Shown piece after piece: positions 1-64,000 of a DNA stretch of 64,000 bases. Position 1 is the first letter of the stretch. The number at the start of each line of letters is the position of its first letter. Source of the DNA: an uncultured Lachnospiraceae bacterium. Its GTDB lineage: Bacteria > Bacillota > Clostridia > Lachnospirales > Lachnospiraceae. The translations under genes and the position numbers were made by a program. The DNA is taken from contig ONKG01000004.1 in NCBI GenBank assembly GCA_900318375.1, forward strand, positions 1-64,000. Direction: 5' to 3'. The notes under the pieces were generated by a model. It ran no database searches, was not told the origin of the DNA, and was given only the letters and a program-made list of their open reading frames with translations.

Positions 1-65
1 TCGTCGGCGACCTGTTTGAGGTTGTTCCCGCTCTGACCGCTGAGATCAAGAAACTGAAAGCTTAA
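1..65 (+). CDS. etfA: Electron transfer flavoprotein alpha subunit, C-terminal end (partial)
   Basis: Only the last 20 codons are present, read from base 3 to a TAA at 63-65. They encode GDLFEVVPALTAEIKKLKA, which resembles the conserved C-terminus of EtfA, the FAD-binding subunit of electron transfer flavoprotein that pairs with EtfB and acyl-CoA dehydrogenases in anaerobic fatty-acid metabolism. The identification rests on this short tail alone. A strong terminator follows at 104-142, consistent with the end of an operon. Confidence 0.55.
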   Translation, partial: VGDLFEVVPALTAEIKKLKA

Positions 66-103
66 TTGCTTTTAGATCATTATTGATCAATCTGTAAATT
101 ACA

Positions 104-142
104 GCACCCCTCTGCGAGTTCCATGCAGAGGGGTGCGTTTTT
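104..142 (+). terminator. Rho-independent terminator after the etfA-like gene
   Basis: A perfect 12-bp stem (GCACCCCTCTGC paired with GCAGAGGGGTGC, loop of 9 nt) is followed by a T-run at 138-142. It lies 39 bp after the partial CDS stop. Confidence 0.9.
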
Positions 143-335
143 GCGAACGAGGGCTATCCGGGGGGAGGGCAAGACTCGAAGGCCGGTTTTCCGACCCTTG
201 AGACTTCCCGCGTCTTTTCGCCCTCAGATCTTCCCGCCCTCGAATCCGGAATTATACTCCGGGACTGTACGTCGAGTGCGGCATACAGCCATGGAGCTGA
301 AGTATGACCGGCCAGGGGAAAATTGGAGATGATAT

Positions 336-830
336 ATGGCAAAAAAAGAAAAAGGTGAAGTGAAGACGAACGCCATGCGGATCCTGGATCGTGCGGGTGT
401 ATCTTATGAACACTTTTCCTATGAATGTGATGAATTCGTGGACGGAGCGCAGACAGCGGATCATCTGGGTCTTCCGCATGAGAAAGTCTTTAAAACATTG
501 GTAACAGTCGCTCCGGACAGAAATCATTACGTTTTCGTGATTCCGATCGATGAAGAACTCGATCTGAAAAAATGCGCCAAATCCGTCGGTGTAAAGTCTG
601 TGGCAATGATCCACCAGAAGGAACTGTTTCCTTTGACCGGCTATGTGCGCGGCGGCTGCACTGCGATCGGATTAAAAAAGAATTTCGTGACGCGCCTCGA
701 TCAGCATGCCCGGGGACAGGACCGCATCTATATCAGCGGAGGACGGGTTGGCTGTCAGATCCTTCTCTCTCCTGATGATTTTATCAGGACGGCATGGAAG
801 GCGGAATATGCTGATCTCATAAGGGAATGA
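336..830 (+). CDS. ybaK: Cys-tRNA(Pro) deacylase, YbaK/EbsC family
   Basis: The 164-residue protein matches the YbaK/EbsC family in length and motifs. It has the block EKVFKTLVT near residue 50, whose lysine is the conserved catalytic-site lysine of the family, and GGCTAIGLKK and SGGRVGCQI later on. Family members hydrolyse Cys-tRNA(Pro) formed by mischarging by prolyl-tRNA synthetase, in the cytoplasm. The ATG at 336 is preceded by GGAGATGATAT, giving a reasonable ribosome binding site. The gene appears monocistronic, lying between the terminators at 104-142 and 919-953, and is the last chromosomal gene before the integrated element. Confidence 0.9.
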   Translation: MAKKEKGEVKTNAMRILDRAGVSYEHFSYECDEFVDGAQTADHLGLPHEKVFKTLVTVAPDRNHYVFVIPIDEELDLKKCAKSVGVKSVAMIHQKELFPLTGYVRGGCTAIGLKKNFVTRLDQHARGQDRIYISGGRVGCQILLSPDDFIRTAWKAEYADLIRE

Positions 831-918
831 TCTATGGAGAAAAACAGATAAGCCCTCCCTGAGTGCGAGGCAGATCCCTATGCTGATCCACGCTTTTCGG
901 AGCGAATATCCTGAAAAC

Positions 919-953
919 AAAAAAAGCACCTGCCTGACGCAGATGCTTTTTTT
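919..953. terminator. Bidirectional terminator between ybaK and the element edge
   Basis: The hairpin AAAAAAAGCA-CTGC / GCAG-TGCTTTTTTT has A- and T-tracts on both sides, so it can work in either direction. It sits 3 bp from the displaced tRNA 3' end (956-990). In the ancestral chromosome it would have been the terminator of the minus-strand tRNA-Arg gene as well as of ybaK. Confidence 0.8.
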
Positions 954-955
954 CA

Positions 956-990
956 TGTACGTGACAAGATTCGAACTCGCGACCTTCTGG
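956..990. repeat. Left attachment site copy (displaced tRNA-Arg 3' end)
   Basis: These 35 bases are identical to 13800-13834 and match the 3' part of the tRNA-Arg gene (T arm, acceptor stem and discriminator) on the minus strand. There is no 5' part of a tRNA here, so this is the original 3' end displaced by integration. Confidence 0.92.
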
Positions 991-1022
991 AAAACGGGTT
1001 ATTCTGTAGCCCTTGATTTTAC

Positions 1023-1068
1023 TGGGTTTTTCAGAGGTCAATTTAGCGTGTACACCGAAGTGTACACC
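1023..1068. promoter_or_regulatory. Left-end arm-type sites (putative integrase or excisionase binding)
   Basis: The segment holds TGGGTTTTTCAGAGGTC (1023-1039) and two direct copies of GTGTACACC (1048-1056 and 1060-1068). The same set occurs in inverted orientation just inside the right end (13731-13781). Such terminal inverted sites next to an integrase gene are typical of arm-type binding sites; the assignment is inference. Confidence 0.6.
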
Positions 1069-1069
1069 G

Positions 1070-2374
1070 TCATGCAAAGTTCCTTTTCTTGTGTACTTTT
1101 TCAATTGCGGCTCTCTTTTCGCTAATATCTGTATTGTCATAATAGTAGTACTCATCATTTACGTCAGGTGTGTTACCAATAAGAGAAGCACACATCTTTG
1201 AAGAGGCATTATCGTTGCGAAGATCGGAGTTGAAGGTCTTCCGGAGAGCATGAATACTGTATGTCTTTTTCAGTTTCAGCTGTTTGCTCTTGTTCTTGAT
1301 ACAGGATGCAATCATCAGGCTGTGTGTCCATCCATACACTGGATGTGGAAACACCCACTCTGAGACCATTCCATATTCGAACTGAGCGCGTCTGATTCTT
1401 TCAAGACTGTGCTTAATACTCTCATCAATAGGGAATCTTCGTGACTTCTTTGTCTTTGTTCCTTCAACACTCCACCATTTCTTTATCACATTACCGTTCT
1501 CATCTCGGTCTTTATTATACTTGTCAGAACGGCACACTGTGATTACTCCATGCTTGAAGTCAATATCTGACCACTTGAGAGTGGCAATTTCTCCAACGCG
1601 GGGAGCCATCTTTGCCGCTAATTCTACTGCATAATAAGTAAAGTTAGTTGGATGCTCTTGCATATCTTTGTATAGCTGTTCAAGGATCAGATTGAAGTCC
1701 TCATCCGGAATCAATTCAGATTCAGCTGTCTTTTCTTTTTTGGGAACGCAAGTGTTCCGGTAATCGGACTTATCAAGATACGACATCGGATCTGTCTGGA
1801 TTATCCTGCGTTTGAAGGCATACTTGAATGTCCCGTTAATGTAACCATACAGCTTGCCGAACGTCCGGTATTCAATGCCCTCTGCCCGGATTGTATTAAT
1901 AAAGTACGAGTCAAGATCCTGATCTGAAATCTCTGTGATAGGCATACATTCCAGTGAATTTCCATGAATGTAGCGGAAATAATCCGTAATATACTTGTCC
2001 TGTGTATTGTTAGAACTGTTATTCTTTTTCCAGTGATACTCGCGCCACTGCATGTAAACATCCTTAAATGTAGGAACATCCTCTTTGTCCCTCTGCCGAT
2101 AAAATTCTACGATAGCATCCTCTAAGTCTTTTCGCGAAGCCTTCTTGATCTGCTTGCCCTTCTTGCCCTCTGCATTTGGCAGATGTGTTCTCCACCTTGT
2201 AATATCACCCCCTGCTCTGTGTTCTGTTACTTGACTGATTGAAAATTTGTGTTGTGCCAGTATTTCCTTACGGTTCCTCATCTCTATCTCCTGACACATG
2301 TTGGCAATGACATCATCATAGCCGTTTTGTCCCGCGAGGGCAATAGCCCTCATAAAATCATTAGCATTTGTCAT
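1070..2374 (-). CDS. int: Site-specific tyrosine recombinase (element integrase)
   Basis: The 434-residue protein has the phage-integrase layout: an N-terminal arm-binding region, a core-binding helical domain (about 95-200) and a C-terminal catalytic domain. Visible catalytic positions are Arg259 (APRVGEIATLKW), Lys308 in the beta-hairpin, His375 and Arg378 (HALRKTF), and the nucleophile within the four tyrosines at 409-412. The second catalytic His is replaced by Asn (IGNTPDVND), as seen in some element integrases. It would cut and join DNA at the tRNA-Arg att core. The gene ends only 80 bp from the left att copy. The ATG at 2374 is directly preceded by an in-frame TGA ending a 6-codon reading frame, so the exact N-terminus is uncertain. 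Confidence 0.95.
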   Translation of the reverse strand: MTNANDFMRAIALAGQNGYDDVIANMCQEIEMRNRKEILAQHKFSISQVTEHRAGGDITRWRTHLPNAEGKKGKQIKKASRKDLEDAIVEFYRQRDKEDVPTFKDVYMQWREYHWKKNNSSNNTQDKYITDYFRYIHGNSLECMPITEISDQDLDSYFINTIRAEGIEYRTFGKLYGYINGTFKYAFKRRIIQTDPMSYLDKSDYRNTCVPKKEKTAESELIPDEDFNLILEQLYKDMQEHPTNFTYYAVELAAKMAPRVGEIATLKWSDIDFKHGVITVCRSDKYNKDRDENGNVIKKWWSVEGTKTKKSRRFPIDESIKHSLERIRRAQFEYGMVSEWVFPHPVYGWTHSLMIASCIKNKSKQLKLKKTYSIHALRKTFNSDLRNDNASSKMCASLIGNTPDVNDEYYYYDNTDISEKRAAIEKVHKKRNFA

Positions 2375-2496
2375 TCAGTATTCTTCATATGCCATTCCTC
2401 TCTCTTTCTGCAATCATAGATTAAAATTAATTTTTACTTTTGATTGAGCTGCAGGCGGCTCAGCCTGAGGGCTTCGCCGCCGTGTTGATACAATCT

Positions 2497-3132
2497 TTAT
2501 GCGAACAGTTTCGCATATTTTTTTTGCTTCCTCTTTGAAAGCTTCTCTGAAGACATGTCCCAGAAGTTTTCGCGGAACTTACTGAGACCATTTTCCCAAG
2601 CGTGAACACATATATGCTCAAGCCTCGTCATAATGACCAAGTTGTCAGGTGTGTTATTGAAGGTGTTTCGATCTTTGTGATGTACTGTGACGTGCTGATG
2701 ATCTACCCCCCTACCAAAGGCTTCAAAGCCCTTCAGAGTAAGAAGCTTATATGCCCTTTTGGATATCTGGCTATGGAATATCAATGCCACTAACGCGGAT
2801 ATATACAAAGGTTTTCCTATACCGTATGAGTGGTCGTTCCCGCTACCGATCCGAGGATATTTCCCTTTATTTGGATATGGGCAAAGGTGCAGAGGTTCTT
2901 CATCATATACTGTTATTACATCTCCCTGATTGGATATGAATAGGTGTTTTGGTAAATCTTTGCGTGCAGTAGACTTACTTGAATATAGAGGAAGCCACTT
3001 CATGCCCTTGCGGGTGAATATCAGTGGTTTGCCGTTTTTTGATGTTGGAGCAATAATCTGACCCTCACAAATATTCTTGAAGCGTTCCCTGTAGAACGCT
3101 AATGTTGTGTTCTTGTTTGTCTCCGTTTTCAT
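2497..3132 (-). CDS. HNH endonuclease family protein
   Basis: This 211-residue protein has an HNH core at about residues 135-180: VDHQHVTVHHKDRNTFNNTPDNLV, with the paired histidines, the asparagine of the NN-PDNL signature and a downstream His (EHICVHAW). The pattern is typical of HNH nucleases of phages and mobile elements, including free-standing homing types. The N-terminal half, with KDLPKHLFISNQGDVIT, resembles the DNA-contacting part of such proteins but was not assigned to a named domain. It may be a homing nuclease or a defence or packaging-type nicking enzyme; the target cannot be seen. It lies alone on the minus strand between integrase and the Rep-like gene. Confidence 0.75.
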   Translation of the reverse strand: MKTETNKNTTLAFYRERFKNICEGQIIAPTSKNGKPLIFTRKGMKWLPLYSSKSTARKDLPKHLFISNQGDVITVYDEEPLHLCPYPNKGKYPRIGSGNDHSYGIGKPLYISALVALIFHSQISKRAYKLLTLKGFEAFGRGVDHQHVTVHHKDRNTFNNTPDNLVIMTRLEHICVHAWENGLSKFRENFWDMSSEKLSKRKQKKYAKLFA

Positions 3133-3284
3133 TTATAAATCCTTTATTTAGTTAATAGTGTTATAGTTGCTTTATATAAAATAGAACAGATTGCTGTAAG
3201 TATCACAATTACCTATACATTAGGACATGATACATATCTGGAATTATCTATAAATATTAATTTTAATTGGGGTTTTCTTAATTG

Positions 3285-4220
3285 TCAGACAACTTGGATT
3301 TGTGTCATTTTTGACATGATTTCGTTGTTCAAGAAGCTGTCGGCAGCTCTATTGATTTCGTTGACGACATACTGACAGTCTGCCATAGTATAGAACTCAA
3401 GGTCACATTTGTTCTTATAGCGCCTTTTGAAGTTATCCGCGAGGGCTTCCGGGTTTTCGATGTTCCCTACCTCGTAAAGGAACTGGATGAGTTGGTGCCG
3501 TGTAAAGAAGTCCTCTGCATGGAGCATCAGGAACTCATTCACCTTCATTCCGTGCCCAAGTACCTTTTCCCTGTATTCTGGCTTCATCAAGGCATTGTAA
3601 TGCTTCTGGACATAATCCAGTTTATCCAACGCCCTCTGCCACCTTGTCTTCCAGTTATTCCCGAACTCTGTCTGTAGATCTGTAAGTGTGGCATTGCCCC
3701 TAACCCTTGACCGTTCCTCGAAGCGGGCGGTCACAAAACCAGACCCGTTCATTTCATCAAGCTTGTCGTAGAATTCGACCTGAAATCCGCTTGTCTTGAC
3801 CGAGAGACTGATTTTCTTGTTGCTGTCCAGTTTCTCGGTTTTGTACTTGTTCGTGATGCTGTATGCCAGCGCAAGACCCGTCAGCAGGAATCGATGTATC
3901 TTCCAGTAATCTTGATAAAAGTTCTTTTGTATGCTGTCAAGACGTAGATCCGTCCGTGTGATCTGATAATCGGAGACCTGTAGCTCTGACAGTATCTGCC
4001 CGATTGCAGTCTGATAATCTGAGTAATTGAAGATGTCTCCATCTAAGACGTTGGGATTGATGACAAGCAGGCTGTAAAGCTCACCCTTTTTGTTGTGTCG
4101 CATCCTACAGTCCACAACGTCACTCATTTCTTCCGGTACCATGATTTCTCCCTGACACCGGACTTGGAGCGTATGTACGCTACCTGTTAATTTGTACCTT
4201 TGCAATTTTTCTTTATTCAT
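3285..4220 (-). CDS. Putative replication initiator (phage/plasmid Rep, gene II/X-like)
   Basis: The 311-residue protein resembles phage and plasmid replication proteins of the gene II/X type: a beta-rich N-terminal half with QITRTDLRLDS near residues 92-102, the region that carries metal-binding residues in HUH-like initiators, and a helical C-terminal half. No clear HUH (His-hydrophobic-His) motif can be read, so the catalytic assignment is tentative. The start at 4220 has GGAG 11 nt upstream; an overlapping ATG at 4224 reads only three codons. The gene is preceded by its own promoter (4404-4432) and a terminator-like hairpin at 4251-4278, which would suit attenuation control of Rep supply. 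Confidence 0.5.
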   Translation of the reverse strand: MNKEKLQRYKLTGSVHTLQVRCQGEIMVPEEMSDVVDCRMRHNKKGELYSLLVINPNVLDGDIFNYSDYQTAIGQILSELQVSDYQITRTDLRLDSIQKNFYQDYWKIHRFLLTGLALAYSITNKYKTEKLDSNKKISLSVKTSGFQVEFYDKLDEMNGSGFVTARFEERSRVRGNATLTDLQTEFGNNWKTRWQRALDKLDYVQKHYNALMKPEYREKVLGHGMKVNEFLMLHAEDFFTRHQLIQFLYEVGNIENPEALADNFKRRYKNKCDLEFYTMADCQYVVNEINRAADSFLNNEIMSKMTQIQVV

Positions 4221-4250
4221 TCATTTTGTGTCTCCTTTCTTTTCCGCATA

Positions 4251-4278
4251 AAAAAACAGCGGGGTGGCGTCCCGCTGT
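4251..4278 (-). terminator. Leader terminator (attenuator) upstream of the Rep-like gene
   Basis: On the minus strand CAGCGGG and CCCGCTG form a 7-bp GC-rich stem with a short loop, followed by TTTTTT. It lies about 30 nt before the Rep start codon and downstream of the promoter at 4404-4432, so read-through would be needed for Rep expression. Confidence 0.7.
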
Positions 4279-4372
4279 GAAAATCCCTGATACATGCTCC
4301 TCTGTTACGACATAGCAGGTGATCCTCACGTAGGACATAAATTGTGTCGTTCGGTCACCGTGGTGAGAGCAT

Positions 4373-4403
4373 AAAAAAAGCATGGCTCTCTGTGACCATG
4401 CTT
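4373..4403. promoter_or_regulatory. Palindrome at the Rep transcription start (operator-like or early hairpin)
   Basis: AAGCATGG and CCATGCTT form an 8-bp inverted repeat with an 11-nt gap, beginning directly after the -10 box of the minus-strand promoter. In RNA it would be a hairpin followed by seven U. It may be a repressor operator or the first part of a structured leader. GAGAGC and GGTCAC in it can also pair with GCTCTC and GGTGACC downstream, giving an alternative fold. Confidence 0.45.
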
Positions 4404-4432
4404 AGAATAGCATAGTCCCCCCACCATGTCAA
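4404..4432 (-). promoter_or_regulatory. Promoter of the Rep-like gene
   Basis: On the minus strand TTGACA (4432-4427) is followed after 17 bp by TATTCT (4409-4404), a good sigma-70/sigma-A type promoter. The predicted start is near 4397, giving a leader of about 175 nt before the Rep start codon. Confidence 0.75.
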
Positions 4433-4655
4433 TAACTTTTTCCATAATATACTACTTTAGTATAAAACTAATTAATTTAAAATGCAAGCTTTATTTTTAT
4501 TTTATTTAAAAATATTTTGTAGAACTTTTGAATGGAATATATAGGAACTGAATGGACGGGTTGCCGTGTGGATTAATCACGTACCCCCAGGAACCGCATA
4601 AATGCTGATCTATATGTTCAATTCTCCCCCCGTTTAAAGATTAATTTTAAATTTG

Positions 4656-4684
4656 TTGACAATATATATAACATCATATATACT
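4656..4684 (+). promoter_or_regulatory. Promoter of the SprT-like gene (twin promoter 1)
   Basis: TTGACA (4656-4661), a 17-bp spacer and TATACT (4679-4684). The first 27 bases are identical to the promoter at 5540. The spacer contains TATATA repeats around AACATC, a possible shared operator. The predicted leader (from about 4690) carries ACAACACAC (4714-4722) and ACGAAAGAGAG (4741-4751), both shared with the other gene. Confidence 0.8.
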
Positions 4685-4760
4685 AAGATTGTCAAATGAA
4701 ACAAGGGCAAACAACAACACACACCAAAAGCCCTACACAAACGAAAGAGAGGATTCAATC

Positions 4761-5441
4761 ATGGCAAAAAGGACTATCAACTATCAGCGCGCTATTCAGG
4801 TACTGAATAAGATGTACAAAGCTGCGAATGAGTACTATTTTGACGGGGATTTGGAAGACGTTTGTATCACTATTCAGTCCAGTGTCAAGACATATGCACA
4901 TATTAGCGTATCTCCTGTGTGGCGAAATGTTGACGGTAAACAGATGCGGGAAATTAACTTGTCGGCTGAGCACCTTATGAGGTGCAATGATGGGGAATTT
5001 GGCGTGTTGAGTATCTGCTCAAGTCTCTTGCACGAAATGTCGCATTTGTACAATATGATGCACGGGATTAAGGATACGAGCACGAACGGGTACCATAATC
5101 GCAAATTCGCTATTACTGCCGAAGAAATCGCGCACCTGAAGATTTCCAAACATCCGGTTTATGGATGGACAATCACAGAGCCTACAGAGTCACAGCTTGA
5201 GTTCTGCACGGCTTTCGGTTTTGAGGATTTTTTGTTTGCCCGTGATGCTGATTTCCCTATTTCCACTGGAACTGGAACTCCTGCAACGGGCAACGGCAAC
5301 GGGAACCCGCCGAAAGTCAAGAAGCCCTCTAATTCCAAGCGTTATCAGTGCCCTTGCTGTAAAGCGATTGTTCGCGCTACATCCTTTGTCAATATCATTT
5401 GCGCTGACTGCAATGTCCCGTTTGTGCTGACCACTAAGTAA
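4761..5441 (+). CDS. SprT-like zinc metalloprotease domain protein
   Basis: Translation most likely starts at the ATG at 4761, after the ribosome binding site in ACGAAAGAGAGGATT; an upstream ATG at 4653 would overlap the promoter. The 226-residue protein has the gluzincin motif HEMSH at residues 91-95 and a likely third ligand His112 (GYHNRKF), as in SprT/Spartan-type proteases. After a Gly/Asn/Thr-rich linker (168-185) there is a C-terminal zinc ribbon with CPCC (197-200) and CADC (214-217). Spartan relatives cleave DNA-protein crosslinks; SprT-like proteins are common on plasmids and phages but their role there is not settled. The leader is a predicted target of the small RNA at 6711-6788. 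Confidence 0.75.
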   Translation: MAKRTINYQRAIQVLNKMYKAANEYYFDGDLEDVCITIQSSVKTYAHISVSPVWRNVDGKQMREINLSAEHLMRCNDGEFGVLSICSSLLHEMSHLYNMMHGIKDTSTNGYHNRKFAITAEEIAHLKISKHPVYGWTITEPTESQLEFCTAFGFEDFLFARDADFPISTGTGTPATGNGNGNPPKVKKPSNSKRYQCPCCKAIVRATSFVNIICADCNVPFVLTTK

Positions 5442-5450
5442 TAACACCAC

Positions 5451-5484
5451 ATCCGGACGGTGATATAACCGTCACCGTCCGGAT
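5451..5484 (+). other. 13-bp perfect hairpin after the SprT-like gene
   Basis: ATCCGGACGGTGA and TCACCGTCCGGAT pair perfectly around an 8-nt loop, 10 bp after the stop codon. There is no T-run, so it may stabilise the 3' end or be a weak terminator. A hairpin of the same size follows the gene at 5621. Confidence 0.65.
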
Positions 5485-5539
5485 CTTCCGATTAAATATT
5501 AATTTGAATAAATCCAGATTAGAAAATTCAAACAGACTA

Positions 5540-5568
5540 TTGACAATATATATAACATCATATATAAT
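5540..5568 (+). promoter_or_regulatory. Promoter of the 97-residue protein gene (twin promoter 2)
   Basis: TTGACA (5540-5545), 17 bp, TATAAT (5563-5568): a consensus promoter. It shares 27 identical bases with the promoter at 4656. The leader starts near 5575 and carries ACAACACAC (5579-5587) and ACGAAAGAGAG (5601-5611). Confidence 0.88.
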
Positions 5569-5620
5569 AACATCATAAACAACACACCACACCTTATATT
5601 ACGAAAGAGAGGATTTACAC

Positions 5621-5914
5621 ATGAAGACCACAAAGACTACTTCCGAGATCATGAAAGTTATGGCTGAGCTTGCATCCTACACTGAGATGATGGATGAGCT
5701 GAGTATTCAGGTCGAAAGCCTTAAAGATGAGATCAAGGCTTACATGATTGAGAACGACCTGTATGAGCTTAACGGTGAGGACGGTTCCCGCGCAACCTAT
5801 TCCACTGTCCGGCAGAACAGATTTAACAGTTCATTGTTCAAAAAGGACTTCGCAGACATTTACATGGAATATTGCAAAAAAATGGAGTACAAAAAATTCT
5901 GCTTTAGCCGTTGA
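5621..5914 (+). CDS. Small coiled-coil protein of unknown function
   Basis: I do not recognise this 97-residue protein. Residues about 10-45 form a likely coiled coil (MAELASYTEMMDELSIQVES, then LKDEIKAYMIEND), followed by a charged tail rich in Lys and aromatic residues. Similar short helical proteins occur on plasmids and integrative elements. The start at 5621 follows ACGAAAGAGAGGATTTACAC, the same ribosome binding region as the SprT-like gene, and both genes share one promoter sequence, so they are probably co-regulated. The loop of the small RNA at 6735-6745 is complementary to this ribosome binding site. Confidence 0.7.
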   Translation: MKTTKTTSEIMKVMAELASYTEMMDELSIQVESLKDEIKAYMIENDLYELNGEDGSRATYSTVRQNRFNSSLFKKDFADIYMEYCKKMEYKKFCFSR

Positions 5915-5924
5915 TTGAGTACAC

Positions 5925-5960
5925 GCCACCGGATACCAGACCACAACGGTATCCGGTGGC
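5925..5960 (+). other. 13-bp perfect hairpin after the 97-residue gene
   Basis: GCCACCGGATACC and GGTATCCGGTGGC pair perfectly with a 10-nt loop. It lies 10 bp after the stop codon and 28 bp before the next start, and has no T-run. The size and placement mirror the hairpin at 5451-5484, though the sequence differs. Confidence 0.65.
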
Positions 5961-5987
5961 AGGAGCCACAGAACAGGAGATAGCAAG

Positions 5988-6158
5988 ATGAGAGATACCG
6001 TATCATTACCTGAATTCTTTACCGTTATCGGGATCAGAGTTGGTACATTTGAGAGCACGATAGAGGATGAGAAGCATTTCGAAAATGAAGACCAAGCACG
6101 GGATTATGCCACAGACCTTCAGCGGGCGGGGCTTATCACCATCGTAGTAGCTGTATGA
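5988..6158 (+). CDS. Small protein, 56 residues, unknown function
   Basis: The reading frame runs from ATG at 5988 (ribosome binding site CAGGAGATAGCAAG) to TGA at 6156-6158. It begins MRDTVSLPEFFTVIGIRVGT, has an acidic middle (STIEDEKHFENEDQARDYAT) and ends LITIVVAV. The codon use, the strong ribosome binding site and the balanced composition support a real gene, but it matches nothing I recognise. It is likely co-transcribed with the gene at 5621 if the hairpin at 5925-5960 does not terminate. Confidence 0.6.
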   Translation: MRDTVSLPEFFTVIGIRVGTFESTIEDEKHFENEDQARDYATDLQRAGLITIVVAV

Positions 6159-6277
6159 CCTTTGACCGATTATTGACCAAATGATAGAATGAGAGAGCGG
6201 TACATCTGGAATGTCAGGTGTACCGCTATATATGAATAGGAGTATTTTAAAATTATTATTTAAAGAATGGAGCAGTC

Positions 6278-6652
6278 ATGGCAGTGAAAAAAGATCCGAC
6301 CAAACGGGCTAAAGATGGTAATGGAGCTTTTCGGAGCAAACTGGATTATATCAACGGCAAAATAAAAACTGATGAAGACGGCAAAGAGGTTAAGGTCGAG
6401 GGCTATAACAAGAGGGCTTATGACCGAATAATTTTCAGCGTTCCAAAAGGCTACCGAGAGCAATTGCAGGACTACATGCAGGCGCGTATAGATGAGATTG
6501 AAGAACTGAAGAACATTACAGATCGGACACAGGAACAAGAGGAACGACTGCAAGAACTACAATCAAAATATGTTGTATCTACCAGAGGAACACCGTCAAC
6601 GAACCATCTTTTGAAGCAGCTCCTGTTTTACGAAACAGGTCTGAGTTTTTAA
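6278..6652 (+). CDS. Putative ribbon-helix-helix-type DNA-binding protein
   Basis: The 124-residue protein starts at ATG 6278, preceded by GGAGCAGTC. Residues 47-69 (AYDRIIFSVPKGYREQLQDY) have the look of a short beta strand followed by a helix seen in Arc/MetJ-type ribbon-helix-helix proteins of mobile elements, and the following region (about 70-95) is a Glu-rich helix (IDEIEELKNITDRTQEQEER). The N-terminus is basic. The domain call is from pattern only. The gene lies directly upstream of the small RNA promoter, whose spacer is a palindrome, so this protein is a candidate repressor of that promoter or an accessory DNA-binding factor of the element. Confidence 0.5.
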   Translation: MAVKKDPTKRAKDGNGAFRSKLDYINGKIKTDEDGKEVKVEGYNKRAYDRIIFSVPKGYREQLQDYMQARIDEIEELKNITDRTQEQEERLQELQSKYVVSTRGTPSTNHLLKQLLFYETGLSF

Positions 6653-6676
6653 AATTAATATTTACTGGATATGATA

Positions 6677-6704
6677 TTTACAGATTCTACGAATCTGATA
6701 AAAT
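6677..6704 (+). promoter_or_regulatory. Small RNA promoter with palindromic operator
   Basis: TTTACA (6677-6682), a 16-bp spacer and TAAAAT (6699-6704). The spacer holds the near-complete dyad CAGATTCTACGAATCTG (6681-6697), with 7-bp arms around TAC, exactly between the -35 and -10 boxes. A bound repressor would block the promoter. Confidence 0.7.
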
Positions 6705-6710
6705 ATAGAC

Positions 6711-6788
6711 GTGTGTTGTGCAAGTACATCCTAACTCTCTTTCGTATGTGCTTGCAAAGGGGAGCGCTTCACAGCGCTCTCTTTTTTT
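6711..6788 (+). ncRNA. Putative trans-acting antisense RNA targeting two leaders in the element
   Basis: The predicted transcript starts near 6711 and ends at a terminator hairpin (GAGCGCT and AGCGCTC with loop TTCAC/TCAC, then a T-run 6782-6788). It contains an 11-bp stem, TGCAAGTACAT (6719-6729) with ATGTGCTTGCA (6746-6756), one G-U pair. The 16-nt loop includes CTCTCTTTCGT (6735-6745), the exact complement of ACGAAAGAGAG in the ribosome binding regions at 4741-4751 and 5601-5611. Its first 9 bases, GTGTGTTGT, are the exact complement of ACAACACAC at 4714-4722 and 5579-5587. It should block translation of both genes by loop contact, as plasmid antisense RNAs do. This is prediction from sequence; no family was recognised. 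Confidence 0.7.
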
Positions 6789-6824
6789 GCTCTTAGAAGT
6801 GCGTTTTTCGCGCTTATTTTTCAC

Positions 6825-6956
6825 TTAACAGGATGGCATGGTAAAGTGTACCAGTGCATCGCCAGGAATCAAAAAATAGTCGATTTTCCCGCTTATTATG
6901 ACCGTAGAATGAAAGTTGTAGTCTGTGACCCCTCTGCCGACTAAATCCTTCTGCAA
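6825..6956 (-). CDS. Possible 43-residue ORF in frame behind the XRE gene stops
   Basis: After the XRE gene stop (TAA then TAG) the same frame stays open for about 46 codons. From a TTG at 6956 it would encode 43 residues including VGRGVTDYNFHSTVIISG and KIDYFLIPGDALVHFTMPSC, a protein-like composition. There is no ATG and no clear ribosome binding site, so it may be a decayed C-terminal extension of the XRE gene or chance. Confidence 0.25.
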   Translation of the reverse strand: MQKDLVGRGVTDYNFHSTVIISGKIDYFLIPGDALVHFTMPSC

Positions 6957-6968
6957 CAGGTAGCACTA

Positions 6969-7268
6969 TTAGTCAACTGGATGAGCTTTCAAAGAATTTA
7001 CTATTGTCTTAATTGCTTCAATCTCTTTATCAGCCAGACCGGACACATCAATAGTTTTGCCTTTTCCAATATCGTTCCCCAGAAGATAATCTGTAGACAC
7101 CGAAAACACTTTTGAAATCATCAAAAGTGTTTCGAAGGATGGCATACGGATTCCTGTCTCATACGCACTGATAACAGACTTTGTGACTTGTAATTTCTTT
7201 GCCAACGCAGGCTGTGTCATATTGTGATTCAGACGTAATTGTTTCAAGCGGGAACCAAACTCGATCAT
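6969..7268 (-). CDS. XRE-family transcriptional regulator
   Basis: Translation starts at the ATG at 7268, directly after a strong AGGAGG; longer upstream starts lack a ribosome binding site. The 99-residue protein has a Cro/CI helix-turn-helix at residues 4-60: IEFGSRLKQLRLNHNMTQ, then LAKKLQVTKSVISAYETG and RMPSFETLLMISKVFSVSTD, a typical small repressor. The C-terminal 30 residues (VSGLADKEIEAIKTIVNSL) are probably a dimerisation helix. It is divergent from the zinc-ribbon membrane protein gene at 7396, and the 127-bp intergenic region holds promoter and inverted-repeat elements that it may bind. Confidence 0.85.
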   Translation of the reverse strand: MIEFGSRLKQLRLNHNMTQPALAKKLQVTKSVISAYETGIRMPSFETLLMISKVFSVSTDYLLGNDIGKGKTIDVSGLADKEIEAIKTIVNSLKAHPVD

Positions 7269-7337
7269 AGTCAACCTCCTGTAAGAAAAGTTTACAGTCA
7301 AATGAGATTTCCATAGGTTGACATGGTATTGATTTAG

Positions 7338-7380
7338 TTGATTCAAAAGTGTAATATTGTCTATACATCAAATACACTTT
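7338..7380 (+). promoter_or_regulatory. Promoter and inverted repeat upstream of the zinc-ribbon membrane protein
   Basis: TTGATT (7338-7343), 18 bp and TATACA (7362-7367) form a plausible promoter. An 8-bp inverted repeat, AAAGTGTA (7347-7354) and TACACTTT (7373-7380), brackets the -10 box and is a candidate operator for the divergent XRE protein. Confidence 0.5.
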
Positions 7381-7395
7381 GACGGAGGGAATGGT

Positions 7396-8715
7396 ATGAA
7401 AATATGTCCAAAATGTACAGCTAAAAATGCCGATACCGCAAAATTCTGCAACGAGTGCGGCTCGGCACTGGAAATTACGGACGCAGAAGCATCGAAAACT
7501 GTAAGCGATCCTGAGTCTGTAACAGAGACACCAAAAGAAGGTATTAGCCCGGCAGAAAATGAAGATTCTACTCCTATTACAATCGCTGAAACAATGAACG
7601 ATGCTCAGGAATCCGTATCAGAACAGACAGCACAAAAGGATGAATCTTCTCCAAAGAAAAAGAGCCGCTTAATTATTTGTATTGTAGCCATCGCACTAAT
7701 CTGTATTATTGGGTATATGGCTACTCGCCCGAAATTAATATCGTTAGATGTTACTTATAACGGAGATACATCTGGCGGAGTTGTGTTGGATAGTAATAAT
7801 GAAGGCTTTATAGTATCAGCAAACTATTCAGATGGCAAAAAGAAAATCATTTCTGCAGGAGAATGGCAAATAGAAGAGCCCAAAACGTTACAATCAGATG
7901 GACATGAGACAGTAGTTATAAAGGTTAAGGATATTTCGCAAGCGATAACTATTTATTGCTCCACGACGAAACTTCAATCAGTGACGGCATTATATAATGG
8001 ATCAAAGATCGAAGGTACAATTATTAATAAGGATTCTGATTTTACTGTAAAAGGGACTTTTGGGGACGGTCATACTAAGGAATATGATAATACTTCATGG
8101 TATCTTACTCCAGCTGAAACTACACTAAAAGCAGGGGAAACAAGTAAAATCACAATAAGTATGAATATGGATGACGGTACTACATGGTCAGCTGACCTTG
8201 AAATAACAGGTACAGAAAAGCCTTTTGCAGGGCCTGAAGTGGAAGGAGACCACTTTAATTGCTCAATTAATCAGTTTGTAAAATATGTGAATGAAAAGAC
8301 AGTGCTGACTCTGTTCCCTATTGATAAAGTGTTTGGTGAAGAATATGACTGCTACGGAATAAAACCACCTAATGAGGTTACAGAAATATCTAATGAAGAT
8401 GTATTAGTTTTGGCAATGAGAGAAAACCAAGATGGAAAATTACAAAACTGTGTAGTATATTCTTTAGACGAAACATCAGGAATGGCAGCAGCATTACAAG
8501 TGGCAAAAATATTGGATGACACTGTTGATACAAGCGATAAAAGTAAATTGGCTTCTTTTGTTACAAAAAAAACATTTGCGACAAACAAAATTACTATATG
8601 GATGTGGCAACAAAAAGATTCCTCTTATAATTTCCATATAATGACAGCTGATGCTACAAAGAAACTTTACGATGATACAATGGATAAATTTGGTGACACG
8701 TTGAACGACAATTAA
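7396..8715 (+). CDS. Zinc-ribbon, single-pass membrane protein
   Basis: The start is the ATG at 7396 after GGAGGGAATGGT; an upstream in-frame ATG at 7357 falls inside the promoter. The 439-residue protein begins with a zinc ribbon (Cys4, Cys7, Cys18, Cys21), then an acidic Ser/Glu/Thr-rich linker (25-85), a basic stretch and one membrane segment (about 92-110, RLIICIVAIALICIIGYMAT). The remainder would be outside: two or three beta-rich repeats that read as Ig-like or bacterial surface domains, then a mixed domain with KKTFATNKITIWMWQQ. This layout is common in Clostridia but the function is unknown. The gene is AT-rich even for the element. Confidence 0.7.
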   Translation: MKICPKCTAKNADTAKFCNECGSALEITDAEASKTVSDPESVTETPKEGISPAENEDSTPITIAETMNDAQESVSEQTAQKDESSPKKKSRLIICIVAIALICIIGYMATRPKLISLDVTYNGDTSGGVVLDSNNEGFIVSANYSDGKKKIISAGEWQIEEPKTLQSDGHETVVIKVKDISQAITIYCSTTKLQSVTALYNGSKIEGTIINKDSDFTVKGTFGDGHTKEYDNTSWYLTPAETTLKAGETSKITISMNMDDGTTWSADLEITGTEKPFAGPEVEGDHFNCSINQFVKYVNEKTVLTLFPIDKVFGEEYDCYGIKPPNEVTEISNEDVLVLAMRENQDGKLQNCVVYSLDETSGMAAALQVAKILDDTVDTSDKSKLASFVTKKTFATNKITIWMWQQKDSSYNFHIMTADATKKLYDDTMDKFGDTLNDN

Positions 8716-8727
8716 CAAGGAATCCTC

Positions 8728-8774
8728 AGAGGACACCCGCATGCCCCAGGTATCGCGGATGTCCTCTTTTTTTA
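8728..8774 (+). terminator. Rho-independent terminator after the zinc-ribbon membrane protein gene
   Basis: AGAGGACA and TGTCCTCT, with an inner CCGC/GCGG pair, form an extended hairpin followed by a T-run at 8767-8774. It starts 13 bp after the stop codon. Confidence 0.85.
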
Positions 8775-8804
8775 CATCTTTGTGGAATCATAACTTAAAA
8801 AGTA

Positions 8805-8898
8805 TTGACGCGGTATCAAAACTATGTTAGTATTGAGTCACAATACGGAGTCAAAACATAGTGTCAAAAGTAATAGTTGCATAACATAGTGTCATAAA
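8805..8898 (+). promoter_or_regulatory. Recombinase promoter with res-like repeats
   Basis: TTGACG (8805-8810), 17 bp, TAGTAT (8828-8833) form a promoter. Overlapping it are repeats of one half-site: ATCAAAACTATGTTA (8814-8828) in one orientation, and AACATAGTGTCA at about 8856-8867 and 8883-8894 in the other. Serine resolvases commonly bind such sites upstream of their own gene and repress it. Confidence 0.55.
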
Positions 8899-8912
8899 TA
8901 CAGGAGAATAAT

Positions 8913-9500
8913 ATGGTTTACGGATATGCCAGAGTAAGTACCAAAGGACAGGCGAAAGACGGAAATAGTCTTGAGGCACAGGAGAAAGCATTAAGGGATG
9001 CAGGAGCGAATATTATTTTTAAAGACAGCTTCACCGGAACAAAAGCAAGCCGACCGGAATTTGACAAGCTGCTTCAAGTACTGGAAAGCGGAGACAAGTT
9101 GATAGTAACTAAGTTAGACAGGTTCGCGCGATCCGCTTCACAAGGTAACGAAATAATTGAAGACCTTTTAAAGAAGGGCATCACGGTTCATATTCTGAAC
9201 ATGGGTGAAATTAATAGTTCTATATCTGGAAAGCTGATCAGAAGAATTATGTTTGCCTTCGCTGAGTTTGAAAGAGATATGATTGTTGAGAGAACACAAG
9301 AGGGCAAAGCAATCGCTAAAGCAAATGCCGCTGCAAAAGGACAACGTTTTGTTGAAGGAAGACCGCGTAAATATGACGATGAACAGCTTGCATATGCGCT
9401 GAAATTGCTTGAAACGAAAAGCTACAAGGATGTGACCCACATTACAGGAATCAGCAAGGCAACGCTGATCCGCGCCAAGCGCGAGCAGAAAGCTCAGTGA
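8913..9500 (+). CDS. Serine recombinase, resolvase/invertase family
   Basis: The 195-residue protein has the usual length of small serine recombinases. The catalytic domain contains YARVSTKGQ with nucleophile Ser9, the arginine motif TKLDRFARS near residue 67, and [18 protein letters not shown] leading into the long E helix. The C-terminal 45 residues ([20 protein letters not shown], then [15 protein letters not shown]) form the DNA-binding helix-turn-helix. Such proteins resolve multimers or invert DNA between short sites. The likely sites are the repeats at 8814-8898 upstream. The ATG at 8913 follows CAGGAGAATAAT. Confidence 0.92.
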
Positions 9501-9547
9501 AATAGGGACATTCTCTGACGACCTTCAAAAACCCCAATAAAATCAGG

Positions 9548-9608
9548 GGGGGTGTACAAAAAATGAATATAGTAAAATAATCCCTATATTCAAATTTCGT
9601 ACACCCCC
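9548..9608. repeat. Long two-step inverted repeat downstream of the recombinase
   Basis: Outer arms GGGGGTGTAC (9548-9557) and GTACACCCCC (9599-9608) and inner arms TGAATATAG (9564-9572) and CTATATTCA (9584-9592) are perfect, separated by 6-bp A/T-rich internal loops. The outer arm includes GGTGTAC, which overlaps the motif at the element ends (GTGTACACC on the other strand). It could be a single-strand origin, a protein binding site or a terminator-like structure, though there is no T-run. Confidence 0.7.
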
Positions 9609-9754
9609 TACTGAAAACATTGGACTTTTTGAATGTACAGATGAAAGAGACAGTAATAATAAGGGCTAATGGAATGGTGTAATAAAAGTATCCAAAGGTA
9701 TATCCACCAGACCAAAAACATGCAATTATCCAAAACCTAAAATCCAGTAATTCA

Positions 9755-9845
9755 TTGACGAATCGAAAAAAATATGTCCAAATATCCGGTATAATATATA
9801 AGATGTTATACCAGATATTTGGTCAAAAAATTTTCGATTCGTCAA
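9755..9845. repeat. Long palindrome, copy A
   Basis: Perfect 15-bp outer arms (TTGACGAATCGAAAA, 9755-9769, and TTTTCGATTCGTCAA, 9831-9845) enclose inner arms CCAAATATC-GGTATAA (9778-9794) and TTATACC-GATATTTGG (9806-9822). It is followed by TCAATATAACATTAG (9842-9856). It is a diverged copy of 9913-9993, with base changes that keep pairing. Confidence 0.8.
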
Positions 9846-9912
9846 TATAACATTAGGCTTTTTGTTCTGGATTTTTGCCAGACTTACAAGGGGAATCAAT
9901 AAAACATTAGTT

Positions 9913-9993
9913 AAATCGAAAAAATATGTCTAAATATCCGGTATAATATATATAACGTTATACCAGATATTTAGACAAGTTTTTTTCAATCCG
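9913..9993. repeat. Long palindrome, copy B
   Basis: Inner arms GTCTAAATATC (9928-9938), GGTATAA (9940-9946), TTATACC (9958-9964) and GATATTTAGAC (9966-9976) are perfect. Relative to copy A a C-G pair has become T-A and a T-T mismatch has become T-A, so pairing is conserved or improved. The flanking motif TCAATAAAACATTAG occurs on both sides (9896-9910 and 9995-10009). The outer arms are degenerate. Confidence 0.8.
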
Positions 9994-10009
9994 TCAATAA
10001 AACATTAGA

Positions 10010-10312
10010 GTTGCATATTTGAGTTATTGAAATAATGTGATCCCCTATCCGTAAAAATGCAGATGCTTAAAGGGTTTTCTGGAAGTTTCTGCATATATTT
10101 TTGACTTGTAGGTTAGTTATATATAACTAATGAAATGTATAATAATTACATAAAGAATTTGAAGTCCCTGAAAAAGAACACGATACCTGGGCGCAAAAAA
10201 TAAAGGTGCTGTGTGGACAGCGCGAATTGAGTTTTTCGTGTTGCTGTAGTACACTACAATCATAATTGTTTTTAAATATTAATTTTAATACAGTACGGAA
10301 AAGAGGTATTCA
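10010..10312. other. Intergenic region upstream of the methyltransferase
   Basis: No gene is apparent. It holds an ATGCAGA / TCTGCAT inverted repeat around 10057 and 10087, TTGACT at 10101-10106, the perfect 18-bp palindrome TTAGTTATATATAACTAA (10113-10130), and a copy of the AT-rich element motif at 10271-10290. The palindrome is a candidate operator for control of the methyltransferase operon. No convincing -10 box at correct spacing could be fixed. Confidence 0.4.
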
Positions 10313-11464
10313 ATGCCTGCATCTGGTAACAGAGATTTGAATAATGCTAAATCAGCACGCAAGGATGAATTCTATACACAGCTGACAGATATAGAAAAAG
10401 AAATGCGCTATTATAGAAATCATTTCAAGGGTAAGACGGTATTCTGCAACTGTGATGATCCCTTTGAAAGCAATTTCTTCAAATATTTTGTCCTGAATTT
10501 TAATCGTCTTGGATTGAAGAAGTTGATTGCCACTTGCTATATCGGTTCACCTATTGCGGGAAAACAGTTTTCTCTTTCGGATCTTTTTGATGATTTTCCC
10601 AAAGACGATGTGTCTCAGAAGAACAGACAAATAAAACCTTATAAAGCTATTATTAATACTGTCTATGATAAAACTGGAGACGGAAGTGTGGACATGATGG
10701 ACGTGGCGAGGCTGTTTGAATCCGGAGAGAACCAATTGACAAGGCTGAAGGGTAATGGTGATTTCAGATCCCCTGAATGTCTAAAGTTGATGGATGAAGC
10801 TGATATTGTTGTTACGAACCCGCCTTTTAGCTTATTCAGAGAGTATGTATCTGTTTTGATTGAACATGAGAAAAAGTTTGTTATTATCGGAAATGTCAAT
10901 GCAATAACATACAAAGAAATTTTTCCTCTTGTGATGAATAATCAAATGTGGATAGGTGCGAGTATTCATTCCGGAGACAGAGCATTCTATGTTCCTGATG
11001 ACTACCCTTTGGACGCCGCTGGATGCGGTATAGAGAAAGCAACAGGACGTAAATATATTCGTGTGAAGGGGATTCGATGGTATACAAACCTCGATATAAA
11101 ACAACGCCATGATGAGATGATACTCGTAAAAAAATATAATTCAGAAGAGTATCCTTCGTATGATAATTACGATGCTATAGAAGTAAAAAAGACCTCGGAT
11201 ATTCCATGTGATTATGATGGAGTCATGGGCGTACCTATAACATTTATAGACAAATACAATCCGGATCAATTTGAAATTCTTGGAATGACTGATCGAAATA
11301 ATCAGTATGGATTAACAACGAAAATATATACAAAAGAGGACGGTGCTAATTACGGGGACTGTAATAGAAGAGGAGCCATACGTCAATCTGATGGTTCTTT
11401 ACGAAGTACTTTTGCACGGTTATTAATCCGCAACAAACACCCTGAATTTCCAAAGGAGAGTTAA
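10313..11464 (+). CDS. Adenine-specific DNA methyltransferase, EcoRI family
   Basis: The 383-residue protein matches EcoRI-type adenine methylases. It starts with the family block [20 protein letters not shown], continues with [20 protein letters not shown] (the AdoMet-binding start, 43-62) and has catalytic motif IV as TNPPFS at 168-173. It would transfer a methyl group from S-adenosylmethionine to N6 of adenine in a specific sequence. The start follows GGAAAAGAGGTATTCA. The stop is 2 bp before the next start, so the two genes are translationally linked. In a restriction-modification role it would protect DNA from the partner nuclease. Confidence 0.88.
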
Positions 11465-11466
11465 GC

Positions 11467-12573
11467 ATGGAAATTAAGCAACTTCAAGTGACAGTTGGCG
11501 AAGTTTGTGAGGGTTATTTCAACGATGCTGAAGAGGGTGTCGTGGGGTATGATGAACGACTTGATATCCGACCCCGTTATCAGCGCGAATTTATCTACAA
11601 GGATGCACAACGTGATGAAGTAATCCGCACTGTGCTGAAGGGTTTGCCTCTGAACGTCATGTATTGGTGCAAGGTCAAAAGAGAAGACGGTACAGACGGT
11701 TATGAAGTCCTTGATGGGCAACAGAGGACTATCTCTTTGTGTGAGTATGTGGATGGTTCATTCTCTGTAGATGATAAGTACTTTTATAACCTTCCATCAG
11801 ATCTGAAGAAAAAGATACTTGACTATCCATTATTTGTATATGTCTGTGATGGAACTGACAGTGAACGCCTTGAATGGTTCAAAATCATCAATATCGCGGG
11901 TGAGAAGCTGACGGATCAGGAGCTGAGAAATGCTGTATATGCAGGAACCTGGACGGCTGATGCAAAGAAATATTTCAGCAAGACAGGCTGTGCGGCATCT
12001 ACATTGGCAGGAGATTATCTGCGTGGCTCTTCAATCCGGCAGGAGTATCTGGAAACGGCTCTTTTATGGGCTTCTACCGCTGAGGATAAGTCCATTGAAG
12101 GATATATGGCTGAACATCAGAACGACCCCTCTGCCGTCCAATTATGGAACTATTTCCGGTCTGTCATTGATTGGGTAGAAGCCATATTCCCTAAGAAGCG
12201 TAAAGAGATGAAGGGACTCCCGTGGGGACTGTTCTTCAATGAGCATGGAAAGAGAACGGATCTTGACCCGAAAACTCTTGAGTCTGAGATTGAACGCTTG
12301 ATGGGTGACGAGGATGTTACCAAAAAGTCTGGAATATATGAGTATCTACTGACAGGAGATGAGAGACGGCTATCAATCAGGGCATTTGACCGGAGAGACG
12401 CACTGACGGCTTATGAGAAGCAGAATCATAAGTGTGCTCTCTGTGGAGAAACTTTTGAATTCTCAGAGATGCAAGCTGATCATATCATTCCGTGGAGCAA
12501 AGGTGGAAAAACTGTTCCAGAGAATTGCCAGATGCTATGTACTCAGTGTAATCTGAAAAAAAGTAATATGTAA
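11467..12573 (+). CDS. DUF262 domain protein with C-terminal HNH nuclease
   Basis: The 368-residue protein has an N-terminal DUF262 (ParB/sulfiredoxin-like) domain with the diagnostic DGQQRT at residues 83-88 and YQREFIY near 39. The C-terminus (about 322-368) is a zinc-bound HNH nuclease: [33 protein letters not shown]262 proteins such as GmrS and related antiphage nucleases hydrolyse nucleotides or act in modification-dependent restriction. Fused to HNH and placed 2 bp after a methyltransferase, this is probably the nuclease half of a two-gene defence system. The cognate sequence cannot be read. Confidence 0.85.
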
Positions 12574-12576
12574 GAC

Positions 12577-12616
12577 AAACAGGAGTATTCTCTATGACGG
12601 GAACACTCCTGTTTTT
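12577..12616 (+). terminator. Terminator of the methyltransferase-nuclease operon
   Basis: AAACAGGAGT and ACTCCTGTTT form a 10-bp stem whose distal end runs into a T-tract (12612-12616). It begins directly after the nuclease stop codon. Confidence 0.85.
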
Positions 12617-12792
12617 GATTAAAAATTAATTTTAATTATTTCATATATATCTATACATTAGGACTGGTAGTACATTTCCAATTTCAAAAAAATCCATATA
12701 AACATATAGTGAATTGAAAAGCTGCCCAAAACGGGTTTTATGTCATTTCTGACATAATTATGTCCGGAAGTGATAGAAGAGGATCTGATATT

Positions 12793-12942
12793 TCACCTAT
12801 CCAGTACTTCCTGAAGCATTGTTCTATTATCGTAGTAGAATTTGATGCTCAGTGGAACGCCCTCTGCATCGTAAAAAAAGATACGGACTCCGCGTCTTTT
12901 ATCGACAGTACAGCATGTGACATGGTCTATGGAATCTTCAGT
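12793..12942 (-). pseudogene. In-frame extension of the zinc-ribbon gene beyond an amber codon
   Basis: The frame of the gene at 12943-13446 continues past its TAG for 49 sense codons to a TGA at 12795-12793. The encoded tail contains VDKRRGVRIFFYDAEGVPLS and IKFYYDNRTMLQEVLDR, which is protein-like with a balanced composition. It has no start codon or ribosome binding site of its own. Either a nonsense mutation truncated the gene or the TAG is read through. Confidence 0.5.
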
Positions 12943-13446
12943 CTAGTCTTCTTGATTGACATTAAGGTCATAGTAAAGGTTATAGTCATGAAGGAATTCG
13001 TTCTCAAGATCAGCCCATTCCTTTGAATGATATCTGTATGGACTGAGATGCTCTGTTTCAGCATGTTTTGTCTTTGCCCCGCATTTACTACATATTGGTG
13101 AAGCCATGTGGAAAATGTGGCTTTTCATCATATGATGGCAATTAGGGCATTTATAGGTATAGCAGATATAGGGATCTCCGTTTCCCTCATCAATTATCTC
13201 AAGGCTTTCAACCTCTGAATCAACTGTATTTGCTTCTTTTACCCGCGCCGGGGTGACGTATTTTTCATTACACTCATCACAGCAAACATTTTCTCCGTAT
13301 TCACCCATCGGCATATATGGTTCTGGATTGTTCCCGAGACCGGAGAACTGTTTGCCACAGATGCAACAAGTATTCATAGGAATATCTGGATCGACAAGCC
13401 GGATCTTTGAGCGGAGAACTTTCTTATGCAATTCTTCAGGTGTCAT
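12943..13446 (-). CDS. Multi-zinc-ribbon protein of unknown function
   Basis: The 167-residue protein has four Cys-X2-Cys knuckles: CCICGKQF near residue 28, CCDEC near 55, YKCPNCHHM near 98 and SPICSKCG near 116. This suggests two treble-clef or rubredoxin-like zinc sites. It is cytoplasmic with an acidic C-terminus. The start ATG overlaps the stop of the upstream 50-residue gene (TAATG), so the pair is translationally coupled. The TAG at 12945-12943 is followed by a further 49 in-frame codons, so the product may be shorter than its ancestor. No function can be assigned. Confidence 0.65.
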   Translation of the reverse strand: MTPEELHKKVLRSKIRLVDPDIPMNTCCICGKQFSGLGNNPEPYMPMGEYGENVCCDECNEKYVTPARVKEANTVDSEVESLEIIDEGNGDPYICYTYKCPNCHHMMKSHIFHMASPICSKCGAKTKHAETEHLSPYRYHSKEWADLENEFLHDYNLYYDLNVNQED

Positions 13447-13598
13447 TATTTCTTTGTCTCCTGTTCCTTTTTCAGTTTTTTCATCTGTTCTAATTGTCTT
13501 TCAAGTTCTGCCTTTTGCCAGCGGAGCTGATATACTTCGTGTCGTTTCTTGTCTCTCTTTTTTGAGAGTAAGTCAAATATTATATCTGTAATTATCAT
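13446..13598 (-). CDS. Small coiled-coil protein, 50 residues
   Basis: The frame starts at ATG 13598 after GCAGAGGTATCCAC and ends in TAATG, sharing one base with the start of the zinc-ribbon gene. The product begins MIITDIIFDLLSKKRDKKR and continues as a charged helix (WQKAELERQLEQMKKLKKEQ), a probable coiled coil. The overlap with the downstream gene and the ribosome binding site support translation. Function unknown. Confidence 0.6.
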   Translation of the reverse strand: MIITDIIFDLLSKKRDKKRHEVYQLRWQKAELERQLEQMKKLKKEQETKK

Positions 13599-13673
13599 GT
13601 GGATACCTCTGCTTAAAATAAATATTTAAAATAGTACATATGTTCTTCTTTATCAATAATATCTGATACAAAT

Positions 13674-13707
13674 AAAAAAGGCAACCGACTTAATCGATTG
13701 CCTTTTG
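13674..13707. terminator. Bidirectional terminator near the right end of the element
   Basis: AAAAAGGCAA and TTGCCTTTT form a stem with A- and T-tracts on both sides and an inner CGA/TCG pairing. It separates the minus-strand zinc-ribbon operon from the right end. Confidence 0.7.
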
Positions 13708-13730
13708 CCAACATGTGCTTCTTTTTGTAG

Positions 13731-13781
13731 GTGTACACCAGTGTACACCGGAATCAAATGTTGCGACTTCAGAAAAACCCA
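13731..13781. promoter_or_regulatory. Right-end arm-type sites
   Basis: Two direct GTGTACACC copies (13731-13739 and 13741-13749) and GACTTCAGAAAAACCCA (13765-13781) mirror, in inverted order, the left-end set at 1023-1068. The 17-mers match at 15 positions when one is reversed. Confidence 0.6.
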
Positions 13782-13799
13782 ATGTTTTCCTGATAAAAG

Positions 13800-13873
13800 T
13801 GTACGTGACAAGATTCGAACTCGCGACCTTCTGGTCCGTAGCCAGACGCTCTATCCAGCTGAGCTACACGTAC
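13800..13873 (-). tRNA. tRNA-Arg (anticodon ACG)
   Basis: The minus strand folds into a full cloverleaf. It has acceptor stem GTACGTG/CACGTAC, D arm around AGCTCAGCTGGATAGAGC, anticodon stem TCTGG/CCAGA with loop CTACGGA (anticodon ACG), T loop TTCGAAT and discriminator A. CCA is not encoded. The 3' 35 bases are duplicated at 956-990, marking this as the integration site of the element; the gene stays intact because the element restores its 3' end. Confidence 0.95.
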
Positions 13874-14203
13874 ATTTCTTTCTGTTTTCTCAACAGCAAG
13901 TCTTATTATAGTCACAAGGAATGTGTTTGTCAATCAGAAATTTTAAAAACAGGAGAAATCTTCAGCAAATCTTCAACGGCTTTTTTCCGACAGGAAAGGA
14001 GCAACTTGGTCTTTTTTGATGTCGGGCATAAATTCTCGTCTGCGGATAACTTTTCAGTTATCATTATTGTCTTGCAATTTGCGGATTTTACAGACTTTAT
14101 CGTTGACGAAAATGCTTGAAGCAGTCCGGAAAGGTCTGGTACGCTGATTTATAACAGAAATATTATTTTCGGCATTTACATTACTAGAGAGGAAGGACAG
14201 GAG

Positions 14204-15226
14204 ATGGTAACGCAAAAAGATATTTCGGCGGCGTGCGGTTTGTCAGTCTCAGCTGTGAGTAAGGCATTGAGTGATTATCCGGATATCAGTGAGGACACGA
14301 AGCGCAGAGTACGTGATGTAGCAGAGAAGATGGGATATCACGGTATGAAGAGTGAGCTCAACAGGAAACGTGAGCATACCTATACCCTGGGGCTTTTGAT
14401 AACAGAAGAGACGGAGAGGTCTGAATATCAGGATGTTATAAAGGAACTCAGGAATACACTGGTCAAAAAAGGGTATGATCTGGTCCTGCTGAGTCCGCTC
14501 AGAAAGGGCGGCGGGAATAGAGAAAAGCCGGGCTATCTTCCAAGAGCGCGTCTTTATGGGATGGAGGGAGTGTTTTTATTTACAAGTTTGCAGGAGAGTG
14601 ACCTGTATCATCATAAAGACGGGAGGAATCTGAGAGAATTGATTTTGGGTGAGATACCGGTTGTTGCTGTCGGCAGTTTCTGGGCATCCTGCAGTTGTGT
14701 TCTCCCCGGGTATGAGAAGGGGATACGGGGACTTATACGGGAAGTATATATGAAAGGACATCGTCGTATAGCTTTCGTATTCAAGGAGAGGACGGCGGTT
14801 GATGCGCAATGGTATAAGGCAATCCGTATGGAACTGGAGGAACACTATCTGAGGGTGCCGGAGTATTTTTTTCTGAGGGTCGAAGCGGAAGCAGATGGCG
14901 GATCGGAGGCTTTTTCGGAGATCAGGGATTTGCTGCGGGGAAGCAGATGGCTGCGTCCGACCTGTATCCTCTTTACGGATGAGACGTTATTGGAAGGCGG
15001 GGCTGCTGCGATCCGTCAGTGCGGATTTCGTGTTCCGGAAGACATCTGCCTGGCTGCGATCAGAATCTCGGAAGAGAATAAATATGAAGATGATTCCGTG
15101 CTCAGCTGGAGAATCCTGCCCACAGAGATTGCGGAGGCGGCAGTGGAGCAGATGTTTGACAGCATGAAAGGGTCTTTGCACGGAGCAGGAAGAATCCGCG
15201 TGGTTGACGGAAAACTGTATGAATAA
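14204..15226 (+). CDS. LacI-family transcriptional regulator
   Basis: The 340-residue protein has an N-terminal LacI helix-turn-helix (VTQKDISAACGLSVSAVSKA, then LSDYPDISEDTKRRVRDVAE) and hinge, and a periplasmic-binding-protein-like sensor domain from about residue 62 (YTLGLLITEETERSEYQDVI). The conserved NDxxA region is modified to TDETLLEGGAAAIRQCGFRV. It is a cytoplasmic, ligand-responsive regulator; the ligand is unknown. The start has GGAAGGACAGGAG just upstream. It is the first chromosomal gene to the right of the element and has no obvious co-directional partner, so its targets are not clear. Confidence 0.9.
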   Translation: MVTQKDISAACGLSVSAVSKALSDYPDISEDTKRRVRDVAEKMGYHGMKSELNRKREHTYTLGLLITEETERSEYQDVIKELRNTLVKKGYDLVLLSPLRKGGGNREKPGYLPRARLYGMEGVFLFTSLQESDLYHHKDGRNLRELILGEIPVVAVGSFWASCSCVLPGYEKGIRGLIREVYMKGHRRIAFVFKERTAVDAQWYKAIRMELEEHYLRVPEYFFLRVEAEADGGSEAFSEIRDLLRGSRWLRPTCILFTDETLLEGGAAAIRQCGFRVPEDICLAAIRISEENKYEDDSVLSWRILPTEIAEAAVEQMFDSMKGSLHGAGRIRVVDGKLYE

Positions 15227-15342
15227 GGATCGGACTGCGGAAAACACCGTTAATGTGAACAGAGCTATGAATTCAAGGGAGAAATCCGAAAAGACCCTTT
15301 GGGGAAATTGCCTGTGCTTTTGGACGGGATCTTACTGGATGA

Positions 15343-15487
15343 GACGGTTTGGGATGAAATACTTTGGAATGAGACAGTTTGGGATGAAATCCTATGGAAT
15401 GAGATAGCTTGGAATGAGGTACCTTGGAATGAGGTACCTTGGGATGAGATCCTATGGAATGAGATGTTATGGAATCACGTGCTGTGA
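15343..15487 (+). repeat. Degenerate 15-bp tandem repeats encoding a W-D/N-E pentapeptide pattern
   Basis: About nine to ten copies of a 15-bp unit (for example TTTGGGATGAAATCC or CTTGGAATGAGGTAC) run from about 15343 to 15487. In one frame (open from a TTG at 15299 to TGA at 15487) they encode repeated pentapeptides WDEIL, WNETV, WNEIA and WNEVP. There is no ATG and no convincing ribosome binding site, so translation is unproven. The repeats lie just behind the LacI-type gene. Confidence 0.75.
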
Positions 15488-15881
15488 AATGACATACTTT
15501 TGAAAAAGGTGCCCGCGAATGAGAAAGGAGATACAGGTAGATGCTCTAAAAAAATGGCGGAAGAGGAAGAAAAAGGACTTTTAAAGGCATCTGCCCAGAT
15601 CCTCCGTGGACTTTGTCCTGACAGAGAGGGGTGTTTGGAAAATAGGTCTTTTTTGATTTATTGTGTTTAATGCGCAATAGTTTAGCCGGCGGGCTTGATC
15701 GTTACAATTCACAGCCCCTTCGGAACTGTGATTGCAGCTTGTGTCTGCCCGCTCCGGATTCTCTTCGAAGCATGGGCAGACACCGCTATACCCGGATTTC
15801 ACAGGAAAAATCCATTCGAAAATACTTCAACGCAGAGGCTGCGAGCGACAATGTTTAATCTTTTATTTTTTGTGTCTTTGA
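15488..15881. other. Non-coding stretch behind the tandem repeats
   Basis: No credible gene was seen. Two hairpins are visible: TCACAG/CTGTGA near 15707-15730 and TCTGCCC/GGGCAGA near 15744-15781. Neither has a T-run, and the frames open here lack ribosome binding sites. Confidence 0.4.
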
Positions 15882-15910
15882 TTTATTTGTTCGAGTGAAT
15901 GATGTATAAT
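15882..15910 (+). promoter_or_regulatory. Promoter upstream of the L,D-transpeptidase gene
   Basis: TTTATT (15882-15887), 17 bp, TATAAT (15905-15910). The -10 box is consensus, the -35 box weak. The leader to the start at 16058 would be about 140 nt. Confidence 0.5.
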
Positions 15911-16057
15911 TAGAAAATCTATGGGAAATCTGTACCCATAAGAGCATATATTGCGTTATTATAGTATCTGCTGAAAGCGGCAGATTACCGATAGACAAAA
16001 ATAAAACAGATTATCGTTTATGATAAACAAGTATTCACGGAGGTCATCCCGATATTA

Positions 16058-18343
16058 ATGAGTAAAGAAACTGGGAATGAAAGAATAAATCAGATCATGA
16101 ATGAAAATGACGGAATAAACGCCGGCGGAGGCAGTGAAGCGGAGGAGGCGAAGACTATACGACTCCCGCAGCCTGACGAGGCTGCTGCTTCAGGACTTAA
16201 GCAGCAGGATGAGATGAAAACCATCGTGCTCCGTCAGCCCGCAGCCGGTACTGAGAAACCTTTTACAGAAACGGTGCCGGATAAGGAGGGGGAATATGCC
16301 GGGAATCCGTTTCCGGCAGCGGAATCAGAAAAGGCAGCAAAGCCTGCAGAGTCAGAAAAGGCAGCAGAGCCTGCGGAATCCGGGAAGGCAGTGAAGCCTG
16401 CGGAATCCGGGAAGGCAGTGAAGCCGGCGGAATTCGAGAAGGCAGTGAAGCCGGCGGAATCAGAAAAGGCAGTGAAGCCTGCGGAATCCGGGAAGGCAGT
16501 GAAGCCTGCGGAATTCGAGAAGGCAGTGAAGCCGGCGGAATCAGAAAAGGCAGTGAAGCCTGCGGAATCCGGGAAGGCTGCGAGGCTTGCGGAATCCGGG
16601 GAGGCAGCGAAGCGGACAGAATCAGAGAACGCCTCTTCAAGAGCAGATCAAGGGAAGGATACAGCAGATGCTGTCGGCACAGGGATTGCAGCAAATGCAG
16701 AAAGCCTGGAAAATGCACAGTCTGCTGCGCGGCAGGGAAGCCTGGCTATGGTCCCGAATCCTTCGCAGAATGCCGTCCGGCCTCCGCAGGGAAATACGCT
16801 CTATCCGGTAAATGCCGGACCGGGGGGAAACGGCGGGAACGGCGGTAATTACGGGAACGACGGAAACAGCGGAAACAGCGGGAACAACGAAAACAGCGGA
16901 GCCCGCAAGAACGGCAGGATTGCCTTTTTGGTCAGTATGTTTCTGATCATCGCGATTCTGGGCGGAATCTACGCATATGGCTATAAGTACTGCGGCACGC
17001 ATTTTATGCCCGGCACGCAGATCAATGGCTATGATTGCAGCGGAAAGACGGAAGAAGAAGCTGAAGCGGTATTCGCCGAAGCGGCTAAAGAGTATGTCCT
17101 GAATGTTCGTTTCCGGGGCGGAAACACGGAGATTGTGCATGCACAGGATATCGGCTTTGAATATAAGCCAGACGGAAGCATAGCCGCTCTTCTGCAGCAG
17201 CAGGATTGCCTTGTGTGGCCTAAATACTTCTTTGAAGATTCGCTCTATGAGATCAAGCCGGGCGGAACCTATGACGATGAAAAGCTGACAGCAGCGCTGC
17301 AGAAGCTTCCTGAGCTTCAGGAAGAAAATATGGAGAAGCCCAAGGATGCCTATATTGAGTTCCAGGACGGAAACGAGGAGGAGGACGGCAGGTTTGTGAT
17401 CGTCCCCGAGACAGCGGGAACAACGATCGACCTCGTGCAGCTTGAAGCAGGTGTCGGTGATGCGGCAGCCCGCTATTCCGATCTTGTCGATGCAGAGGAA
17501 ATCGGCGGCGCCTATGTGGAGGCTTCCATGAAGGCGGACAATGCCAAGATCATTGCCCGCTGTGCCGATCTCAATGATCTTGTCGGCGCCAGCATTACTT
17601 ACGAGCTTCCTAGTGGTGACACGATGCGTCTGAATGCGGATGTCACCAAAGACTGGCTGGTAAAGGATGACAGCGGAAAACTTGTCAAGGACGAAGAAGT
17701 CTGGGACGAGAAGCTGTGGGAGTTTTTGGATCAGCTGGCATACAATACAAATACGATCGGTTCGGAAAGACAGTTCAAATCCACGCTCCGCGGGACGATC
17801 ACAGTCAGCGGCGGAGACTATGGATATATGGTCAATCAGATCACAGAGCACGACAAGCTTGTCGAGGATTTCGCCAAGAAGACAAAGGAGACTCGAAAGC
17901 CGGACTATTATATTACACCTTACAATGAAGAGAAGGAAAATGACGGTATAGGCACGACTTATATCGAAGTCGATCTGAGTGCCCAGCACATCTGGTGCTA
18001 TGTGGGGGGCGAGCTCAAGATGGAAAGTGACTGTGTCAGCGGCGATGTGACGACTGACCACGGAACACCCACAGGTGTCTTCGGGATCATGTTCATGCTC
18101 AGGGATACGACACTTCGGGGTGTCATGCAGTCCAACGGTAAATATGAGTATGAGACCAAGGTGGGATACTGGATGCCTTTCTACAACGGATGCGGTTTCC
18201 ATGATGCCTGGTGGCGGTCGGCCTTTGGCGGAACAATCTACCAGGGCAACGGTTCTCACGGATGTGTCAACCTTCCGGTGGATGCCGCCGCAGCTCTTTA
18301 TTCATACTGCGAAGATAAAATGCCGGTCGTGGTATACTGGTAA
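16058..18343 (+). CDS. L,D-transpeptidase with a repeat-rich cytoplasmic tail (membrane anchored)
   Basis: The 761-residue protein starts at ATG 16058 (GGAGGTC upstream). It has an Ala/Glu/Lys/Pro-rich N-terminus with eleven 9-residue repeats (about 89-187, unit ESGKAVKPA), a Gly/Asn-rich stretch (257-282) and one membrane segment (about 287-308). Outside follow peptidoglycan-binding-like domains and a C-terminal YkuD domain with HDAWW and SHGCVN, nucleophile Cys736. It would make 3-3 cross-links or attach proteins in peptidoglycan. With the N-terminus inside the cell, the repeats are cytoplasmic and probably disordered. Confidence 0.92.
16322..16618 (+). repeat. 27-bp tandem repeats inside the L,D-transpeptidase gene
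   Basis: Eleven in-frame 27-bp units encode variants of E-S/F-G/E-K-A-V/A-K-P-A. Units alternate between ESGK, EFEK and ESEK types, with a higher-order three-unit pattern repeated twice, showing recent expansion by unequal exchange or slippage. Confidence 0.9.
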
Positions 18344-18375
18344 GCAGGCATTTTGCAGGGGAGGAGAAAAATTCA

Positions 18376-18984
18376 ATGGTTGAGATTAAGGAAGTCATCA
18401 GACAGACACAGAACAAATTTCTGAACATGTTTGAATATCGGGGGATCAACAAGGTGGGCCGTGATTTCCGCTATTTTGTTGCTTCCCGCGCGGAGAAGGA
18501 CGAAGATCTTAAGGCTGTCAGCGGAGAAAACCATCCCGACGGTGTGATTATGTACGCCCTGTACGGCGAGAAAAAGGACCGGGTCGTTCTCATCCGCCAG
18601 TTCAGGATCCCTCTGGGCTGCTATATATATGAGTTTCCTGCCGGTCTGGTCGACAAGGGAGAGGATTACCGCGCGGCGGCAGTCCGCGAAATGCATGAGG
18701 AGACCGGCCTGGTCTTCAGTCCGGTCGATGCGGATCAGATGTTTGAGGCTGCCCGTTATACGACGGCCGGCCTGACGGATGAGTCCTGCTGTATGGTTTA
18801 CGGATATGCATCCGGTGAACCCAGCCGCAAATATCTGGAGGAAGGCGAGGACATTCAGATCATCCTGGCGGACCGCGATGAGATCCGGAGGATCCTGAAA
18901 GAGGAAAGAGTAGCTCTCATGACTGCCTATCAAATGATGCACTTCCTTGCTGATGAGGATCCGTTTGCTTTTTTAAATCTGTAA
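18376..18984 (+). CDS. NUDIX hydrolase, ADP-ribose pyrophosphatase-like
   Basis: The 202-residue protein has a complete NUDIX box, [23 protein letters not shown], near residues 94-116 (G, then RE, EE and G at the right spacing), and the ADP-ribose pyrophosphatase-like upstream strand [20 protein letters not shown]. It would hydrolyse ADP-ribose or a related nucleoside diphosphate. The start is preceded by GGGGAGGAGAAAAATTCA. It follows the transpeptidase by 32 bp and is probably co-transcribed with it. Confidence 0.85.
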
Positions 18985-19069
18985 GAAGCACTATGTAAGC
19001 AGTACGATAAGCAGTGCGATGCCTGCGCACAAGGTGCTCCGGCATGTATGGAAGACTGAGAGAAATTGT

Positions 19070-19882
19070 ATGGAGAATCGGGATTTGGCGGCCGCGGCCG
19101 CGGAGAACAATGCAGGCGCGGACAGTGCAGCCGCAGGCGGGAGCTTCTGCGCAGATGCTCTGCGTTCGTGGATCAAAGAAGCACACGAGAAAAAAAACCG
19201 TTCCTATCCAAAGGGGAGTTCTGCGGTATTGATTCCCTTTCTGATCCGGGACGGCGTCTGCCATGTGCTCTACGAGGTGCGTGCGGCAAAACTGCTTTCT
19301 CAGCCCGGGGAGATCTGTTTTCCGGGAGGAAGGATCGAAAAGGGCGAGAGTCCCATGGAGACGGCAGTCCGGGAGGCGACAGAAGAACTGTGTGTTGACA
19401 GAGACAGGATTGAAATAGTGGGCGCGCTCGATGACACCATCGGGCCCGGTACAATCCCCCTTTTTTCCTATATCGGTGTATTGCATGATTATGAGGGGAC
19501 CTGGTCAGCGTCGGAAGTGGACAGGGTCTTCACTCTGCCGCTGGACTGGATCCTCCAAAATGATCCGGACGTCTATAAAATAAAACTTGCCCGTCAGATG
19601 CCGGAGGATTTTCCCTATGAATATATTCCGGGCGGGCAGGAATACCGATGGCGGGAACAGAGCTATTCCGTCCCGTTTTATCCGCAGCTGCCGACGGAGC
19701 TGTCGCTCTTTCAGGAAGCGAAAGGCTCGGAACACTGCGGGAAAGCTGCAGAAACTGCTGACAGTATTTCAGATGCAGGAGAGGACATGAAGCTGCCTGT
19801 TCTCTGGGGAGTCACAGCCCGTGTCACACATTCCCTGGCGGTCCTGCTTCGTGAAGGTAGAGGAGAACAGACATTACGATGA
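19070..19882 (+). CDS. NUDIX hydrolase, CoA-pyrophosphatase-like
   Basis: The likely start is ATG 19070 (270 residues); an ATG at 19019 is possible but has no ribosome binding site. The NUDIX box is GGRIEKGESPMETAVREATEEL, and the preceding region (VLYEVRAAKLLSQPGEICFP) resembles the coenzyme A pyrophosphatase signature of NudL-type enzymes. The N-terminal 30 residues are Ala-rich and low complexity. The stop overlaps the next start by 4 bp (ATGA), so it is translationally linked with the FHA-ABC gene. Substrate not certain. Confidence 0.78.
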   Translation: MENRDLAAAAAENNAGADSAAAGGSFCADALRSWIKEAHEKKNRSYPKGSSAVLIPFLIRDGVCHVLYEVRAAKLLSQPGEICFPGGRIEKGESPMETAVREATEELCVDRDRIEIVGALDDTIGPGTIPLFSYIGVLHDYEGTWSASEVDRVFTLPLDWILQNDPDVYKIKLARQMPEDFPYEYIPGGQEYRWREQSYSVPFYPQLPTELSLFQEAKGSEHCGKAAETADSISDAGEDMKLPVLWGVTARVTHSLAVLLREGRGEQTLR

Positions 19883-21666
19883 ATCTGGAAGAAAGTACGG
19901 TTTACGCATCTAAAAGAAATCTCAGACCAAAGCTGTATGTGATCAACGGCGATGATATCAGAGAATATTATCTGGACGGAAGGCAGATCATGGGCCGTCC
20001 GACATCTGCCAATACTCCTGATATCCCTGTTTTTGCAGGAACGATCTCACGCAGACACGGTCTTTTTGCCACTTCCGGCGGCAGGACCCTTTATGAGGAT
20101 ATCGGCAGTTCAAACGGGACCCAGGTGGGCGATGTTATGCTGCACAAAAGCATGCGGTCTGCCCTCATGAACGGGGAGGTGATCCGGGTACGGGCAAGAA
20201 ATGCCTCCGGTTCGGACAAGGATGTCGTCATGGTATACGCGACGGACTATCCGAAGAAAACATCCTGGAGAAAAATTTCTCTCGAGGGGGATATCCAGTC
20301 TCTGGAGATCGGACGGGGAGAAGGCTTTTTCCTTCAGGACGAGTCGGTGTCAAGACATCATGCGACTTTTTTCCACGCCAGTAATGGCTGGGCGATCATT
20401 GATAATAACAGCCGCAACGGTGTTTTCCTGAACGGCAGGAGGATCGGTGAGCCTGTTCTTCTGCATCCCATGGATGTTGTGATGATCACCAATCATCTGT
20501 TCATCTTTCAGGGAAACAGCCTTCTCGTACAGGCGGATGAAACACGTTACGGGGGAAGAGGTGCCGGCAGCGGATATGCTGCGCCCCAGGCGGACGGCTC
20601 CTTTTTCCAGGAGGCGGGATCGATGGGATCCGCCCTGTCTGAACCCCTGTCCGCGGCGGAGATGCTTTCGCCCGGCAGGAGGGCTGCCTATCCCGGGAGA
20701 CCAGACCTCAGAAGACCGGACTTTGACAAGCCTGCTCCGGGTCCGGCAAGGGCAGGAATGGCAGGTCCTTCCGCAAGAGACAGAGGGGCCGGACCGGCGG
20801 GCAGAGATCTGCCTCCCCTCAGAGGGGGACGCAGACCGAAATCCGGCGGCAGGATGCTTTCCATCCACATCGAGGAAAGGAATGCATGGAACCGCCTGCG
20901 CAAAAAGACCCTCCTCCGTGACATCAATCTGCAGATTGACAGCGGTTCACTCGTTCTGATCCTCGGCGGATCCGGTGCCGGCAAGACTACCTTCATGAAT
21001 GCAGTGATGGGATACGAGCCGGCAAAGGGCAGTATTGCTTACGGTGAATCCGATATTTACCGCGAGTATGAAAAAATGAAATATGAGATCGGATATGTGC
21101 CCCAGCAGGACCTGCTGCGTATGGAGGATGTTGTCTACGATACTTTGAATAATTCGGCACAGATGAGGCTTCCGGGCTCTGTCACGGCAGCTCAGCGTGA
21201 GGAGCTGGTTGAGAACGCGCTGAATATGTTCGGCCTCTCGCGTGAGAAAAACTCCCTGGTCGGAAAACTCAGCGGCGGACAGCGCAAGCGTCTGAGTATC
21301 GCAGTGGAATATATAGGAAATCCTTCATTGTTTTTCCTGGATGAACCGGACTCCGGTCTGGACGGCATCATGGCCAAGGAGCTGATGACCAATCTGCGCC
21401 AGATCGCGGACCAGGGAAAGATCGTCATGGTGATTTCTCATGCGCCGGACCGCGCGTTTGAGCTCTTTGACAAGATCATCGTACTCGCAAAGAGTGCAAA
21501 GGACGACAGCGGCCATCTGGTCTATTACGGAGCGCCTGCTGACGCCTGCCGGTTTTTTGACACGGAGACACTGGAGGGAATCGTCGGCCGCATCAACCGC
21601 AGGGATGAGGGCGGTGAAGGTCTGGCGGACCACTATATCAGAAAATACGAGAATCTCTGCAGATAA
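19879..21666 (+). CDS. ABC transporter ATP-binding protein with two N-terminal FHA domains
   Basis: The 595-residue protein has two forkhead-associated domains, about residues 20-100 (MGRPTS, SRRHG, DIGSSNGT) and 125-215 (EIGRGEG, SRHHA, NNSRNGV), both keeping the phosphothreonine-binding residues. A Pro/Gly/Arg-rich linker (about 225-325) leads to an ABCG-type ATPase with Walker A GGSGAGKTT, signature LSGGQRKR and Walker B LFFLDEPDSGLDG. The permease is the next gene. The arrangement resembles mycobacterial Rv1747, where FHA domains link transport to Ser/Thr kinase signalling, but there ATPase and membrane domain are one chain. The exported substrate is unknown. Confidence 0.92.
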   Translation: MNLEESTVYASKRNLRPKLYVINGDDIREYYLDGRQIMGRPTSANTPDIPVFAGTISRRHGLFATSGGRTLYEDIGSSNGTQVGDVMLHKSMRSALMNGEVIRVRARNASGSDKDVVMVYATDYPKKTSWRKISLEGDIQSLEIGRGEGFFLQDESVSRHHATFFHASNGWAIIDNNSRNGVFLNGRRIGEPVLLHPMDVVMITNHLFIFQGNSLLVQADETRYGGRGAGSGYAAPQADGSFFQEAGSMGSALSEPLSAAEMLSPGRRAAYPGRPDLRRPDFDKPAPGPARAGMAGPSARDRGAGPAGRDLPPLRGGRRPKSGGRMLSIHIEERNAWNRLRKKTLLRDINLQIDSGSLVLILGGSGAGKTTFMNAVMGYEPAKGSIAYGESDIYREYEKMKYEIGYVPQQDLLRMEDVVYDTLNNSAQMRLPGSVTAAQREELVENALNMFGLSREKNSLVGKLSGGQRKRLSIAVEYIGNPSLFFLDEPDSGLDGIMAKELMTNLRQIADQGKIVMVISHAPDRAFELFDKIIVLAKSAKDDSGHLVYYGAPADACRFFDTETLEGIVGRINRRDEGGEGLADHYIRKYENLCR

Positions 21667-21824
21667 ATGATCCGGATGATCTATCTGGATGATCTGCAGA
21701 TTCAAGACTCGCCTGCGAGTCTTGTGCGCCGTGTGCGGGATGCCGCAGGGCATTGTTTTCTGCTCCGCACACGGGTGCAGGAAAACAGAAAAATACAGGG
21801 CGGAATATACGGAGAATCTATGTT

Positions 21825-22640
21825 ATGGGACGAAGAATCGGACGGTTGGAACAGACAGGCATTTATGTGGGAAAATGCTGGCGCTTATTTATCAATGAAA
21901 AACAATGGAAAAATCTGATATCAACACTGATCATCACGGTATTGATCTCTTTTGTCACCAGTGAGAAGACATTTGAGGACTATGTCCAGACAAAGAACAG
22001 TTGTTTTGCTATTGTCTGTGCCTGCATATGGGTCGGCATTTTCAACTCGATCCAGTCGATCTGCCGGGAGAGAAGCATTATCAAGAGGGAGCACCGCACC
22101 GGGCTGCACATCTCCTCCTATATCGGAGCTCATGTGATCTTTGAGGCGGCGCTGGGTGCAGTGGAAGCCCTGATCGTCCTGGTGATCGTGCTGATCAAAA
22201 ATAAGTCCCACCTGCCGGAATCGGGTCTGATCTTCCCGCTTGCGGTGGATATGTATATCACCTTGTACCTGACAATATTTGCCTCCGACATGATGGCGAT
22301 CCTGGTATCCTGTGTCGTAAAGGACAGCACTTCCGCGATGACCGTCATGCCCTTTGTCCTGATCGTACAGCTGATCATGGCCGGTGTGGTCTTTGAACTG
22401 GAAGGGGTCGCGGATAAGATCTCAAATGTCACAGTCAGTAAATGGGGGCTGAACGGTCTGATGTCCATTGCGCTGACCAATGATGACATACGCATGAATC
22501 CTCTCTTCAAGGAAAACGACTGGCAGAAGGCGGAAGCCGGCAATCTGTTCCGGATCTGGCTGATCATGGCAGTTATCTCCCTGATCTGTATTGCCCTGGG
22601 TACCTTGGCTCTGAGCTTTGTGGACCACGACAAGCGCTGA
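21825..22640 (+). CDS. ABC transporter permease (ABC-2 type)
   Basis: From ATG 21825 (GGAG 10 nt upstream) the 271-residue protein has about six membrane segments, at LISTLIITVLISFV, CFAIVCACIWVGIF, the block ALIVLVIVLI, then MYITLYLTIFAS, MPFVLIVQLIMAGVVF and IWLIMAVISLICIALGTLAL. The cytoplasmic motif ICRERSIIKREHRTGLHISS is typical of ABCG/ABC-2 permeases. It follows the FHA-ABC ATPase gene and is the natural partner. The upstream 158 bp contain a short hairpin (CAAGACTCGC/GCGAGTCTTG, about 21704-21725). Confidence 0.85.
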   Translation: MGRRIGRLEQTGIYVGKCWRLFINEKQWKNLISTLIITVLISFVTSEKTFEDYVQTKNSCFAIVCACIWVGIFNSIQSICRERSIIKREHRTGLHISSYIGAHVIFEAALGAVEALIVLVIVLIKNKSHLPESGLIFPLAVDMYITLYLTIFASDMMAILVSCVVKDSTSAMTVMPFVLIVQLIMAGVVFELEGVADKISNVTVSKWGLNGLMSIALTNDDIRMNPLFKENDWQKAEAGNLFRIWLIMAVISLICIALGTLALSFVDHDKR

Positions 22641-22712
22641 TTTTCTTTGATGAATTGGTTTTCTTCGATGAATTGGTTTTCTTCGATGAGTTGATTTTCT
22701 TCGATGAGTTGA
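22641..22712 (+). repeat. Four 18-bp tandem repeats behind the permease gene
   Basis: Four units of TTTTCTTCGATGAATTGG or close variants follow directly on the permease stop. One frame encodes (I/V)FFDEL repeated four times, without a normal start codon. Confidence 0.85.
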
Positions 22713-22739
22713 TCTTACAGTTGATAATAAAAACGACAG

Positions 22740-22785
22740 AATACCCTCTGCAGTTCTTCTCAAAGGACTGCAGAGGGTATTTTTT
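22740..22785 (+). terminator. Rho-independent terminator after the ABC transporter operon
   Basis: ATACCCTCTGCAG and CTGCAGAGGGTAT form a 13-bp perfect stem followed by TTTTTT. It closes the operon from 16058 to 22640. Confidence 0.92.
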
Positions 22786-22858
22786 AGGAGTATTACAGAG
22801 TATTATACTTTATCGCGCTTTTCCCGTGACTTCAGCCGCGGACTTGGCATATTGAAGG

Positions 22859-23722
22859 CTATTTCAAAGCGACATTATCGGATATGTAGTAGGAATAGCC
22901 GTTCTTTTTACAGTAATTGATGATCTCCTTGCGCATTTGGGAACTCTTGGTGTATTCCAGAATCGCTATGGTGCGGCCGGCCCTTTTGACCTTCTTGAGG
23001 TAAGCCTCATAGTATTTGCGGTCCGCATTGGTCTGCCTCTTGAACTTATTGGAATTGTAACCTACGATCCGGGTGAGGACCTCTTCCTGCATGACTCCGT
23101 CGATGATCTTGGCCTTGCCCATGCTGATGATCTTGGAGACGAAGACGTCACCGCCGTTTATGACGATCGGGATTTTCTTGTTTTTGATACGTGTGAGGAT
23201 GGAAATAAGGCCGTTCAGGATGGGAGTGCGGTGGTATTCATAGTAGACATCCGTGTTGTCCACCCATAAACCGTCCACACCTTTTTTGCGCAGGCTGGGA
23301 ACCAGCTCATTGACCAGGAAGTTCTGCCAGGCTTTTTTGGAGGTGTCGATCCATTTTTCGCCGGGCCAGTTGTTGTAGTTGCCCAGTGTGTATTTTTTGA
23401 AACGTTTGTAGTAGGAGCGGTATTTCGCGATGGATCCGATACTCAGGTAGCTGTAGACCCTGCGGCCGCCGGATTTGAGTTTTGAGATTTCCGACTTGGT
23501 ATAGTTCTGTGCGTCAATGACAATGTGCCGGTAGTTTTTGATTCTTGACGTGTTTTTTAAATGCGTCCCGATAAAGACACCCCAGGTTGTGGTTCTGGCG
23601 GCTTCTGCGGGGACGTTTGTGACAGGTATGATAGTGATCACTGAAAGCGCTGCCGCTAGGAGCAGTGCGGTCATACGACGTGTAATGCGGGACCTAAGTG
23701 CAGTCCTTTTCTGATCTTTCAT
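22859..23722 (-). CDS. Secreted GH114-like protein (endo-alpha-1,4-polygalactosaminidase family)
   Basis: The 287-residue protein has a basic N-terminus and signal peptide (MTALLLAAALSVITIIPVTN, cleavage probably after AEA). The rest is a TIM-barrel typical of the GH114/TM1410 group: HIVIDAQNYT, RVYSYLSIGSIAKYR, KGVDGLWVDNTDVYY, PIVINGGD and IIDGVMQEEVL. Members act on galactosaminogalactan-like or related extracellular polymers. It is transcribed alone on the minus strand, opposite to its neighbours. Confidence 0.82.
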   Translation of the reverse strand: MKDQKRTALRSRITRRMTALLLAAALSVITIIPVTNVPAEAARTTTWGVFIGTHLKNTSRIKNYRHIVIDAQNYTKSEISKLKSGGRRVYSYLSIGSIAKYRSYYKRFKKYTLGNYNNWPGEKWIDTSKKAWQNFLVNELVPSLRKKGVDGLWVDNTDVYYEYHRTPILNGLISILTRIKNKKIPIVINGGDVFVSKIISMGKAKIIDGVMQEEVLTRIVGYNSNKFKRQTNADRKYYEAYLKKVKRAGRTIAILEYTKSSQMRKEIINYCKKNGYSYYISDNVALK

Positions 23723-23793
23723 CTAAACCCTCCTTTTTTGCAGTAGACGAGACAGGATGAAGGTATATGTTTTCGTGTATCTGTATTAGAACA

Positions 23794-23822
23794 ATTTTAA
23801 CATTTTTGTCACAATATGTAAA
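23794..23822 (-). promoter_or_regulatory. Promoter of the GH114-like gene
   Basis: On the minus strand TTTACA (23822-23817), 17 bp, TAAAAT (23799-23794), about 75 bp before the start codon. Confidence 0.6.
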
Positions 23823-23914
23823 CAAAATGGTCACGGCTGAAGAAAGTATGCCCTCGATGGGCGTGGACATGCAGCACTTGCTCAGCCGGTCCCCGGCAGT
23901 TTGCCAAACGTATT

Positions 23915-23942
23915 TTATTTCATTATTGTTCTGTGCTATAAT
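23915..23942 (+). promoter_or_regulatory. Promoter ahead of the polysaccharide cluster
   Basis: A consensus TATAAT (23937-23942) has a weak TTATTT (23915-23920) at 16 bp spacing. It lies about 110 bp upstream of the lipid kinase start. Confidence 0.5.
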
Positions 23943-24053
23943 CAATTTGTTTGAGCAGTATGTACTCTTTTATTTTACCTGTTCAGGACATCTTTGTGCT
24001 GCAGTAGGTTTTTACATCATAAAGACAGGGATCAATGGATGAGGGGTGACCAC

Positions 24054-24992
24054 ATGATTTGGAAGAAGATTCTGTTTGTTTTCAATCCGGTGGCGGGACG
24101 TTCGCAAATTCGAAACAGTCTGCTCGATATAATAGAAATTCTCAGTAAAGCCGAATACAAAGTGACATGCTATCCCACTGCGGGACGGGGAGACGCAAGA
24201 AGAGTCGTCCGTGAGAGAAAAGATGATTACCTGTATATCGTCTGTGCCGGCGGAGACGGTACCCTTGATGAAGTCGTAAGCGGAATGATGGAAAACCGGG
24301 ACAAGCCCTTTGTGCCGATTGGCTACATTCCGGCAGGAACTACAAATGATTTTGCCTCGAGCCTTCATATTCCGACAGATATGCTCAAAGCAGCAGAGGT
24401 GATCGCGCGGGGACGCACTTTCTGGTGTGATCTGGGATGTTTTAATGAAAAGGATTATTTCACTTATGTGGCTGCCTTCGGTCTGTTTACCGGCACTTCC
24501 TATCAGACACCACAGGAACTGAAAAACCAGCTGGGACATTTTGCCTACATTCTGCAGGGGATGACAGAGCTGGGGCGCATGCGTGCCTATCATATGCATG
24601 TGCAGGCAGAAGATGAGAATCATGAGCAGTTTATCATAGATGATGAGTTTGCTTTCGGAATGGTCACAAACTCGCAGTCGATCGGCGGTTTCCAGAATAT
24701 TACGGGAAAAGATGTCGACCTGCAGGACGGACTCTTTGAAGCGACTCTGATCAAGATGCCGAAAAATCCCTTCGAGATGAGTGAAATACTGTTTGGAATC
24801 GGAAATCCCGACGCAAAAACAGACATGATCGTCTCCTTCAAGAGTGCGGATATCGTTATGCAATGTGATGAGATGATTTCCTGGACGAGAGACGGTGAAT
24901 TTGCGGGCGCGTATAAGGAAGTCCGCCTCAGTCTTAAACCACGGCAGCTGCGGATCCTGGTGCCGGAAATCTTTGCGGATAAGGGGAAATGA
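24054..24992 (+). CDS. Diacylglycerol/lipid kinase, YegS/DgkB family
   Basis: The start is ATG 24054 after GAGGGGTGACCAC; an upstream in-frame ATG has no ribosome binding site. The 312-residue protein carries FVFNPVAGRSQ at the start, the nucleotide-binding GGDGTLDEVVSG and PAGTTNDFASSL, all family hallmarks. It would phosphorylate diacylglycerol or a related lipid with ATP at the inner membrane face. It overlaps the DUF2142 gene by 4 bp. In this location it may serve recycling of lipid released during surface-polymer synthesis, which is inference. Confidence 0.9.
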   Translation: MIWKKILFVFNPVAGRSQIRNSLLDIIEILSKAEYKVTCYPTAGRGDARRVVRERKDDYLYIVCAGGDGTLDEVVSGMMENRDKPFVPIGYIPAGTTNDFASSLHIPTDMLKAAEVIARGRTFWCDLGCFNEKDYFTYVAAFGLFTGTSYQTPQELKNQLGHFAYILQGMTELGRMRAYHMHVQAEDENHEQFIIDDEFAFGMVTNSQSIGGFQNITGKDVDLQDGLFEATLIKMPKNPFEMSEILFGIGNPDAKTDMIVSFKSADIVMQCDEMISWTRDGEFAGAYKEVRLSLKPRQLRILVPEIFADKGK

Positions 24993-27925
24993 TACGACAG
25001 GAAAGAGACGATAAAAAAATGAATTCTGCACGAGCAAATCAATATGCCGGAAAATTATTTCTCCTTTATTTTGCAGTGATCACCGTCATGCTCATTTGGG
25101 GGCTTTTTCACTGTACGGAGATATCCTGGACTCCCCGGAATGTCTATGCGGGAGCAGGAGCGGACTCAGAGAAGCCCGGGAAAAGCGGTTCCTCCGTCGA
25201 GCTTTTGGACGACCGGCCGCTTGAAGCTGTCACAGCTGGTGCTTTTGATTCCGGGAAGGGTATTGATGAAAAGACAAAACTGTACGGAGTGTCGATCCTG
25301 GGCTATGAGAATACCCATGGTCTGCGCTTTACACAGGAGATGATCCGCATGGAAGTGGTGGACAGTGACAGCAGGGAGGTCCTTGCAAGCGGGAGCCTGC
25401 TGCTACGCAATCACACACCTTACCCGGGAGACGGAACGCAGATGTACATTCCCCTCACCGAGCCTATCGCGGGTACACAAGGGCGGAATCTTCTGGTCCG
25501 TTTTTCCACGGAAGGCCTGACAAGAAAGGGGATTTCTTTCCATGAGGATACTGCCGGTGTGGAAGCCGGCACGGAAGAAGAACCGGTCCTGGCGGAATTG
25601 TATTATCAGAAAAAGAGCTGGAATCCCTTCATGTATCTGGTCTTCTTTTTTCTGGAGACGGCTGTAGGCCTGGCCTGTCTGGGGCTGTTTAACAAAAGAG
25701 TATTTCCGCTTACTCTGCCCGGTGAAGAAAAAAACCAGCCCCGGGCAAGGGGAGCAGTTCTGCAGAAAAGGGACATCTGCAAGCTTGTCCTTGTCCTGGG
25801 AATTGCCTTTTTGATGATTTCCTATACATATATCCATGTTGTGCGTAAGACCGCAGTGACTTCGTCGGGCGAGTTTCTTGTGCCTGCAAAGGGCGCGGAG
25901 GAGACAATAAGGCTGCACCCGGGTGACAGTGTCCGGCAGATCATCATTCCCGGGAAGGATAAACTTTCCGGCATCGGCGTCCGGCTTGAGAAAGAGGATT
26001 CCGGCGGACAGACAGACCCGGTGCTTGTGTGGGCACTCTATGAGGAGGGCAGTACGGAAGTCCTCAGCAAAGGAAGTGCGCCGCTGTCTGAGCTGAAAAA
26101 AGTGAAATCGGTTCTGCCGGGGGACACAGAGGATGAAGATCTTGCGGCGGCAGCGGCTGATTTTGTCCACCTTCCTCTGGAGCGGACCGTGGAAGAGGCA
26201 GCGGACAGGCGTCTGCTTCTGGAAATGAAGGTGCAGGAGCAGGAGGCGGATGAGGAAACGGCTCTTGTATTTACCGCCAGCGGACAGACAAACGGATTTT
26301 TACAGTATCAGGAAGCCGGCAATAAAAAAGAGCAGGGGGCAGTTTCCGCGGACGGAACGGAAGCGGATTCCCCCCTGGAGATCTGCCTGATCGGTCTCTA
26401 TCGGAACAACGGGTTTTTAAAGGGAATGTTCCTTGCAGTCGGCGCAGTTCTCCTTGTGATGACCTGCGGACTCTATTTTGCCTCGAAACTGTATAAAGAC
26501 CGCGCGGCCTGTATGTATTTGTGCAGTGCCTTGTGCATGGGAATGATCTTCAGTTTCATGACGCCGGCATATACGATTTCCGACGAACGCACACATATAG
26601 ACACTGTTTATATTGTCTCTAACCGGCTTCTGGGGATCAATGATGAACCGGGACCCCTGCGGGCTTATAGACGCGCCTGCGATGTGGATACCTCTATTGC
26701 GAATACGATGCCGGTCACTGTTCAGAGATACCGCGCAGCCGCGACGGAATTGTTCCGGCCTGGGGAAACAGATGCTGTGAATGGATCCTCCGGGAAGGAA
26801 CTGACAGCTGCCTATAGCCGCAACGCAATCACCAATGTACCCATGCTCTGTTATGTTCCTGCGGCACTGGGCTTTACAATTGCCAGACTTTTGGGCAGGA
26901 ATATGATCACCATGATCATGTTCGCCCGCTGGTTCAACCTGATTGCAGGCGTTCTGATCATCCGGGCTGCTTTGCGGAGGATGCCTTACGGAGCTGCATG
27001 TATGGCGGCCGTCGCCCTCTTTCCCAAGACATTGCAGATGATGGCCTCCTGTTCCTATGACGGGATGATCATTGCAGGGACTTTTCTGTTTATCGCCTAT
27101 GCTCTGGCGGCAGTCTGTGAAGACAATTACAGTATCATAGACCTGATGGTACTCCTTCTGTCGGGATTTTACGTCGCGTCATGCAAGGGAGGTGTTTTCC
27201 TGCCGGTCCTCTGTATAGTCTTTATGATTCCCTTTGCCGGGAAAGGCAGATCTGCAGGCAAAAAGAAACGGAAAATCTGGACCTGGATCATAGCGGCCAT
27301 TCCGGGAAGCGCTGTCCTCCTCTTTGCCTTCAAATATGTCAGAAGGGTTCTGGGACTGCTGGGAAGAGATTCTTCCGCGGCAACGGCTGCTCTCGGGAGC
27401 AGAAAGGTCTATTCACTCGCCGATTTCGTTCATTCTCCCCTGAAACTGGTCCGTATTTTTGTCAATACGATTTCTGTGCGCGGCGACGGCCTCGTCGGTG
27501 AACTTGTGGGCAAGAATCTGTCTCAGAAATGGTATCTGGTCTATGCTTTTATTGTGCTCGCCATACTGGGGGTTCTGAGCCGGAAACTGTCCGCAGGGAC
27601 GGATGACGGAGACACACTGACTGCGGAAGGAGGAAGGGGCCGCCTGCGGACCGGAGGAAAGGTCTGGATCTTTTTCCTGGCTGTCTGCAGTACAGCTCTG
27701 ATCTTTTTGTCCATGCTGGTCGCCTTTACGTCAAAAGGAATGGGATATATTGAAGGACTGCAGGGCCGGTATTTTCTTCCGGTCGCCCCCCTGGTCTTTC
27801 TGTCGGCAGACAATAATGCTGTACGAAGGGACGGATTCCCCGACGGCACGCTTCTCTACACTGCGGACATACTTCTTGTCATCACCTTCTGTGAGATCAT
27901 GATGTACTATATCGGCGGCGCATAA
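24989..27925 (+). CDS. DUF2142 large membrane protein (copy 1)
   Basis: The 978-residue protein has an N-terminal membrane segment, a long soluble beta-rich part, a further membrane segment near residue 265 with another soluble part, and a C-terminal half with about nine membrane helices. The DUF2142 signature is ISDERTHIDTVYIVSNRLLG, just after a membrane helix, which resembles the catalytic loop of GT-C glycosyltransferases. It may polymerise or transfer a sugar from a lipid carrier outside the membrane. The start at 24989 overlaps the kinase stop; ATG 25019 is an alternative behind AGGAAAGAG. A paralogue lies at 37227. Confidence 0.85.
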   Translation: MIRQERDDKKMNSARANQYAGKLFLLYFAVITVMLIWGLFHCTEISWTPRNVYAGAGADSEKPGKSGSSVELLDDRPLEAVTAGAFDSGKGIDEKTKLYGVSILGYENTHGLRFTQEMIRMEVVDSDSREVLASGSLLLRNHTPYPGDGTQMYIPLTEPIAGTQGRNLLVRFSTEGLTRKGISFHEDTAGVEAGTEEEPVLAELYYQKKSWNPFMYLVFFFLETAVGLACLGLFNKRVFPLTLPGEEKNQPRARGAVLQKRDICKLVLVLGIAFLMISYTYIHVVRKTAVTSSGEFLVPAKGAEETIRLHPGDSVRQIIIPGKDKLSGIGVRLEKEDSGGQTDPVLVWALYEEGSTEVLSKGSAPLSELKKVKSVLPGDTEDEDLAAAAADFVHLPLERTVEEAADRRLLLEMKVQEQEADEETALVFTASGQTNGFLQYQEAGNKKEQGAVSADGTEADSPLEICLIGLYRNNGFLKGMFLAVGAVLLVMTCGLYFASKLYKDRAACMYLCSALCMGMIFSFMTPAYTISDERTHIDTVYIVSNRLLGINDEPGPLRAYRRACDVDTSIANTMPVTVQRYRAAATELFRPGETDAVNGSSGKELTAAYSRNAITNVPMLCYVPAALGFTIARLLGRNMITMIMFARWFNLIAGVLIIRAALRRMPYGAACMAAVALFPKTLQMMASCSYDGMIIAGTFLFIAYALAAVCEDNYSIIDLMVLLLSGFYVASCKGGVFLPVLCIVFMIPFAGKGRSAGKKKRKIWTWIIAAIPGSAVLLFAFKYVRRVLGLLGRDSSAATAALGSRKVYSLADFVHSPLKLVRIFVNTISVRGDGLVGELVGKNLSQKWYLVYAFIVLAILGVLSRKLSAGTDDGDTLTAEGGRGRLRTGGKVWIFFLAVCSTALIFLSMLVAFTSKGMGYIEGLQGRYFLPVAPLVFLSADNNAVRRDGFPDGTLLYTADILLVITFCEIMMYYIGGA

Positions 27926-28019
27926 TAATGATGGGGAAAAGACAGACACATGTGTTATGAGGCTGTTGTTTTGTCCAAATCCTGCCATATATGTGAGGCC
28001 CGGTCGGTAATTACGTCAA

Positions 28020-28048
28020 TTGTAGAGCAGGAGGGAATAGTGTATAAT
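28020..28048 (+). promoter_or_regulatory. Promoter for the glycosyltransferase-rhamnose operon
   Basis: TTGTAG (28020-28025), 17 bp, TATAAT (28043-28048), about 30 bp before the start at 28081. The -10 box is consensus. Confidence 0.65.
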
Positions 28049-28080
28049 AGCCTGTATGCCAAAAAGGAAGGCTCTGAGAA

Positions 28081-28986
28081 ATGAAAAAAGTAAATATTTT
28101 ATTGTCCGCCTGGAACGGCGAAAAATACATCTGCGAGCAGCTGGACAGCCTGCTTGCGCAGACTTACCCCGATATCGAAATCCATGTCAGGGACGACGGA
28201 TCCTCAGACAGAACAAGGGAGATCGTCAAAGAGTATCTTGTTCATCCCAATGTAAAGCTTTATGAGGGGGAGAACCTGGGATTCAGGGGAAGCTTTGCAT
28301 GGCTTCTGGCCAACTGCAGGGACGCGGATTATTATGCCTATTGCGACCAGGACGATATCTGGATGCCGGAAAAGATCAGCCGCGCTGTCAAGGCCCTCTC
28401 CAAATATGATGATATTCCCGCTATATATCTGGGAGACTTTTACTGGGGCGATGATCAATGCAGACCTCAGTGGCAGTACAAAAATGCCGACAGAGAACAT
28501 ACACTCGTCAAATATATCACCTCGGGGGATATGAACACCTTCGGATTTACCGAGGTCTTCAATGAGTGCTGCGCGGCGGGGATCCGTGACAGGAAACCGC
28601 TCACTCTCTGTGCCCATGACCAGATCAATTACCTCTACTGCAGGTGCAAGGGCAAGGTGATCTGGGATAAAAAGCCGACAGCCTATTACAGAAGGCACGG
28701 CGACAATGCTTCCCCGCAGGAGCTCGTCGGCGGAAACAGACTGACACATACCCTGTGGCAGGTCAGGACTTTTCTGCTGCAGTCCGGAAGGGAAAGGGTA
28801 TATGAGAAGTTTCAGGAATTCTACGATGCCTATTCCGATATCATGGATGACAAGGAAAAGAAGACTTTTGAACTGTACCTGAACAAAGGACATCAGTTTA
28901 AAAAGGCTCTCTACAGGGGGCGTTACAGAGACAAGGCAGCAGAGGAACTGATGATGAGAACCCTGTTCCTGCTGGGCAGAATTTAG
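28081..28986 (+). CDS. Glycosyltransferase family 2
   Basis: The 301-residue protein has the GT2 GT-A fold start (VNILLSAWNGEKYICEQLDS), HVRDDGSSDRT and YCDQDDIWMPEK, close to rhamnosyltransferase-type enzymes of polysaccharide clusters. It uses a nucleotide sugar and acts at the cytoplasmic membrane face. Given the dTDP-rhamnose genes in the same cluster it may transfer rhamnose; the donor is inferred. It begins a run of close genes to 44063. Confidence 0.9.
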   Translation: MKKVNILLSAWNGEKYICEQLDSLLAQTYPDIEIHVRDDGSSDRTREIVKEYLVHPNVKLYEGENLGFRGSFAWLLANCRDADYYAYCDQDDIWMPEKISRAVKALSKYDDIPAIYLGDFYWGDDQCRPQWQYKNADREHTLVKYITSGDMNTFGFTEVFNECCAAGIRDRKPLTLCAHDQINYLYCRCKGKVIWDKKPTAYYRRHGDNASPQELVGGNRLTHTLWQVRTFLLQSGRERVYEKFQEFYDAYSDIMDDKEKKTFELYLNKGHQFKKALYRGRYRDKAAEELMMRTLFLLGRI

Positions 28987-29009
28987 ATTCCTTCAAGAAG
29001 GGAAGAACT

Positions 29010-29864
29010 ATGCTTTATAGAGAATATGATGAAAAGACTCTGAAGAAGCTCCAGAAAACAGAACTGGAGATTCTGAAGGATTTTGACGAGCTTTGCAGGG
29101 AGAACGGACTCTCCTATTTCGGCGGCGGCGGCACAGCCATCGGCGCGGTCCGTCACAAGGGTATGATCCCCTGGGACGATGACATCGATGTCGGCCTCGT
29201 CCGGAAGGACTACGTCAAATTTCTCCGCATTGCAAAGCAGAAAAAATGGAGAGAAAAGTACAATGTCATCAACGCGGAGACCATGGAAAATTATCCTCTG
29301 ATGTCGACGCGCTGGTGCAAAAAGGGGACAAAATTCAAAGAGGATGCCCTCAAGACGCTGGATGGCGATCTGGGTATTTTTCTGGATGTCTATTGTTTTG
29401 ACAATATTCCCGACAACGAGCTTCTTATGAAAATCCACGGATGGCGCAGCTGGTTCTGGGGGAAACTTTTGATCCTCTACTGGCTGGACGAGCCGGTCCT
29501 GTATTTTGACGGTTTTCTGGGAAAAGCAGTGACAGGCATCTGCAAGGGAGTTCACCTGGGGATGCGGGGGCTGCATATCTCTCCCCGCTGGCTCTACAGA
29601 CATACCAAACGGGTCACTACCTGTTATGACGGAAAAGAGACCAGGCGTGTCAATTATATGCACGATCCTCGTCCCTTTATCAGTATAATGAACAAATCGG
29701 ATATTTTCCCGGTGCGCAGGATGGAGTTCTCCGGACAGGAAATCTGTGTCCCTGCAAATGTCGAGGCCTATCTGGACAGACGCTTCGGTGACTATATGAC
29801 ACTTCCGCCTGAGGACAAGAGGCATAACCATCCCCCTTACGAACTGGATTTCGGGGAGGAATAA
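29010..29864 (+). CDS. LicD-family phosphotransferase
   Basis: The 284-residue protein has the LicD core: YFGGGGTAIGAVRHKGMIPW followed by DDDIDVGLVRKDY (residues about 35-67), where the aspartates bind metal. LicD proteins transfer phosphocholine or other phospho-groups from CDP-linked donors onto teichoic acids or capsules. No choline activation gene (licC-like) was seen in the window, so the donor is unknown. It sits between a glycosyltransferase and the flippase, with 1-bp spacing to the latter. Confidence 0.88.
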   Translation: MLYREYDEKTLKKLQKTELEILKDFDELCRENGLSYFGGGGTAIGAVRHKGMIPWDDDIDVGLVRKDYVKFLRIAKQKKWREKYNVINAETMENYPLMSTRWCKKGTKFKEDALKTLDGDLGIFLDVYCFDNIPDNELLMKIHGWRSWFWGKLLILYWLDEPVLYFDGFLGKAVTGICKGVHLGMRGLHISPRWLYRHTKRVTTCYDGKETRRVNYMHDPRPFISIMNKSDIFPVRRMEFSGQEICVPANVEAYLDRRFGDYMTLPPEDKRHNHPPYELDFGEE

Positions 29865-29865
29865 T

Positions 29866-31323
29866 GTGCGCAAGAAATCAATAGGGGCCAATGCGGTCCT
29901 GAATCTGATCAAGGTGGCCAGTACCATACTGTTCCCTCTGATCACCTTTCCCTACATTTCCCGTGTCCTGCAGGTGGATAATGTCGGAAAGATCAATTAT
30001 GGTACTTCGGTAGTCAATTATTTTGCCCTGATTGCCGCCCTGGGCGTGAACATATATGGTGTGCGGGAGGGAAGCCGGCGCAAAAAAGGAAGGGCGTTTG
30101 ACAACTTTGCCTCAGAGGTCTTTTCTCTGAATCTGCTGGCTACATTTGTGTCCTACTTGTCGCTGGCCTTGCTGCTCCTGTTTGTACCCAAATTCCGGGA
30201 CTACAGACTGGTGATCATGATTTTGAGCCTGTCCATTGTGCTGACGACATTCGGGATTGAATGGGTCAATACGGTCTTTGAGGATTACCTCTATATTACG
30301 GTACGAAGTCTGATCGTACAGATCCTGTGTATGGCCGGAATGTTCCTGTTCATAAAAAAACCGGAAGATTATCTCAAGTATGCCGTCATCACAGTCTTGT
30401 CCAGCGGGATCACCTGTGTGGCCAACTGGATTTACTGCAGAAGGTATACACGGCTCCGTCTGATCCTGACTGCCGCAGTCTTTACGCATCTGAAACCGAT
30501 GCTGATCTTTTTTGCCAATCACCTGGCAATCACGATCTATGTCACGGCAGATACGACAATGCTGGGCTGGATGAAGGGGGACTATTATTCAGGTCTTTAC
30601 GCAGTTTCCGTAAAAGTGTATCAATGCGTCAAGAGCCTGATGACGGCTGTCTATATGGTCACGATCCCGGAACTTTCCAGACAGGCTTCCTCAGGGGAAA
30701 AAGAGAAGTATAAAAAGCTTCTGACCAATATTTCCTGTACCATCATTCTGCTCATACTTCCCTGTATGGCGGGAATGATCGCCTTTGCCCGCAATATTGT
30801 TATCCTGATCTCCGGCAGCAGCTACGAAGCGGCGACACCGTCCCTTCAGATCCTGGGCGTAGCCCTGATCTTTGCTGTCGCGAGCGGAGTGGTCGTCAAC
30901 TGTATCAATACCCCGAACGGACTGGAAAAGTACAGCCTTTTTGCAACGGTCATAGCGGCTGTCGTCAATGTGATCCTGAACATTTTCCTGATTCCTGTCA
31001 TGGCGCAGAACGGCGCGGCCCTGACGACTGTGCTGGCTGAGGTCACCGTATTTGCTATCTGCGTCTATCGCCTGTCGGACGTCGGAGCCTATGTGAATGT
31101 CAGGGAGATCCTGAGAGAATTACTGATCGCCGCAGCAGGATCGGCGCTGGTCTTCCTGGTCAGGTATGCTCTGGGCCGTTTTATCACAGGATCCCTGCTC
31201 ATGCTCCTTCTGGGTATCCTGATCAGTCCGCTTGTGTACGCTGCTTTTCTGGGAATTGCGCGTGACAGGTACTTTCTCTCCGCGCTCGGCGGGGGGCTGA
31301 AGAAGATACGAAAACAACAATAA
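29866..31323 (+). CDS. Polysaccharide flippase (Wzx/RfbX-like, MATE/MOP superfamily)
   Basis: The start is GTG 29866, after GGGGAGGAATAAT. The 485-residue protein has about 12-14 membrane helices, beginning with AVLNLIKVASTILFPLITFP and YISRVLQVDNVGKINYGTS, which is the hallmark N-terminus of O-antigen and teichoic-acid repeat-unit flippases. It would move the lipid-linked repeat unit across the membrane. It follows licD directly and precedes the rhamnose genes. Confidence 0.92.
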   Translation: MRKKSIGANAVLNLIKVASTILFPLITFPYISRVLQVDNVGKINYGTSVVNYFALIAALGVNIYGVREGSRRKKGRAFDNFASEVFSLNLLATFVSYLSLALLLLFVPKFRDYRLVIMILSLSIVLTTFGIEWVNTVFEDYLYITVRSLIVQILCMAGMFLFIKKPEDYLKYAVITVLSSGITCVANWIYCRRYTRLRLILTAAVFTHLKPMLIFFANHLAITIYVTADTTMLGWMKGDYYSGLYAVSVKVYQCVKSLMTAVYMVTIPELSRQASSGEKEKYKKLLTNISCTIILLILPCMAGMIAFARNIVILISGSSYEAATPSLQILGVALIFAVASGVVVNCINTPNGLEKYSLFATVIAAVVNVILNIFLIPVMAQNGAALTTVLAEVTVFAICVYRLSDVGAYVNVREILRELLIAAAGSALVFLVRYALGRFITGSLLMLLLGILISPLVYAAFLGIARDRYFLSALGGGLKKIRKQQ

Positions 31324-31404
31324 GCAGTGATCATTGCGGCTGATGATGCTGCAGCCGGAAAACAGTGAGTTATCAATCATTTATCATTTCATGAGGAGTC
31401 AGAT

Positions 31405-32424
31405 ATGAATATTATCGTGACCGGCGGCGCCGGATTTATAGGAAGTAATTTTATTTTTTACGAACTGGAAAAGCATCCGGAGGATCGTTTCATCTGCGTG
31501 GATAAGCTGACCTATGCGGGAAATCTTTCCACCCTCGCGCCGGTGATGGACAAGCCGAATTTCCGCTTTGTCAAGATGGATATCTGTGACCGGGAAGGAA
31601 TCTACCGCCTTTTCGAAGAAGAAAAACCCGATATCGTCGTCAACTTTGCTGCGGAATCTCATGTGGACCGCTCTATCGAGAATCCGGAGATCTTCCTGCA
31701 GACAAATATTATCGGAACCTCTACACTGATGGATGCCTGCCGCAAATACGGCATCACACGTTACCATCAGGTTTCCACGGATGAGGTCTACGGAGATCTT
31801 CCGCTGGACCGGCCGGATCTTTTCTTTACCGAGGAGACACCGATCCACACCAGCAGCCCCTACAGCAGTTCAAAGGCTTCTGCAGATCTTCTGGTGCTGG
31901 CATATCACAGGACCTATGGACTCCCTGTCTCCATCAGCCGCTGTTCCAACAACTATGGTCCCTACCATTTCCCGGAGAAGCTGATCCCTCTGATGGTCAT
32001 CAATGCACTGCATGATAAGCCTCTTCCCGTTTACGGTGAGGGTCTCAATGTGCGCGACTGGCTGTATGTGGAGGATCATTGCAAGGCGATCGATCTGGTT
32101 ATGCGCAAGGGCACAGTCGGAGAAGTCTATAATATCGGCGGCCACAATGAGATGAAGAATATCGATATCGTGAAACTGATCTGCAAGGAACTGGGAAAAC
32201 CCGAGAGCCTGATCACTTACGTGACAGACCGCAAAGGCCACGATATGCGTTACGCGATCGATCCGACCAAGATCCACAATGAGCTCGGATGGCTGCCGGA
32301 GACCATGTTCAAAGATGGTATCAAGAAGACGATCCGCTGGTATCTCGACAATCAGGCCTGGTGGCAGCCCATCATCGACGGAGAATACCAGAATTATTAT
32401 GAGCAGATGTACGGCGGCCGTTGA
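31405..32424 (+). CDS. rfbB: dTDP-glucose 4,6-dehydratase
   Basis: The 339-residue protein is an extended short-chain dehydrogenase with [10 protein letters not shown] for NAD binding (residues 7-16), the STDEVYGDL motif and a YSSSK catalytic Tyr-Lys pair (about 153-157). It converts dTDP-glucose to dTDP-4-keto-6-deoxyglucose, the second step of dTDP-L-rhamnose synthesis. The ATG follows GAGGAGTCAGAT. rfbD lies 54 bp downstream and rfbC farther on; rfbA is not in the window. Confidence 0.95.
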
Positions 32425-32478
32425 CCCCTGTGCCGGGGAGCAGAAAGACAGCCGCTGCCGAGAAAAGAGGACAGAGAT

Positions 32479-33387
32479 ATGAAGGTACTGGTGACCGGTG
32501 TCAACGGACAGCTTGGACATGATGTAATGAATGAACTTGCAAAAAGAGGACATGAAGGGATCGGAAGCGATCTTGCGCCCGCTTATGCAGGGGTCATGGA
32601 CGGAACCGCGGTAACAGGCATGCCCTATATCTCTCTGGATATTACCGACCGGGAGAGTGTTCTGGAAGCCATCCGGAACTGCCGTCCTGACGCAGTCGTT
32701 CACTGTGCGGCGTGGACCGCTGTCGATCTGGCGGAAGATGAGGACAAGGCGGACAAGGTGCGCGCCATCAATGCGCAGGGAACGCAGAATATTGCGGACG
32801 CATGCAAAGAGACCGACTGTGTCATGCTCTATCTGAGCACGGACTATGTATTTGACGGCCAGGGCACGGAGCCCTGGAAACCGGACTGTAAAGACTATAA
32901 ACCTCTCAATGTCTACGGTCAGACCAAGCTGGAGGGGGAACTGGCAGTTTCCGGAACACTGGACAAATATTTTATTGTCCGGATCGCCTGGGTGTTCGGC
33001 GTGAACGGAAAGAATTTCATCAAAACCATGCTCAATGTGGGAAAGACACACGATACCGTCCGCGTCGTCAATGATCAGATCGGAACGCCTACTTACACCT
33101 TTGATCTGGCAAGACTCCTGGTCGACATGATCGAGACAGACAAATACGGGTATTACCACGCTACCAATGAAGGCGGATATATCTCATGGTATGACTTTAC
33201 CTGCGAGATCTACCGTCAGGCAGGATATGATACCAGGGTAATTCCCGTGACAACGCAGGAATATGGCCTGTCCAAAGCGGCGCGGCCCTTCAACAGCCGT
33301 CTGGATAAATCCAAACTCAGGGAAAAGGGATTCACTCCGCTTCCCGACTGGAAGGATGCTCTGGCCAGATTTTTGAAAACACAGTGA
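32479..33387 (+). CDS. rfbD: dTDP-4-dehydrorhamnose reductase
   Basis: The 302-residue protein has the Rossmann start VTGVNGQLGHDV, the motif STDYVFDG (about 116-123) and YGQTKLEGE with the catalytic Tyr and Lys. It makes the last reduction to dTDP-L-rhamnose with NAD(P)H. The Asn/Asp-rich inserts are normal for this family. It is co-directional with rfbB. Confidence 0.95.
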   Translation: MKVLVTGVNGQLGHDVMNELAKRGHEGIGSDLAPAYAGVMDGTAVTGMPYISLDITDRESVLEAIRNCRPDAVVHCAAWTAVDLAEDEDKADKVRAINAQGTQNIADACKETDCVMLYLSTDYVFDGQGTEPWKPDCKDYKPLNVYGQTKLEGELAVSGTLDKYFIVRIAWVFGVNGKNFIKTMLNVGKTHDTVRVVNDQIGTPTYTFDLARLLVDMIETDKYGYYHATNEGGYISWYDFTCEIYRQAGYDTRVIPVTTQEYGLSKAARPFNSRLDKSKLREKGFTPLPDWKDALARFLKTQ

Positions 33388-33436
33388 GAAATATATTCTG
33401 TGCCCGGACTTGCGCCCCGGCAGGAGGACTGATTTT

Positions 33437-34228
33437 ATGAAACAACTGCATACCTTTGCTGTCTGCGCTTACAAGGAGAGCCCCTATCTGGAGGAATGTA
33501 TTCGGTCGCTGCTCTTCCAGACGGTCAGTAGCAATATTATAATTGCCACTTCCACGCCGAACGATTATATTTCTTCCATCGCAGAGAAATATGATCTTCC
33601 CCTGATCGTCAATCCGGGAGAGAGCGGGATCACCCAGGACTGGAACTTTGCCTATACGCACACGGACAGCAAATATGTCACGATCGCCCACCAGGATGAT
33701 ATCTATGATGCCGAATACCTGGAGACAGCATTGAAAAAGCTGGAGGGCGCCCGCAGACCCCTGATTTTCTTCAGCGATTATTATGAGATCCGGGAGAATG
33801 AAAAGACCTACAGCAACCGCCTGCTGAGGATCAAGCGGCTCATGCTGCTGCCCATCCGCCTGCCCATGGCGGAACAGTCCCGCTGGATCCGGAGGCGCAT
33901 CCTTTCCTTCGGGTCTCCGATCTGCTGTCCATCCGTCACATTTGCCAAAGCCAATCTTCCCTATGCGGTGTTTCAGCATGGCTTCAGGGCCTGTGAGGAC
34001 TGGCAGGCATGGGAGATGATCTCAAAGCTCAAAGGGGATTTTCTGTACTCTCCCAGGGCGCTGATGGGACATCGGATTCACGAGGGATCCGAGACCTCGG
34101 CCATCATAGAAGACCACGGCAGAACAGAAGAAGAGTACATCATGTACCGCAAATTCTGGCCGGATAAAATTGCCCGCATGCTCAACAGGGCATATTCGAC
34201 GGCGCAGGGATCAAATCATCTCGAGTAA
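33437..34228 (+). CDS. Glycosyltransferase family 2
   Basis: The start is ATG 33437 behind CAGGAGGACTGATTTT. The 263-residue protein has the GT2 start TFAVCAYKESPYLEECIRSL, IVNPGESGITQDWNFAY and IAHQDDIYDAEYLE, the DXD-like metal site. It probably transfers a sugar within the repeat unit. Acceptor and donor cannot be read from the sequence. Confidence 0.88.
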   Translation: MKQLHTFAVCAYKESPYLEECIRSLLFQTVSSNIIIATSTPNDYISSIAEKYDLPLIVNPGESGITQDWNFAYTHTDSKYVTIAHQDDIYDAEYLETALKKLEGARRPLIFFSDYYEIRENEKTYSNRLLRIKRLMLLPIRLPMAEQSRWIRRRILSFGSPICCPSVTFAKANLPYAVFQHGFRACEDWQAWEMISKLKGDFLYSPRALMGHRIHEGSETSAIIEDHGRTEEEYIMYRKFWPDKIARMLNRAYSTAQGSNHLE

Positions 34229-34240
34229 CAGGGAAATTCT

Positions 34241-34927
34241 ATGAAAAAACTATGTATTATACCTGCTTTTAATGAAAGTGAAAGTATTGTAAAAACGGTG
34301 CAGAATATTAATGAATTTGCGCCGGATTTTGATGTGATCGTGATCAATGACAGCTCGAAAGACAATACGCTGGATATATGCAGGGAAAACAATATTCCGG
34401 TACTCGATCTGCCGATCAATCTGGGGATCGGAGGTGCCGTGCAGACCGGCTATCTGTATGCGCTCAAAAACGGCTATGAGATCGCAGTCCAGATGGACGG
34501 AGACGGCCAGCATGACGCCAGATATCTGGGGATGATGGAGAAGACGCTCTGTGAGAAAAACGCGGACATGGTCATCGGTTCACGTTTTATTAAGAAAGAA
34601 GGCTTTCAGACTTCCAGCATCCGCAGAGTCGGAATAGGCATTTTCCGTTTTCTCTCAAAGTTCCTGTTCGGGAAGGAAATCACCGATGCTACATCCGGCA
34701 TGCGGATGAGCAACAAAAGGACCATCGAGCTCTTCGTGAAAGATTATCCCAGGGATTATCCGGAACCGGAGACGGTCTGCAGACTGCTGCGGAAACATTT
34801 TAAGGTCGTTGAGGTCCCGGTGATGATGAGAGAACGGGAAAGTGGAGTTTCCTCTATTTCCATGCGTAAATCCGTATACTATATGGTGAAGGTTACGTTG
34901 GCAATTCTGATCGAAAGAATGAGGTAA
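34241..34927 (+). CDS. Glycosyltransferase family 2, dolichol-phosphate-mannose-synthase type
   Basis: The 228-residue protein resembles polyprenol-phosphate glycosyltransferases: CIIPAFNESESIVKTVQNIN, DVIVINDSSKDNT, LGIGGAVQTGYLYA and QMDGDGQHDARYL. It would load a sugar on undecaprenyl phosphate at the inner membrane face. The next gene encodes a DUF2304 membrane protein 4 bp downstream, a common pairing. The lipid-linked product could serve a GT-C-like enzyme such as the DUF2142 proteins, which is inference. Confidence 0.9.
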   Translation: MKKLCIIPAFNESESIVKTVQNINEFAPDFDVIVINDSSKDNTLDICRENNIPVLDLPINLGIGGAVQTGYLYALKNGYEIAVQMDGDGQHDARYLGMMEKTLCEKNADMVIGSRFIKKEGFQTSSIRRVGIGIFRFLSKFLFGKEITDATSGMRMSNKRTIELFVKDYPRDYPEPETVCRLLRKHFKVVEVPVMMRERESGVSSISMRKSVYYMVKVTLAILIERMR

Positions 34928-34931
34928 GAGA

Positions 34932-35294
34932 ATGTCTCTTCGTTTACAGATAATACTGCTGGTATTTCTCGGAATCGGACTCGCGGTCGTCGTGAATATG
35001 GTCAGAAAACGTATCCTGGAATTGAAATATGTTCTGGTCTGGCTGTTCGCGGATCTGGTCCTTGTCATTCTGGTCCTTTTTCCGAGTCTGATCAAAGGGA
35101 TCACCAGGATTCTGGGAATACAGTCGACCATGAATATGATCTTCTTTCTGGGCTTTCTTTTGTCGCTGGTCATTATTTTTACGCTTACGGTCGCCATCTC
35201 CAAGGTAACCGCGGAGGTGAGGAGAATGAGCCAGACAATCGCCATGCTGGACAAGAAGCTTTTGGAAGCCGGGTCCGAAAATACAGATCAATAA
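34932..35294 (+). CDS. DUF2304 small membrane protein
   Basis: The 120-residue protein has three membrane segments (LQIILLVFLGIGLAVVVNMV; YVLVWLFADLVLVILVLF; MIFFLGFLLSLVIIFTLTVA) and a short C-terminal coiled tail. DUF2304 proteins accompany polyprenol-phosphate glycosyltransferases, possibly as membrane anchors or flippase partners. It is 4 bp after its GT2 partner. Confidence 0.85.
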   Translation: MSLRLQIILLVFLGIGLAVVVNMVRKRILELKYVLVWLFADLVLVILVLFPSLIKGITRILGIQSTMNMIFFLGFLLSLVIIFTLTVAISKVTAEVRRMSQTIAMLDKKLLEAGSENTDQ

Positions 35295-35345
35295 CAGGTG
35301 TGCGGCTTTGACAGATGCCGGACATCAGGAAACGCGAGGTTGAAG

Positions 35346-35948
35346 ATGGGACAGATTAAAGTAACAAAAACGGATATTGAAGGCCTCTTTGTGATAGAAC
35401 CCACAGTCCACGGGGACAGCAGGGGATATTTTATGGAGACCTATAATCAGAAGGATATGCAGGAAGCAGGGCTGAATATGGTTTTTGTCCAGGACAACCA
35501 GAGCATGTCCGCCAAAGGTGTGCTGAGAGGGCTTCATTTTCAAAAGCAGTATCCCCAGGGAAAACTCGTTCGCGTGATCCGCGGGGAGGTGTTTGATGTG
35601 GCGGTCGATCTTCGTAAAAACAGTGCAACCTTCGGAAAGTGGTTCGGGATCGTCCTTTCCGCGGAAAACAAAAAGCAGTTTTATATCTCGGAAGGTTTTG
35701 CGCACGGATTCCTGGTCCTGAGTGATGAAGCCGAGTTCTGCTACAAGGTGACTGATTTCTACCGTCCGGGCGATGAGGGCGGAATGGCCTGGAACGATCC
35801 GGAGATCGGAATCGACTGGCCCTCGATCAGGGGCACTTACTGCGGAAGTGCGGACAGTGCCGGATATACCCTTGAGGACGGCACGCCTCTCAACCTCAGT
35901 GATAAAGATAAGAAGTGGAAGGGGCTGTCGGAGACATTCCACTTTTGA
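35346..35948 (+). CDS. rfbC: dTDP-4-dehydrorhamnose 3,5-epimerase
   Basis: The ATG at 35346 (after GAGGTTGAAG) gives 200 residues; an upstream ATG at 35298 is less likely. The protein is a cupin with VHGDSRGYFMETYNQKDM and SAKGVLRGLHFQ, which include the catalytic His. It epimerises C3 and C5 of dTDP-4-keto-6-deoxyglucose, the third step of dTDP-L-rhamnose synthesis. It is separated from rfbB/rfbD by three genes of the same operon. Confidence 0.93.
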   Translation: MGQIKVTKTDIEGLFVIEPTVHGDSRGYFMETYNQKDMQEAGLNMVFVQDNQSMSAKGVLRGLHFQKQYPQGKLVRVIRGEVFDVAVDLRKNSATFGKWFGIVLSAENKKQFYISEGFAHGFLVLSDEAEFCYKVTDFYRPGDEGGMAWNDPEIGIDWPSIRGTYCGSADSAGYTLEDGTPLNLSDKDKKWKGLSETFHF

Positions 35949-35975
35949 TCCGAAGCAAAAGGAAAAGGACTGCCC

Positions 35976-37205
35976 ATGAAGAAAAGAAACATGCCGGTGA
36001 TTCCGGAAATTCAGAAGAAGCATCTTGCAGCTGCCGGAATAGCAGTTGTTTTTCTGCTGCTTATATTACTGATTGCTCTGCGCCGCGGGAATAGAGCGGA
36101 TCTGAGAGGCAGGACCGTGGAGGAGGATACGATCAGCTATTCCCTGAGATGGCTGGGAGATGACTACGAAGGTACCTACACGGGCAGGACTGTCAACGGA
36201 AAGCCGGAAGGCACAGGTGTATTCACCGACAAAGACGGGGCGATCACCTACAGCGGCGAGTGGAAGGGGGGAAAGCTCAGCGGATATGGCTCGGTTCAGT
36301 ATGCGGACGGAACACATGAAGAGGGGATGTACCTGGATGGAAAACGTCACCACTGGATCCGCAGATATGACTCGGACAAAGATTACAAAGACGGAGTCTA
36401 TGATTTCGGCAATCTCTACGGCTGTATGAGCACTTTCCGGGACGGCAGCCTCTATCACGAAACACTCATTGCCAACGGAGACCATGTCTCCCAGATCCGC
36501 AAAAACGCAGTCAAGCTCACAAAGGATCTGATCGCGAGTAAGGGATATATTGACAAGTACGTGTATATTACAGGAAAGATTGCCTACACAGAAGAAACAG
36601 AAACCAGCTGCAATTACCGTATCGCCAGCGACAGTGTCGGAATGGTCATCTGCAATTACACGAATACGGCAGGCTACCGATCGGCACAGCCCGTGATGCC
36701 CAATATGACAGTCGGTCAGACGATCACAGTTTTCGGTTTTTATACAGGACTTGTCCGGGATGAGCTGCCTGCAGACAAGGACTATTATGAGTATTCCTGT
36801 ATTCAGATCGACCCTGTTTTCGGAGAGCCGGCATCCGGAGACAATGACCGGGGGACATATGCTTCCATAAGCAGAAATCCCTACTCCTACTGCGGAAAGA
36901 TTCTGGAGGGAGACTATGCTGTGGAAAAGTTTACCAAGAGCGGGGAGCTTTTCTATGTGTTTGTCCATCCGTCCGGAGCAGAGAAAGAAAAATATGTTCT
37001 GCGTATCGAGGCAGAACCGGATGAGGTCTTTTTCGGCGGAGAGACGCTGAACATAAAAGGATTCATTGTCGGACAGCAGAAAACAGAAATCTGGGAGAAG
37101 GAGTTTACTGATGATAACGATGATGATGCCGAAGAAGAGATAGAGCTTTCCGGATATAAAAAATACCCTGTCATCCGGGTGATCAGCTTTGAGCACAGAA
37201 AATGA
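35976..37205 (+). CDS. MORN-repeat membrane-anchored protein
   Basis: The 409-residue protein has a single N-terminal membrane anchor (AAAGIAVVFLLLILLIAL, about 18-36) and then three MORN-type repeats: YEGTYTGRTVNGKPEGTG, YSGEWKGGKLSGYGSVQY and EEGMYLDGKRH (about 64-125). The rest is an extracellular beta-rich region with no clear family and an acidic C-terminus. MORN repeats often bind lipids or organise membrane proteins. Its place between rfbC and a DUF2142 gene suggests a role in surface polymer assembly, unproven. Confidence 0.75.
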   Translation: MKKRNMPVIPEIQKKHLAAAGIAVVFLLLILLIALRRGNRADLRGRTVEEDTISYSLRWLGDDYEGTYTGRTVNGKPEGTGVFTDKDGAITYSGEWKGGKLSGYGSVQYADGTHEEGMYLDGKRHHWIRRYDSDKDYKDGVYDFGNLYGCMSTFRDGSLYHETLIANGDHVSQIRKNAVKLTKDLIASKGYIDKYVYITGKIAYTEETETSCNYRIASDSVGMVICNYTNTAGYRSAQPVMPNMTVGQTITVFGFYTGLVRDELPADKDYYEYSCIQIDPVFGEPASGDNDRGTYASISRNPYSYCGKILEGDYAVEKFTKSGELFYVFVHPSGAEKEKYVLRIEAEPDEVFFGGETLNIKGFIVGQQKTEIWEKEFTDDNDDDAEEEIELSGYKKYPVIRVISFEHRK

Positions 37206-37226
37206 TATAACAGGAACGTATATTGT

Positions 37227-40031
37227 ATGAATAAACCGCTATCTCCGTCAAAGGAAAAAAAAGCACGTCTGTGGAATATCGTCTATTATATGGTCGCGGC
37301 GGTGATTATTGCTGCGACCTTATTGAGCGCATTCCGGGGACGGGATAACTATGTGTCCGAGACATATGGTACGACCAATGACACCCAGCAGAATCTGGAG
37401 GACGGGATGGAAATCCGTGTGGATTTTAAAATTCCCAGGAACCATTTCAAGGGTATCAGCGTGCGTTTTTTTGCGGAGACAAAAAAGCAGTACGGGAACG
37501 AGACGCTGCTATTTTATCTTAGAGACAATACAAGCGGCACAAGGATCTCGGAATATGAACTGGATCTGAATAAGACCCTTCCTCAGGTTGGAAACTTCAT
37601 CCCTCTCCCCTTTGAAGAGTCGGAGGGAAAAGAAGTTTCCCTGTATATCAGCGGAAATAATATCAGGACGGCGCCGGCCTTCTGCTTAAGTGAAACTGCG
37701 AACATGAAATCAGAGCTCTTTGTGGGCAGTAAACACAGAAGGGCCTATTCACTTGTCTTCTCCGCAGTCTACTCCGAACATCAGGCAGTTAATATACAGG
37801 CGCTGGTCAAGGGGCTGATGATCCTCTTTCTGTGGGTCCTGACAGGAATATGGCCTGTCCTTTACCGCAAAGGACAGAAGACTGCCGCTGCAGGGGAAAA
37901 GACAGTTCATCTGCGGAAACTGCCCGGGATTCCCGGATCCTTGCGCAAGGCATTACTGTTCCTGCTCTTGTCCCTTCTGTATCTGTTTCTCTCAATATTT
38001 GTGTATTACAACAATGTGGAAGAGACTATGACCGGCATGCAGTCCGCTGATCTGGTCACTAGTGACGGAAGAGAAGCGGCGATCGTCATGGATTCCTCCG
38101 ATGATATTCTGATCGAGACATTTACGGCGCGCGAGGACGCCCTTTCTTCTGTATCCTTTGAGGTTTCCGCGGGAAAGAAAAACAGAGGGGCTATGCTGCA
38201 TGTCCGGCTGTCTGACCTGTCCACGGATATCCTCCTTCATGATGAATATGTAGAACTTGCCTCTCTGCCATCCTCCCGGTCTGTGTGGAAACTGTATCTG
38301 AATACTGAATATACTCTGTCTGCGGACAAGGACATACAGATTCAGATCGAACCTGTCGGATTCAAATCTTCAGAGGTGCTCTTTTATACCGGGCAGGCAA
38401 AGGACAGAGTGAGCGCCATTGCGGATGGCCTAAGGACGGGCAATCTTCCGGTGCTGGCTGTTTCCTATTCCGACAACGGTTTCCTGCGCCCTCTGTACAG
38501 GTCTTTTGCTGTTCTGCTCTATCTGTTTCTTGCCATGACCTACCTTATGATCGTTGTGCTGAAATGGGGAGCAGAGCGGATTTACATTCCGGTCTGTATC
38601 TTCCTGGGAATCCTCTATATGCTGGTCATTCCGGTCTATTCTGTTCCGGATGAATATGCACATATCGACACATCCTACAGCCTCTCCAACCGTCTTCTCG
38701 GAATTCCGAGGCCGGAGGGAATGGATGGATATGATTACCGGAGAGAGGCTGATGTTGAGACGGAGGAGTATTTTACCTATAACGCCTCCATGGATGATTA
38801 CCGACGGCTCTACAAGGAGTTCCGGTCAGCTGTCCCGGATCAGCAACTGACGCCCTGCGTTATGCGCGCGACAGATTCCAATGTCAATCTGCTGTATTTT
38901 GTGCCCTCAGCCCTGGGTATTGCAGTCGGAAGGGTCCTGGGCTTAGCTACCTTGCCTGTCTACCTTTTGGGAAGGCTGTTTAATCTGATTGCCTTTGTCC
39001 TCTTGTCCTGGCTTGCGATCCGCAGGCTTTCCGGCATGAAGGAGGTCTTCTTCCTGTATGTTTCACTGCCGATCGGTTTACAGCAGGCAGCATCTTTTTC
39101 CTATGACAGTATGCTGGACGCAGTCGGGCTTCTTTTCTTTGCCTATTGTGTATATTTTGCATATGAGAAGATCTTTCCGGGACCGGCGGATGTCTTCCTG
39201 CTGCTGTTTTCAGCATTGCAGCTTGCAACAGTCAAGGGCGGCGTCTATTTCCCCCTGTGTCTTTTCCTGCTGCTGATCCCCCTGGAGAGAAGGTGGAAAC
39301 TGATAAGTAATATTCCCTTCTACCTGTTGATGGGAGGGTTTATCTTCATGGGATTTTTGCAGGGCAATATAAGCAGTCTTCTGACACGTCTTCTGCCCGG
39401 TTCGGGGACCCGTGTCAATGCTTTTACGGGGACAGCGGTGTACACTTTTGGATATCTGCTCCATCACCCCGTGACTATAGTGCGGCTGTATACAAACACT
39501 GTTTTCCTGGAGGGAAGCCGGCTGATCTATGAGTTTTTCGGCGGAAAAATGGGATCGGTCAAAAATATCCAGATGCCCTGGATCTATCCCTGCATATTTA
39601 TGGTGATCTTTGCAATTGCTGTGTACCGGAGCAGATCAGACTATCGTCTTCGCAGGATCAGCAAGGCTTTGTGTGCGCTGGTCACGATTCTTGCTTTACT
39701 GCTGATCGGACTGGCCATGCTGCTGGCAAATACTACGAAAGACATGTACTATATCTCCGGTCTGCAGGGCAGATATTATATTCCGGTCATGCTGATCCCC
39801 CTGCTGTGTCTGATGAAAGAGGATTCCGTCGGCCGGGGTGTGCGCGGTGCGGGCATAAATACGAAAACAGCGGCAGCAAGAGACAATGACAGTTCCCCTG
39901 CTGCGCAGGAAGTGCCGGAGGCAGCGGGTGCGGCGGATGCCTCTTCTCTGTTCATGTGGTATTGTCTGGCACATGTAGTTTTTCTGTTGAATATTGTGAT
40001 GGTTGTATTTCCCGCTACAATGAAGGTCTGA
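37227..40031 (+). CDS. DUF2142 large membrane protein (copy 2)
   Basis: The 934-residue protein parallels the one at 24989: an N-terminal helix, a beta-rich soluble domain (about 40-190), a helix, a second soluble domain, then many helices with the signature VPDEYAHIDTSYSLSNRLLG near residue 474. Segments such as ASFSYDSMLDAVGLLFFAYC and GLQGRYYIPVMLIPL correspond to equivalents in copy 1. Probably a GT-C-like sugar transferase or polymerase; the two copies would use different acceptors or donors. Confidence 0.85.
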   Translation: MNKPLSPSKEKKARLWNIVYYMVAAVIIAATLLSAFRGRDNYVSETYGTTNDTQQNLEDGMEIRVDFKIPRNHFKGISVRFFAETKKQYGNETLLFYLRDNTSGTRISEYELDLNKTLPQVGNFIPLPFEESEGKEVSLYISGNNIRTAPAFCLSETANMKSELFVGSKHRRAYSLVFSAVYSEHQAVNIQALVKGLMILFLWVLTGIWPVLYRKGQKTAAAGEKTVHLRKLPGIPGSLRKALLFLLLSLLYLFLSIFVYYNNVEETMTGMQSADLVTSDGREAAIVMDSSDDILIETFTAREDALSSVSFEVSAGKKNRGAMLHVRLSDLSTDILLHDEYVELASLPSSRSVWKLYLNTEYTLSADKDIQIQIEPVGFKSSEVLFYTGQAKDRVSAIADGLRTGNLPVLAVSYSDNGFLRPLYRSFAVLLYLFLAMTYLMIVVLKWGAERIYIPVCIFLGILYMLVIPVYSVPDEYAHIDTSYSLSNRLLGIPRPEGMDGYDYRREADVETEEYFTYNASMDDYRRLYKEFRSAVPDQQLTPCVMRATDSNVNLLYFVPSALGIAVGRVLGLATLPVYLLGRLFNLIAFVLLSWLAIRRLSGMKEVFFLYVSLPIGLQQAASFSYDSMLDAVGLLFFAYCVYFAYEKIFPGPADVFLLLFSALQLATVKGGVYFPLCLFLLLIPLERRWKLISNIPFYLLMGGFIFMGFLQGNISSLLTRLLPGSGTRVNAFTGTAVYTFGYLLHHPVTIVRLYTNTVFLEGSRLIYEFFGGKMGSVKNIQMPWIYPCIFMVIFAIAVYRSRSDYRLRRISKALCALVTILALLLIGLAMLLANTTKDMYYISGLQGRYYIPVMLIPLLCLMKEDSVGRGVRGAGINTKTAAARDNDSSPAAQEVPEAAGAADASSLFMWYCLAHVVFLLNIVMVVFPATMKV

Positions 40032-40061
40032 AAAAGAGCGAGGAAAAGCGGTGAGAAATAG

Positions 40062-41725
40062 ATGAAGAATGCTAAAGAAATGAAGAGCGATAAGGGAAGA
40101 ACTTCGGCTGTTCCAAAGATTGCGACAATATTGAAGTATGTTTTTTCCGTCCTGCTCATGTTTCTGGGACGTTTCAGTGCGGGAACAAACAAAATGCTCC
40201 TGTGCGGCTTCCTGGAGCTTCTCGCTATATGGGCACTTACGGAATCGATCCGTTCCGCCCGTTTCCGTACTATTGTGAACGGGATTCTGCTGCTGCTTCT
40301 GAATGCGCAGAGCCTGGTCCTGTGGTTCGGTGGGGATTATATATCCCTTGTCATGCTGACAAACATTGATAATATCAGGGATCTTTCCGGAAAGATTGTA
40401 GTTTATATCCTGGGAATTGCTGCGGTGCTGGTCTTTTCCTTTTTTCCTGCCGCAAGGCTGCTTGAAACAGGAAACAGAACCCTTCGAAGAATCTGCCAGA
40501 GGTTTTACCGCTTGTACTGTTTGCGGAGCTGCTTTTCACGCTGATTTACGGAAACATTCACTCACCCCTGTTTGCCTACTGGCGGCTGGGGGCAGAGGCG
40601 AAAGAGGCTGCAAGGGTCAGAAAAGAACTGGAGAGTATCGAGAATTGTACAGCGGGCTTCTACAGAAAAGGAATTTCCTGCGCTTCTGTCGAGAGACCTG
40701 ACACACTGGGAGATAATCCCAATATTGTTCTGATCCTGATGGAGGGAACATCGGAGCATATTGTGAAGGATGAACGCGGGATCATGCCCAATGCCGCAGA
40801 GCTTGAAAAGAAATCCATTTCCTTCAGCAACTACTACAATCATACCTTCGCGACTTACCGCGGGATCAGCGGACAGCTCTATTCGGGATTTCAGCTGGAC
40901 AATTATGATTCGAACAGTCTGATCGGTATCCAGGATATACTGTCCGACAAGGGATACTATACTTCCTTTATTAATACGGAGCCCAATCTGGTCCCCTTTG
41001 CGACCTATCTTACAGAAATGGGCTTTGACGAGGTGATCGGAGAACCGGGACAGGGGTATTCGGGGCCAAGCGGAAGTATGACGGACAAGGAAGCCTATGA
41101 CCTTCTGCTCTCTCATATAGAAGAGAAGAGCGCCGGTTCCCAGCCTTTTTTCACCGCAATCTATACGTTCGGAACGCATGCATCCTTTGATTCTCCGGAT
41201 GAAAAGTTCGGAGACGGAAGCCTGGCTGAGCTCAATAAGTTCTACAACGCGGATCACTGGCTGGGAAACTTCCTGGAAAAGCTGGAAGCCAGCCCCGCCT
41301 TTGACAACACCCTTGTTGTCTTTACTGCGGATCATTCGACATATGCCGATTTGTATTACAATGAGGCTTTTCCCGACTACCAGAGACAGAATCCCACGAT
41401 CGATTCGATTCCTCTGATGTTCTACCACAAGGGAGTCGTCCCGCAGGAAATTGATGCCGCAGGAAGAAACACACTGGACCTGACTTCCACGATTCTTGAC
41501 TATGTCGATATTGATGCTCCCAACTATTTCCTGGGGGCTTCACTGTTCCACGACCCGGACAATTATAACAACCTTGATACGATATTTACGTCTTCGGTGG
41601 ATTTATACAGTACCAAGGGCGGAAAGATCCGTAAATTGGAGGAGACAGAAGCAGAGACGGCAATTGTGCGGGAAATGGTACAGAATTATTACGCGGCAAA
41701 GCTGCAGATTCCCATGACACCATAG
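40062..41725 (+). pseudogene. LTA-synthase-like sulfatase, frameshifted
   Basis: The first frame (40062-40544, 160 residues) encodes a membrane region with about five helices. The second frame holds the sulfatase/phosphoglycerol transferase domain to 41725, including the metal and nucleophile regions IVLILMEGTSEH, TFATYRGISG and VVFTADHST. The second frame is open from about 40464 (just after a TGA) and continues the protein logically (LPEVLPLVLFAELLFTLIYG), so the switch lies near 40465-40500. The frame relation is that of a one-base deletion. If intact it would be a polytopic enzyme of about 550 residues that adds phosphoglycerol or phosphoethanolamine to glycans. Confidence 0.8.
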
Positions 41726-41773
41726 AAAATCTTCGGAGACTGTCGGTTAAAGAATACATGAGAGGAGGATATA

Positions 41774-42907
41774 GTGAAACAGACTACACAGTATGATTAT
41801 CTTATAGTAGGCGCAGGGCTTTTCGGGGCAGTATTCGCGCAGGAGGCAAAAAAAGCCGGGAAGAAGGTCCTGGTGATCGACAAGCGGCCCAATATTGCCG
41901 GAAATGTATATACCGAGCAGATCGAAGGAATCCACGTGCACAAATACGGTGCGCACATTTTTCACACAAACAATAAGGAGGTGTGGGAATATGTGAATCG
42001 TTTTGCGACATTCAACCGTTTCACCAACTCCCCTGTAGCCAATTATCACGGAGAGCTCTACTCCCTGCCCTTCAATATGTATACCTTCAACCGCATGTGG
42101 GGCGTTGTCACGCCTCAGGAGGCAGCTGCCAGGATTGAGGAACAGCGCAAAGCTGCGGGAATTACAGAGCCGAAGAATCTGGAGGAGCAGGCGATCAGTC
42201 TGATCGGCACAGATATTTATGAAAAACTGGTCAAGGGATATACCGAGAAGCAGTGGGGCCGCCCCTGTACGGAGCTTCCCGCCTTTATTATTAAGAGGCT
42301 TCCGGTCCGCCTGACCTTTGACAACAATTATTTCAACGCTCTCTACCAGGGAATTCCTGTCGGCGGCTACACAAAGATGGTGCAGAACATGCTGGACGGC
42401 ATCGAAGTCCGGCTCAACAGCGACTATCTGGAGGACCGCGCCGGCTGGGACGCTCTTGCGGACAAAGTGATCTATACCGGCCCGATCGATGCCTTCTTTG
42501 ACTTCTGCTATGGTGCACTCGAGTATAGAAGTGTCCGTTTCGAGACAGAGCTTCTGGATATGCCCAATTTCCAGGGCAACGCGGCGGTCAACTATACCGA
42601 CCGGGAGACCCCCTGGACCAGGATCATCGAGCACAAATGGTTCGAGTTCGGCAAGGATGAGAAGGGAAATGACCTCCCGAAGACGGTCATCAGCAGAGAG
42701 TTCAGTTCGGAGTGGAAGCCCGGGGATGAGCCCTATTATCCGGTCAATGATGCAAGAAACGGGCAGCTCTATGAGAAATACCGTGCCCTTGCGGATGCTG
42801 AGCAGAAAGTGGTCTTCGGCGGAAGACTCGGTGAATACAAATACTATGATATGGATCAGGTCATTGCTTCCGCACTGGAGGCGGCGGCACAGAGCCTTCG
42901 GAACTGA
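41774..42907 (+). CDS. glf: UDP-galactopyranose mutase
   Basis: Starting from GTG 41774 (AGGAGG at 41763-41768) the 377-residue protein has the FAD-binding motif YLIVGAGLFGAVFAQEAKKA and later GNVYTEQIEGIHVHKYGAHI and KQWGRPCTELPAFIIKRLPV, all typical of UGM. It interconverts UDP-galactopyranose and UDP-galactofuranose, so the surface polymer probably contains galactofuranose. It belongs to the polysaccharide cluster. Confidence 0.95.
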   Translation: MKQTTQYDYLIVGAGLFGAVFAQEAKKAGKKVLVIDKRPNIAGNVYTEQIEGIHVHKYGAHIFHTNNKEVWEYVNRFATFNRFTNSPVANYHGELYSLPFNMYTFNRMWGVVTPQEAAARIEEQRKAAGITEPKNLEEQAISLIGTDIYEKLVKGYTEKQWGRPCTELPAFIIKRLPVRLTFDNNYFNALYQGIPVGGYTKMVQNMLDGIEVRLNSDYLEDRAGWDALADKVIYTGPIDAFFDFCYGALEYRSVRFETELLDMPNFQGNAAVNYTDRETPWTRIIEHKWFEFGKDEKGNDLPKTVISREFSSEWKPGDEPYYPVNDARNGQLYEKYRALADAEQKVVFGGRLGEYKYYDMDQVIASALEAAAQSLRN

Positions 42908-43010
42908 GCAAGGAGAAGTGCTTGCGAGTGGGCCCGGCCTTTTTCGATGTTGATTTGTCTGTGTATGGCTCATTGCTGACGCGCAGGCTTTGGTTTGAAA
43001 GGAACTGAAA

Positions 43011-44063
43011 ATGAAGAAAAAGAAGGCGGCGGGTGCGCAGATGACAAAAGAGAGGGATTACCTTTTTGATAATGTCAAGGCGCTCATGCTGTTTCTGGTC
43101 GCATTAGGCCATGTGATCAATGTCTACATGGGCGACGGGGCGGTCGAGTATACTTTGATAAAGTATATTTATCTCTTTCATATGCCGGTATTTGCCTTTG
43201 TTACAGGCTATTTTTCCAAAAACGCTGACAGGGCAAGGGAGAAGGCCATGACCGGCTCTCTCTTTCCATACATCCTCTTCCAGGGAGTCTACATTCTGAT
43301 GGCCCAGGCCATGATTCTCCTGGGCATGGCCAGTTTCAATACGGATGTTTTCAACGGCTCGATCCTGCTTCCGTCCTCCGCCTTTTACTATCTTCTTGCT
43401 GTCTTTTTCTGGAAATTGTTTCAGAAAGACCTTTTCCGGTTCCGCTTTCCGCTGATCCTTTCAGCTGTTCTGGGCGTGCTGATCAGTCTTACACAGCAGG
43501 AGCAGTTTCACATTGGCTACGGCGCAGTGTTCAGCCTGCTGATCTTTTTTACGGCGGGCGTCAAATGCGATGCGGACATGATCCACAGGATCAGATCCTG
43601 CCCGCGCTGGATCGGAGTGCTTATCCTTCTGCTGGGAGTGCCTTTTGCCTATTTTACGCCCTATGCAATGCACAGCATACGTCTGAATTATGCCTCGGAG
43701 GGCTTTACCAGCCTGCAGGGAATCCTGTTTCGTATTCTGTTTTATGCGGCGGCTTTTTTGATGGGCGGCGCGATCATACAGCTGATGCCTTCCCGGAAAA
43801 CCTGGTTTTCCGGAATCGGCAAGGCATCTCTGATCGTTTATGCGGGGTCTACCTTCCTTTCCCCTCATGCCTATTTGCTTATTGCTTCTGTCCTGCGCCT
43901 GCGGTCCAATCGGATCCTGAATCTCGCAGGTATGATCATATTCAGCCTTCTGCTGGTCCTGTTTTTCTCGATCCCTGTTTTCGGACAGATTTATGACTGG
44001 ATCATGGCAGGCATCAAAAAGCTTCTGCTTGTCGCCGGTCCCGATCGAAAGGAGCGGAAATAG
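43011..44063 (+). CDS. Acyltransferase family 3 membrane protein (O-acetylase-like)
   Basis: The 350-residue protein has about ten membrane helices and the family start DNVKALMLFLVALGHVINVY, with the conserved His, and FHMPVFAFVTGYFSKN. Relatives O-acetylate cell-wall polysaccharides, including fucose 4-O-acetylase-like proteins. It is the last membrane gene of the cluster; nrdG begins on the next base after its stop. Confidence 0.87.
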   Translation: MKKKKAAGAQMTKERDYLFDNVKALMLFLVALGHVINVYMGDGAVEYTLIKYIYLFHMPVFAFVTGYFSKNADRAREKAMTGSLFPYILFQGVYILMAQAMILLGMASFNTDVFNGSILLPSSAFYYLLAVFFWKLFQKDLFRFRFPLILSAVLGVLISLTQQEQFHIGYGAVFSLLIFFTAGVKCDADMIHRIRSCPRWIGVLILLLGVPFAYFTPYAMHSIRLNYASEGFTSLQGILFRILFYAAAFLMGGAIIQLMPSRKTWFSGIGKASLIVYAGSTFLSPHAYLLIASVLRLRSNRILNLAGMIIFSLLLVLFFSIPVFGQIYDWIMAGIKKLLLVAGPDRKERK

Positions 44064-44636
44064 ATGAATTACGCGGAAATAAAGGAATACGATATAGCTG
44101 ACGGACCCGGTGTACGGGTGAGCCTCTTTGTCTCCGGCTGCCGCAATGCCTGCCCCGGATGTTTTAACCCCGAGACCTGGGATTTTGATTACGGGCATAC
44201 CTACACACTGGAGACCGAGGACAGGATCCTTCGTCTTCTGATGCCGGAATATATCGAGGGTCTGACCCTTCTGGGAGGCGAACCTTTCGAACCGGAGAAC
44301 CAGGCGGTTCTGGTGGGCCTTCTGCGGAAGGTCAAACAGATCTATCCCAAAAAGAGTGTCTGGTGTTATACTGGCTATACCTACGAGAGAGACCTTCTGC
44401 GCGGAGGAGAAAAACACACATCCCACACCGACGAGATGCTCTCTCTGATCGATGTTCTGGTGGACGGACGATTCCTCCTTGCGGAAAAGGATATCACTCT
44501 TTTGTACCGCGGCAGCAGAAACCAGCGGATTCTGGCCCTGCATCCCGCGGGCAAAGAAGATGGAGAAGAGACCTCCGCTGTAGAGGCGGTGGAGGAAATC
44601 GCGGAGATTGCAAAGGGAAATTCCAGCTGGAAATAA
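44064..44636 (+). CDS. nrdG: Anaerobic ribonucleotide reductase activating protein
   Basis: The 190-residue radical-SAM enzyme begins MNYAEIKEYDIADGPGVRVS and has CRNACPGC (Cys-X3-Cys-X2-Cys binding a 4Fe-4S cluster) and TLLGGEPFEPEN. It generates the glycyl radical on NrdD for deoxyribonucleotide synthesis without oxygen. No nrdD is in this window. It starts directly after the acyltransferase stop, sharing that transcript, with GAAAGGAGCGG as ribosome binding site. Confidence 0.93.
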   Translation: MNYAEIKEYDIADGPGVRVSLFVSGCRNACPGCFNPETWDFDYGHTYTLETEDRILRLLMPEYIEGLTLLGGEPFEPENQAVLVGLLRKVKQIYPKKSVWCYTGYTYERDLLRGGEKHTSHTDEMLSLIDVLVDGRFLLAEKDITLLYRGSRNQRILALHPAGKEDGEETSAVEAVEEIAEIAKGNSSWK

Positions 44637-44686
44637 GGCGCCTGCGGCCGGACCTGACATTCCGCATCCCTGACAGGACGAAAAAA

Positions 44687-46477
44687 ATGACATTGATTGC
44701 AGTACAGAATGATACAGTAGCTTCGCTTCCGGAGGCATTTCTGGACCGGATGCAGAAGCTCTTGAAAGAGGAAGAATACGCGGCGTTTTTGTCATCCTAC
44801 GGACAAAAGCGCCGTTATTCACTGCGTGTAAATACCTTGAAGGCAGACCGGGAAAAGGTACTGAGACTGTTGAGACAGACCTTTTCGGAAGAATCGGACC
44901 CGGAGTATGACGGTTCTCTTTATGACAGCTCTCTTTGGGAGGAAAGTCTGCAGCCTGTTCCCTGGGAAGCCGATGGTTTTTATTATCCGGAGGAATTGAG
45001 ACCGGGCCGCCTGCCCTGGCACGAGGCAGGCATGTACTATATTCAGGAGGCGAGCGCCATGGCGCCCGCCATGCTCTGCAATGCGCAGCCCGGAGAACGA
45101 GTGCTGGATCTTTGCGCGGCACCGGGCGGGAAAAGCACAAAGCTTGCGGCATCTCTTAAGGGGAAAGGAATCCTTGTAGCCAACGAGATCCATCCGGAGC
45201 GCGCGAAGATCCTGTCTTCCAACCTGGAGCGGATGGGTGCGCGCAATGCCCTGGTGACCAACGAGACCCCGCAGAAGCTGGCATCCCGTTTTCCCCTCTT
45301 TTTTGACCGGATCGTCGTAGACGCTCCCTGTTCCGGCGAGGGGATGTTCCGCAAGGAAGAGGAGGCGTTGACACACTGGAGTCCGGAAAATGTCCGCATG
45401 TGCGCAGAAAGACAGTCCGGCATACTGGAGGAGGCGGCGGCCATGCTCCGCGCCGGAGGGACTCTGGTCTACTCAACCTGTACGTTTTCACCTGAGGAAA
45501 ATGAGGGTGTGATCTTTCGTTTCCTGAAGACCCATCCGGAGTTTTCCCTTGTCAATATTCCCGCTCTGCCCGGCATAGACGTAAAGAAATGGGGATTTGC
45601 AGGCGGGAAGCCTGAGTGGATTCCGGAGGAGGATGCCGAAACAGAAGACGACCGGGCCTTAGCGGAACAGATCAGAGGTACGATCCGGCTCTGGCCCCAT
45701 CTTCTGGGAGGAGAGGGGCATTTTGCCGCTGTACTAAGAAAAAGTGACAGAGGGCAGAAAGATAAAAATGAGGACTCAGATTATCCTCGTCCTCGGGATG
45801 TGTCGGGAGACTACCGGCCTCTTCCTTTCGAAATGGAATCTTCCTCCTTGTCTGTAGAAAAGTCTGCATATGAGAAAAGGGGCCGGAAAAAAGACCTTGC
45901 TCACAAAAAGAAGCGCAGCGGGAAACGGGGAGGAAAAGCCGATCCTAAAAGAGAGGAAGCCCTCCGATTATGGGACGATTTCTGCCGTGAGACCTTGAAT
46001 CCGGGGCCTGGAGGTCATATGGAAAAAAACGGCGGAGAAGCTGCAGTAGGGCAGGAGGAAGGCCCCGCCGGATTCAATCCCACTGCCTGCCCGCCGGAGA
46101 ATCTGCTCCTTTTCGGAGAGACTCTGTATGCCCTGCCTCTTCCGGCGGATTCACTGCCGTTGGCGGGACTGCGTGTCCTGCGCCCCGGCCTTCAGCTGGG
46201 GGATATTTCAAGAGGGCGCTTTATGCCTTCTCACGCGTTGGGAATGGCCCTGAAGGAAAGCGAGGCGGAGCGCACAGTACATCTGTCAGGCAGTAGCCAG
46301 GAGGCCTACGCCTGGCTTCGCGGGGAGGCAGTCTCTCTTCCCCGGGGGATTGGCAAAGGATGGTGCCTCGTCTGCATTGACGGCTGCGCGGCCGGGTGGG
46401 GCAAAGCAGCCGGCAGCATGCTCAAAAACCATTATCCCAAGGGACTGCGCAAGGGCAGCAGCTATCGGCCGGGATGA
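44687..46477 (+). CDS. rRNA cytosine-C5 methyltransferase, RsmF/NOP2-Sun family
   Basis: The start is the ATG at 44687; an overlapping ORF extending upstream runs antagonistically over nrdG in another frame. The 596-residue protein has an AdoMet site (VLDLCAAPGGKSTKLAASLK), motif IV PCSGEGMFRKEEE and motif VI TCTFSPEENEG, the two catalytic cysteines of m5C RNA methylases. The C-terminal 300 residues include a Lys/Arg-rich low-complexity stretch (about 375-430) and a PUA-like domain typical of RsmF. It modifies 16S rRNA cytosines. Confidence 0.88.
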   Translation: MTLIAVQNDTVASLPEAFLDRMQKLLKEEEYAAFLSSYGQKRRYSLRVNTLKADREKVLRLLRQTFSEESDPEYDGSLYDSSLWEESLQPVPWEADGFYYPEELRPGRLPWHEAGMYYIQEASAMAPAMLCNAQPGERVLDLCAAPGGKSTKLAASLKGKGILVANEIHPERAKILSSNLERMGARNALVTNETPQKLASRFPLFFDRIVVDAPCSGEGMFRKEEEALTHWSPENVRMCAERQSGILEEAAAMLRAGGTLVYSTCTFSPEENEGVIFRFLKTHPEFSLVNIPALPGIDVKKWGFAGGKPEWIPEEDAETEDDRALAEQIRGTIRLWPHLLGGEGHFAAVLRKSDRGQKDKNEDSDYPRPRDVSGDYRPLPFEMESSSLSVEKSAYEKRGRKKDLAHKKKRSGKRGGKADPKREEALRLWDDFCRETLNPGPGGHMEKNGGEAAVGQEEGPAGFNPTACPPENLLLFGETLYALPLPADSLPLAGLRVLRPGLQLGDISRGRFMPSHALGMALKESEAERTVHLSGSSQEAYAWLRGEAVSLPRGIGKGWCLVCIDGCAAGWGKAAGSMLKNHYPKGLRKGSSYRPG

Positions 46478-46595
46478 CCGGGAAAGACTTACATTGTTTC
46501 CCGTAGTTCTCTTTACAAGAGGTATATTTCTGCAGGTAACATAGAATTTGGTATGTATCTCGTAACAGATTTTCAGACAGAAAAGGAGTAGAACC

Positions 46596-47006
46596 ATGTT
46601 GATTACACCCCGGAGAAAAAAGACAATCCTGACCATCCTGTTACTCTTATTTGTTTATGCATCTTCGGTCGGCCAGACAGCAGGCAGCGGGATTACAGCT
46701 GAAAACAGCAGTACCTATATCATGCTGGGCTTTTTGCAGTTCCTCATTACAACTGTGATCATGATGATCGTCCCCTTCATTTGGAGATTGATCAACGGGA
46801 AAAAGTTCAGCGCGAATAAAGGCAAACGTATTTGCAAATGGAATAGTATCATTCTTTTTCTGGCATCTATTGCATCGACCCTGCTGCTTGGGATCGGTCT
46901 CATAGGCGGATTGGGAGCAATCATATACTATTTTATAAATAAATGGACTTTTGTTGATGAAGAGGATATAGAAGGTATTCGGCAGGATACTGTTCAGGGG
47001 GCATAA
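46596..47006 (+). CDS. Small membrane protein, unknown
   Basis: The 136-residue protein has three membrane segments (ILTILLLLFVYASSV; FLQFLITTVIMMIVPFIW; IILFLASIASTLLLGIGLIG) and a short acidic C-terminus. The start has AAAAGGAGTAGAACC. It precedes the zinc-ribbon membrane gene by 47 bp and is probably part of the same unit. Function not recognised. Confidence 0.7.
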   Translation: MLITPRRKKTILTILLLLFVYASSVGQTAGSGITAENSSTYIMLGFLQFLITTVIMMIVPFIWRLINGKKFSANKGKRICKWNSIILFLASIASTLLLGIGLIGGLGAIIYYFINKWTFVDEEDIEGIRQDTVQGA

Positions 47007-47053
47007 GATTACAGAGGAAAGTATACAATCCGGCAGATGAAAGGAAGCATTCA

Positions 47054-48919
47054 ATGTACACATGTCCAAACTGCGGCTCTGATATGATTTACGATATCGC
47101 GTCAAAAAAACTGAAATGCAGTCATTGCGAAACCTTGATCGATATAGAATGGGAAGGTGACCACGAGGAGTATGAGCTGGATGATTATGGGAGCCTTCTC
47201 CTTGATACTATTATTAATACAGAGAACAGTGTTGAAAACATTGATAACAATAATAAAGAACTTTCCGCTGAAGAAATCGGAAAAAACATACGATCTGATT
47301 TATTAAATACCCGCTCCGACAGCGGGAATCCCCCTTTAAGAACAGCAGAACAGGTGCAGGATGAGTATGAAGCAACAGTATTTTCCTGTCCCCAGTGCGG
47401 CGGCATTATCAAGACAGTAGGGACCGCCATAGTTGATTTCTGTCCTTATTGCGGCTCGACTTTAATGCTTTCAGGAAGACTGCAGAGAGAAAAAAAGCCT
47501 GACTACATAATCCCCTTTGGCAAGACAAAAGAGGAATGCGCGGAGATTTATAAAGAGAGGATTGAAAAAGCCTGGTGTGTTCCGGCCCGGTATAAAGACA
47601 TGTCGAAGGTCAACCAGATTAATGGAATATTTTTGCCCTACTGGGTTTATTCTGTTCATCAGAAAGGACTGCTGACATACAAATATGTAGATAAGGAAAA
47701 CAGCAGGGGAAAAGTGAGCTGCTACTTTGAAAAAAGCTACAACTATGTATTATATGATGCAGCTTCCAGTTTTTCCGATCCTGTTTCGGAGGACATTCTA
47801 GACTATGACCGCCATGATTTTTTACTGTTTAATCCCGCGTATCTATCCGGTTATTATGCAGACAACGCAGATGTTGATAAGGAAAAATATATAATTCAGA
47901 TACAGGAAAAATCCTGTCAGATGACCAATCAGATTATTGAGAATAAAATACTTGAGAAATATAAAGATTTAACGAACGTGTATTTAGCTGATTCCAAACA
48001 TCTGCAAGAACAATTTAATTCCAGGATTACAGGCGTGAAAGAAGCCATGTTACCAGTATGGCTCCTGACATGGCGTGAAAAAGGCAGTGTCGTGCATGCA
48101 GCCATCAACGGGAAAACAGGTAAGATCAGCACCCGGATTCCTGTAGATCTCAAACAGTTTGCTTTATATACAGGATTGATGATAGTGCCTGTGATTTTAT
48201 TGGTTTATATTCTTTTATCAGCCTTATACGGATTGTTTTCGCTTTATGGTTTTGAAGACTTTATCCCGTTTTTATTCCCTGTCCATTCTCAGATCCCCAT
48301 GGTGCTCTGGACAGAAATATTCACGCTTTTAGGTACAGGCGTATTGTACTGCAAAACAAAGGAATTCAAGTCAGCTGCTGCGATTGACGGCAATTATATG
48401 GGGAAGAACAATTTTGACCATGCGGCAGCTAAAGGAAGAAAAGAGAAGAAAGAAGATGGGTGCTTTTACGATTCAGGGTATGTAAGTTCTGAATTACACT
48501 TATTATTTATCTTTGGAATAGCTTTAATAGGGATGCCTGTATTATTGAGACTGCTTGTCACTTTTTGTACGATTTTCTTGAACGATTCGGGCTATGCAGA
48601 GAATGTAGGAGATCTGATATGCCTCCTGATTTACCTTTTTCAGACGGCCTTAATGGTTTTTGACATTCATCAATATAATAGAGGGTATGTCCGGTCGAGG
48701 AAGCAAATGTTTAATATCTATTTATTACTTGCCGGAATTGCATCGGGATGGGCAGTGGTATACCGGGGCAGTTTCCTGGAAACATCCTCGTCACCAGTTT
48801 ATTATTATGTCAGCCTGCTCATCTTTGCCGCTATACTTAAAGATGTTATTGACAACATTCTGGCCTATAATCGGTCTTGCGTAAGATTGATTTCAGATTA
48901 CTATAAGAGGAGTAAATGA
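47054..48919 (+). CDS. Zinc-ribbon multi-pass membrane protein
   Basis: The 621-residue protein has two zinc ribbons: YTCPNCGSD with LKCSHCETL (residues 3-30), and SCPQCGG with DFCPYCGST (about 114-140). A soluble region rich in KKPDYIIPFGKTKEECAEIY follows, a pattern seen in TFIIB-type zinc-ribbon proteins of Clostridia. The C-terminal third has about five to six membrane helices (from LYTGLMIVPVILLVYILLSA). It is AT-rich relative to neighbours and may be transferred. Function unknown. Confidence 0.72.
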   Translation: MYTCPNCGSDMIYDIASKKLKCSHCETLIDIEWEGDHEEYELDDYGSLLLDTIINTENSVENIDNNNKELSAEEIGKNIRSDLLNTRSDSGNPPLRTAEQVQDEYEATVFSCPQCGGIIKTVGTAIVDFCPYCGSTLMLSGRLQREKKPDYIIPFGKTKEECAEIYKERIEKAWCVPARYKDMSKVNQINGIFLPYWVYSVHQKGLLTYKYVDKENSRGKVSCYFEKSYNYVLYDAASSFSDPVSEDILDYDRHDFLLFNPAYLSGYYADNADVDKEKYIIQIQEKSCQMTNQIIENKILEKYKDLTNVYLADSKHLQEQFNSRITGVKEAMLPVWLLTWREKGSVVHAAINGKTGKISTRIPVDLKQFALYTGLMIVPVILLVYILLSALYGLFSLYGFEDFIPFLFPVHSQIPMVLWTEIFTLLGTGVLYCKTKEFKSAAAIDGNYMGKNNFDHAAAKGRKEKKEDGCFYDSGYVSSELHLLFIFGIALIGMPVLLRLLVTFCTIFLNDSGYAENVGDLICLLIYLFQTALMVFDIHQYNRGYVRSRKQMFNIYLLLAGIASGWAVVYRGSFLETSSSPVYYYVSLLIFAAILKDVIDNILAYNRSCVRLISDYYKRSK

Positions 48920-48920
48920 A

Positions 48921-49076
48921 ATGGATTGTTTTATGATAATATTATTGTCAATTACGATCAGCTTAGGAATCTGCTTTGCCCGCCTGCGCCGTACCAGAAA
49001 GACAGACAGAACAAGCGGGATGAAAAGCCGGTATCTGAGCGAAAAAAACATGAGTGTTTCCATTGATAAAAAATAG
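48921..49076 (+). CDS. Small single-pass membrane protein, 51 residues
   Basis: The frame starts at ATG 48921 with ribosome binding site AGAGGAGTAAATGAA, one base behind the preceding stop codon. It encodes MDCFMIILLSITISLGICFA as one membrane helix followed by a basic tail (RLRRTRKTDR) ending at TAG 49076. The strong ribosome binding site and immediate proximity to the zinc-ribbon membrane gene support a real, co-translated small protein of unknown function. Confidence 0.6.
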   Translation: MDCFMIILLSITISLGICFARLRRTRKTDRTSGMKSRYLSEKNMSVSIDKK

Positions 49077-49130
49077 GAATGACTGAAGCTGAAGTTTTTT
49101 CGACAAGTCATTCCTTGAGAAAGAAGAGCT

Positions 49131-50492
49131 ATGGATTTATTTGATTACATGCGGCAGGAACAGCAGCAGACGGAGTCTCCGCTGGCCGCCAGGATCCGCC
49201 CCTCAACCCTTGACGAGGTCGTCGGGCAGGAACATATCATCGGGAAGGGACGTCTCCTGCGCAGGGCGATCCAGGCTGACAAGCTGGGATCTCTGATCTT
49301 TTACGGTCCGCCCGGAACGGGCAAGACCACCCTGGCGAGGGTGATCGCCAATACCACCAGCGCGGAATTTGTCCAGCTCAATGCCACTACCTCCGGCAAA
49401 AAAGATATGGAGGAGGCGGTCAGGGCTGCCAAAGACCGCCTTGGAATGTACGGCAAAAAGACGATCCTTTTCATCGACGAGATTCACCGCTTCAATAAAT
49501 CCCAGCAGGATTATCTGCTGCCCTTTGTCGAGGACGGCACGGTGACTCTGATCGGCGCAACGACGGAGAATCCCTATTTTGAAGTGAACGGAGCCCTGAT
49601 TTCCAGGTCGACAGTTTTTGAACTCAAGCCTCTCTCTCAGGAGGATGTCCGCGCTCTGATCCTGCGCGCCGTCTATGACAATGAAAAGGGTATGGGCATG
49701 TATAATGCCGTCATCGACGAGGACGCGGCGGATTTTCTGGCGGATGTCGCCGGCGGAGATGCCAGACGGGCCCTGAGTGCTGTTGAGCTCGGAATCCTGA
49801 CGACGGAACCCTCCGCGGACAGAAAAGTGCATATCACACTGGAGATCGCTCAGGAGTGTATACAGCGTAGGGCACCCCGCTATGACAAGGGAGGGGACAA
49901 TCACTATGATACTATTTCCGCTTTCATCAAGAGCATGCGGGGATCGGACCCGGACGCGGCCGTCTATTATCTGGCGCGTATGCTGGAAGCGGGGGAGGAC
50001 CCGAAATTTATAGCCCGAAGGATTATGATCTGCGCGTCCGAGGACGTTGGCAATGCGGATCCGCAGGCGATCACTGTCGCGGTTTCCTGCTCTCTAGCCT
50101 GCGAGCGGATCGGTCTTCCTGAGGCACAGATCATACTGGCCCAGGCGGCCTCCTATGTTGCCGCCGCACCCAAGAGCAATGCGGCTGTAAATGCTATTTT
50201 TTCCGCCAAAGAGCTGGCAGCGAAGACCGGTAATCTTCCTGTGCCGCCCTATCTGCAGGATTCCCACTACGGCGGGGCAGGAAAGCTGGGCAGGGGGATC
50301 GGATATCAGTACGCGCATTTATATAAAGAGCATTACAGCGGACAGCCTTATCTGCCGGAAGGAATCAGGGGCACCAGGCTTTATGAGCCTTCCGAAAACG
50401 GCTATGAACAGAAGATCCGCGAGCGCCTCTACCGGCTGACCGGTGACGAGCGGTATCAGAAGCAGGAGGAACTGCTGGACCGTCAACAATAA
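49131..50492 (+). CDS. rarA: Replication-associated recombination protein A (AAA ATPase)
   Basis: The 453-residue protein has the MgsA/RarA layout: LDEVVGQEHIIGKGRLLRRA, Walker A YGPPGTGKTTLARV (about 61-74), Walker B LFIDEIHRFNKSQQ, sensor 1 TVTLIGATTENPYF, then the tetramerisation domain with KFIARRIMICASEDVGNADP. It works at stalled replication forks with single-stranded DNA binding protein. The gene is transcribed with the DUF4364 gene 28 bp downstream. Confidence 0.95.
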   Translation: MDLFDYMRQEQQQTESPLAARIRPSTLDEVVGQEHIIGKGRLLRRAIQADKLGSLIFYGPPGTGKTTLARVIANTTSAEFVQLNATTSGKKDMEEAVRAAKDRLGMYGKKTILFIDEIHRFNKSQQDYLLPFVEDGTVTLIGATTENPYFEVNGALISRSTVFELKPLSQEDVRALILRAVYDNEKGMGMYNAVIDEDAADFLADVAGGDARRALSAVELGILTTEPSADRKVHITLEIAQECIQRRAPRYDKGGDNHYDTISAFIKSMRGSDPDAAVYYLARMLEAGEDPKFIARRIMICASEDVGNADPQAITVAVSCSLACERIGLPEAQIILAQAASYVAAAPKSNAAVNAIFSAKELAAKTGNLPVPPYLQDSHYGGAGKLGRGIGYQYAHLYKEHYSGQPYLPEGIRGTRLYEPSENGYEQKIRERLYRLTGDERYQKQEELLDRQQ

Positions 50493-50520
50493 ATGCTGAA
50501 TCATCAGCAGGAGATTGATT

Positions 50521-51036
50521 ATGATAGATACTGTTTTTACCGTCTATAAACTGATCATTCTTTACATGCTTGACCGCTCGGAGGGAGAAGTGACTCAGGG
50601 AATGCTGTCCTCCTTCCTTCTGGAGAGCGGATATGCAAATTTTGTCTCTCTCGCGGAGAGTTATGACCAGCTCGAAAAACAGGGTCTGGTCCGGATTTTC
50701 ATGCGGGGAGACAAGAAATTTCTGGATCTGACGGATGCCGGACGGCAGGCCTTCGGCTTTTTCGGAAGGCAGCTGAGTCCCCAGATCCGCATGCAGGCGG
50801 ACGCATGGCTGATTGAGAACGGACAGAAGATCCGCGAGGAGCGCGAAGTGAGCGCCGTGTATGAGAAAATGACCTCCGGTGTATATGAGGTCCGTATGTC
50901 CGTGAAAGAAAAAGATGTCACTGTGCTGGAAGTGAAGATTTCCGTCCCCGATGCGGCGTCCGCGGAAGCCATAGCGGATAAATGGGGGGAAAAAAACGTC
51001 GACATCTATCAATATTTAATTGAAAAACTATTTTGA
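50521..51036 (+). CDS. DUF4364 family protein
   Basis: The ATG at 50521 follows GCAGGAGATTGATT. The 171-residue protein fits the DUF4364 group of Clostridia: a winged-helix-like N-terminal half (TVYKLIILYMLDRSEGEVTQ, then SYDQLEKQGLVRIFMRGDKK) and a mixed C-terminal half (EVRMSVKEKDVTVLEVKISV). A role in regulation is suggested by the fold only. The rho promoter overlaps the end of this gene. Confidence 0.8.
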   Translation: MIDTVFTVYKLIILYMLDRSEGEVTQGMLSSFLLESGYANFVSLAESYDQLEKQGLVRIFMRGDKKFLDLTDAGRQAFGFFGRQLSPQIRMQADAWLIENGQKIREEREVSAVYEKMTSGVYEVRMSVKEKDVTVLEVKISVPDAASAEAIADKWGEKNVDIYQYLIEKLF

Positions 51037-51048
51037 CTGTTCTATAAT
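51020..51048 (+). promoter_or_regulatory. Promoter of rho
   Basis: TTGAAA (51020-51025), 17 bp, TATAAT (51043-51048). The -35 box lies inside the last codons of the DUF4364 gene. Transcription would start near 51055, about 565 nt before the rho start codon. Confidence 0.75.
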
Positions 51049-51618
51049 GCACTAAAAGTACATCATCAAAAGACAGGAAGGATTTGCTCCTGCCGAATCT
51101 ATGATCAAGTCATGTATATGCTCTGCAGCCCTTTCGCATCCCAATCTGCTGCCGCGGCCCCTCTGATTTTTCATCCTGCCCTTCCGGTGATTTAAGGCCG
51201 GCAGGCGCGATGCTCAGAAAAGGCCGGTCCGGTCTGCAGCGGGCAGTGAAGTGAAGCACGGCTGCCTGCTTATTACATCATCGGCATATATTTCCAGATT
51301 AATTTTTGATAATATTTCTTTTTTACCAGACCTTACCAGCGAGTCTGCCGGCGGGGAGAATTGCGTCTCTATGATGCTGCGGCAGCTCGGATAACTGTGT
51401 TTTTTATCATTTCTATACAGATTTGGATATTGTATGGGGACGATCACATCCTTGGATCGGCCTGTTTTGCGTTGTCTTCATAAAAACGGCAGACTGCGGC
51501 TGTGACAGCGCAGAAGAATCATGATTATCGTATTTAACTGCACAGCGGCGAAAGGGCAGGACCCTCCCGGAAAAACCGGCGGCGGAGCTGTGAAGATCAT
51601 ATATTTGGAGGAGAAGGA
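51049..51618 (+). promoter_or_regulatory. Long untranslated leader of rho
   Basis: No reading frame with a ribosome binding site was found. The region has C-rich, G-poor patches (near 51130-51190) that could load Rho, several small hairpins, and a GC-rich inverted repeat near 51567-51590 (CTCCCGG/CCGGcgGcGGAG) just before the ribosome binding site. Autogenous termination in the leader is known for rho in other bacteria; here it is inference. Confidence 0.45.
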
Positions 51619-53913
51619 ATGACCAGAGAACGATATGAGTCCATATCATTACATGACTTACGGGAAATAGCCAAGAACAGGGGCATGCGCAGGATCTCAA
51701 CGCTCAAAAAAGCAGACCTGATCGATGCGATGTTAAAGAGAGACGAGGAAGAGGCAATTATCCTCCGCCAAGAGAGAATACAGAGAAGACAGCAGCAGGA
51801 AGCTTCCCAGAGTGCGGAAAATGAAGGGAAAAATGTCCGCAGACCGGCCGCAGATACTGCCGCCGCAGCTGCGGGACCGTCCCGGGAGGAGGAGACTGCT
51901 GCCGGCAATAGTCCGGAAGCTGCTGCCGGCAGATACGGGGATGAGAGAGCGGCAGAGCAGGATAAGTCCGGCTCCCGTCCGGGACAGAATGAACGGACAG
52001 CTCAGGACAGCTCCCCGGCCGGGCAGAACCGTCCGGACGGAGCAGGACAGGAGAGGACCGTATCCGCAGGTGAGGGCGGTCAATCCAGGCAGAGAGGCCA
52101 GGGGTCTGCGCGGGGACGCCAGGGTACCGGCACCTACAATACCGGCAATACGACGGGTCGGAGCCAGACAGGCCGCACCCGAAGGGACGACCGTCAGAAC
52201 CAGCAGAACAGCCGGCAGCCCAGACAGGCCAGGCAGAATACGACTGGTCAGGATAAAAACAGGCCGTCGGATTCCGCAAGAGGAAGGATTCGCTTTGCGG
52301 ATCAGGGACAGGAAAGAAACGGCAGGGGGGCCGATTATCCGGACAAGGGACGTTTTTCCGAGACGGCAGCTGACCGGAGCAGATCCGGCGGGGCTGCAGG
52401 CGTCAGGGATGGCGGCAGAGAACAGTATCGTGATGCGCGCCCGGAGAGCGCACAGGAAGCGCCTCTGAATGGAACGGCTGATGCTGTATACAGGGCCGGC
52501 GTATCGGAGACTGCGGACGGTGCAGTCAGGGATCATAGCGCAGTATTCCAGAATATGCAGACCGCCTGGCCGGCGGATGATGCCGGGCAGGAAGTCAGGC
52601 AGGAATCCAGACCGGACGATGGTCAGATACAGGGAAATAATGGTACCCCGCAGGATGGCCAGCAGGATGCACAGGCGGCAAGGCTTTCCAGATTTTACCA
52701 GCCGGGACGTCCGGACACACCGGTCCTGCACAAGGATGAACTCAATACAGAGCTTGACAGCGGGCAGATGGCCAACGGGATCCTGGAGGTCATGCAGGAT
52801 GGTTTCGGCTTTATCCGCTGTGCCAACTACATGCCCGGTGAAAATGATATATATGTTGCGCCCAGTCAGATCAGACGGTTCGGCCTTAAGACCGGAGACA
52901 TTATTGTCGGAAATATCCGCGTGCGTACACAGGGCGAAAAATTCAGCGCCCTTCTCTATGTCAAGAGTGTCAACGGCTTGTCCCCCGAAGAGGCAAACAG
53001 GCGTTATAATTTTGAAGACATGACACCGGTATTTCCGGATGAGCGGATCCGTCTCGAGCGCTCCGGCGGAACAGTTGCCATGCGCATTATGGATCTGATG
53101 AGCCCGGTCGGAAAAGGCCAGCGCGGAATGATCGTATCGCCTCCCAAGGCCGGCAAAACTACACTGATCAAGGAAGTGGCCCGTTCTGTAAAATATAATA
53201 ACCCTGAGATCCATCTGATCGTACTCCTGATCGATGAGCGTCCCGAGGAAGTCACGGATATCCGGGAAGCAATCGAGGGCCCGAATGCGGAGGTGATCTA
53301 TTCCACCTTTGATGAACTGCCCGAGCACCACAAGCGTGTCTCCGAGATGGTGATCGAACGCGCGAGACGTCTTGTTGAACATAAAAAAGATGTAATGATT
53401 CTCCTCGATTCCATCACCCGCCTTACAAGGGCCTATAATATAACAGAGCCCTCCAGCGGCCGCACGCTTTCAGGCGGTCTGGATCCTGCGGCTCTCCACA
53501 TGCCCAAGCGCTTCTTCGGCGCCGCCAGGAACATGAGGGAGGGCGGGAGCCTGACCATTCTTGCGACAGCCCTGATCGACACCGGCAGTAAGATGGACGA
53601 TATTGTCTTTGAGGAATTCAAGGGCACAGGAAACATGGAACTCGTTCTCGACCGGCGTCTGTCGGAAAGGCGGATCTTCCCCGCAATTGACATCGTCCGC
53701 TCCGGAACGCGCAGGGATGACCTGCTGCTGACACCGGATGAGCAGAGTGCCATGAGCATAGTCAGGCGTGCCTTTAACGGGTTAAGTGCCGAACAGGCTG
53801 TGACACAGGCACTGGATCTGTTTTCAAGGACCCGCACAAACGGTGAATTTGTCAACATGGTCCGTAAGATTCAGTGGGGAAGCGCCCCTGAGCGTCCGCA
53901 TACGAGTCTTTGA
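51619..53913 (+). CDS. rho: Transcription termination factor Rho with a large disordered insert
   Basis: The 764-residue protein starts at ATG 51619 after GGAGGAGAAGGA. The N-terminal SAP-like helix bundle (LHDLREIAKNRGMRRISTLK) is followed by a low-complexity segment of about 310 residues (about 45-355) rich in Gly, Arg, Gln, Asn, Ala and Asp. Then come the cold-shock RNA-binding domain (GILEVMQDGFGFIRCANYMP) and the ATPase with Walker A PPKAGKTTLIKE near residue 510 and Walker B VMILLDSITRLTRAY. Typical Rho is about 420 residues, so the insert nearly doubles it. It would load on nascent RNA and end transcription; the insert may bind RNA or drive condensates. Confidence 0.96.
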   Translation: MTRERYESISLHDLREIAKNRGMRRISTLKKADLIDAMLKRDEEEAIILRQERIQRRQQQEASQSAENEGKNVRRPAADTAAAAAGPSREEETAAGNSPEAAAGRYGDERAAEQDKSGSRPGQNERTAQDSSPAGQNRPDGAGQERTVSAGEGGQSRQRGQGSARGRQGTGTYNTGNTTGRSQTGRTRRDDRQNQQNSRQPRQARQNTTGQDKNRPSDSARGRIRFADQGQERNGRGADYPDKGRFSETAADRSRSGGAAGVRDGGREQYRDARPESAQEAPLNGTADAVYRAGVSETADGAVRDHSAVFQNMQTAWPADDAGQEVRQESRPDDGQIQGNNGTPQDGQQDAQAARLSRFYQPGRPDTPVLHKDELNTELDSGQMANGILEVMQDGFGFIRCANYMPGENDIYVAPSQIRRFGLKTGDIIVGNIRVRTQGEKFSALLYVKSVNGLSPEEANRRYNFEDMTPVFPDERIRLERSGGTVAMRIMDLMSPVGKGQRGMIVSPPKAGKTTLIKEVARSVKYNNPEIHLIVLLIDERPEEVTDIREAIEGPNAEVIYSTFDELPEHHKRVSEMVIERARRLVEHKKDVMILLDSITRLTRAYNITEPSSGRTLSGGLDPAALHMPKRFFGAARNMREGGSLTILATALIDTGSKMDDIVFEEFKGTGNMELVLDRRLSERRIFPAIDIVRSGTRRDDLLLTPDEQSAMSIVRRAFNGLSAEQAVTQALDLFSRTRTNGEFVNMVRKIQWGSAPERPHTSL

Positions 53914-54014
53914 TATTAAGACAGAAATGTTTATTCTTCATCGCGCAATACCTGTAATTTCATAAGAGTTACGGGATATGCACGCAAAAAGGAAACTCAC
54001 TTGACCGCGCGATA

Positions 54015-54034
54015 CCCGCGGCTTCAGCCGCGGG
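54015..54034. repeat. GC-rich perfect hairpin upstream of malQ
   Basis: CCCGCGGC and GCCGCGGG pair around TTCA, flanked by a further GCGCG/CGCGC pair. It has no T-run. Part of the motif, CTTCAGCCGCGG, also occurs near 22830, suggesting a small interspersed repeat. Confidence 0.55.
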
Positions 54035-54097
54035 ACAGCCGCGCAGACCTTGCGAGAGGGTCTTGAAAAAAGTGAGTATTTTACAGGAGGAAATGCC

Positions 54098-55615
54098 ATG
54101 AAACGGACCTGTGGTGTCCTGCTTCCGATCGCCAGCCTTCCGTCTAAATACGGAATCGGCTGCCTTTCTACGGAAGCCTATCGTTTCGTTGACTTTCTTG
54201 CGGAATCCGGCCAGACCTGGTGGCAGATCCTGCCCCTGGGCCAGACCGGATATGGTGACTCTCCTTATCAGTCTTTTTCGACCTTCGCGGGAAATCCCTA
54301 CTTTATCGATCTTGAGCAGCTCATCGGAGCGGGATATCTCACCAGAGAAGAAACGGATCAGTTCGAATTCGGCACACATCCCTCCTACGTGGACTATGAC
54401 CGGATCTATCGGTTTCGTTATCCGCTCCTGCGCCGCGCTTATGAAAACAGCCCGTTTTCTCTGCATCCGGATGAAAAATGGGCAAAGGCCTCTTACAATG
54501 CAGACCGCTACGCCTTCGAGACCTATATTACAAACAACAAGGAATGGCTGGATGACTATGCCCTTTACAGCTCTCTGAAGAGCCGTTTTGAAAACGCGGC
54601 ATGGATGGAGTGGGACGAAGACATCCGCCTGCGCAGGCCGGACGCCATGAAGCACTGGCGCAGGATCCTGCACGATGATATCCGCTATTACTGCTTCCTG
54701 CAGTATATGTTCTACCGCCAGTGGAAGGCAGTCAAAGATTACGCAGCCAAAAAGGGGATACAGATCCTGGGAGATCTTCCCATCTATGTGGCACTGGACA
54801 GCGCCGACACCTGGAGTCATCCCGAACTCTTCAAACTGGATGAGTCAGGAAGGCCGTCTGTTGTCGCGGGATGCCCGCCGGATGCCTTTTCGGCGACAGG
54901 CCAGCTCTGGGGCAATCCGATCTATGAATGGGAAAAACACAAGGCCGAGGATTACGCCTGGTGGAAATCACGTATGGAGCATGCCTTCTTTTTCTATGAC
55001 GCCGTCAGGATCGATCATTTCCGCGGCTTCGAATCTTACTACGAGATTCCGGAATCGGAGGATACTGCCATGAACGGCACATGGGTCAAGGGTCCCGGCA
55101 TGGAACTGTTCCGGGCTCTGCGGGATGTGATCGGTGAGCGGCAGGTGATCGCCGAAGATCTCGGTTTCCTCACACCTGAGGTGCACGAGCTTCTGACCGA
55201 AACCGGCTACCCCGGGATGAAAGTACTGCAGTTTGCCTTCGACGCCAGAAGTGACAGTGATTATCAGCCGCACAATTATACACGCAATTGTGTTGTCTAT
55301 ACGGGAACACATGATAATGATACCTCCCGGGGCTGGATAGAAAACACAGATCCCGAGATCAGAAAATATGCGCTTCGATATCTGGGCCTTAATGGCACAG
55401 AAGGCGCCGTGGAGGCCATGATCCGCACAGCTATGATGAGTGTCGCCGATACATGCATCATTCCCCTTCAGGATTATCTGAATCTGGGGAGCGAAGCGAG
55501 GATCAATACTCCTTCCACACTTGGAGACAACTGGAAGTGGCGTGTCAGCTCCGATGTCTTTACAAAACAGCTTTCTGAAAAACTATTGGAGTATGCCCGT
55601 TTCTATGCCCGATGA
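54098..55615 (+). CDS. malQ: 4-alpha-glucanotransferase
   Basis: The start is ATG 54098 after TTACAGGAGGAAATGCC. The 505-residue GH77 enzyme has LLPIASLPSKYGIGCLS, WWQILPLGQTGYGDSPYQSF and the catalytic acids in VRIDHFRGFESYYEIP and VIAEDLGFLTPEV, with YTGTHDNDT near the C-terminus. It transfers alpha-1,4-glucan segments between maltodextrins in glycogen and starch use. It is followed by a terminator. Confidence 0.95.
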   Translation: MKRTCGVLLPIASLPSKYGIGCLSTEAYRFVDFLAESGQTWWQILPLGQTGYGDSPYQSFSTFAGNPYFIDLEQLIGAGYLTREETDQFEFGTHPSYVDYDRIYRFRYPLLRRAYENSPFSLHPDEKWAKASYNADRYAFETYITNNKEWLDDYALYSSLKSRFENAAWMEWDEDIRLRRPDAMKHWRRILHDDIRYYCFLQYMFYRQWKAVKDYAAKKGIQILGDLPIYVALDSADTWSHPELFKLDESGRPSVVAGCPPDAFSATGQLWGNPIYEWEKHKAEDYAWWKSRMEHAFFFYDAVRIDHFRGFESYYEIPESEDTAMNGTWVKGPGMELFRALRDVIGERQVIAEDLGFLTPEVHELLTETGYPGMKVLQFAFDARSDSDYQPHNYTRNCVVYTGTHDNDTSRGWIENTDPEIRKYALRYLGLNGTEGAVEAMIRTAMMSVADTCIIPLQDYLNLGSEARINTPSTLGDNWKWRVSSDVFTKQLSEKLLEYARFYAR

Positions 55616-55711
55616 AACTGTCTTTGACCATTGACTCAAGGTTTAATTCATTTTAGTAGTTTTAGTATCAGAAGCGAAATATAAGAAGTTTTCATATCAG
55701 AAGTGAAAAGC

Positions 55712-55744
55712 AAAGCCCCTGCGCCTGTCAGCGCGGGGGCTTTT
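55712..55744 (+). terminator. Rho-independent terminator after malQ
   Basis: AAAGCCCC-GCGC and GCGC-GGGGCTTTT form a GC-rich stem (loop CTGTCA region) with a short T-run, about 97 bp after the malQ stop. Confidence 0.85.
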
Positions 55745-55908
55745 GAGATGGCTGAGAATGACTGCCGGATCATGCATGTCACAGATCGGGCATACACCGG
55801 AACAGATGCGCCCCGGATCAGGCAGGAACCGGATTATAGTGTCCCGGATCAGGTATACACCGGATCAAGTGTGCCCTGAAAAGTGCCCTGAAAAGGACAG
55901 GCACCGGA

Positions 55909-56487
55909 TCAGACGTCGTAATAGAGAACGTTTTCTCCGAGAGCACGTGCCGTATCTTCGCCCAGATAGTGTGCGACGATGGCGAGGCCGAAAGGAATCG
56001 CAGTTCCCATGGCGCGGCTGGTGATGATGTTTCCGCTTATGACTACCTTGTCGTGACTGAGCAGGGCGCCGCTCTCTTGAAGCAGCTGATCGCGGGTCGG
56101 GTTGCAGGTGGCGGGAATACCCTTGAGCAGGCCGAGCTCCGCAAAGATCCCGGGGGCAGCGCAGATAGCGGCGATCTGTTTTCCGCTCTCATAAAACGAG
56201 ACTACCTGTTTCATAAGCTTCTCACAGGCGCGCAGATTAGGGGTCCCGGGAACGCCGCCGGGCAGGATGAGCATATCATATTCGTCAAAGTCCAGTTCTG
56301 CAATCGTAGTGTCCGTGCGGAAGGTGACTTCGTGGGAGGAGGTGACTTCGGGGATATCGTTGATCGAAACCTTCGTGCAGGGAATCCCTGCGCGGTAGAG
56401 AAGATCGACGACGGTGAGACCCTCGATCTCTTCACATCCGTCAGCAAAAAATATGGCGGTTTTCAGATCGATTTTTGCTTCAAACAT
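55909..56487 (-). CDS. DJ-1/PfpI family protein
   Basis: Translation most likely starts at ATG 56487 (GGAAAGGAGTATAT upstream), giving 192 residues; a frame extending to 56544 lacks a ribosome binding site. The protein has LKTAIFFADGCEEIEGLTVV, YDMLILPGGVPGTPNLR and the nucleophile elbow IAAICAAPGIFAELGLL with Cys in AICAAP, as in the ThiJ/DJ-1 group. Such proteins act as glyoxalases, deglycases or chaperones, and the substrate is not known. It lies alone on the minus strand. Confidence 0.9.
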   Translation of the reverse strand: MFEAKIDLKTAIFFADGCEEIEGLTVVDLLYRAGIPCTKVSINDIPEVTSSHEVTFRTDTTIAELDFDEYDMLILPGGVPGTPNLRACEKLMKQVVSFYESGKQIAAICAAPGIFAELGLLKGIPATCNPTRDQLLQESGALLSHDKVVISGNIITSRAMGTAIPFGLAIVAHYLGEDTARALGENVLYYDV

Positions 56488-56529
56488 ATATACTCCTTTC
56501 CTTTCATTACAGGTAATCCGCGCGCCGCG

Positions 56530-56620
56530 CGGCTTCTTCCTCATGTTTGGACGCTCGTCAAGGCCTCATGAGCGTTCGTGCCGGCACGACGCTCCCTCGG
56601 CTTTTCCTCGCTGTTTATTC
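56530..56620. repeat. 91-bp intergenic direct repeat, copy 1
   Basis: It begins CGGCTTCTTCCTCATG and ends GCTGTTTATTC. It is nearly identical (about 88 of 91 bases) to 56727-56817. Inside are palindromic pieces such as ACGCTC/GAGCGT and CGTGC/GCACG, so it can fold. Confidence 0.9.
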
Positions 56621-56726
56621 CGCAGATATGTATGAATAAACGACGCATTGCTCCGCGCCGCGGGCGCTTTCGCAATGCTCCAACCATTCGGAATCCGCTC
56701 GTTTTGCGCGAAAAGCATGCGCCAAA

Positions 56727-56817
56727 CGGCTTCTTCCTCATGTTTGGACGCTCGTCAAGGCCTCAAGAGCGTTCGTGCATGCACGACGCTCCCTCGGCTT
56801 TTCCTCGCTGTTTATTC
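56727..56817. repeat. 91-bp intergenic direct repeat, copy 2
   Basis: A diverged copy of 56530-56620, at 197-bp offset. The end TTTATTCATACATAT is the inverse of ATATGTATGAATAAA just after copy 1 (about 56626-56640), so the pair also has an inverted element. No transposase is near. Confidence 0.9.
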
Positions 56818-57057
56818 ATACATATTGTACCGCATATGAAGGGGCACGTCTAATAGAATCAGGATCGTCAGAGTTCTGTGTGAGTCCCGGGAGCTGAGGT
56901 TTTGCAAAATTTGTGCACAACAGGAAATTTGCATAAATGATGATTGCAGGTCAGACTTGTTACGGTTTCAAGGCGGGACTCCTTGCGCAAGTAAAGTAAA
57001 ATAGCTCAACTTTCTTTAAAATTACAGTGGTTATTTTTAGTGCAGTTTGATACAATA

Positions 57058-57087
57058 TTGACAAACCGTGATAGTATTTTATTTAAT
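57058..57087 (+). promoter_or_regulatory. Possible promoter of the hydrogenase gene
   Basis: A consensus TTGACA (57058-57063) is followed after 18 bp by TTTAAT (57082-57087). The -10 box is weak. It lies about 100 bp before the start codon. Confidence 0.5.
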
Positions 57088-57184
57088 ACAGCGGTTATGT
57101 CAGCATCCTCGGAGATCGGTGATATTTCCGGGATGATTATGAGTGGAACTGGCAGGGGGCACAGCAATTCAGGAGGAAATGAGT

Positions 57185-58678
57185 ATGGTAACAAATGATG
57201 CTACATTAGTTCGTCTGAAACATAGTATTATGGAAAAAGTGGCAGTGCTTGCATGGGAGGACAATATCAATGATGAGTCTCTGAAACAGCTCACTTTAGA
57301 GATCAGTCCCGGACCTGTTGCAACGTATCGCTGCTGTGTTTATAAAGAAAGAGAAGTATCCAAGCAGAGAATCCGTCTTTCTCTTGGACTGAATCCTGAC
57401 CCGGACAGTGATTCCAAGAATATTGTCCAGGTTATCCGCCCGGCATGTGAAGAGTGTCCTCTTGCTGCATATACTGTCACAGATAACTGCCGCCTTTGCA
57501 TGGGTAAGGCCTGTATCAACTCCTGTCGTTTCGGCGCGATCTCGATCGGCGACCACAGGACCAGAATCGATCCTTCCAAGTGCAAAGAGTGCGGCATGTG
57601 CGCAAATGCCTGCCCTTACGGCGCGATCGCTCACCTGGTCCGTCCCTGCAAGCGTGCCTGCCCTGTGGGTGCTCTTCAGTATGACGAGTTCGGCATCTGC
57701 AATATCGACGAATCCAAGTGCATCCAGTGCGGCCACTGCATCCATGCATGCCCCTTCGGTGCGATCGGCTCCAAGACCTATCTGACCGAGATCATCCGCC
57801 ACATCAAGGCCGGTGATGAGGTCATTGCCATGGTCGCTCCCGCTACTGAGGGACAGTTCGGCCCGGATATCACCATGCTTTCCATCAAGAATGCTTTTAA
57901 GGAGATGGGCTTTGCCGACATGGTCGAAGTTGGTCTCGGCGGCGATATGACAGCTGCCTACGAGTCCCTTGAGTGGACGGAAGCTGCTCACGAAGGCAAG
58001 AAGATGACGACTTCCTGCTGTCCTGCTTTCATCAATATGCAGCGCCAGCACTTCCCCAAGGTATTCCAGGAGAACGTCTCCAGCATCGTATCTCCCATGT
58101 GCGCGATTTCCCGTTACCTCAAGAAGACACATCCCGGCTGCATCACCGTCTTCCTCGGACCCTGCATTGCCAAGAAGTCCGAAGCGGCGGATCCCACTAT
58201 TCCGGATAATGCAGACTATGTCATCACCTACGGCGAGTTCCGTGCGCTCATGCGTTCCAAGGGCGTCGAGGTCAAACCTGCCGACAACTCCTATCAGGAA
58301 TCCTCTGTATGGGGCAAGCGCTTCGCTACTTCCGGCGGCGTTGCCAAAGCGGTTCTCGAGTGCATGCAGGAGCGCGGAGAGGATACCTCCGGTATCAAGC
58401 TTGTCCAGGTTGCAGGCGGCGATGCATGCAAGAAGACCCTGACCCTGCTCAAGGCAGGCAGACTGTCCGAAGACTTCGTCGAGGGCATGATCTGCGAGGG
58501 CGGCTGCGTCGGCGGTCCTTCCAGGCACAGAACCGAGATGGAGATCAAGCGCGCGCGTGAAGGCCTCATCAAACAGGCTGACGGCCGCAAGGTTCTGGCA
58601 AACCTCAAGGATTATCCCATGGACATCTTCTCCATGTACCGCGACGGCCACATGGATGAGGAGTGCCTGCTGAAATAA
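57185..58678 (+). CDS. [FeFe] hydrogenase, monomeric ferredoxin-linked type
   Basis: The start is ATG 57185, 8 nt behind AGGAGG. The 497-residue protein has an N-terminal region of about 80 residues, several 4Fe-4S clusters (CEECPL, CRLCMGKACINSC, CKECGMCANACP, CIQCGHCIHACP) and the H-cluster domain with L1 TSCCPAF, L2 FLGPCIAKKSEA and L3 CEGGCVGGP. It would reduce protons to H2 with electrons from reduced ferredoxin in fermentation. The Phe in L1 and the cluster layout point to a group B-like enzyme, a call from sequence pattern only. No maturase genes are in the window. Confidence 0.9.
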   Translation: MVTNDATLVRLKHSIMEKVAVLAWEDNINDESLKQLTLEISPGPVATYRCCVYKEREVSKQRIRLSLGLNPDPDSDSKNIVQVIRPACEECPLAAYTVTDNCRLCMGKACINSCRFGAISIGDHRTRIDPSKCKECGMCANACPYGAIAHLVRPCKRACPVGALQYDEFGICNIDESKCIQCGHCIHACPFGAIGSKTYLTEIIRHIKAGDEVIAMVAPATEGQFGPDITMLSIKNAFKEMGFADMVEVGLGGDMTAAYESLEWTEAAHEGKKMTTSCCPAFINMQRQHFPKVFQENVSSIVSPMCAISRYLKKTHPGCITVFLGPCIAKKSEAADPTIPDNADYVITYGEFRALMRSKGVEVKPADNSYQESSVWGKRFATSGGVAKAVLECMQERGEDTSGIKLVQVAGGDACKKTLTLLKAGRLSEDFVEGMICEGGCVGGPSRHRTEMEIKRAREGLIKQADGRKVLANLKDYPMDIFSMYRDGHMDEECLLK

Positions 58679-58788
58679 GAGCAGGTCGGCCCATTGAAAG
58701 GAGGCTTTAAAGACTGCTTTCTTCCCGGGCGGACCCTTTCACTGACTGCAGGTCTGCGAAAGGATAAACTCATACTGATCGTCATTAC

Positions 58789-58815
58789 AGGGCGGGGGAA
58801 TATTCCTCCGCCCTC
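58789..58815 (+). terminator. Terminator after the hydrogenase gene
   Basis: GGGCGG-GGAA and TTCC-CCGCCC form a strong stem around a very short loop, then TCTTTCT. The T-run is imperfect. Confidence 0.65.
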
Positions 58816-58984
58816 TTTCTGTCCGTGAAAACAGAGAGAAATGCTCCGCGCGAAAGTCCCGGAATGTGATCACGGAGACAATTTCTTTCAGTCCCCTGAC
58901 CGGCTCTGTACAGATAAATAAAATCGAACAGCTAAATGCCATAGCAAAATGTGTGTAAAATGTCCTGATTTCCTCTAATTTTTA

Positions 58985-59014
58985 TTGGAAAAGGGTTCTT
59001 ACTTGTGCTATAAT
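58985..59014 (+). promoter_or_regulatory. Promoter of the tig gene
   Basis: TTGGAA (58985-58990), 18 bp, TATAAT (59009-59014). The leader to the start at 59225 would be about 205 nt and contains the sequences of a weakly structured region with no visible gene. Confidence 0.65.
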
Positions 59015-59224
59015 GCAATGTACTTGTGTAAACGCAGCCGTTTACGTCGTAAACCGGCTTCGTTTGCGTTCGCCGATTTGAACAATGCGCTGCATTGTGA
59101 CCGCTGCGCAATTGGCCGAACGCCTTTTTATCCGGAAGGGTGTGTTCTTTTGCATGCCGGTCTGTTCCGGATGATGTGCAGCGTTTAGAGATACTGTAAA
59201 ACTTGTTTGGAGGTTTATGTAACA

Positions 59225-60538
59225 ATGAGTGTAAGTGTTGAAAAACTGGAGAAAAGCATGGTAAGGCTCACAATCGAAGTGAGCGCCGAGGATTTTGATA
59301 AAGCGATCAATCAGGTCTATAACAGACAGAAGAGCAGGATGAATGTCCCCGGATTCCGTAAGGGCAAAACCCCCAGGAAGGTTCTTGAGAAGATGTACGG
59401 CGCGGCCATCTTTTATGAGGATGCTGCAAATGACTGCATCAACAGCTCCTACCCTGATGCCGCAAAAGAGAGCGGCGAGGAAATCGTCTCCAATCCCGAG
59501 ATCAATGTGACACAGATCGAGGCAGGAAAGCCTTTTATCTATACTGCGGAAGTCGCTGTTAAGCCCCCTGTGAGCCTTGGCAAGTACAAGGGCGTAGAGG
59601 TTGACAAGCAGGTTATCACCGTCACTGATGAAGAAGTTGACGCTGAGATCCGCAAAGAGCAGGAAAAGAACGCTTCCAAGAATGAAATCACAGACCGCCC
59701 CGTCAAGGATGGCGATGAGATCGTTCTTGATTTTGAAGGCTTCTGTGACGGTGTTGCTTTCGAGGGCGGTAAGGGTACTGATTATCCCCTGACAATCGGT
59801 TCCGCTTCCTTTATTCCCGGCTTCGAGGAGCAGCTGGTCGGCGCCACGATCGGCGAGGAGATGGAAGTCAATGTGACTTTCCCCGAGAATTATCAGTCTG
59901 ATGATCTGGCAGGCAAGGACGCTATGTTCAAGTGCACTGTCAAGAAGATCACCGAGAAGATCCTTCCTGAGCTTGATGACGAGTTCGCCGATGAAGTCTC
60001 CGAGTTCTCCACTCTTGCAGAGTACAAGGATGACGTCCGCAAGACCATCACAGAGCGCAAAGAGCGCACCGCGCAGACCGCAAAGGAAAATCAGGCGGTT
60101 GAGAAGGTTATCGCAGATGCTCATGTTGAGATCCCTGCTGCAATGCTCCGCACACAGCAGGAGCAGATGGTGAGCGAGTTCGAGCAGCAGGTCATGTCCC
60201 AGGGCATGAACTTCGAGGATTACCTCAAGTATGCGCAGACCAACAGAGAGCAGCTTACTGAGAACATGAAGGAAGATGCCGAGCGCCGCATCAAGTATCG
60301 TCTGGTCATGGAGCAGGTCGCCAAGGAAGAGAACATCGTGGCTACCGATGAGGATTTCGAAGAAGAGCTGAAGAAGATGGCTGATGCATACCGCATGGAC
60401 GTTGAGACCATCAAGAAGTACTTTGTCGACCGCAAAGAGGGCATGATGGATGACATCGCTGTCCAGAAGGCTATTACTTTCGTAGCGGACAACGCTGTCG
60501 AAGTAGAAAAAAAGGCTGAGGAAGAGAAGGCTGAATAA
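59225..60538 (+). CDS. tig: Trigger factor (peptidyl-prolyl isomerase chaperone)
   Basis: The likely start is ATG 59225, MSVSVEKLEK, with GGAGG 13-17 nt upstream. The 437-residue protein has the ribosome-binding signature VPGFRKGKTPR near residue 45, the FKBP domain (about 150-245, with FEGFCDGVAFEGG and IPGFEEQLVG) and a helical C-terminal chaperone domain. It binds nascent chains at the ribosome exit. clpP and clpX follow, an order conserved in many bacteria. Confidence 0.96.
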   Translation: MSVSVEKLEKSMVRLTIEVSAEDFDKAINQVYNRQKSRMNVPGFRKGKTPRKVLEKMYGAAIFYEDAANDCINSSYPDAAKESGEEIVSNPEINVTQIEAGKPFIYTAEVAVKPPVSLGKYKGVEVDKQVITVTDEEVDAEIRKEQEKNASKNEITDRPVKDGDEIVLDFEGFCDGVAFEGGKGTDYPLTIGSASFIPGFEEQLVGATIGEEMEVNVTFPENYQSDDLAGKDAMFKCTVKKITEKILPELDDEFADEVSEFSTLAEYKDDVRKTITERKERTAQTAKENQAVEKVIADAHVEIPAAMLRTQQEQMVSEFEQQVMSQGMNFEDYLKYAQTNREQLTENMKEDAERRIKYRLVMEQVAKEENIVATDEDFEEELKKMADAYRMDVETIKKYFVDRKEGMMDDIAVQKAITFVADNAVEVEKKAEEEKAE

Positions 60539-60707
60539 AGCTGTCCGGAAAACCAGCCATAATAATGGTGAGTCTGTGTGTGGAGTCTTTTCACGTGCGG
60601 ACCTGATCAGAGAATGATTGAAGGGTCGAAAGGAACTCCGGCATGCTGGTAAAACCACCCGGAGTTACCCGCCGGTCCTTCTTATTCGCTTTATGAAAGG
60701 GAACAGT

Positions 60708-61307
60708 ATGGCTAATTTTATCCCTTATGTAGTTGAACAGACAGGAATGGGAGAGCGCTCTTATGACATTTTTTCGCGCCTCCTTAAAGAAAGAATCGTT
60801 TTTCTCGGTGACCAGGTCACAGATGCCTCCGCGGAACTGATCGTGGCCCAGATGCTTTTCCTCGAGGGAGAGGACCCCGAGAAGGACATTCAGTTTTATA
60901 TCAACAGCCCCGGCGGATCTGTAACGGCGGGCATGGCGATTTATGACACAATGCATTTTGTAAAGTGTGATGTGTCCACGATCTGTGTCGGTATGGCGGC
61001 CAGCATGGGCGCTTTCCTGCTGGCGGGCGGAACGAAGGGAAAGAGATATTCTCTTCCTCACAGTGAGATTCTGATTCATCAGCCTCTGGGCGGCACTGAG
61101 GGACAGGCGTCCGATATCGCGATCCAGGCGGCCCACATGGCCTTCACCAAGGATCGTCTCAGCAGACTGCTCTCCGAGAATACCGGCCAGCCTTATGATA
61201 AAATCGTGCAGGATACGGACCGCGATAACTGGATGACTCCCGAGCAGGCACTGGAGTATGGCCTGATCGATCATATTTACACGACCCGCAAGGAGATTAC
61301 CCAGTAA
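60708..61307 (+). CDS. clpP: ATP-dependent Clp protease proteolytic subunit
   Basis: From ATG 60708 (GAAAGGGAACAGT upstream) the 199-residue protein has the usual ClpP start [20 protein letters not shown], the catalytic Ser in [16 protein letters not shown] and His in [14 protein letters not shown], and the Asp in the DTDRDNWM region. It forms the 14-mer protease that works with ClpX. A longer reading to 60618 has no ribosome binding site. Confidence 0.97.
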
Positions 61308-61346
61308 AGACGGGACTGTTGTATAACACAGTACAAAGAGGAATGT

Positions 61347-62696
61347 ATGGCAGATAATAAGAGAATGTATCCCGGTATGCGCAGATGCTCTTTCTGTAAC
61401 CGCACGGAGAATATGGTAAACCGCCTGATCTCCGGACCGGAGGGAATCTATATCTGTGACGAGTGTGTCACGATCTGTATGGATATTCTCGAGGAATCGG
61501 AACGCGATGAGAACATGTCCCTTTCGACCCTCGACACAGACGGCATCAAGCTTCTGAAACCTGCTCAGATCAAGCGGTTTCTGGACGAATATGTAATCGG
61601 GCAGGAAGAGGCGAAAAAGGTTCTTTCTGTCGCTGTATACAATCATTACAAGCGTGTTGTCCGCGCCAAGGATATGGAAGAGGATGATGAGGTCGAACTG
61701 CAGAAGAGCAATATTCTGATGCTTGGTCCGACCGGTTCGGGAAAGACCTATCTTGCGCAGACTCTTGCAAAGATCATTAATGTCCCCTTTGCGATCGCGG
61801 ATGCCACGACACTCACAGAAGCCGGCTATGTCGGCGAAGACGTTGAGAACATCCTTCTTAAACTGATCCAGGCCGCGGATTATAATATCGAACGCGCCCA
61901 GGTCGGCATTATCTATGTAGATGAGATCGATAAGATTTCCAAAAAGGGTGAAAATGTGTCGATCACCCGGGATGTCTCCGGTGAGGGCGTGCAGCAGGCG
62001 CTTCTCAAGATCATCGAGGGAACCGTTGCTTCTGTTCCTCCCCAGGGCGGACGAAAGCATCCCCAGCAGGAGCTGATCCAGATCGATACCAACAATATCC
62101 TTTTCATCTGCGGCGGCGCCTTCTCCGGTCTGGATAAGATCATCAACAACCGCCTGGACAAGAGATCCATGGGTTTCCATGCGGAGATCGCGGACAAAGA
62201 AGAGAAGAAGCTCGGCAATGTGATCAAGAATGTTCTTCCCGAGGATCTGACCAAGTTCGGTCTGATCCCCGAGTTCATCGGCCGTGTTCCGGTCGTGGTC
62301 ACTCTGGACGAGCTGGATAAAGAGGCGTTGGTGCGCATTCTCAAAGAGCCCAAAAACGCCATCCTCAAGCAGTATCAGAAGCTGTTTTCTTATGACCGCG
62401 TCGAGCTCGATTATGAGGATGACGCTGTAGATGCGATTGCTGACAAGGCCCTTCAGCGCGGTACCGGCGCGCGCGGCCTGCGTTCCATCATGGAAAAGAC
62501 CATGATGGATGTCATGTTCGATATTCCCTCGGATGAGACGATTGTATCCTGCGTGATTACCAGAGATTCGGTAGAGGGCTCTGCCCCTCCGAAAATCGTT
62601 CACGGGGAAAAGCCTCCGCTTCCTGAGAAAAAGACCTCCGGAAACAGCGGGAAAACGGCAAAACCGCGCCGCAAGAGTAAAGCAGCACGTGCATAA
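61347..62696 (+). CDS. clpX: ATP-dependent Clp protease ATP-binding subunit ClpX
   Basis: The 449-residue protein has the N-terminal zinc finger ([15 protein letters not shown], then CDECVTIC), Walker [21 protein letters not shown], Walker [12 protein letters not shown], the RKHP region GGRKHPQQE and sensor 2 [11 protein letters not shown]. It unfolds tagged proteins for ClpP. The C-terminal 30 residues are Lys/Arg-rich. It begins 39 bp after clpP and is in the same operon. Confidence 0.97.
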
Positions 62697-62806
62697 AGCA
62701 CGGCAGCTGCTGTAAAACCTTGTTTTTGGTTTGCAGTGATCCGGACTTTGAAATACTACCGGTCTATGATATGATGTAAAGGCCAAAAGGTATCCGAAGG
62801 CTCTGA

Positions 62807-62965
62807 GTCTCGTCAAGTTGCACAAACAGCCGAAGGGCCTTGCACAGCTCCGAAGGAGATGTTGCGTGCCAGGTACTTAGCCGCTGATTTTTAGCGGCCT
62901 TAGTACCGCTGCCAGCGAGGGTAGAGCGAGAGCGTGCTCAAGGCGTTTGTGCTACTTGACGAGAC
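62807..62965. repeat. 159-bp structured inverted-repeat element between clpX and engB
   Basis: The ends, GTCTCGTCAAGT-GCACAAAC and GTTTGTGC-ACTTGACGAGAC, are inverted over about 23 positions with one mismatch. The inside has more hairpins: GGTACT-GCCGCT with AGCGGC-AGTACC (about 62872-62906) and CTCCGAAGGAG (about 62848-62858). There is no gene or T-run. It could be a non-coding RNA, a miniature mobile element (MITE-like) or a terminator-like structure; no family was recognised. Confidence 0.8.
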
Positions 62966-63023
62966 GGTGTAACCTTAACCACTTTTTGACCTTGACATCA
63001 TGATATTCTATTAGTGGAAAATA

Positions 63024-63689
63024 ATGATAATTAAAACAGTAAATCTTGCACTCGTCTGCGGGGTTACCAGCAAAATTCCGGCAGGTACTCTGCCGGAATT
63101 TGCATTTGCGGGCAGAAGCAATGTCGGAAAATCGACCCTGATCAACGGGCTTATGAACCGCAAGGCGCTCGCGCGTGTCAGTGCCCAGCCCGGAAAGACA
63201 CAGACGATCAATTATTATGAAATCAATGGGGAATTCTTCCTTGTGGATCTTCCCGGCTATGGCTATGCCAGGGCTAATGTCAAGGTGAAAGAGCAGTGGG
63301 GAAAGATGATCGAGCGGTATCTTCATACCAGCAAGGAGCTCCGCACAGTTTTTCTGCTCCTGGATATCCGCCATGAGCCCACCGGGCAGGATGTGATGAT
63401 GTATGACTGGATCCTTCAGGCAGGTTTTTCCCCGGTCATCATTGCGACCAAGGCAGATAAAATCAAGCGCTCCCAGATTCAGAAGCAGCTGGCACTCCTT
63501 CGCAGGACACTGCGTGAGGAGAGCCATGTACATGCTGATGCCGGGCAGCCTCTGCGCATCATACCCTGGTCCGGACAGACAAAGAGCGGCCGTGATGAGA
63601 TCTATGCCGTTCTGGACGGATTTCTGGAACAGGGGGCGGATGCGATGCCTGAAGCATTGGATACAGCTGACAAAGAAGATCAGTCATGA
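63024..63689 (+). CDS. engB: Ribosome biogenesis GTP-binding protein EngB (YsxC/YihA)
   Basis: The 221-residue protein has the TRAFAC GTPase motifs G1 GRSNVGKSTLI (about 30-41), G2/G3 including KTQTINYYEINGEFFLVDLP and DLPGYG, and G4 TKADK near residue 147. It helps assembly of the 50S ribosomal subunit. The start at 63024 has a weak ribosome binding site. In many Firmicutes this gene sits near clpX, as here. Confidence 0.95.
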   Translation: MIIKTVNLALVCGVTSKIPAGTLPEFAFAGRSNVGKSTLINGLMNRKALARVSAQPGKTQTINYYEINGEFFLVDLPGYGYARANVKVKEQWGKMIERYLHTSKELRTVFLLLDIRHEPTGQDVMMYDWILQAGFSPVIIATKADKIKRSQIQKQLALLRRTLREESHVHADAGQPLRIIPWSGQTKSGRDEIYAVLDGFLEQGADAMPEALDTADKEDQS

Positions 63690-63741
63690 TTCGTTTCAAA
63701 AGTCAGATCCCTTGGTAATTTATGTGAGGTCATAAGAAGCT

Positions 63742-64000
63742 ATGAAAAGCTACACCAGTACCAGAAAATTCTATGCGGGCGGCTCTCTTATTCTGGGAAT
63801 CCTCCTACTTTTGTGGCCTGCCGGCGCCCTGAGGATCGCGGGATATGCGGTCGGATTCGTCATTATGGCAAGCGGCATTATTTCCTTTTTGTCCGCTCTG
63901 CGCAGAAGAAAACGGGGATATTCCTCAGGCGGAAGTCTGATCATCGGTGTCATTGTCACCCTGGTCGGCGGATGGATCTTTGTGAATCCTGAGAATTTCG
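63742..64000 (+). CDS. Small membrane protein, partial (runs off the window)
   Basis: The frame from ATG 63742 (GTGAGGTCATAAGAAGCT upstream) stays open to the window end. The visible 86 residues have three membrane segments (YAGGSLILGILLLLWPAGAL; AGYAVGFVIMASGIISFLSA; GSLIIGVIVTLVGGWIFV) with a basic loop RRRKRG. It resembles DUF308/HdeD-type proteins, but the family is not certain from this part. Confidence 0.6.
   Translation, partial: MKSYTSTRKFYAGGSLILGILLLLWPAGALRIAGYAVGFVIMASGIISFLSALRRRKRGYSSGGSLIIGVIVTLVGGWIFVNPENF

Follow-up and report, generated by a model that had tools for sequence, protein, structure and literature searches.

The window analysed here is a stretch of 64,000 nt (positions 1-64,000 of contig ONKG01000004.1, assembly GCA_900318375.1) from an uncultured Lachnospiraceae bacterium. 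It carries an integrated element (956-13834) that lies between two direct repeats of 35 nt (956-990 and 13800-13834), where a tRNA-Arg gene ends, and that has a tyrosine integrase gene on the reverse strand (1070-2374; PF00589). The central block of the element contains, in order, a gene for a SprT-like protein, a gene for a 97-aa protein, a 56-aa open reading frame (5988-6158), a gene for a 124-aa protein and a predicted small RNA unit. Further along, at 10313-12573, an EcoRI-type adenine methyltransferase is followed by a candidate type II restriction enzyme (PADLOC MTase_II and REase_II). Two 90-nt direct copies (9767-9856 and 9919-10008) are 86% alike, and each contains a dyad when read by eye.

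The SprT-like gene (4761-5441, forward strand) encodes 226 aa that match PF10263 (28.9 bits against a cut-off of 25.6), and a CPCC...C..C pattern near the C terminus reads by eye as a probable zinc ribbon. Its promoter, TTGACA-17-TATACT (4656-4684, forward), scores 11/12. The product of the 97-aa gene (5621-5914, forward; promoter TTGACA-17-TATAAT at 5540-5568, forward, 12/12) is a predicted coiled coil that resembles DUF7376 and phage RecE-like families, the DUF7376 match being below the Pfam cut-off in the window and above it in the homolog at locus L066, described below; a structure model (pLDDT 69) is likewise a coiled coil and adds little. A 16-bp dyad, TATATAACATCATATA, is present in two copies, one over the -10 box of each of these promoters (4665-4680 and 5549-5564). 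Between promoter and start codon, the two leaders have a pair of blocks in common: an ACA-rich block, ACAACACAC (4714-4722 and 5579-5587, forward), and ACGAAAGAGAG (4741-4751 and 5601-5611, forward), which contains the Shine-Dalgarno box. The 124-aa gene (6278-6652, forward) has homologs directly 5' of the RNA in all three elements discussed here. Its family gave no significant Pfam match and no PDB sequence match, and the structure model is poor (pLDDT 53); that it is a ribbon-helix-helix regulator is our guess.

The predicted RNA (6711-6788, forward) is 78 nt long and consists of a 5' tail, an 11-bp hairpin with a 16-nt loop, and an intrinsic terminator. The stem arms are at 6719-6729 and 6746-6756, the loop CCTAACTCTCTTTCGT is at 6730-6745, and the terminator hairpin, found by a terminator scan and followed by a T run, is at 6756-6785. 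Stem and terminator together fold at -31 kcal/mol (z -5.4), and none of 200 shuffles was equally stable. A sigma-70-type promoter, TTTACA-16-TAAAAT with a TG before the -10 box, lies at 6677-6704 (forward); it is a consensus match only (10/12 matches). The dyad AGATTC-TAC-GAATCT (6682-6696) between its -35 and -10 boxes is, from its sequence, a possible operator; inspection by eye showed none in the promoters of the other RNA copies. The promoter, dyad and terminator that had been claimed for this unit are thus all in place, with the proviso that the stretch has many promoter-like sites (14, with 9.6 expected); for terminators the scan found 5 against 2.2 expected.

Complementarity to two leaders

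The 5' block of the RNA, GTGTGTTGT (6711-6719, forward), is exactly complementary to ACAACACAC in both leaders, and the loop block CTCTCTTTCGT (6735-6745, forward) is exactly complementary over 11 nt to ACGAAAGAGAG in both ribosome-binding regions. These are the matches proposed by the earlier reading of this DNA, made from the sequence only, and both are confirmed; the match to the leader of the 97-aa gene is in fact 12 nt long. Both blocks are predicted to be largely accessible (mean unpaired 0.94 for the 5' block and 0.83 for the loop block).

How readily could such matches arise by chance? Within the 64 kb the four block words occur, on either strand, at these positions only. In the organism's own genome (3.93 Mb, 82% complete) ACGAAAGAGAG is found four times, once in each leader and once in each of two RNA copies, of which one is described below; the reversed control pattern has five occurrences. 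Two blocks common to both leaders and summing to 20 nt (11+9) were reached by 0 of 20,000 dinucleotide shuffles of the window RNA, and a single block of at least 11 nt by 5 of 20,000.

Related elements and a second copy of the RNA

Among the genomes of the family, 16 of 397 (own genome included) have a SprT match at E <=1e-8, and the genome scan for related loci returned 80 of 87. Loci L066-L080 were tested for the 97-aa gene, and L067-L069 and L081-L162 for both the 97-aa and the 124-aa genes. The window order of SprT-like gene, 97-aa homolog and 124-aa homolog was found in two of the tested loci, both from another genus: L066/L081, a single locus in the Lachnospiraceae MAG RUG11089, and L140, in UBA3711. 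(Locus L162, in genome G533, is contained in L140 letter for letter.) Their SprT proteins are 45-46% identical to that of the window, and the 97-aa homologs are 40-46% identical to that of L066. Because L066 and L140 are themselves related (86% identity between their SprT proteins), they are not two fully independent cases.

In both loci an RNA-like unit stands directly 3' of the 124-aa homolog, the same position as in the window. A simple terminator scan lists the window and L140 units and not that of L081, which does fold. In the L066 RNA, CTGTACCTCT is matched by the two ribosome-binding regions, over 11 nt in one case, and GTGGTTGTT by AACAACCAC in both leaders. The L140 RNA has TACCTCATTC, which matches GAATGAGGTA, and GTGGTTG, which matches CAACCAC, each of them in the two leaders; the second match extends to 8 nt in one leader and is only 7 nt in the ACA box of the SprT leader. 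Over the 10.6 kb of each locus, the two leaders are the only places with the Shine-Dalgarno block, and the RNA is the only place with its complement; the ACA block has one extra copy elsewhere, and its complement has none. L066 and L140 share the core GAGGTA/TACCTC, and the bases that flank it differ together in both leaders and in the RNA. Summed over the two blocks, cognate matches are 11+9 in the window, 10+9 in L066 and 10+7 in L140, whereas non-cognate pairs of RNA and leader reach at most 7+7. Shuffles equalled or exceeded the observed sums 0, 0 and 10 times, respectively, in 20,000. Covariation between loop and leaders, by which the sequence-only reading proposed that its claim be judged, is therefore present: the blocks in L066/L081 and L140 are altered, and each RNA matches its own two leaders. 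Complementarity to the translation start regions of the targets thus appears to have been kept by evolution, and since the altered RNAs of the relatives still match their own altered genes, the RNA is very probably a real gene-controlling RNA.

The promoter dyad recurs in these loci as TATATG-N4-CATATA, in four places in L066 and in three in L140. The copies precede the SprT, 97-aa and 124-aa homologs and, in L066, also a serine recombinase gene: the fourth L066 copy, TATATGCTATCATATA, is at 10994 on the reverse strand, just before that gene, suggesting that the recombinase may belong to the same dyad regulon. The shared promoter dyad suggests that there is probably a second, transcriptional layer of control, and the 124-aa family is a candidate for the protein that binds it.

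A second copy of the RNA was found in the same genome (G000) on another contig, C81, at 50569-50615 on the reverse strand, within a 198-bp stretch that is 75% identical to window positions 6697-6894. Its 5' tail (10/10) and loop (16/16) are unchanged with respect to the window RNA, and the terminator arms differ. All 11 stem pairs are kept, five through double changes and four through single changes, with two invariant. In a stem-covariation control 18 of 500 shuffles did as well and only two sequences are being compared, so the strength of this result is in its pattern and not in the number. Constant unpaired blocks on a covarying stem are the mark of what is probably a selected RNA. On the window leaders the C81 copy has the full cognate sum of 11+9, which 1 of 20,000 shuffles reached. 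Read by eye, the promoter of this copy has a poor -35 box. Also conserved with the RNA is a dyad directly 3' of it, TGGTAAAGTGTACCA in the window (6839-6853); in the general form TGGTAAAGT(G/A)TACCA it accompanies both copies (6839-6853 and C81:50473-50487; L002 and L003), with no other exact match in the genome and one more with a single mismatch. It is possibly a protein site or an origin feature.

The 18 kb around the C81 copy contain nothing else that can be recognised as part of the element. The SprT query has a single match in the genome at E 1e-8, so that the only visible targets of the C81 RNA are the window leaders; the genome being 82% complete, missing contigs could hold others. A serine recombinase near this solo copy (L003 6127-6894, reverse strand) and one in L140 (6771-7508) appear similar when compared by eye, a hint that the C81 copy may be what is left of a related element.

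Block order, proposed action and alternatives

In the window RNA the block that matches the ACA box is the free 5' tail and the block that matches the Shine-Dalgarno box is the hairpin loop, an order that makes one continuous duplex impossible. This had been noted from the sequence and is true of the window RNA and the C81 copy, but not of L066 and L140, where the order is reversed and hence collinear with the mRNA. In the RNAs of these two loci the Shine-Dalgarno block precedes the ACA block; it lies between two hairpins, partly inside the first of them, and the ACA block is located in the terminator loop. The first hairpin's loop and the bases at its edges additionally match the region of the start codon, over 8 nt in each L066 leader and over 6 and 5 nt in those of L140. 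In the L066 RNA the anti-Shine-Dalgarno block is partly paired internally (mean unpaired 0.40).

Duplex energies reflect this difference. With collinear blocks, the duplexes on the L066 and L140 leaders go far beyond shuffles (-50.4, -47.5, -41.1 and -40.6; z -7.1, -6.7, -5.6 and -6.1; 0/1000 shuffles as good in each case). Calculated in the same way, the window RNA gave weak scores, since its blocks come in an order that is not collinear with the target: -29.0 and -28.0 (z -2.0 and -2.4), with 39 and 17 of 1000 shuffles as good, so that the duplex-energy check proposed earlier does little for this RNA. The C81 copy gave z -1.1 and -2.7 (148 and 12 of 1000 shuffles as good). In an energy matrix the L066 and L140 RNAs were best on their own leaders. 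There was no clear preference for the window RNA (-34.2 and -25.0 on its own leaders, -33.3 and -18.5 on those of L066) or for the C81 RNA (-33.4 and -32.0 on the window leaders, -32.7 on the SprT leader of L140). Since duplex scores for the window RNA are weak and unspecific, its case rests on the exact blocks and on their conservation.

The unit is in all likelihood a trans-encoded antisense RNA of the integrative element that would repress translation of both proteins; the earlier prediction of an antisense RNA against both leaders gains support from the cognate block changes in the relatives and from the covarying C81 stem. The RNA, whose gene lies on the same strand as its targets and some 1-2 kb 3' of them (at 6711, the leaders being at 4.7 and 5.6 kb), would be transcribed from its own promoter-like site and would pair with two sites per leader, the ACA-rich block and the Shine-Dalgarno box. 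According to PMC3879156, translation can be enhanced by ACA motifs near a Shine-Dalgarno box, and GcvB pairs with such motifs and silences them. By analogy the ACA block may be a translation enhancer. Pairing would block ribosome binding, giving repression rather than activation; with both mRNAs blocked, one RNA would set the dose of the SprT-like protein and its 97-aa partner jointly. The window RNA would make two separate contacts, one through its 5' tail and one through its hairpin loop, and in L066 and L140 the collinear AUG region, Shine-Dalgarno box and ACA box would form one interrupted duplex.

The direction of regulation is not readable from sequence, and among the six leaders are some whose Shine-Dalgarno block is partly paired (mean unpaired 0.24-0.75); pairing with both leaders might thus activate or stabilise the two mRNAs. 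We hold this to be very improbable, because the pairing covers the Shine-Dalgarno box itself, in L066 also the start codon, and because the window leaders have little structure of their own (-8.6 and -1.5 kcal/mol). A different question is where the RNA comes from. In the window about 60 nt separate the unit from the 124-aa gene before it, and in L066 and L140 the spacing from the homolog is 15-25 nt. The unit could be the 3' end and terminator of that gene, the RNA being cut from the mRNA and still pairing with the leaders; SGI1 has an element sRNA derived from a 3' end (PMC9299015). Such an origin seems to us unlikely, given that each of the three element RNAs (window, L066/L081 and L140) has a promoter-like site of its own upstream and that the C81 copy stands without a 124-aa gene.

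Finally, any terminator with a pyrimidine-rich loop may match purine-rich Shine-Dalgarno boxes by chance. A scan of SprT leaders shows how far this goes: the 80 returned loci (of 87), the window and nine family loci made 90, of which 88 were usable (L073 and L077-L080 were left out), and two-block matches of 9+7 nt were found at 13 of the 88, against 3-9 of 88 in swapped-leader controls, and matches of 8+7 nt at 21, which is within the controls (12-22). Five of the 13 are near-identical Bacillus loci. As an account of the window RNA, however, coincidence is hardly credible: three elements also have a match to the ACA block, which is not rich in purines, RNA and leaders change jointly in the relatives with the few shuffles given above, and a conserved loop sits on a covarying stem.

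If the RNA is an antisense repressor as proposed, might it also act between elements? The solo C81 copy keeps both blocks letter for letter while its stem has drifted, and this is the basis for supposing that the RNA module is portable and serves in immunity or in cross-talk between elements, silencing the SprT and 97-aa genes of an incoming sister element in trans. We consider this improbable on present grounds. Were it true, it would be an RNA-based superinfection control from which related elements escape by changing the blocks in RNA and leaders together.

Distribution and relation to known systems

The SprT-leader scan did not find the system more widely: at a threshold of at least 10 nt there were 13 matches in 88 loci, against 6-14 in controls, and among the scanned SprT loci only the window, L081 and L140 convince. 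Two others (L141 and L158) have high two-block sums (20 and 24) on the opposite strand and with weaker terminators, and these may be due to chance. In L090 the 97-aa homolog precedes SprT, and the SprT leader had no match in either leader scan.

Searches with the RNA itself gave little beyond the two known copies. Among 397 family genomes the exact 15-nt loop was found only in these two copies and once in G361, where the match looks coding by eye and was judged to be chance. A covariance model (R1) run on 62 genomes of the same genus recovered the same two copies and a match in G001 (E 0.072) that breaks 5 of the 11 stem pairs and was likewise judged to be chance; it lies between two long reading frames that we take to be dnaE and pfkA. 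BLASTN of the RNA region against 195 relatives returned the own sequence and three short partial matches (24, 36 and 65 nt) near E 5e-4, and the two-block DNA pattern had 0 matches in the collection of genome contigs. In viral contigs the exact loop occurs in 31 stretches, all 31 without the tail and the stem (2-7 of 11 pairs), and the operator pattern occurs once, without other parts of the system.

The partner genes are similarly restricted. The region's DNA had no match among plasmids and phages, nor did the 124-aa family. The SprT protein matched 40 plasmid records (at most 37% identity among the best 20 of the 40) and 8 phage records (at most 36%). In viral contigs the SprT and 124-aa queries found nothing related apart from two distant SprT matches. 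A profile of the 124-aa family found only its own genome among 392 genomes of the order, and its own genome and G509 among 397 of the family; a SprT profile found only its own among the 62 of the genus.

How does this RNA compare with known ones? RNAII of plasmid pMV158 is transcribed opposite its target. Here the leaders are on the same strand as the RNA and more than 1 kb away, and the targets match SprT-like and DUF7376-like families instead of a replication initiator, so the window RNA is not a member of the pMV158 RNAII type. There are nevertheless likenesses to the CopG/RNAII system (PMC4485353). RNAII, which is encoded by the element, is a small antisense RNA whose 5' tail is single-stranded and whose hairpin has a U-rich 3' end; it inhibits translation of an element gene, as the window RNA probably does, and a repressor adds a second layer, for which the 124-aa protein is a candidate here. 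RNAII is the antisense RNA of repB, whereas the window RNA has a gene at another place in the element and blocks that are short and split, and its two targets are a SprT-like and a coiled-coil protein. Judged by size and family (226 aa, SprT-like; 97 aa, coiled coil), these targets are not the small hydrophobic toxins of type I toxin-antitoxin systems, and the RNA, as is usual for trans-encoded sRNAs, is encoded away from them.

Among trans-encoded sRNAs, GcvB pairs through a G/U-rich stretch and needs Hfq, although an RNA chaperone such as Hfq is not universal in this class. GcvB resembles the window RNA in pairing with ACA motifs upstream of the Shine-Dalgarno box, but is enterobacterial and has many targets (PMC3879156). 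Staphylococcus aureus RNAIII makes two separate contacts with coa mRNA, one of which masks the Shine-Dalgarno box; unlike the window RNA, it is a quorum-sensing effector, and its second contact is a loop-loop one in the coding region and not at an upstream ACA block (PMC2837412). The sgm-sRNA of SGI1 is, like the window RNA, a small RNA carried by an integrative mobilisable element (PMC9299015).

Text searches among open-licence papers listed no account of an RNA such as this one. Base-pairing sRNAs are a known kind; what would be new is a family with permuted blocks and twin targets that is borne by elements and is possibly a portable module. It would be an sRNA family of integrative elements outside Rfam 15, and the case for it is unusually complete for one built from sequence alone, in that there are two sites, two targets and a joint change of RNA and leaders between elements. 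The RNA would also predict which element proteins need joint dosing, and this naturally diverged set of RNA-leader pairs offers a test bed for how antisense blocks permute and yet keep their targets. With Rfam 15, no family reached its gathering threshold at the window locus, the best there being sbrA (25.1 against 45 bits), and the L081, L140 and C81 RNAs had no match at E-values up to 1. Elsewhere in the window, at 56635-56816 on the reverse strand, there is a Clostridiales-1 RNA (RF01699), a known sRNA family, with a score of 99 bits.
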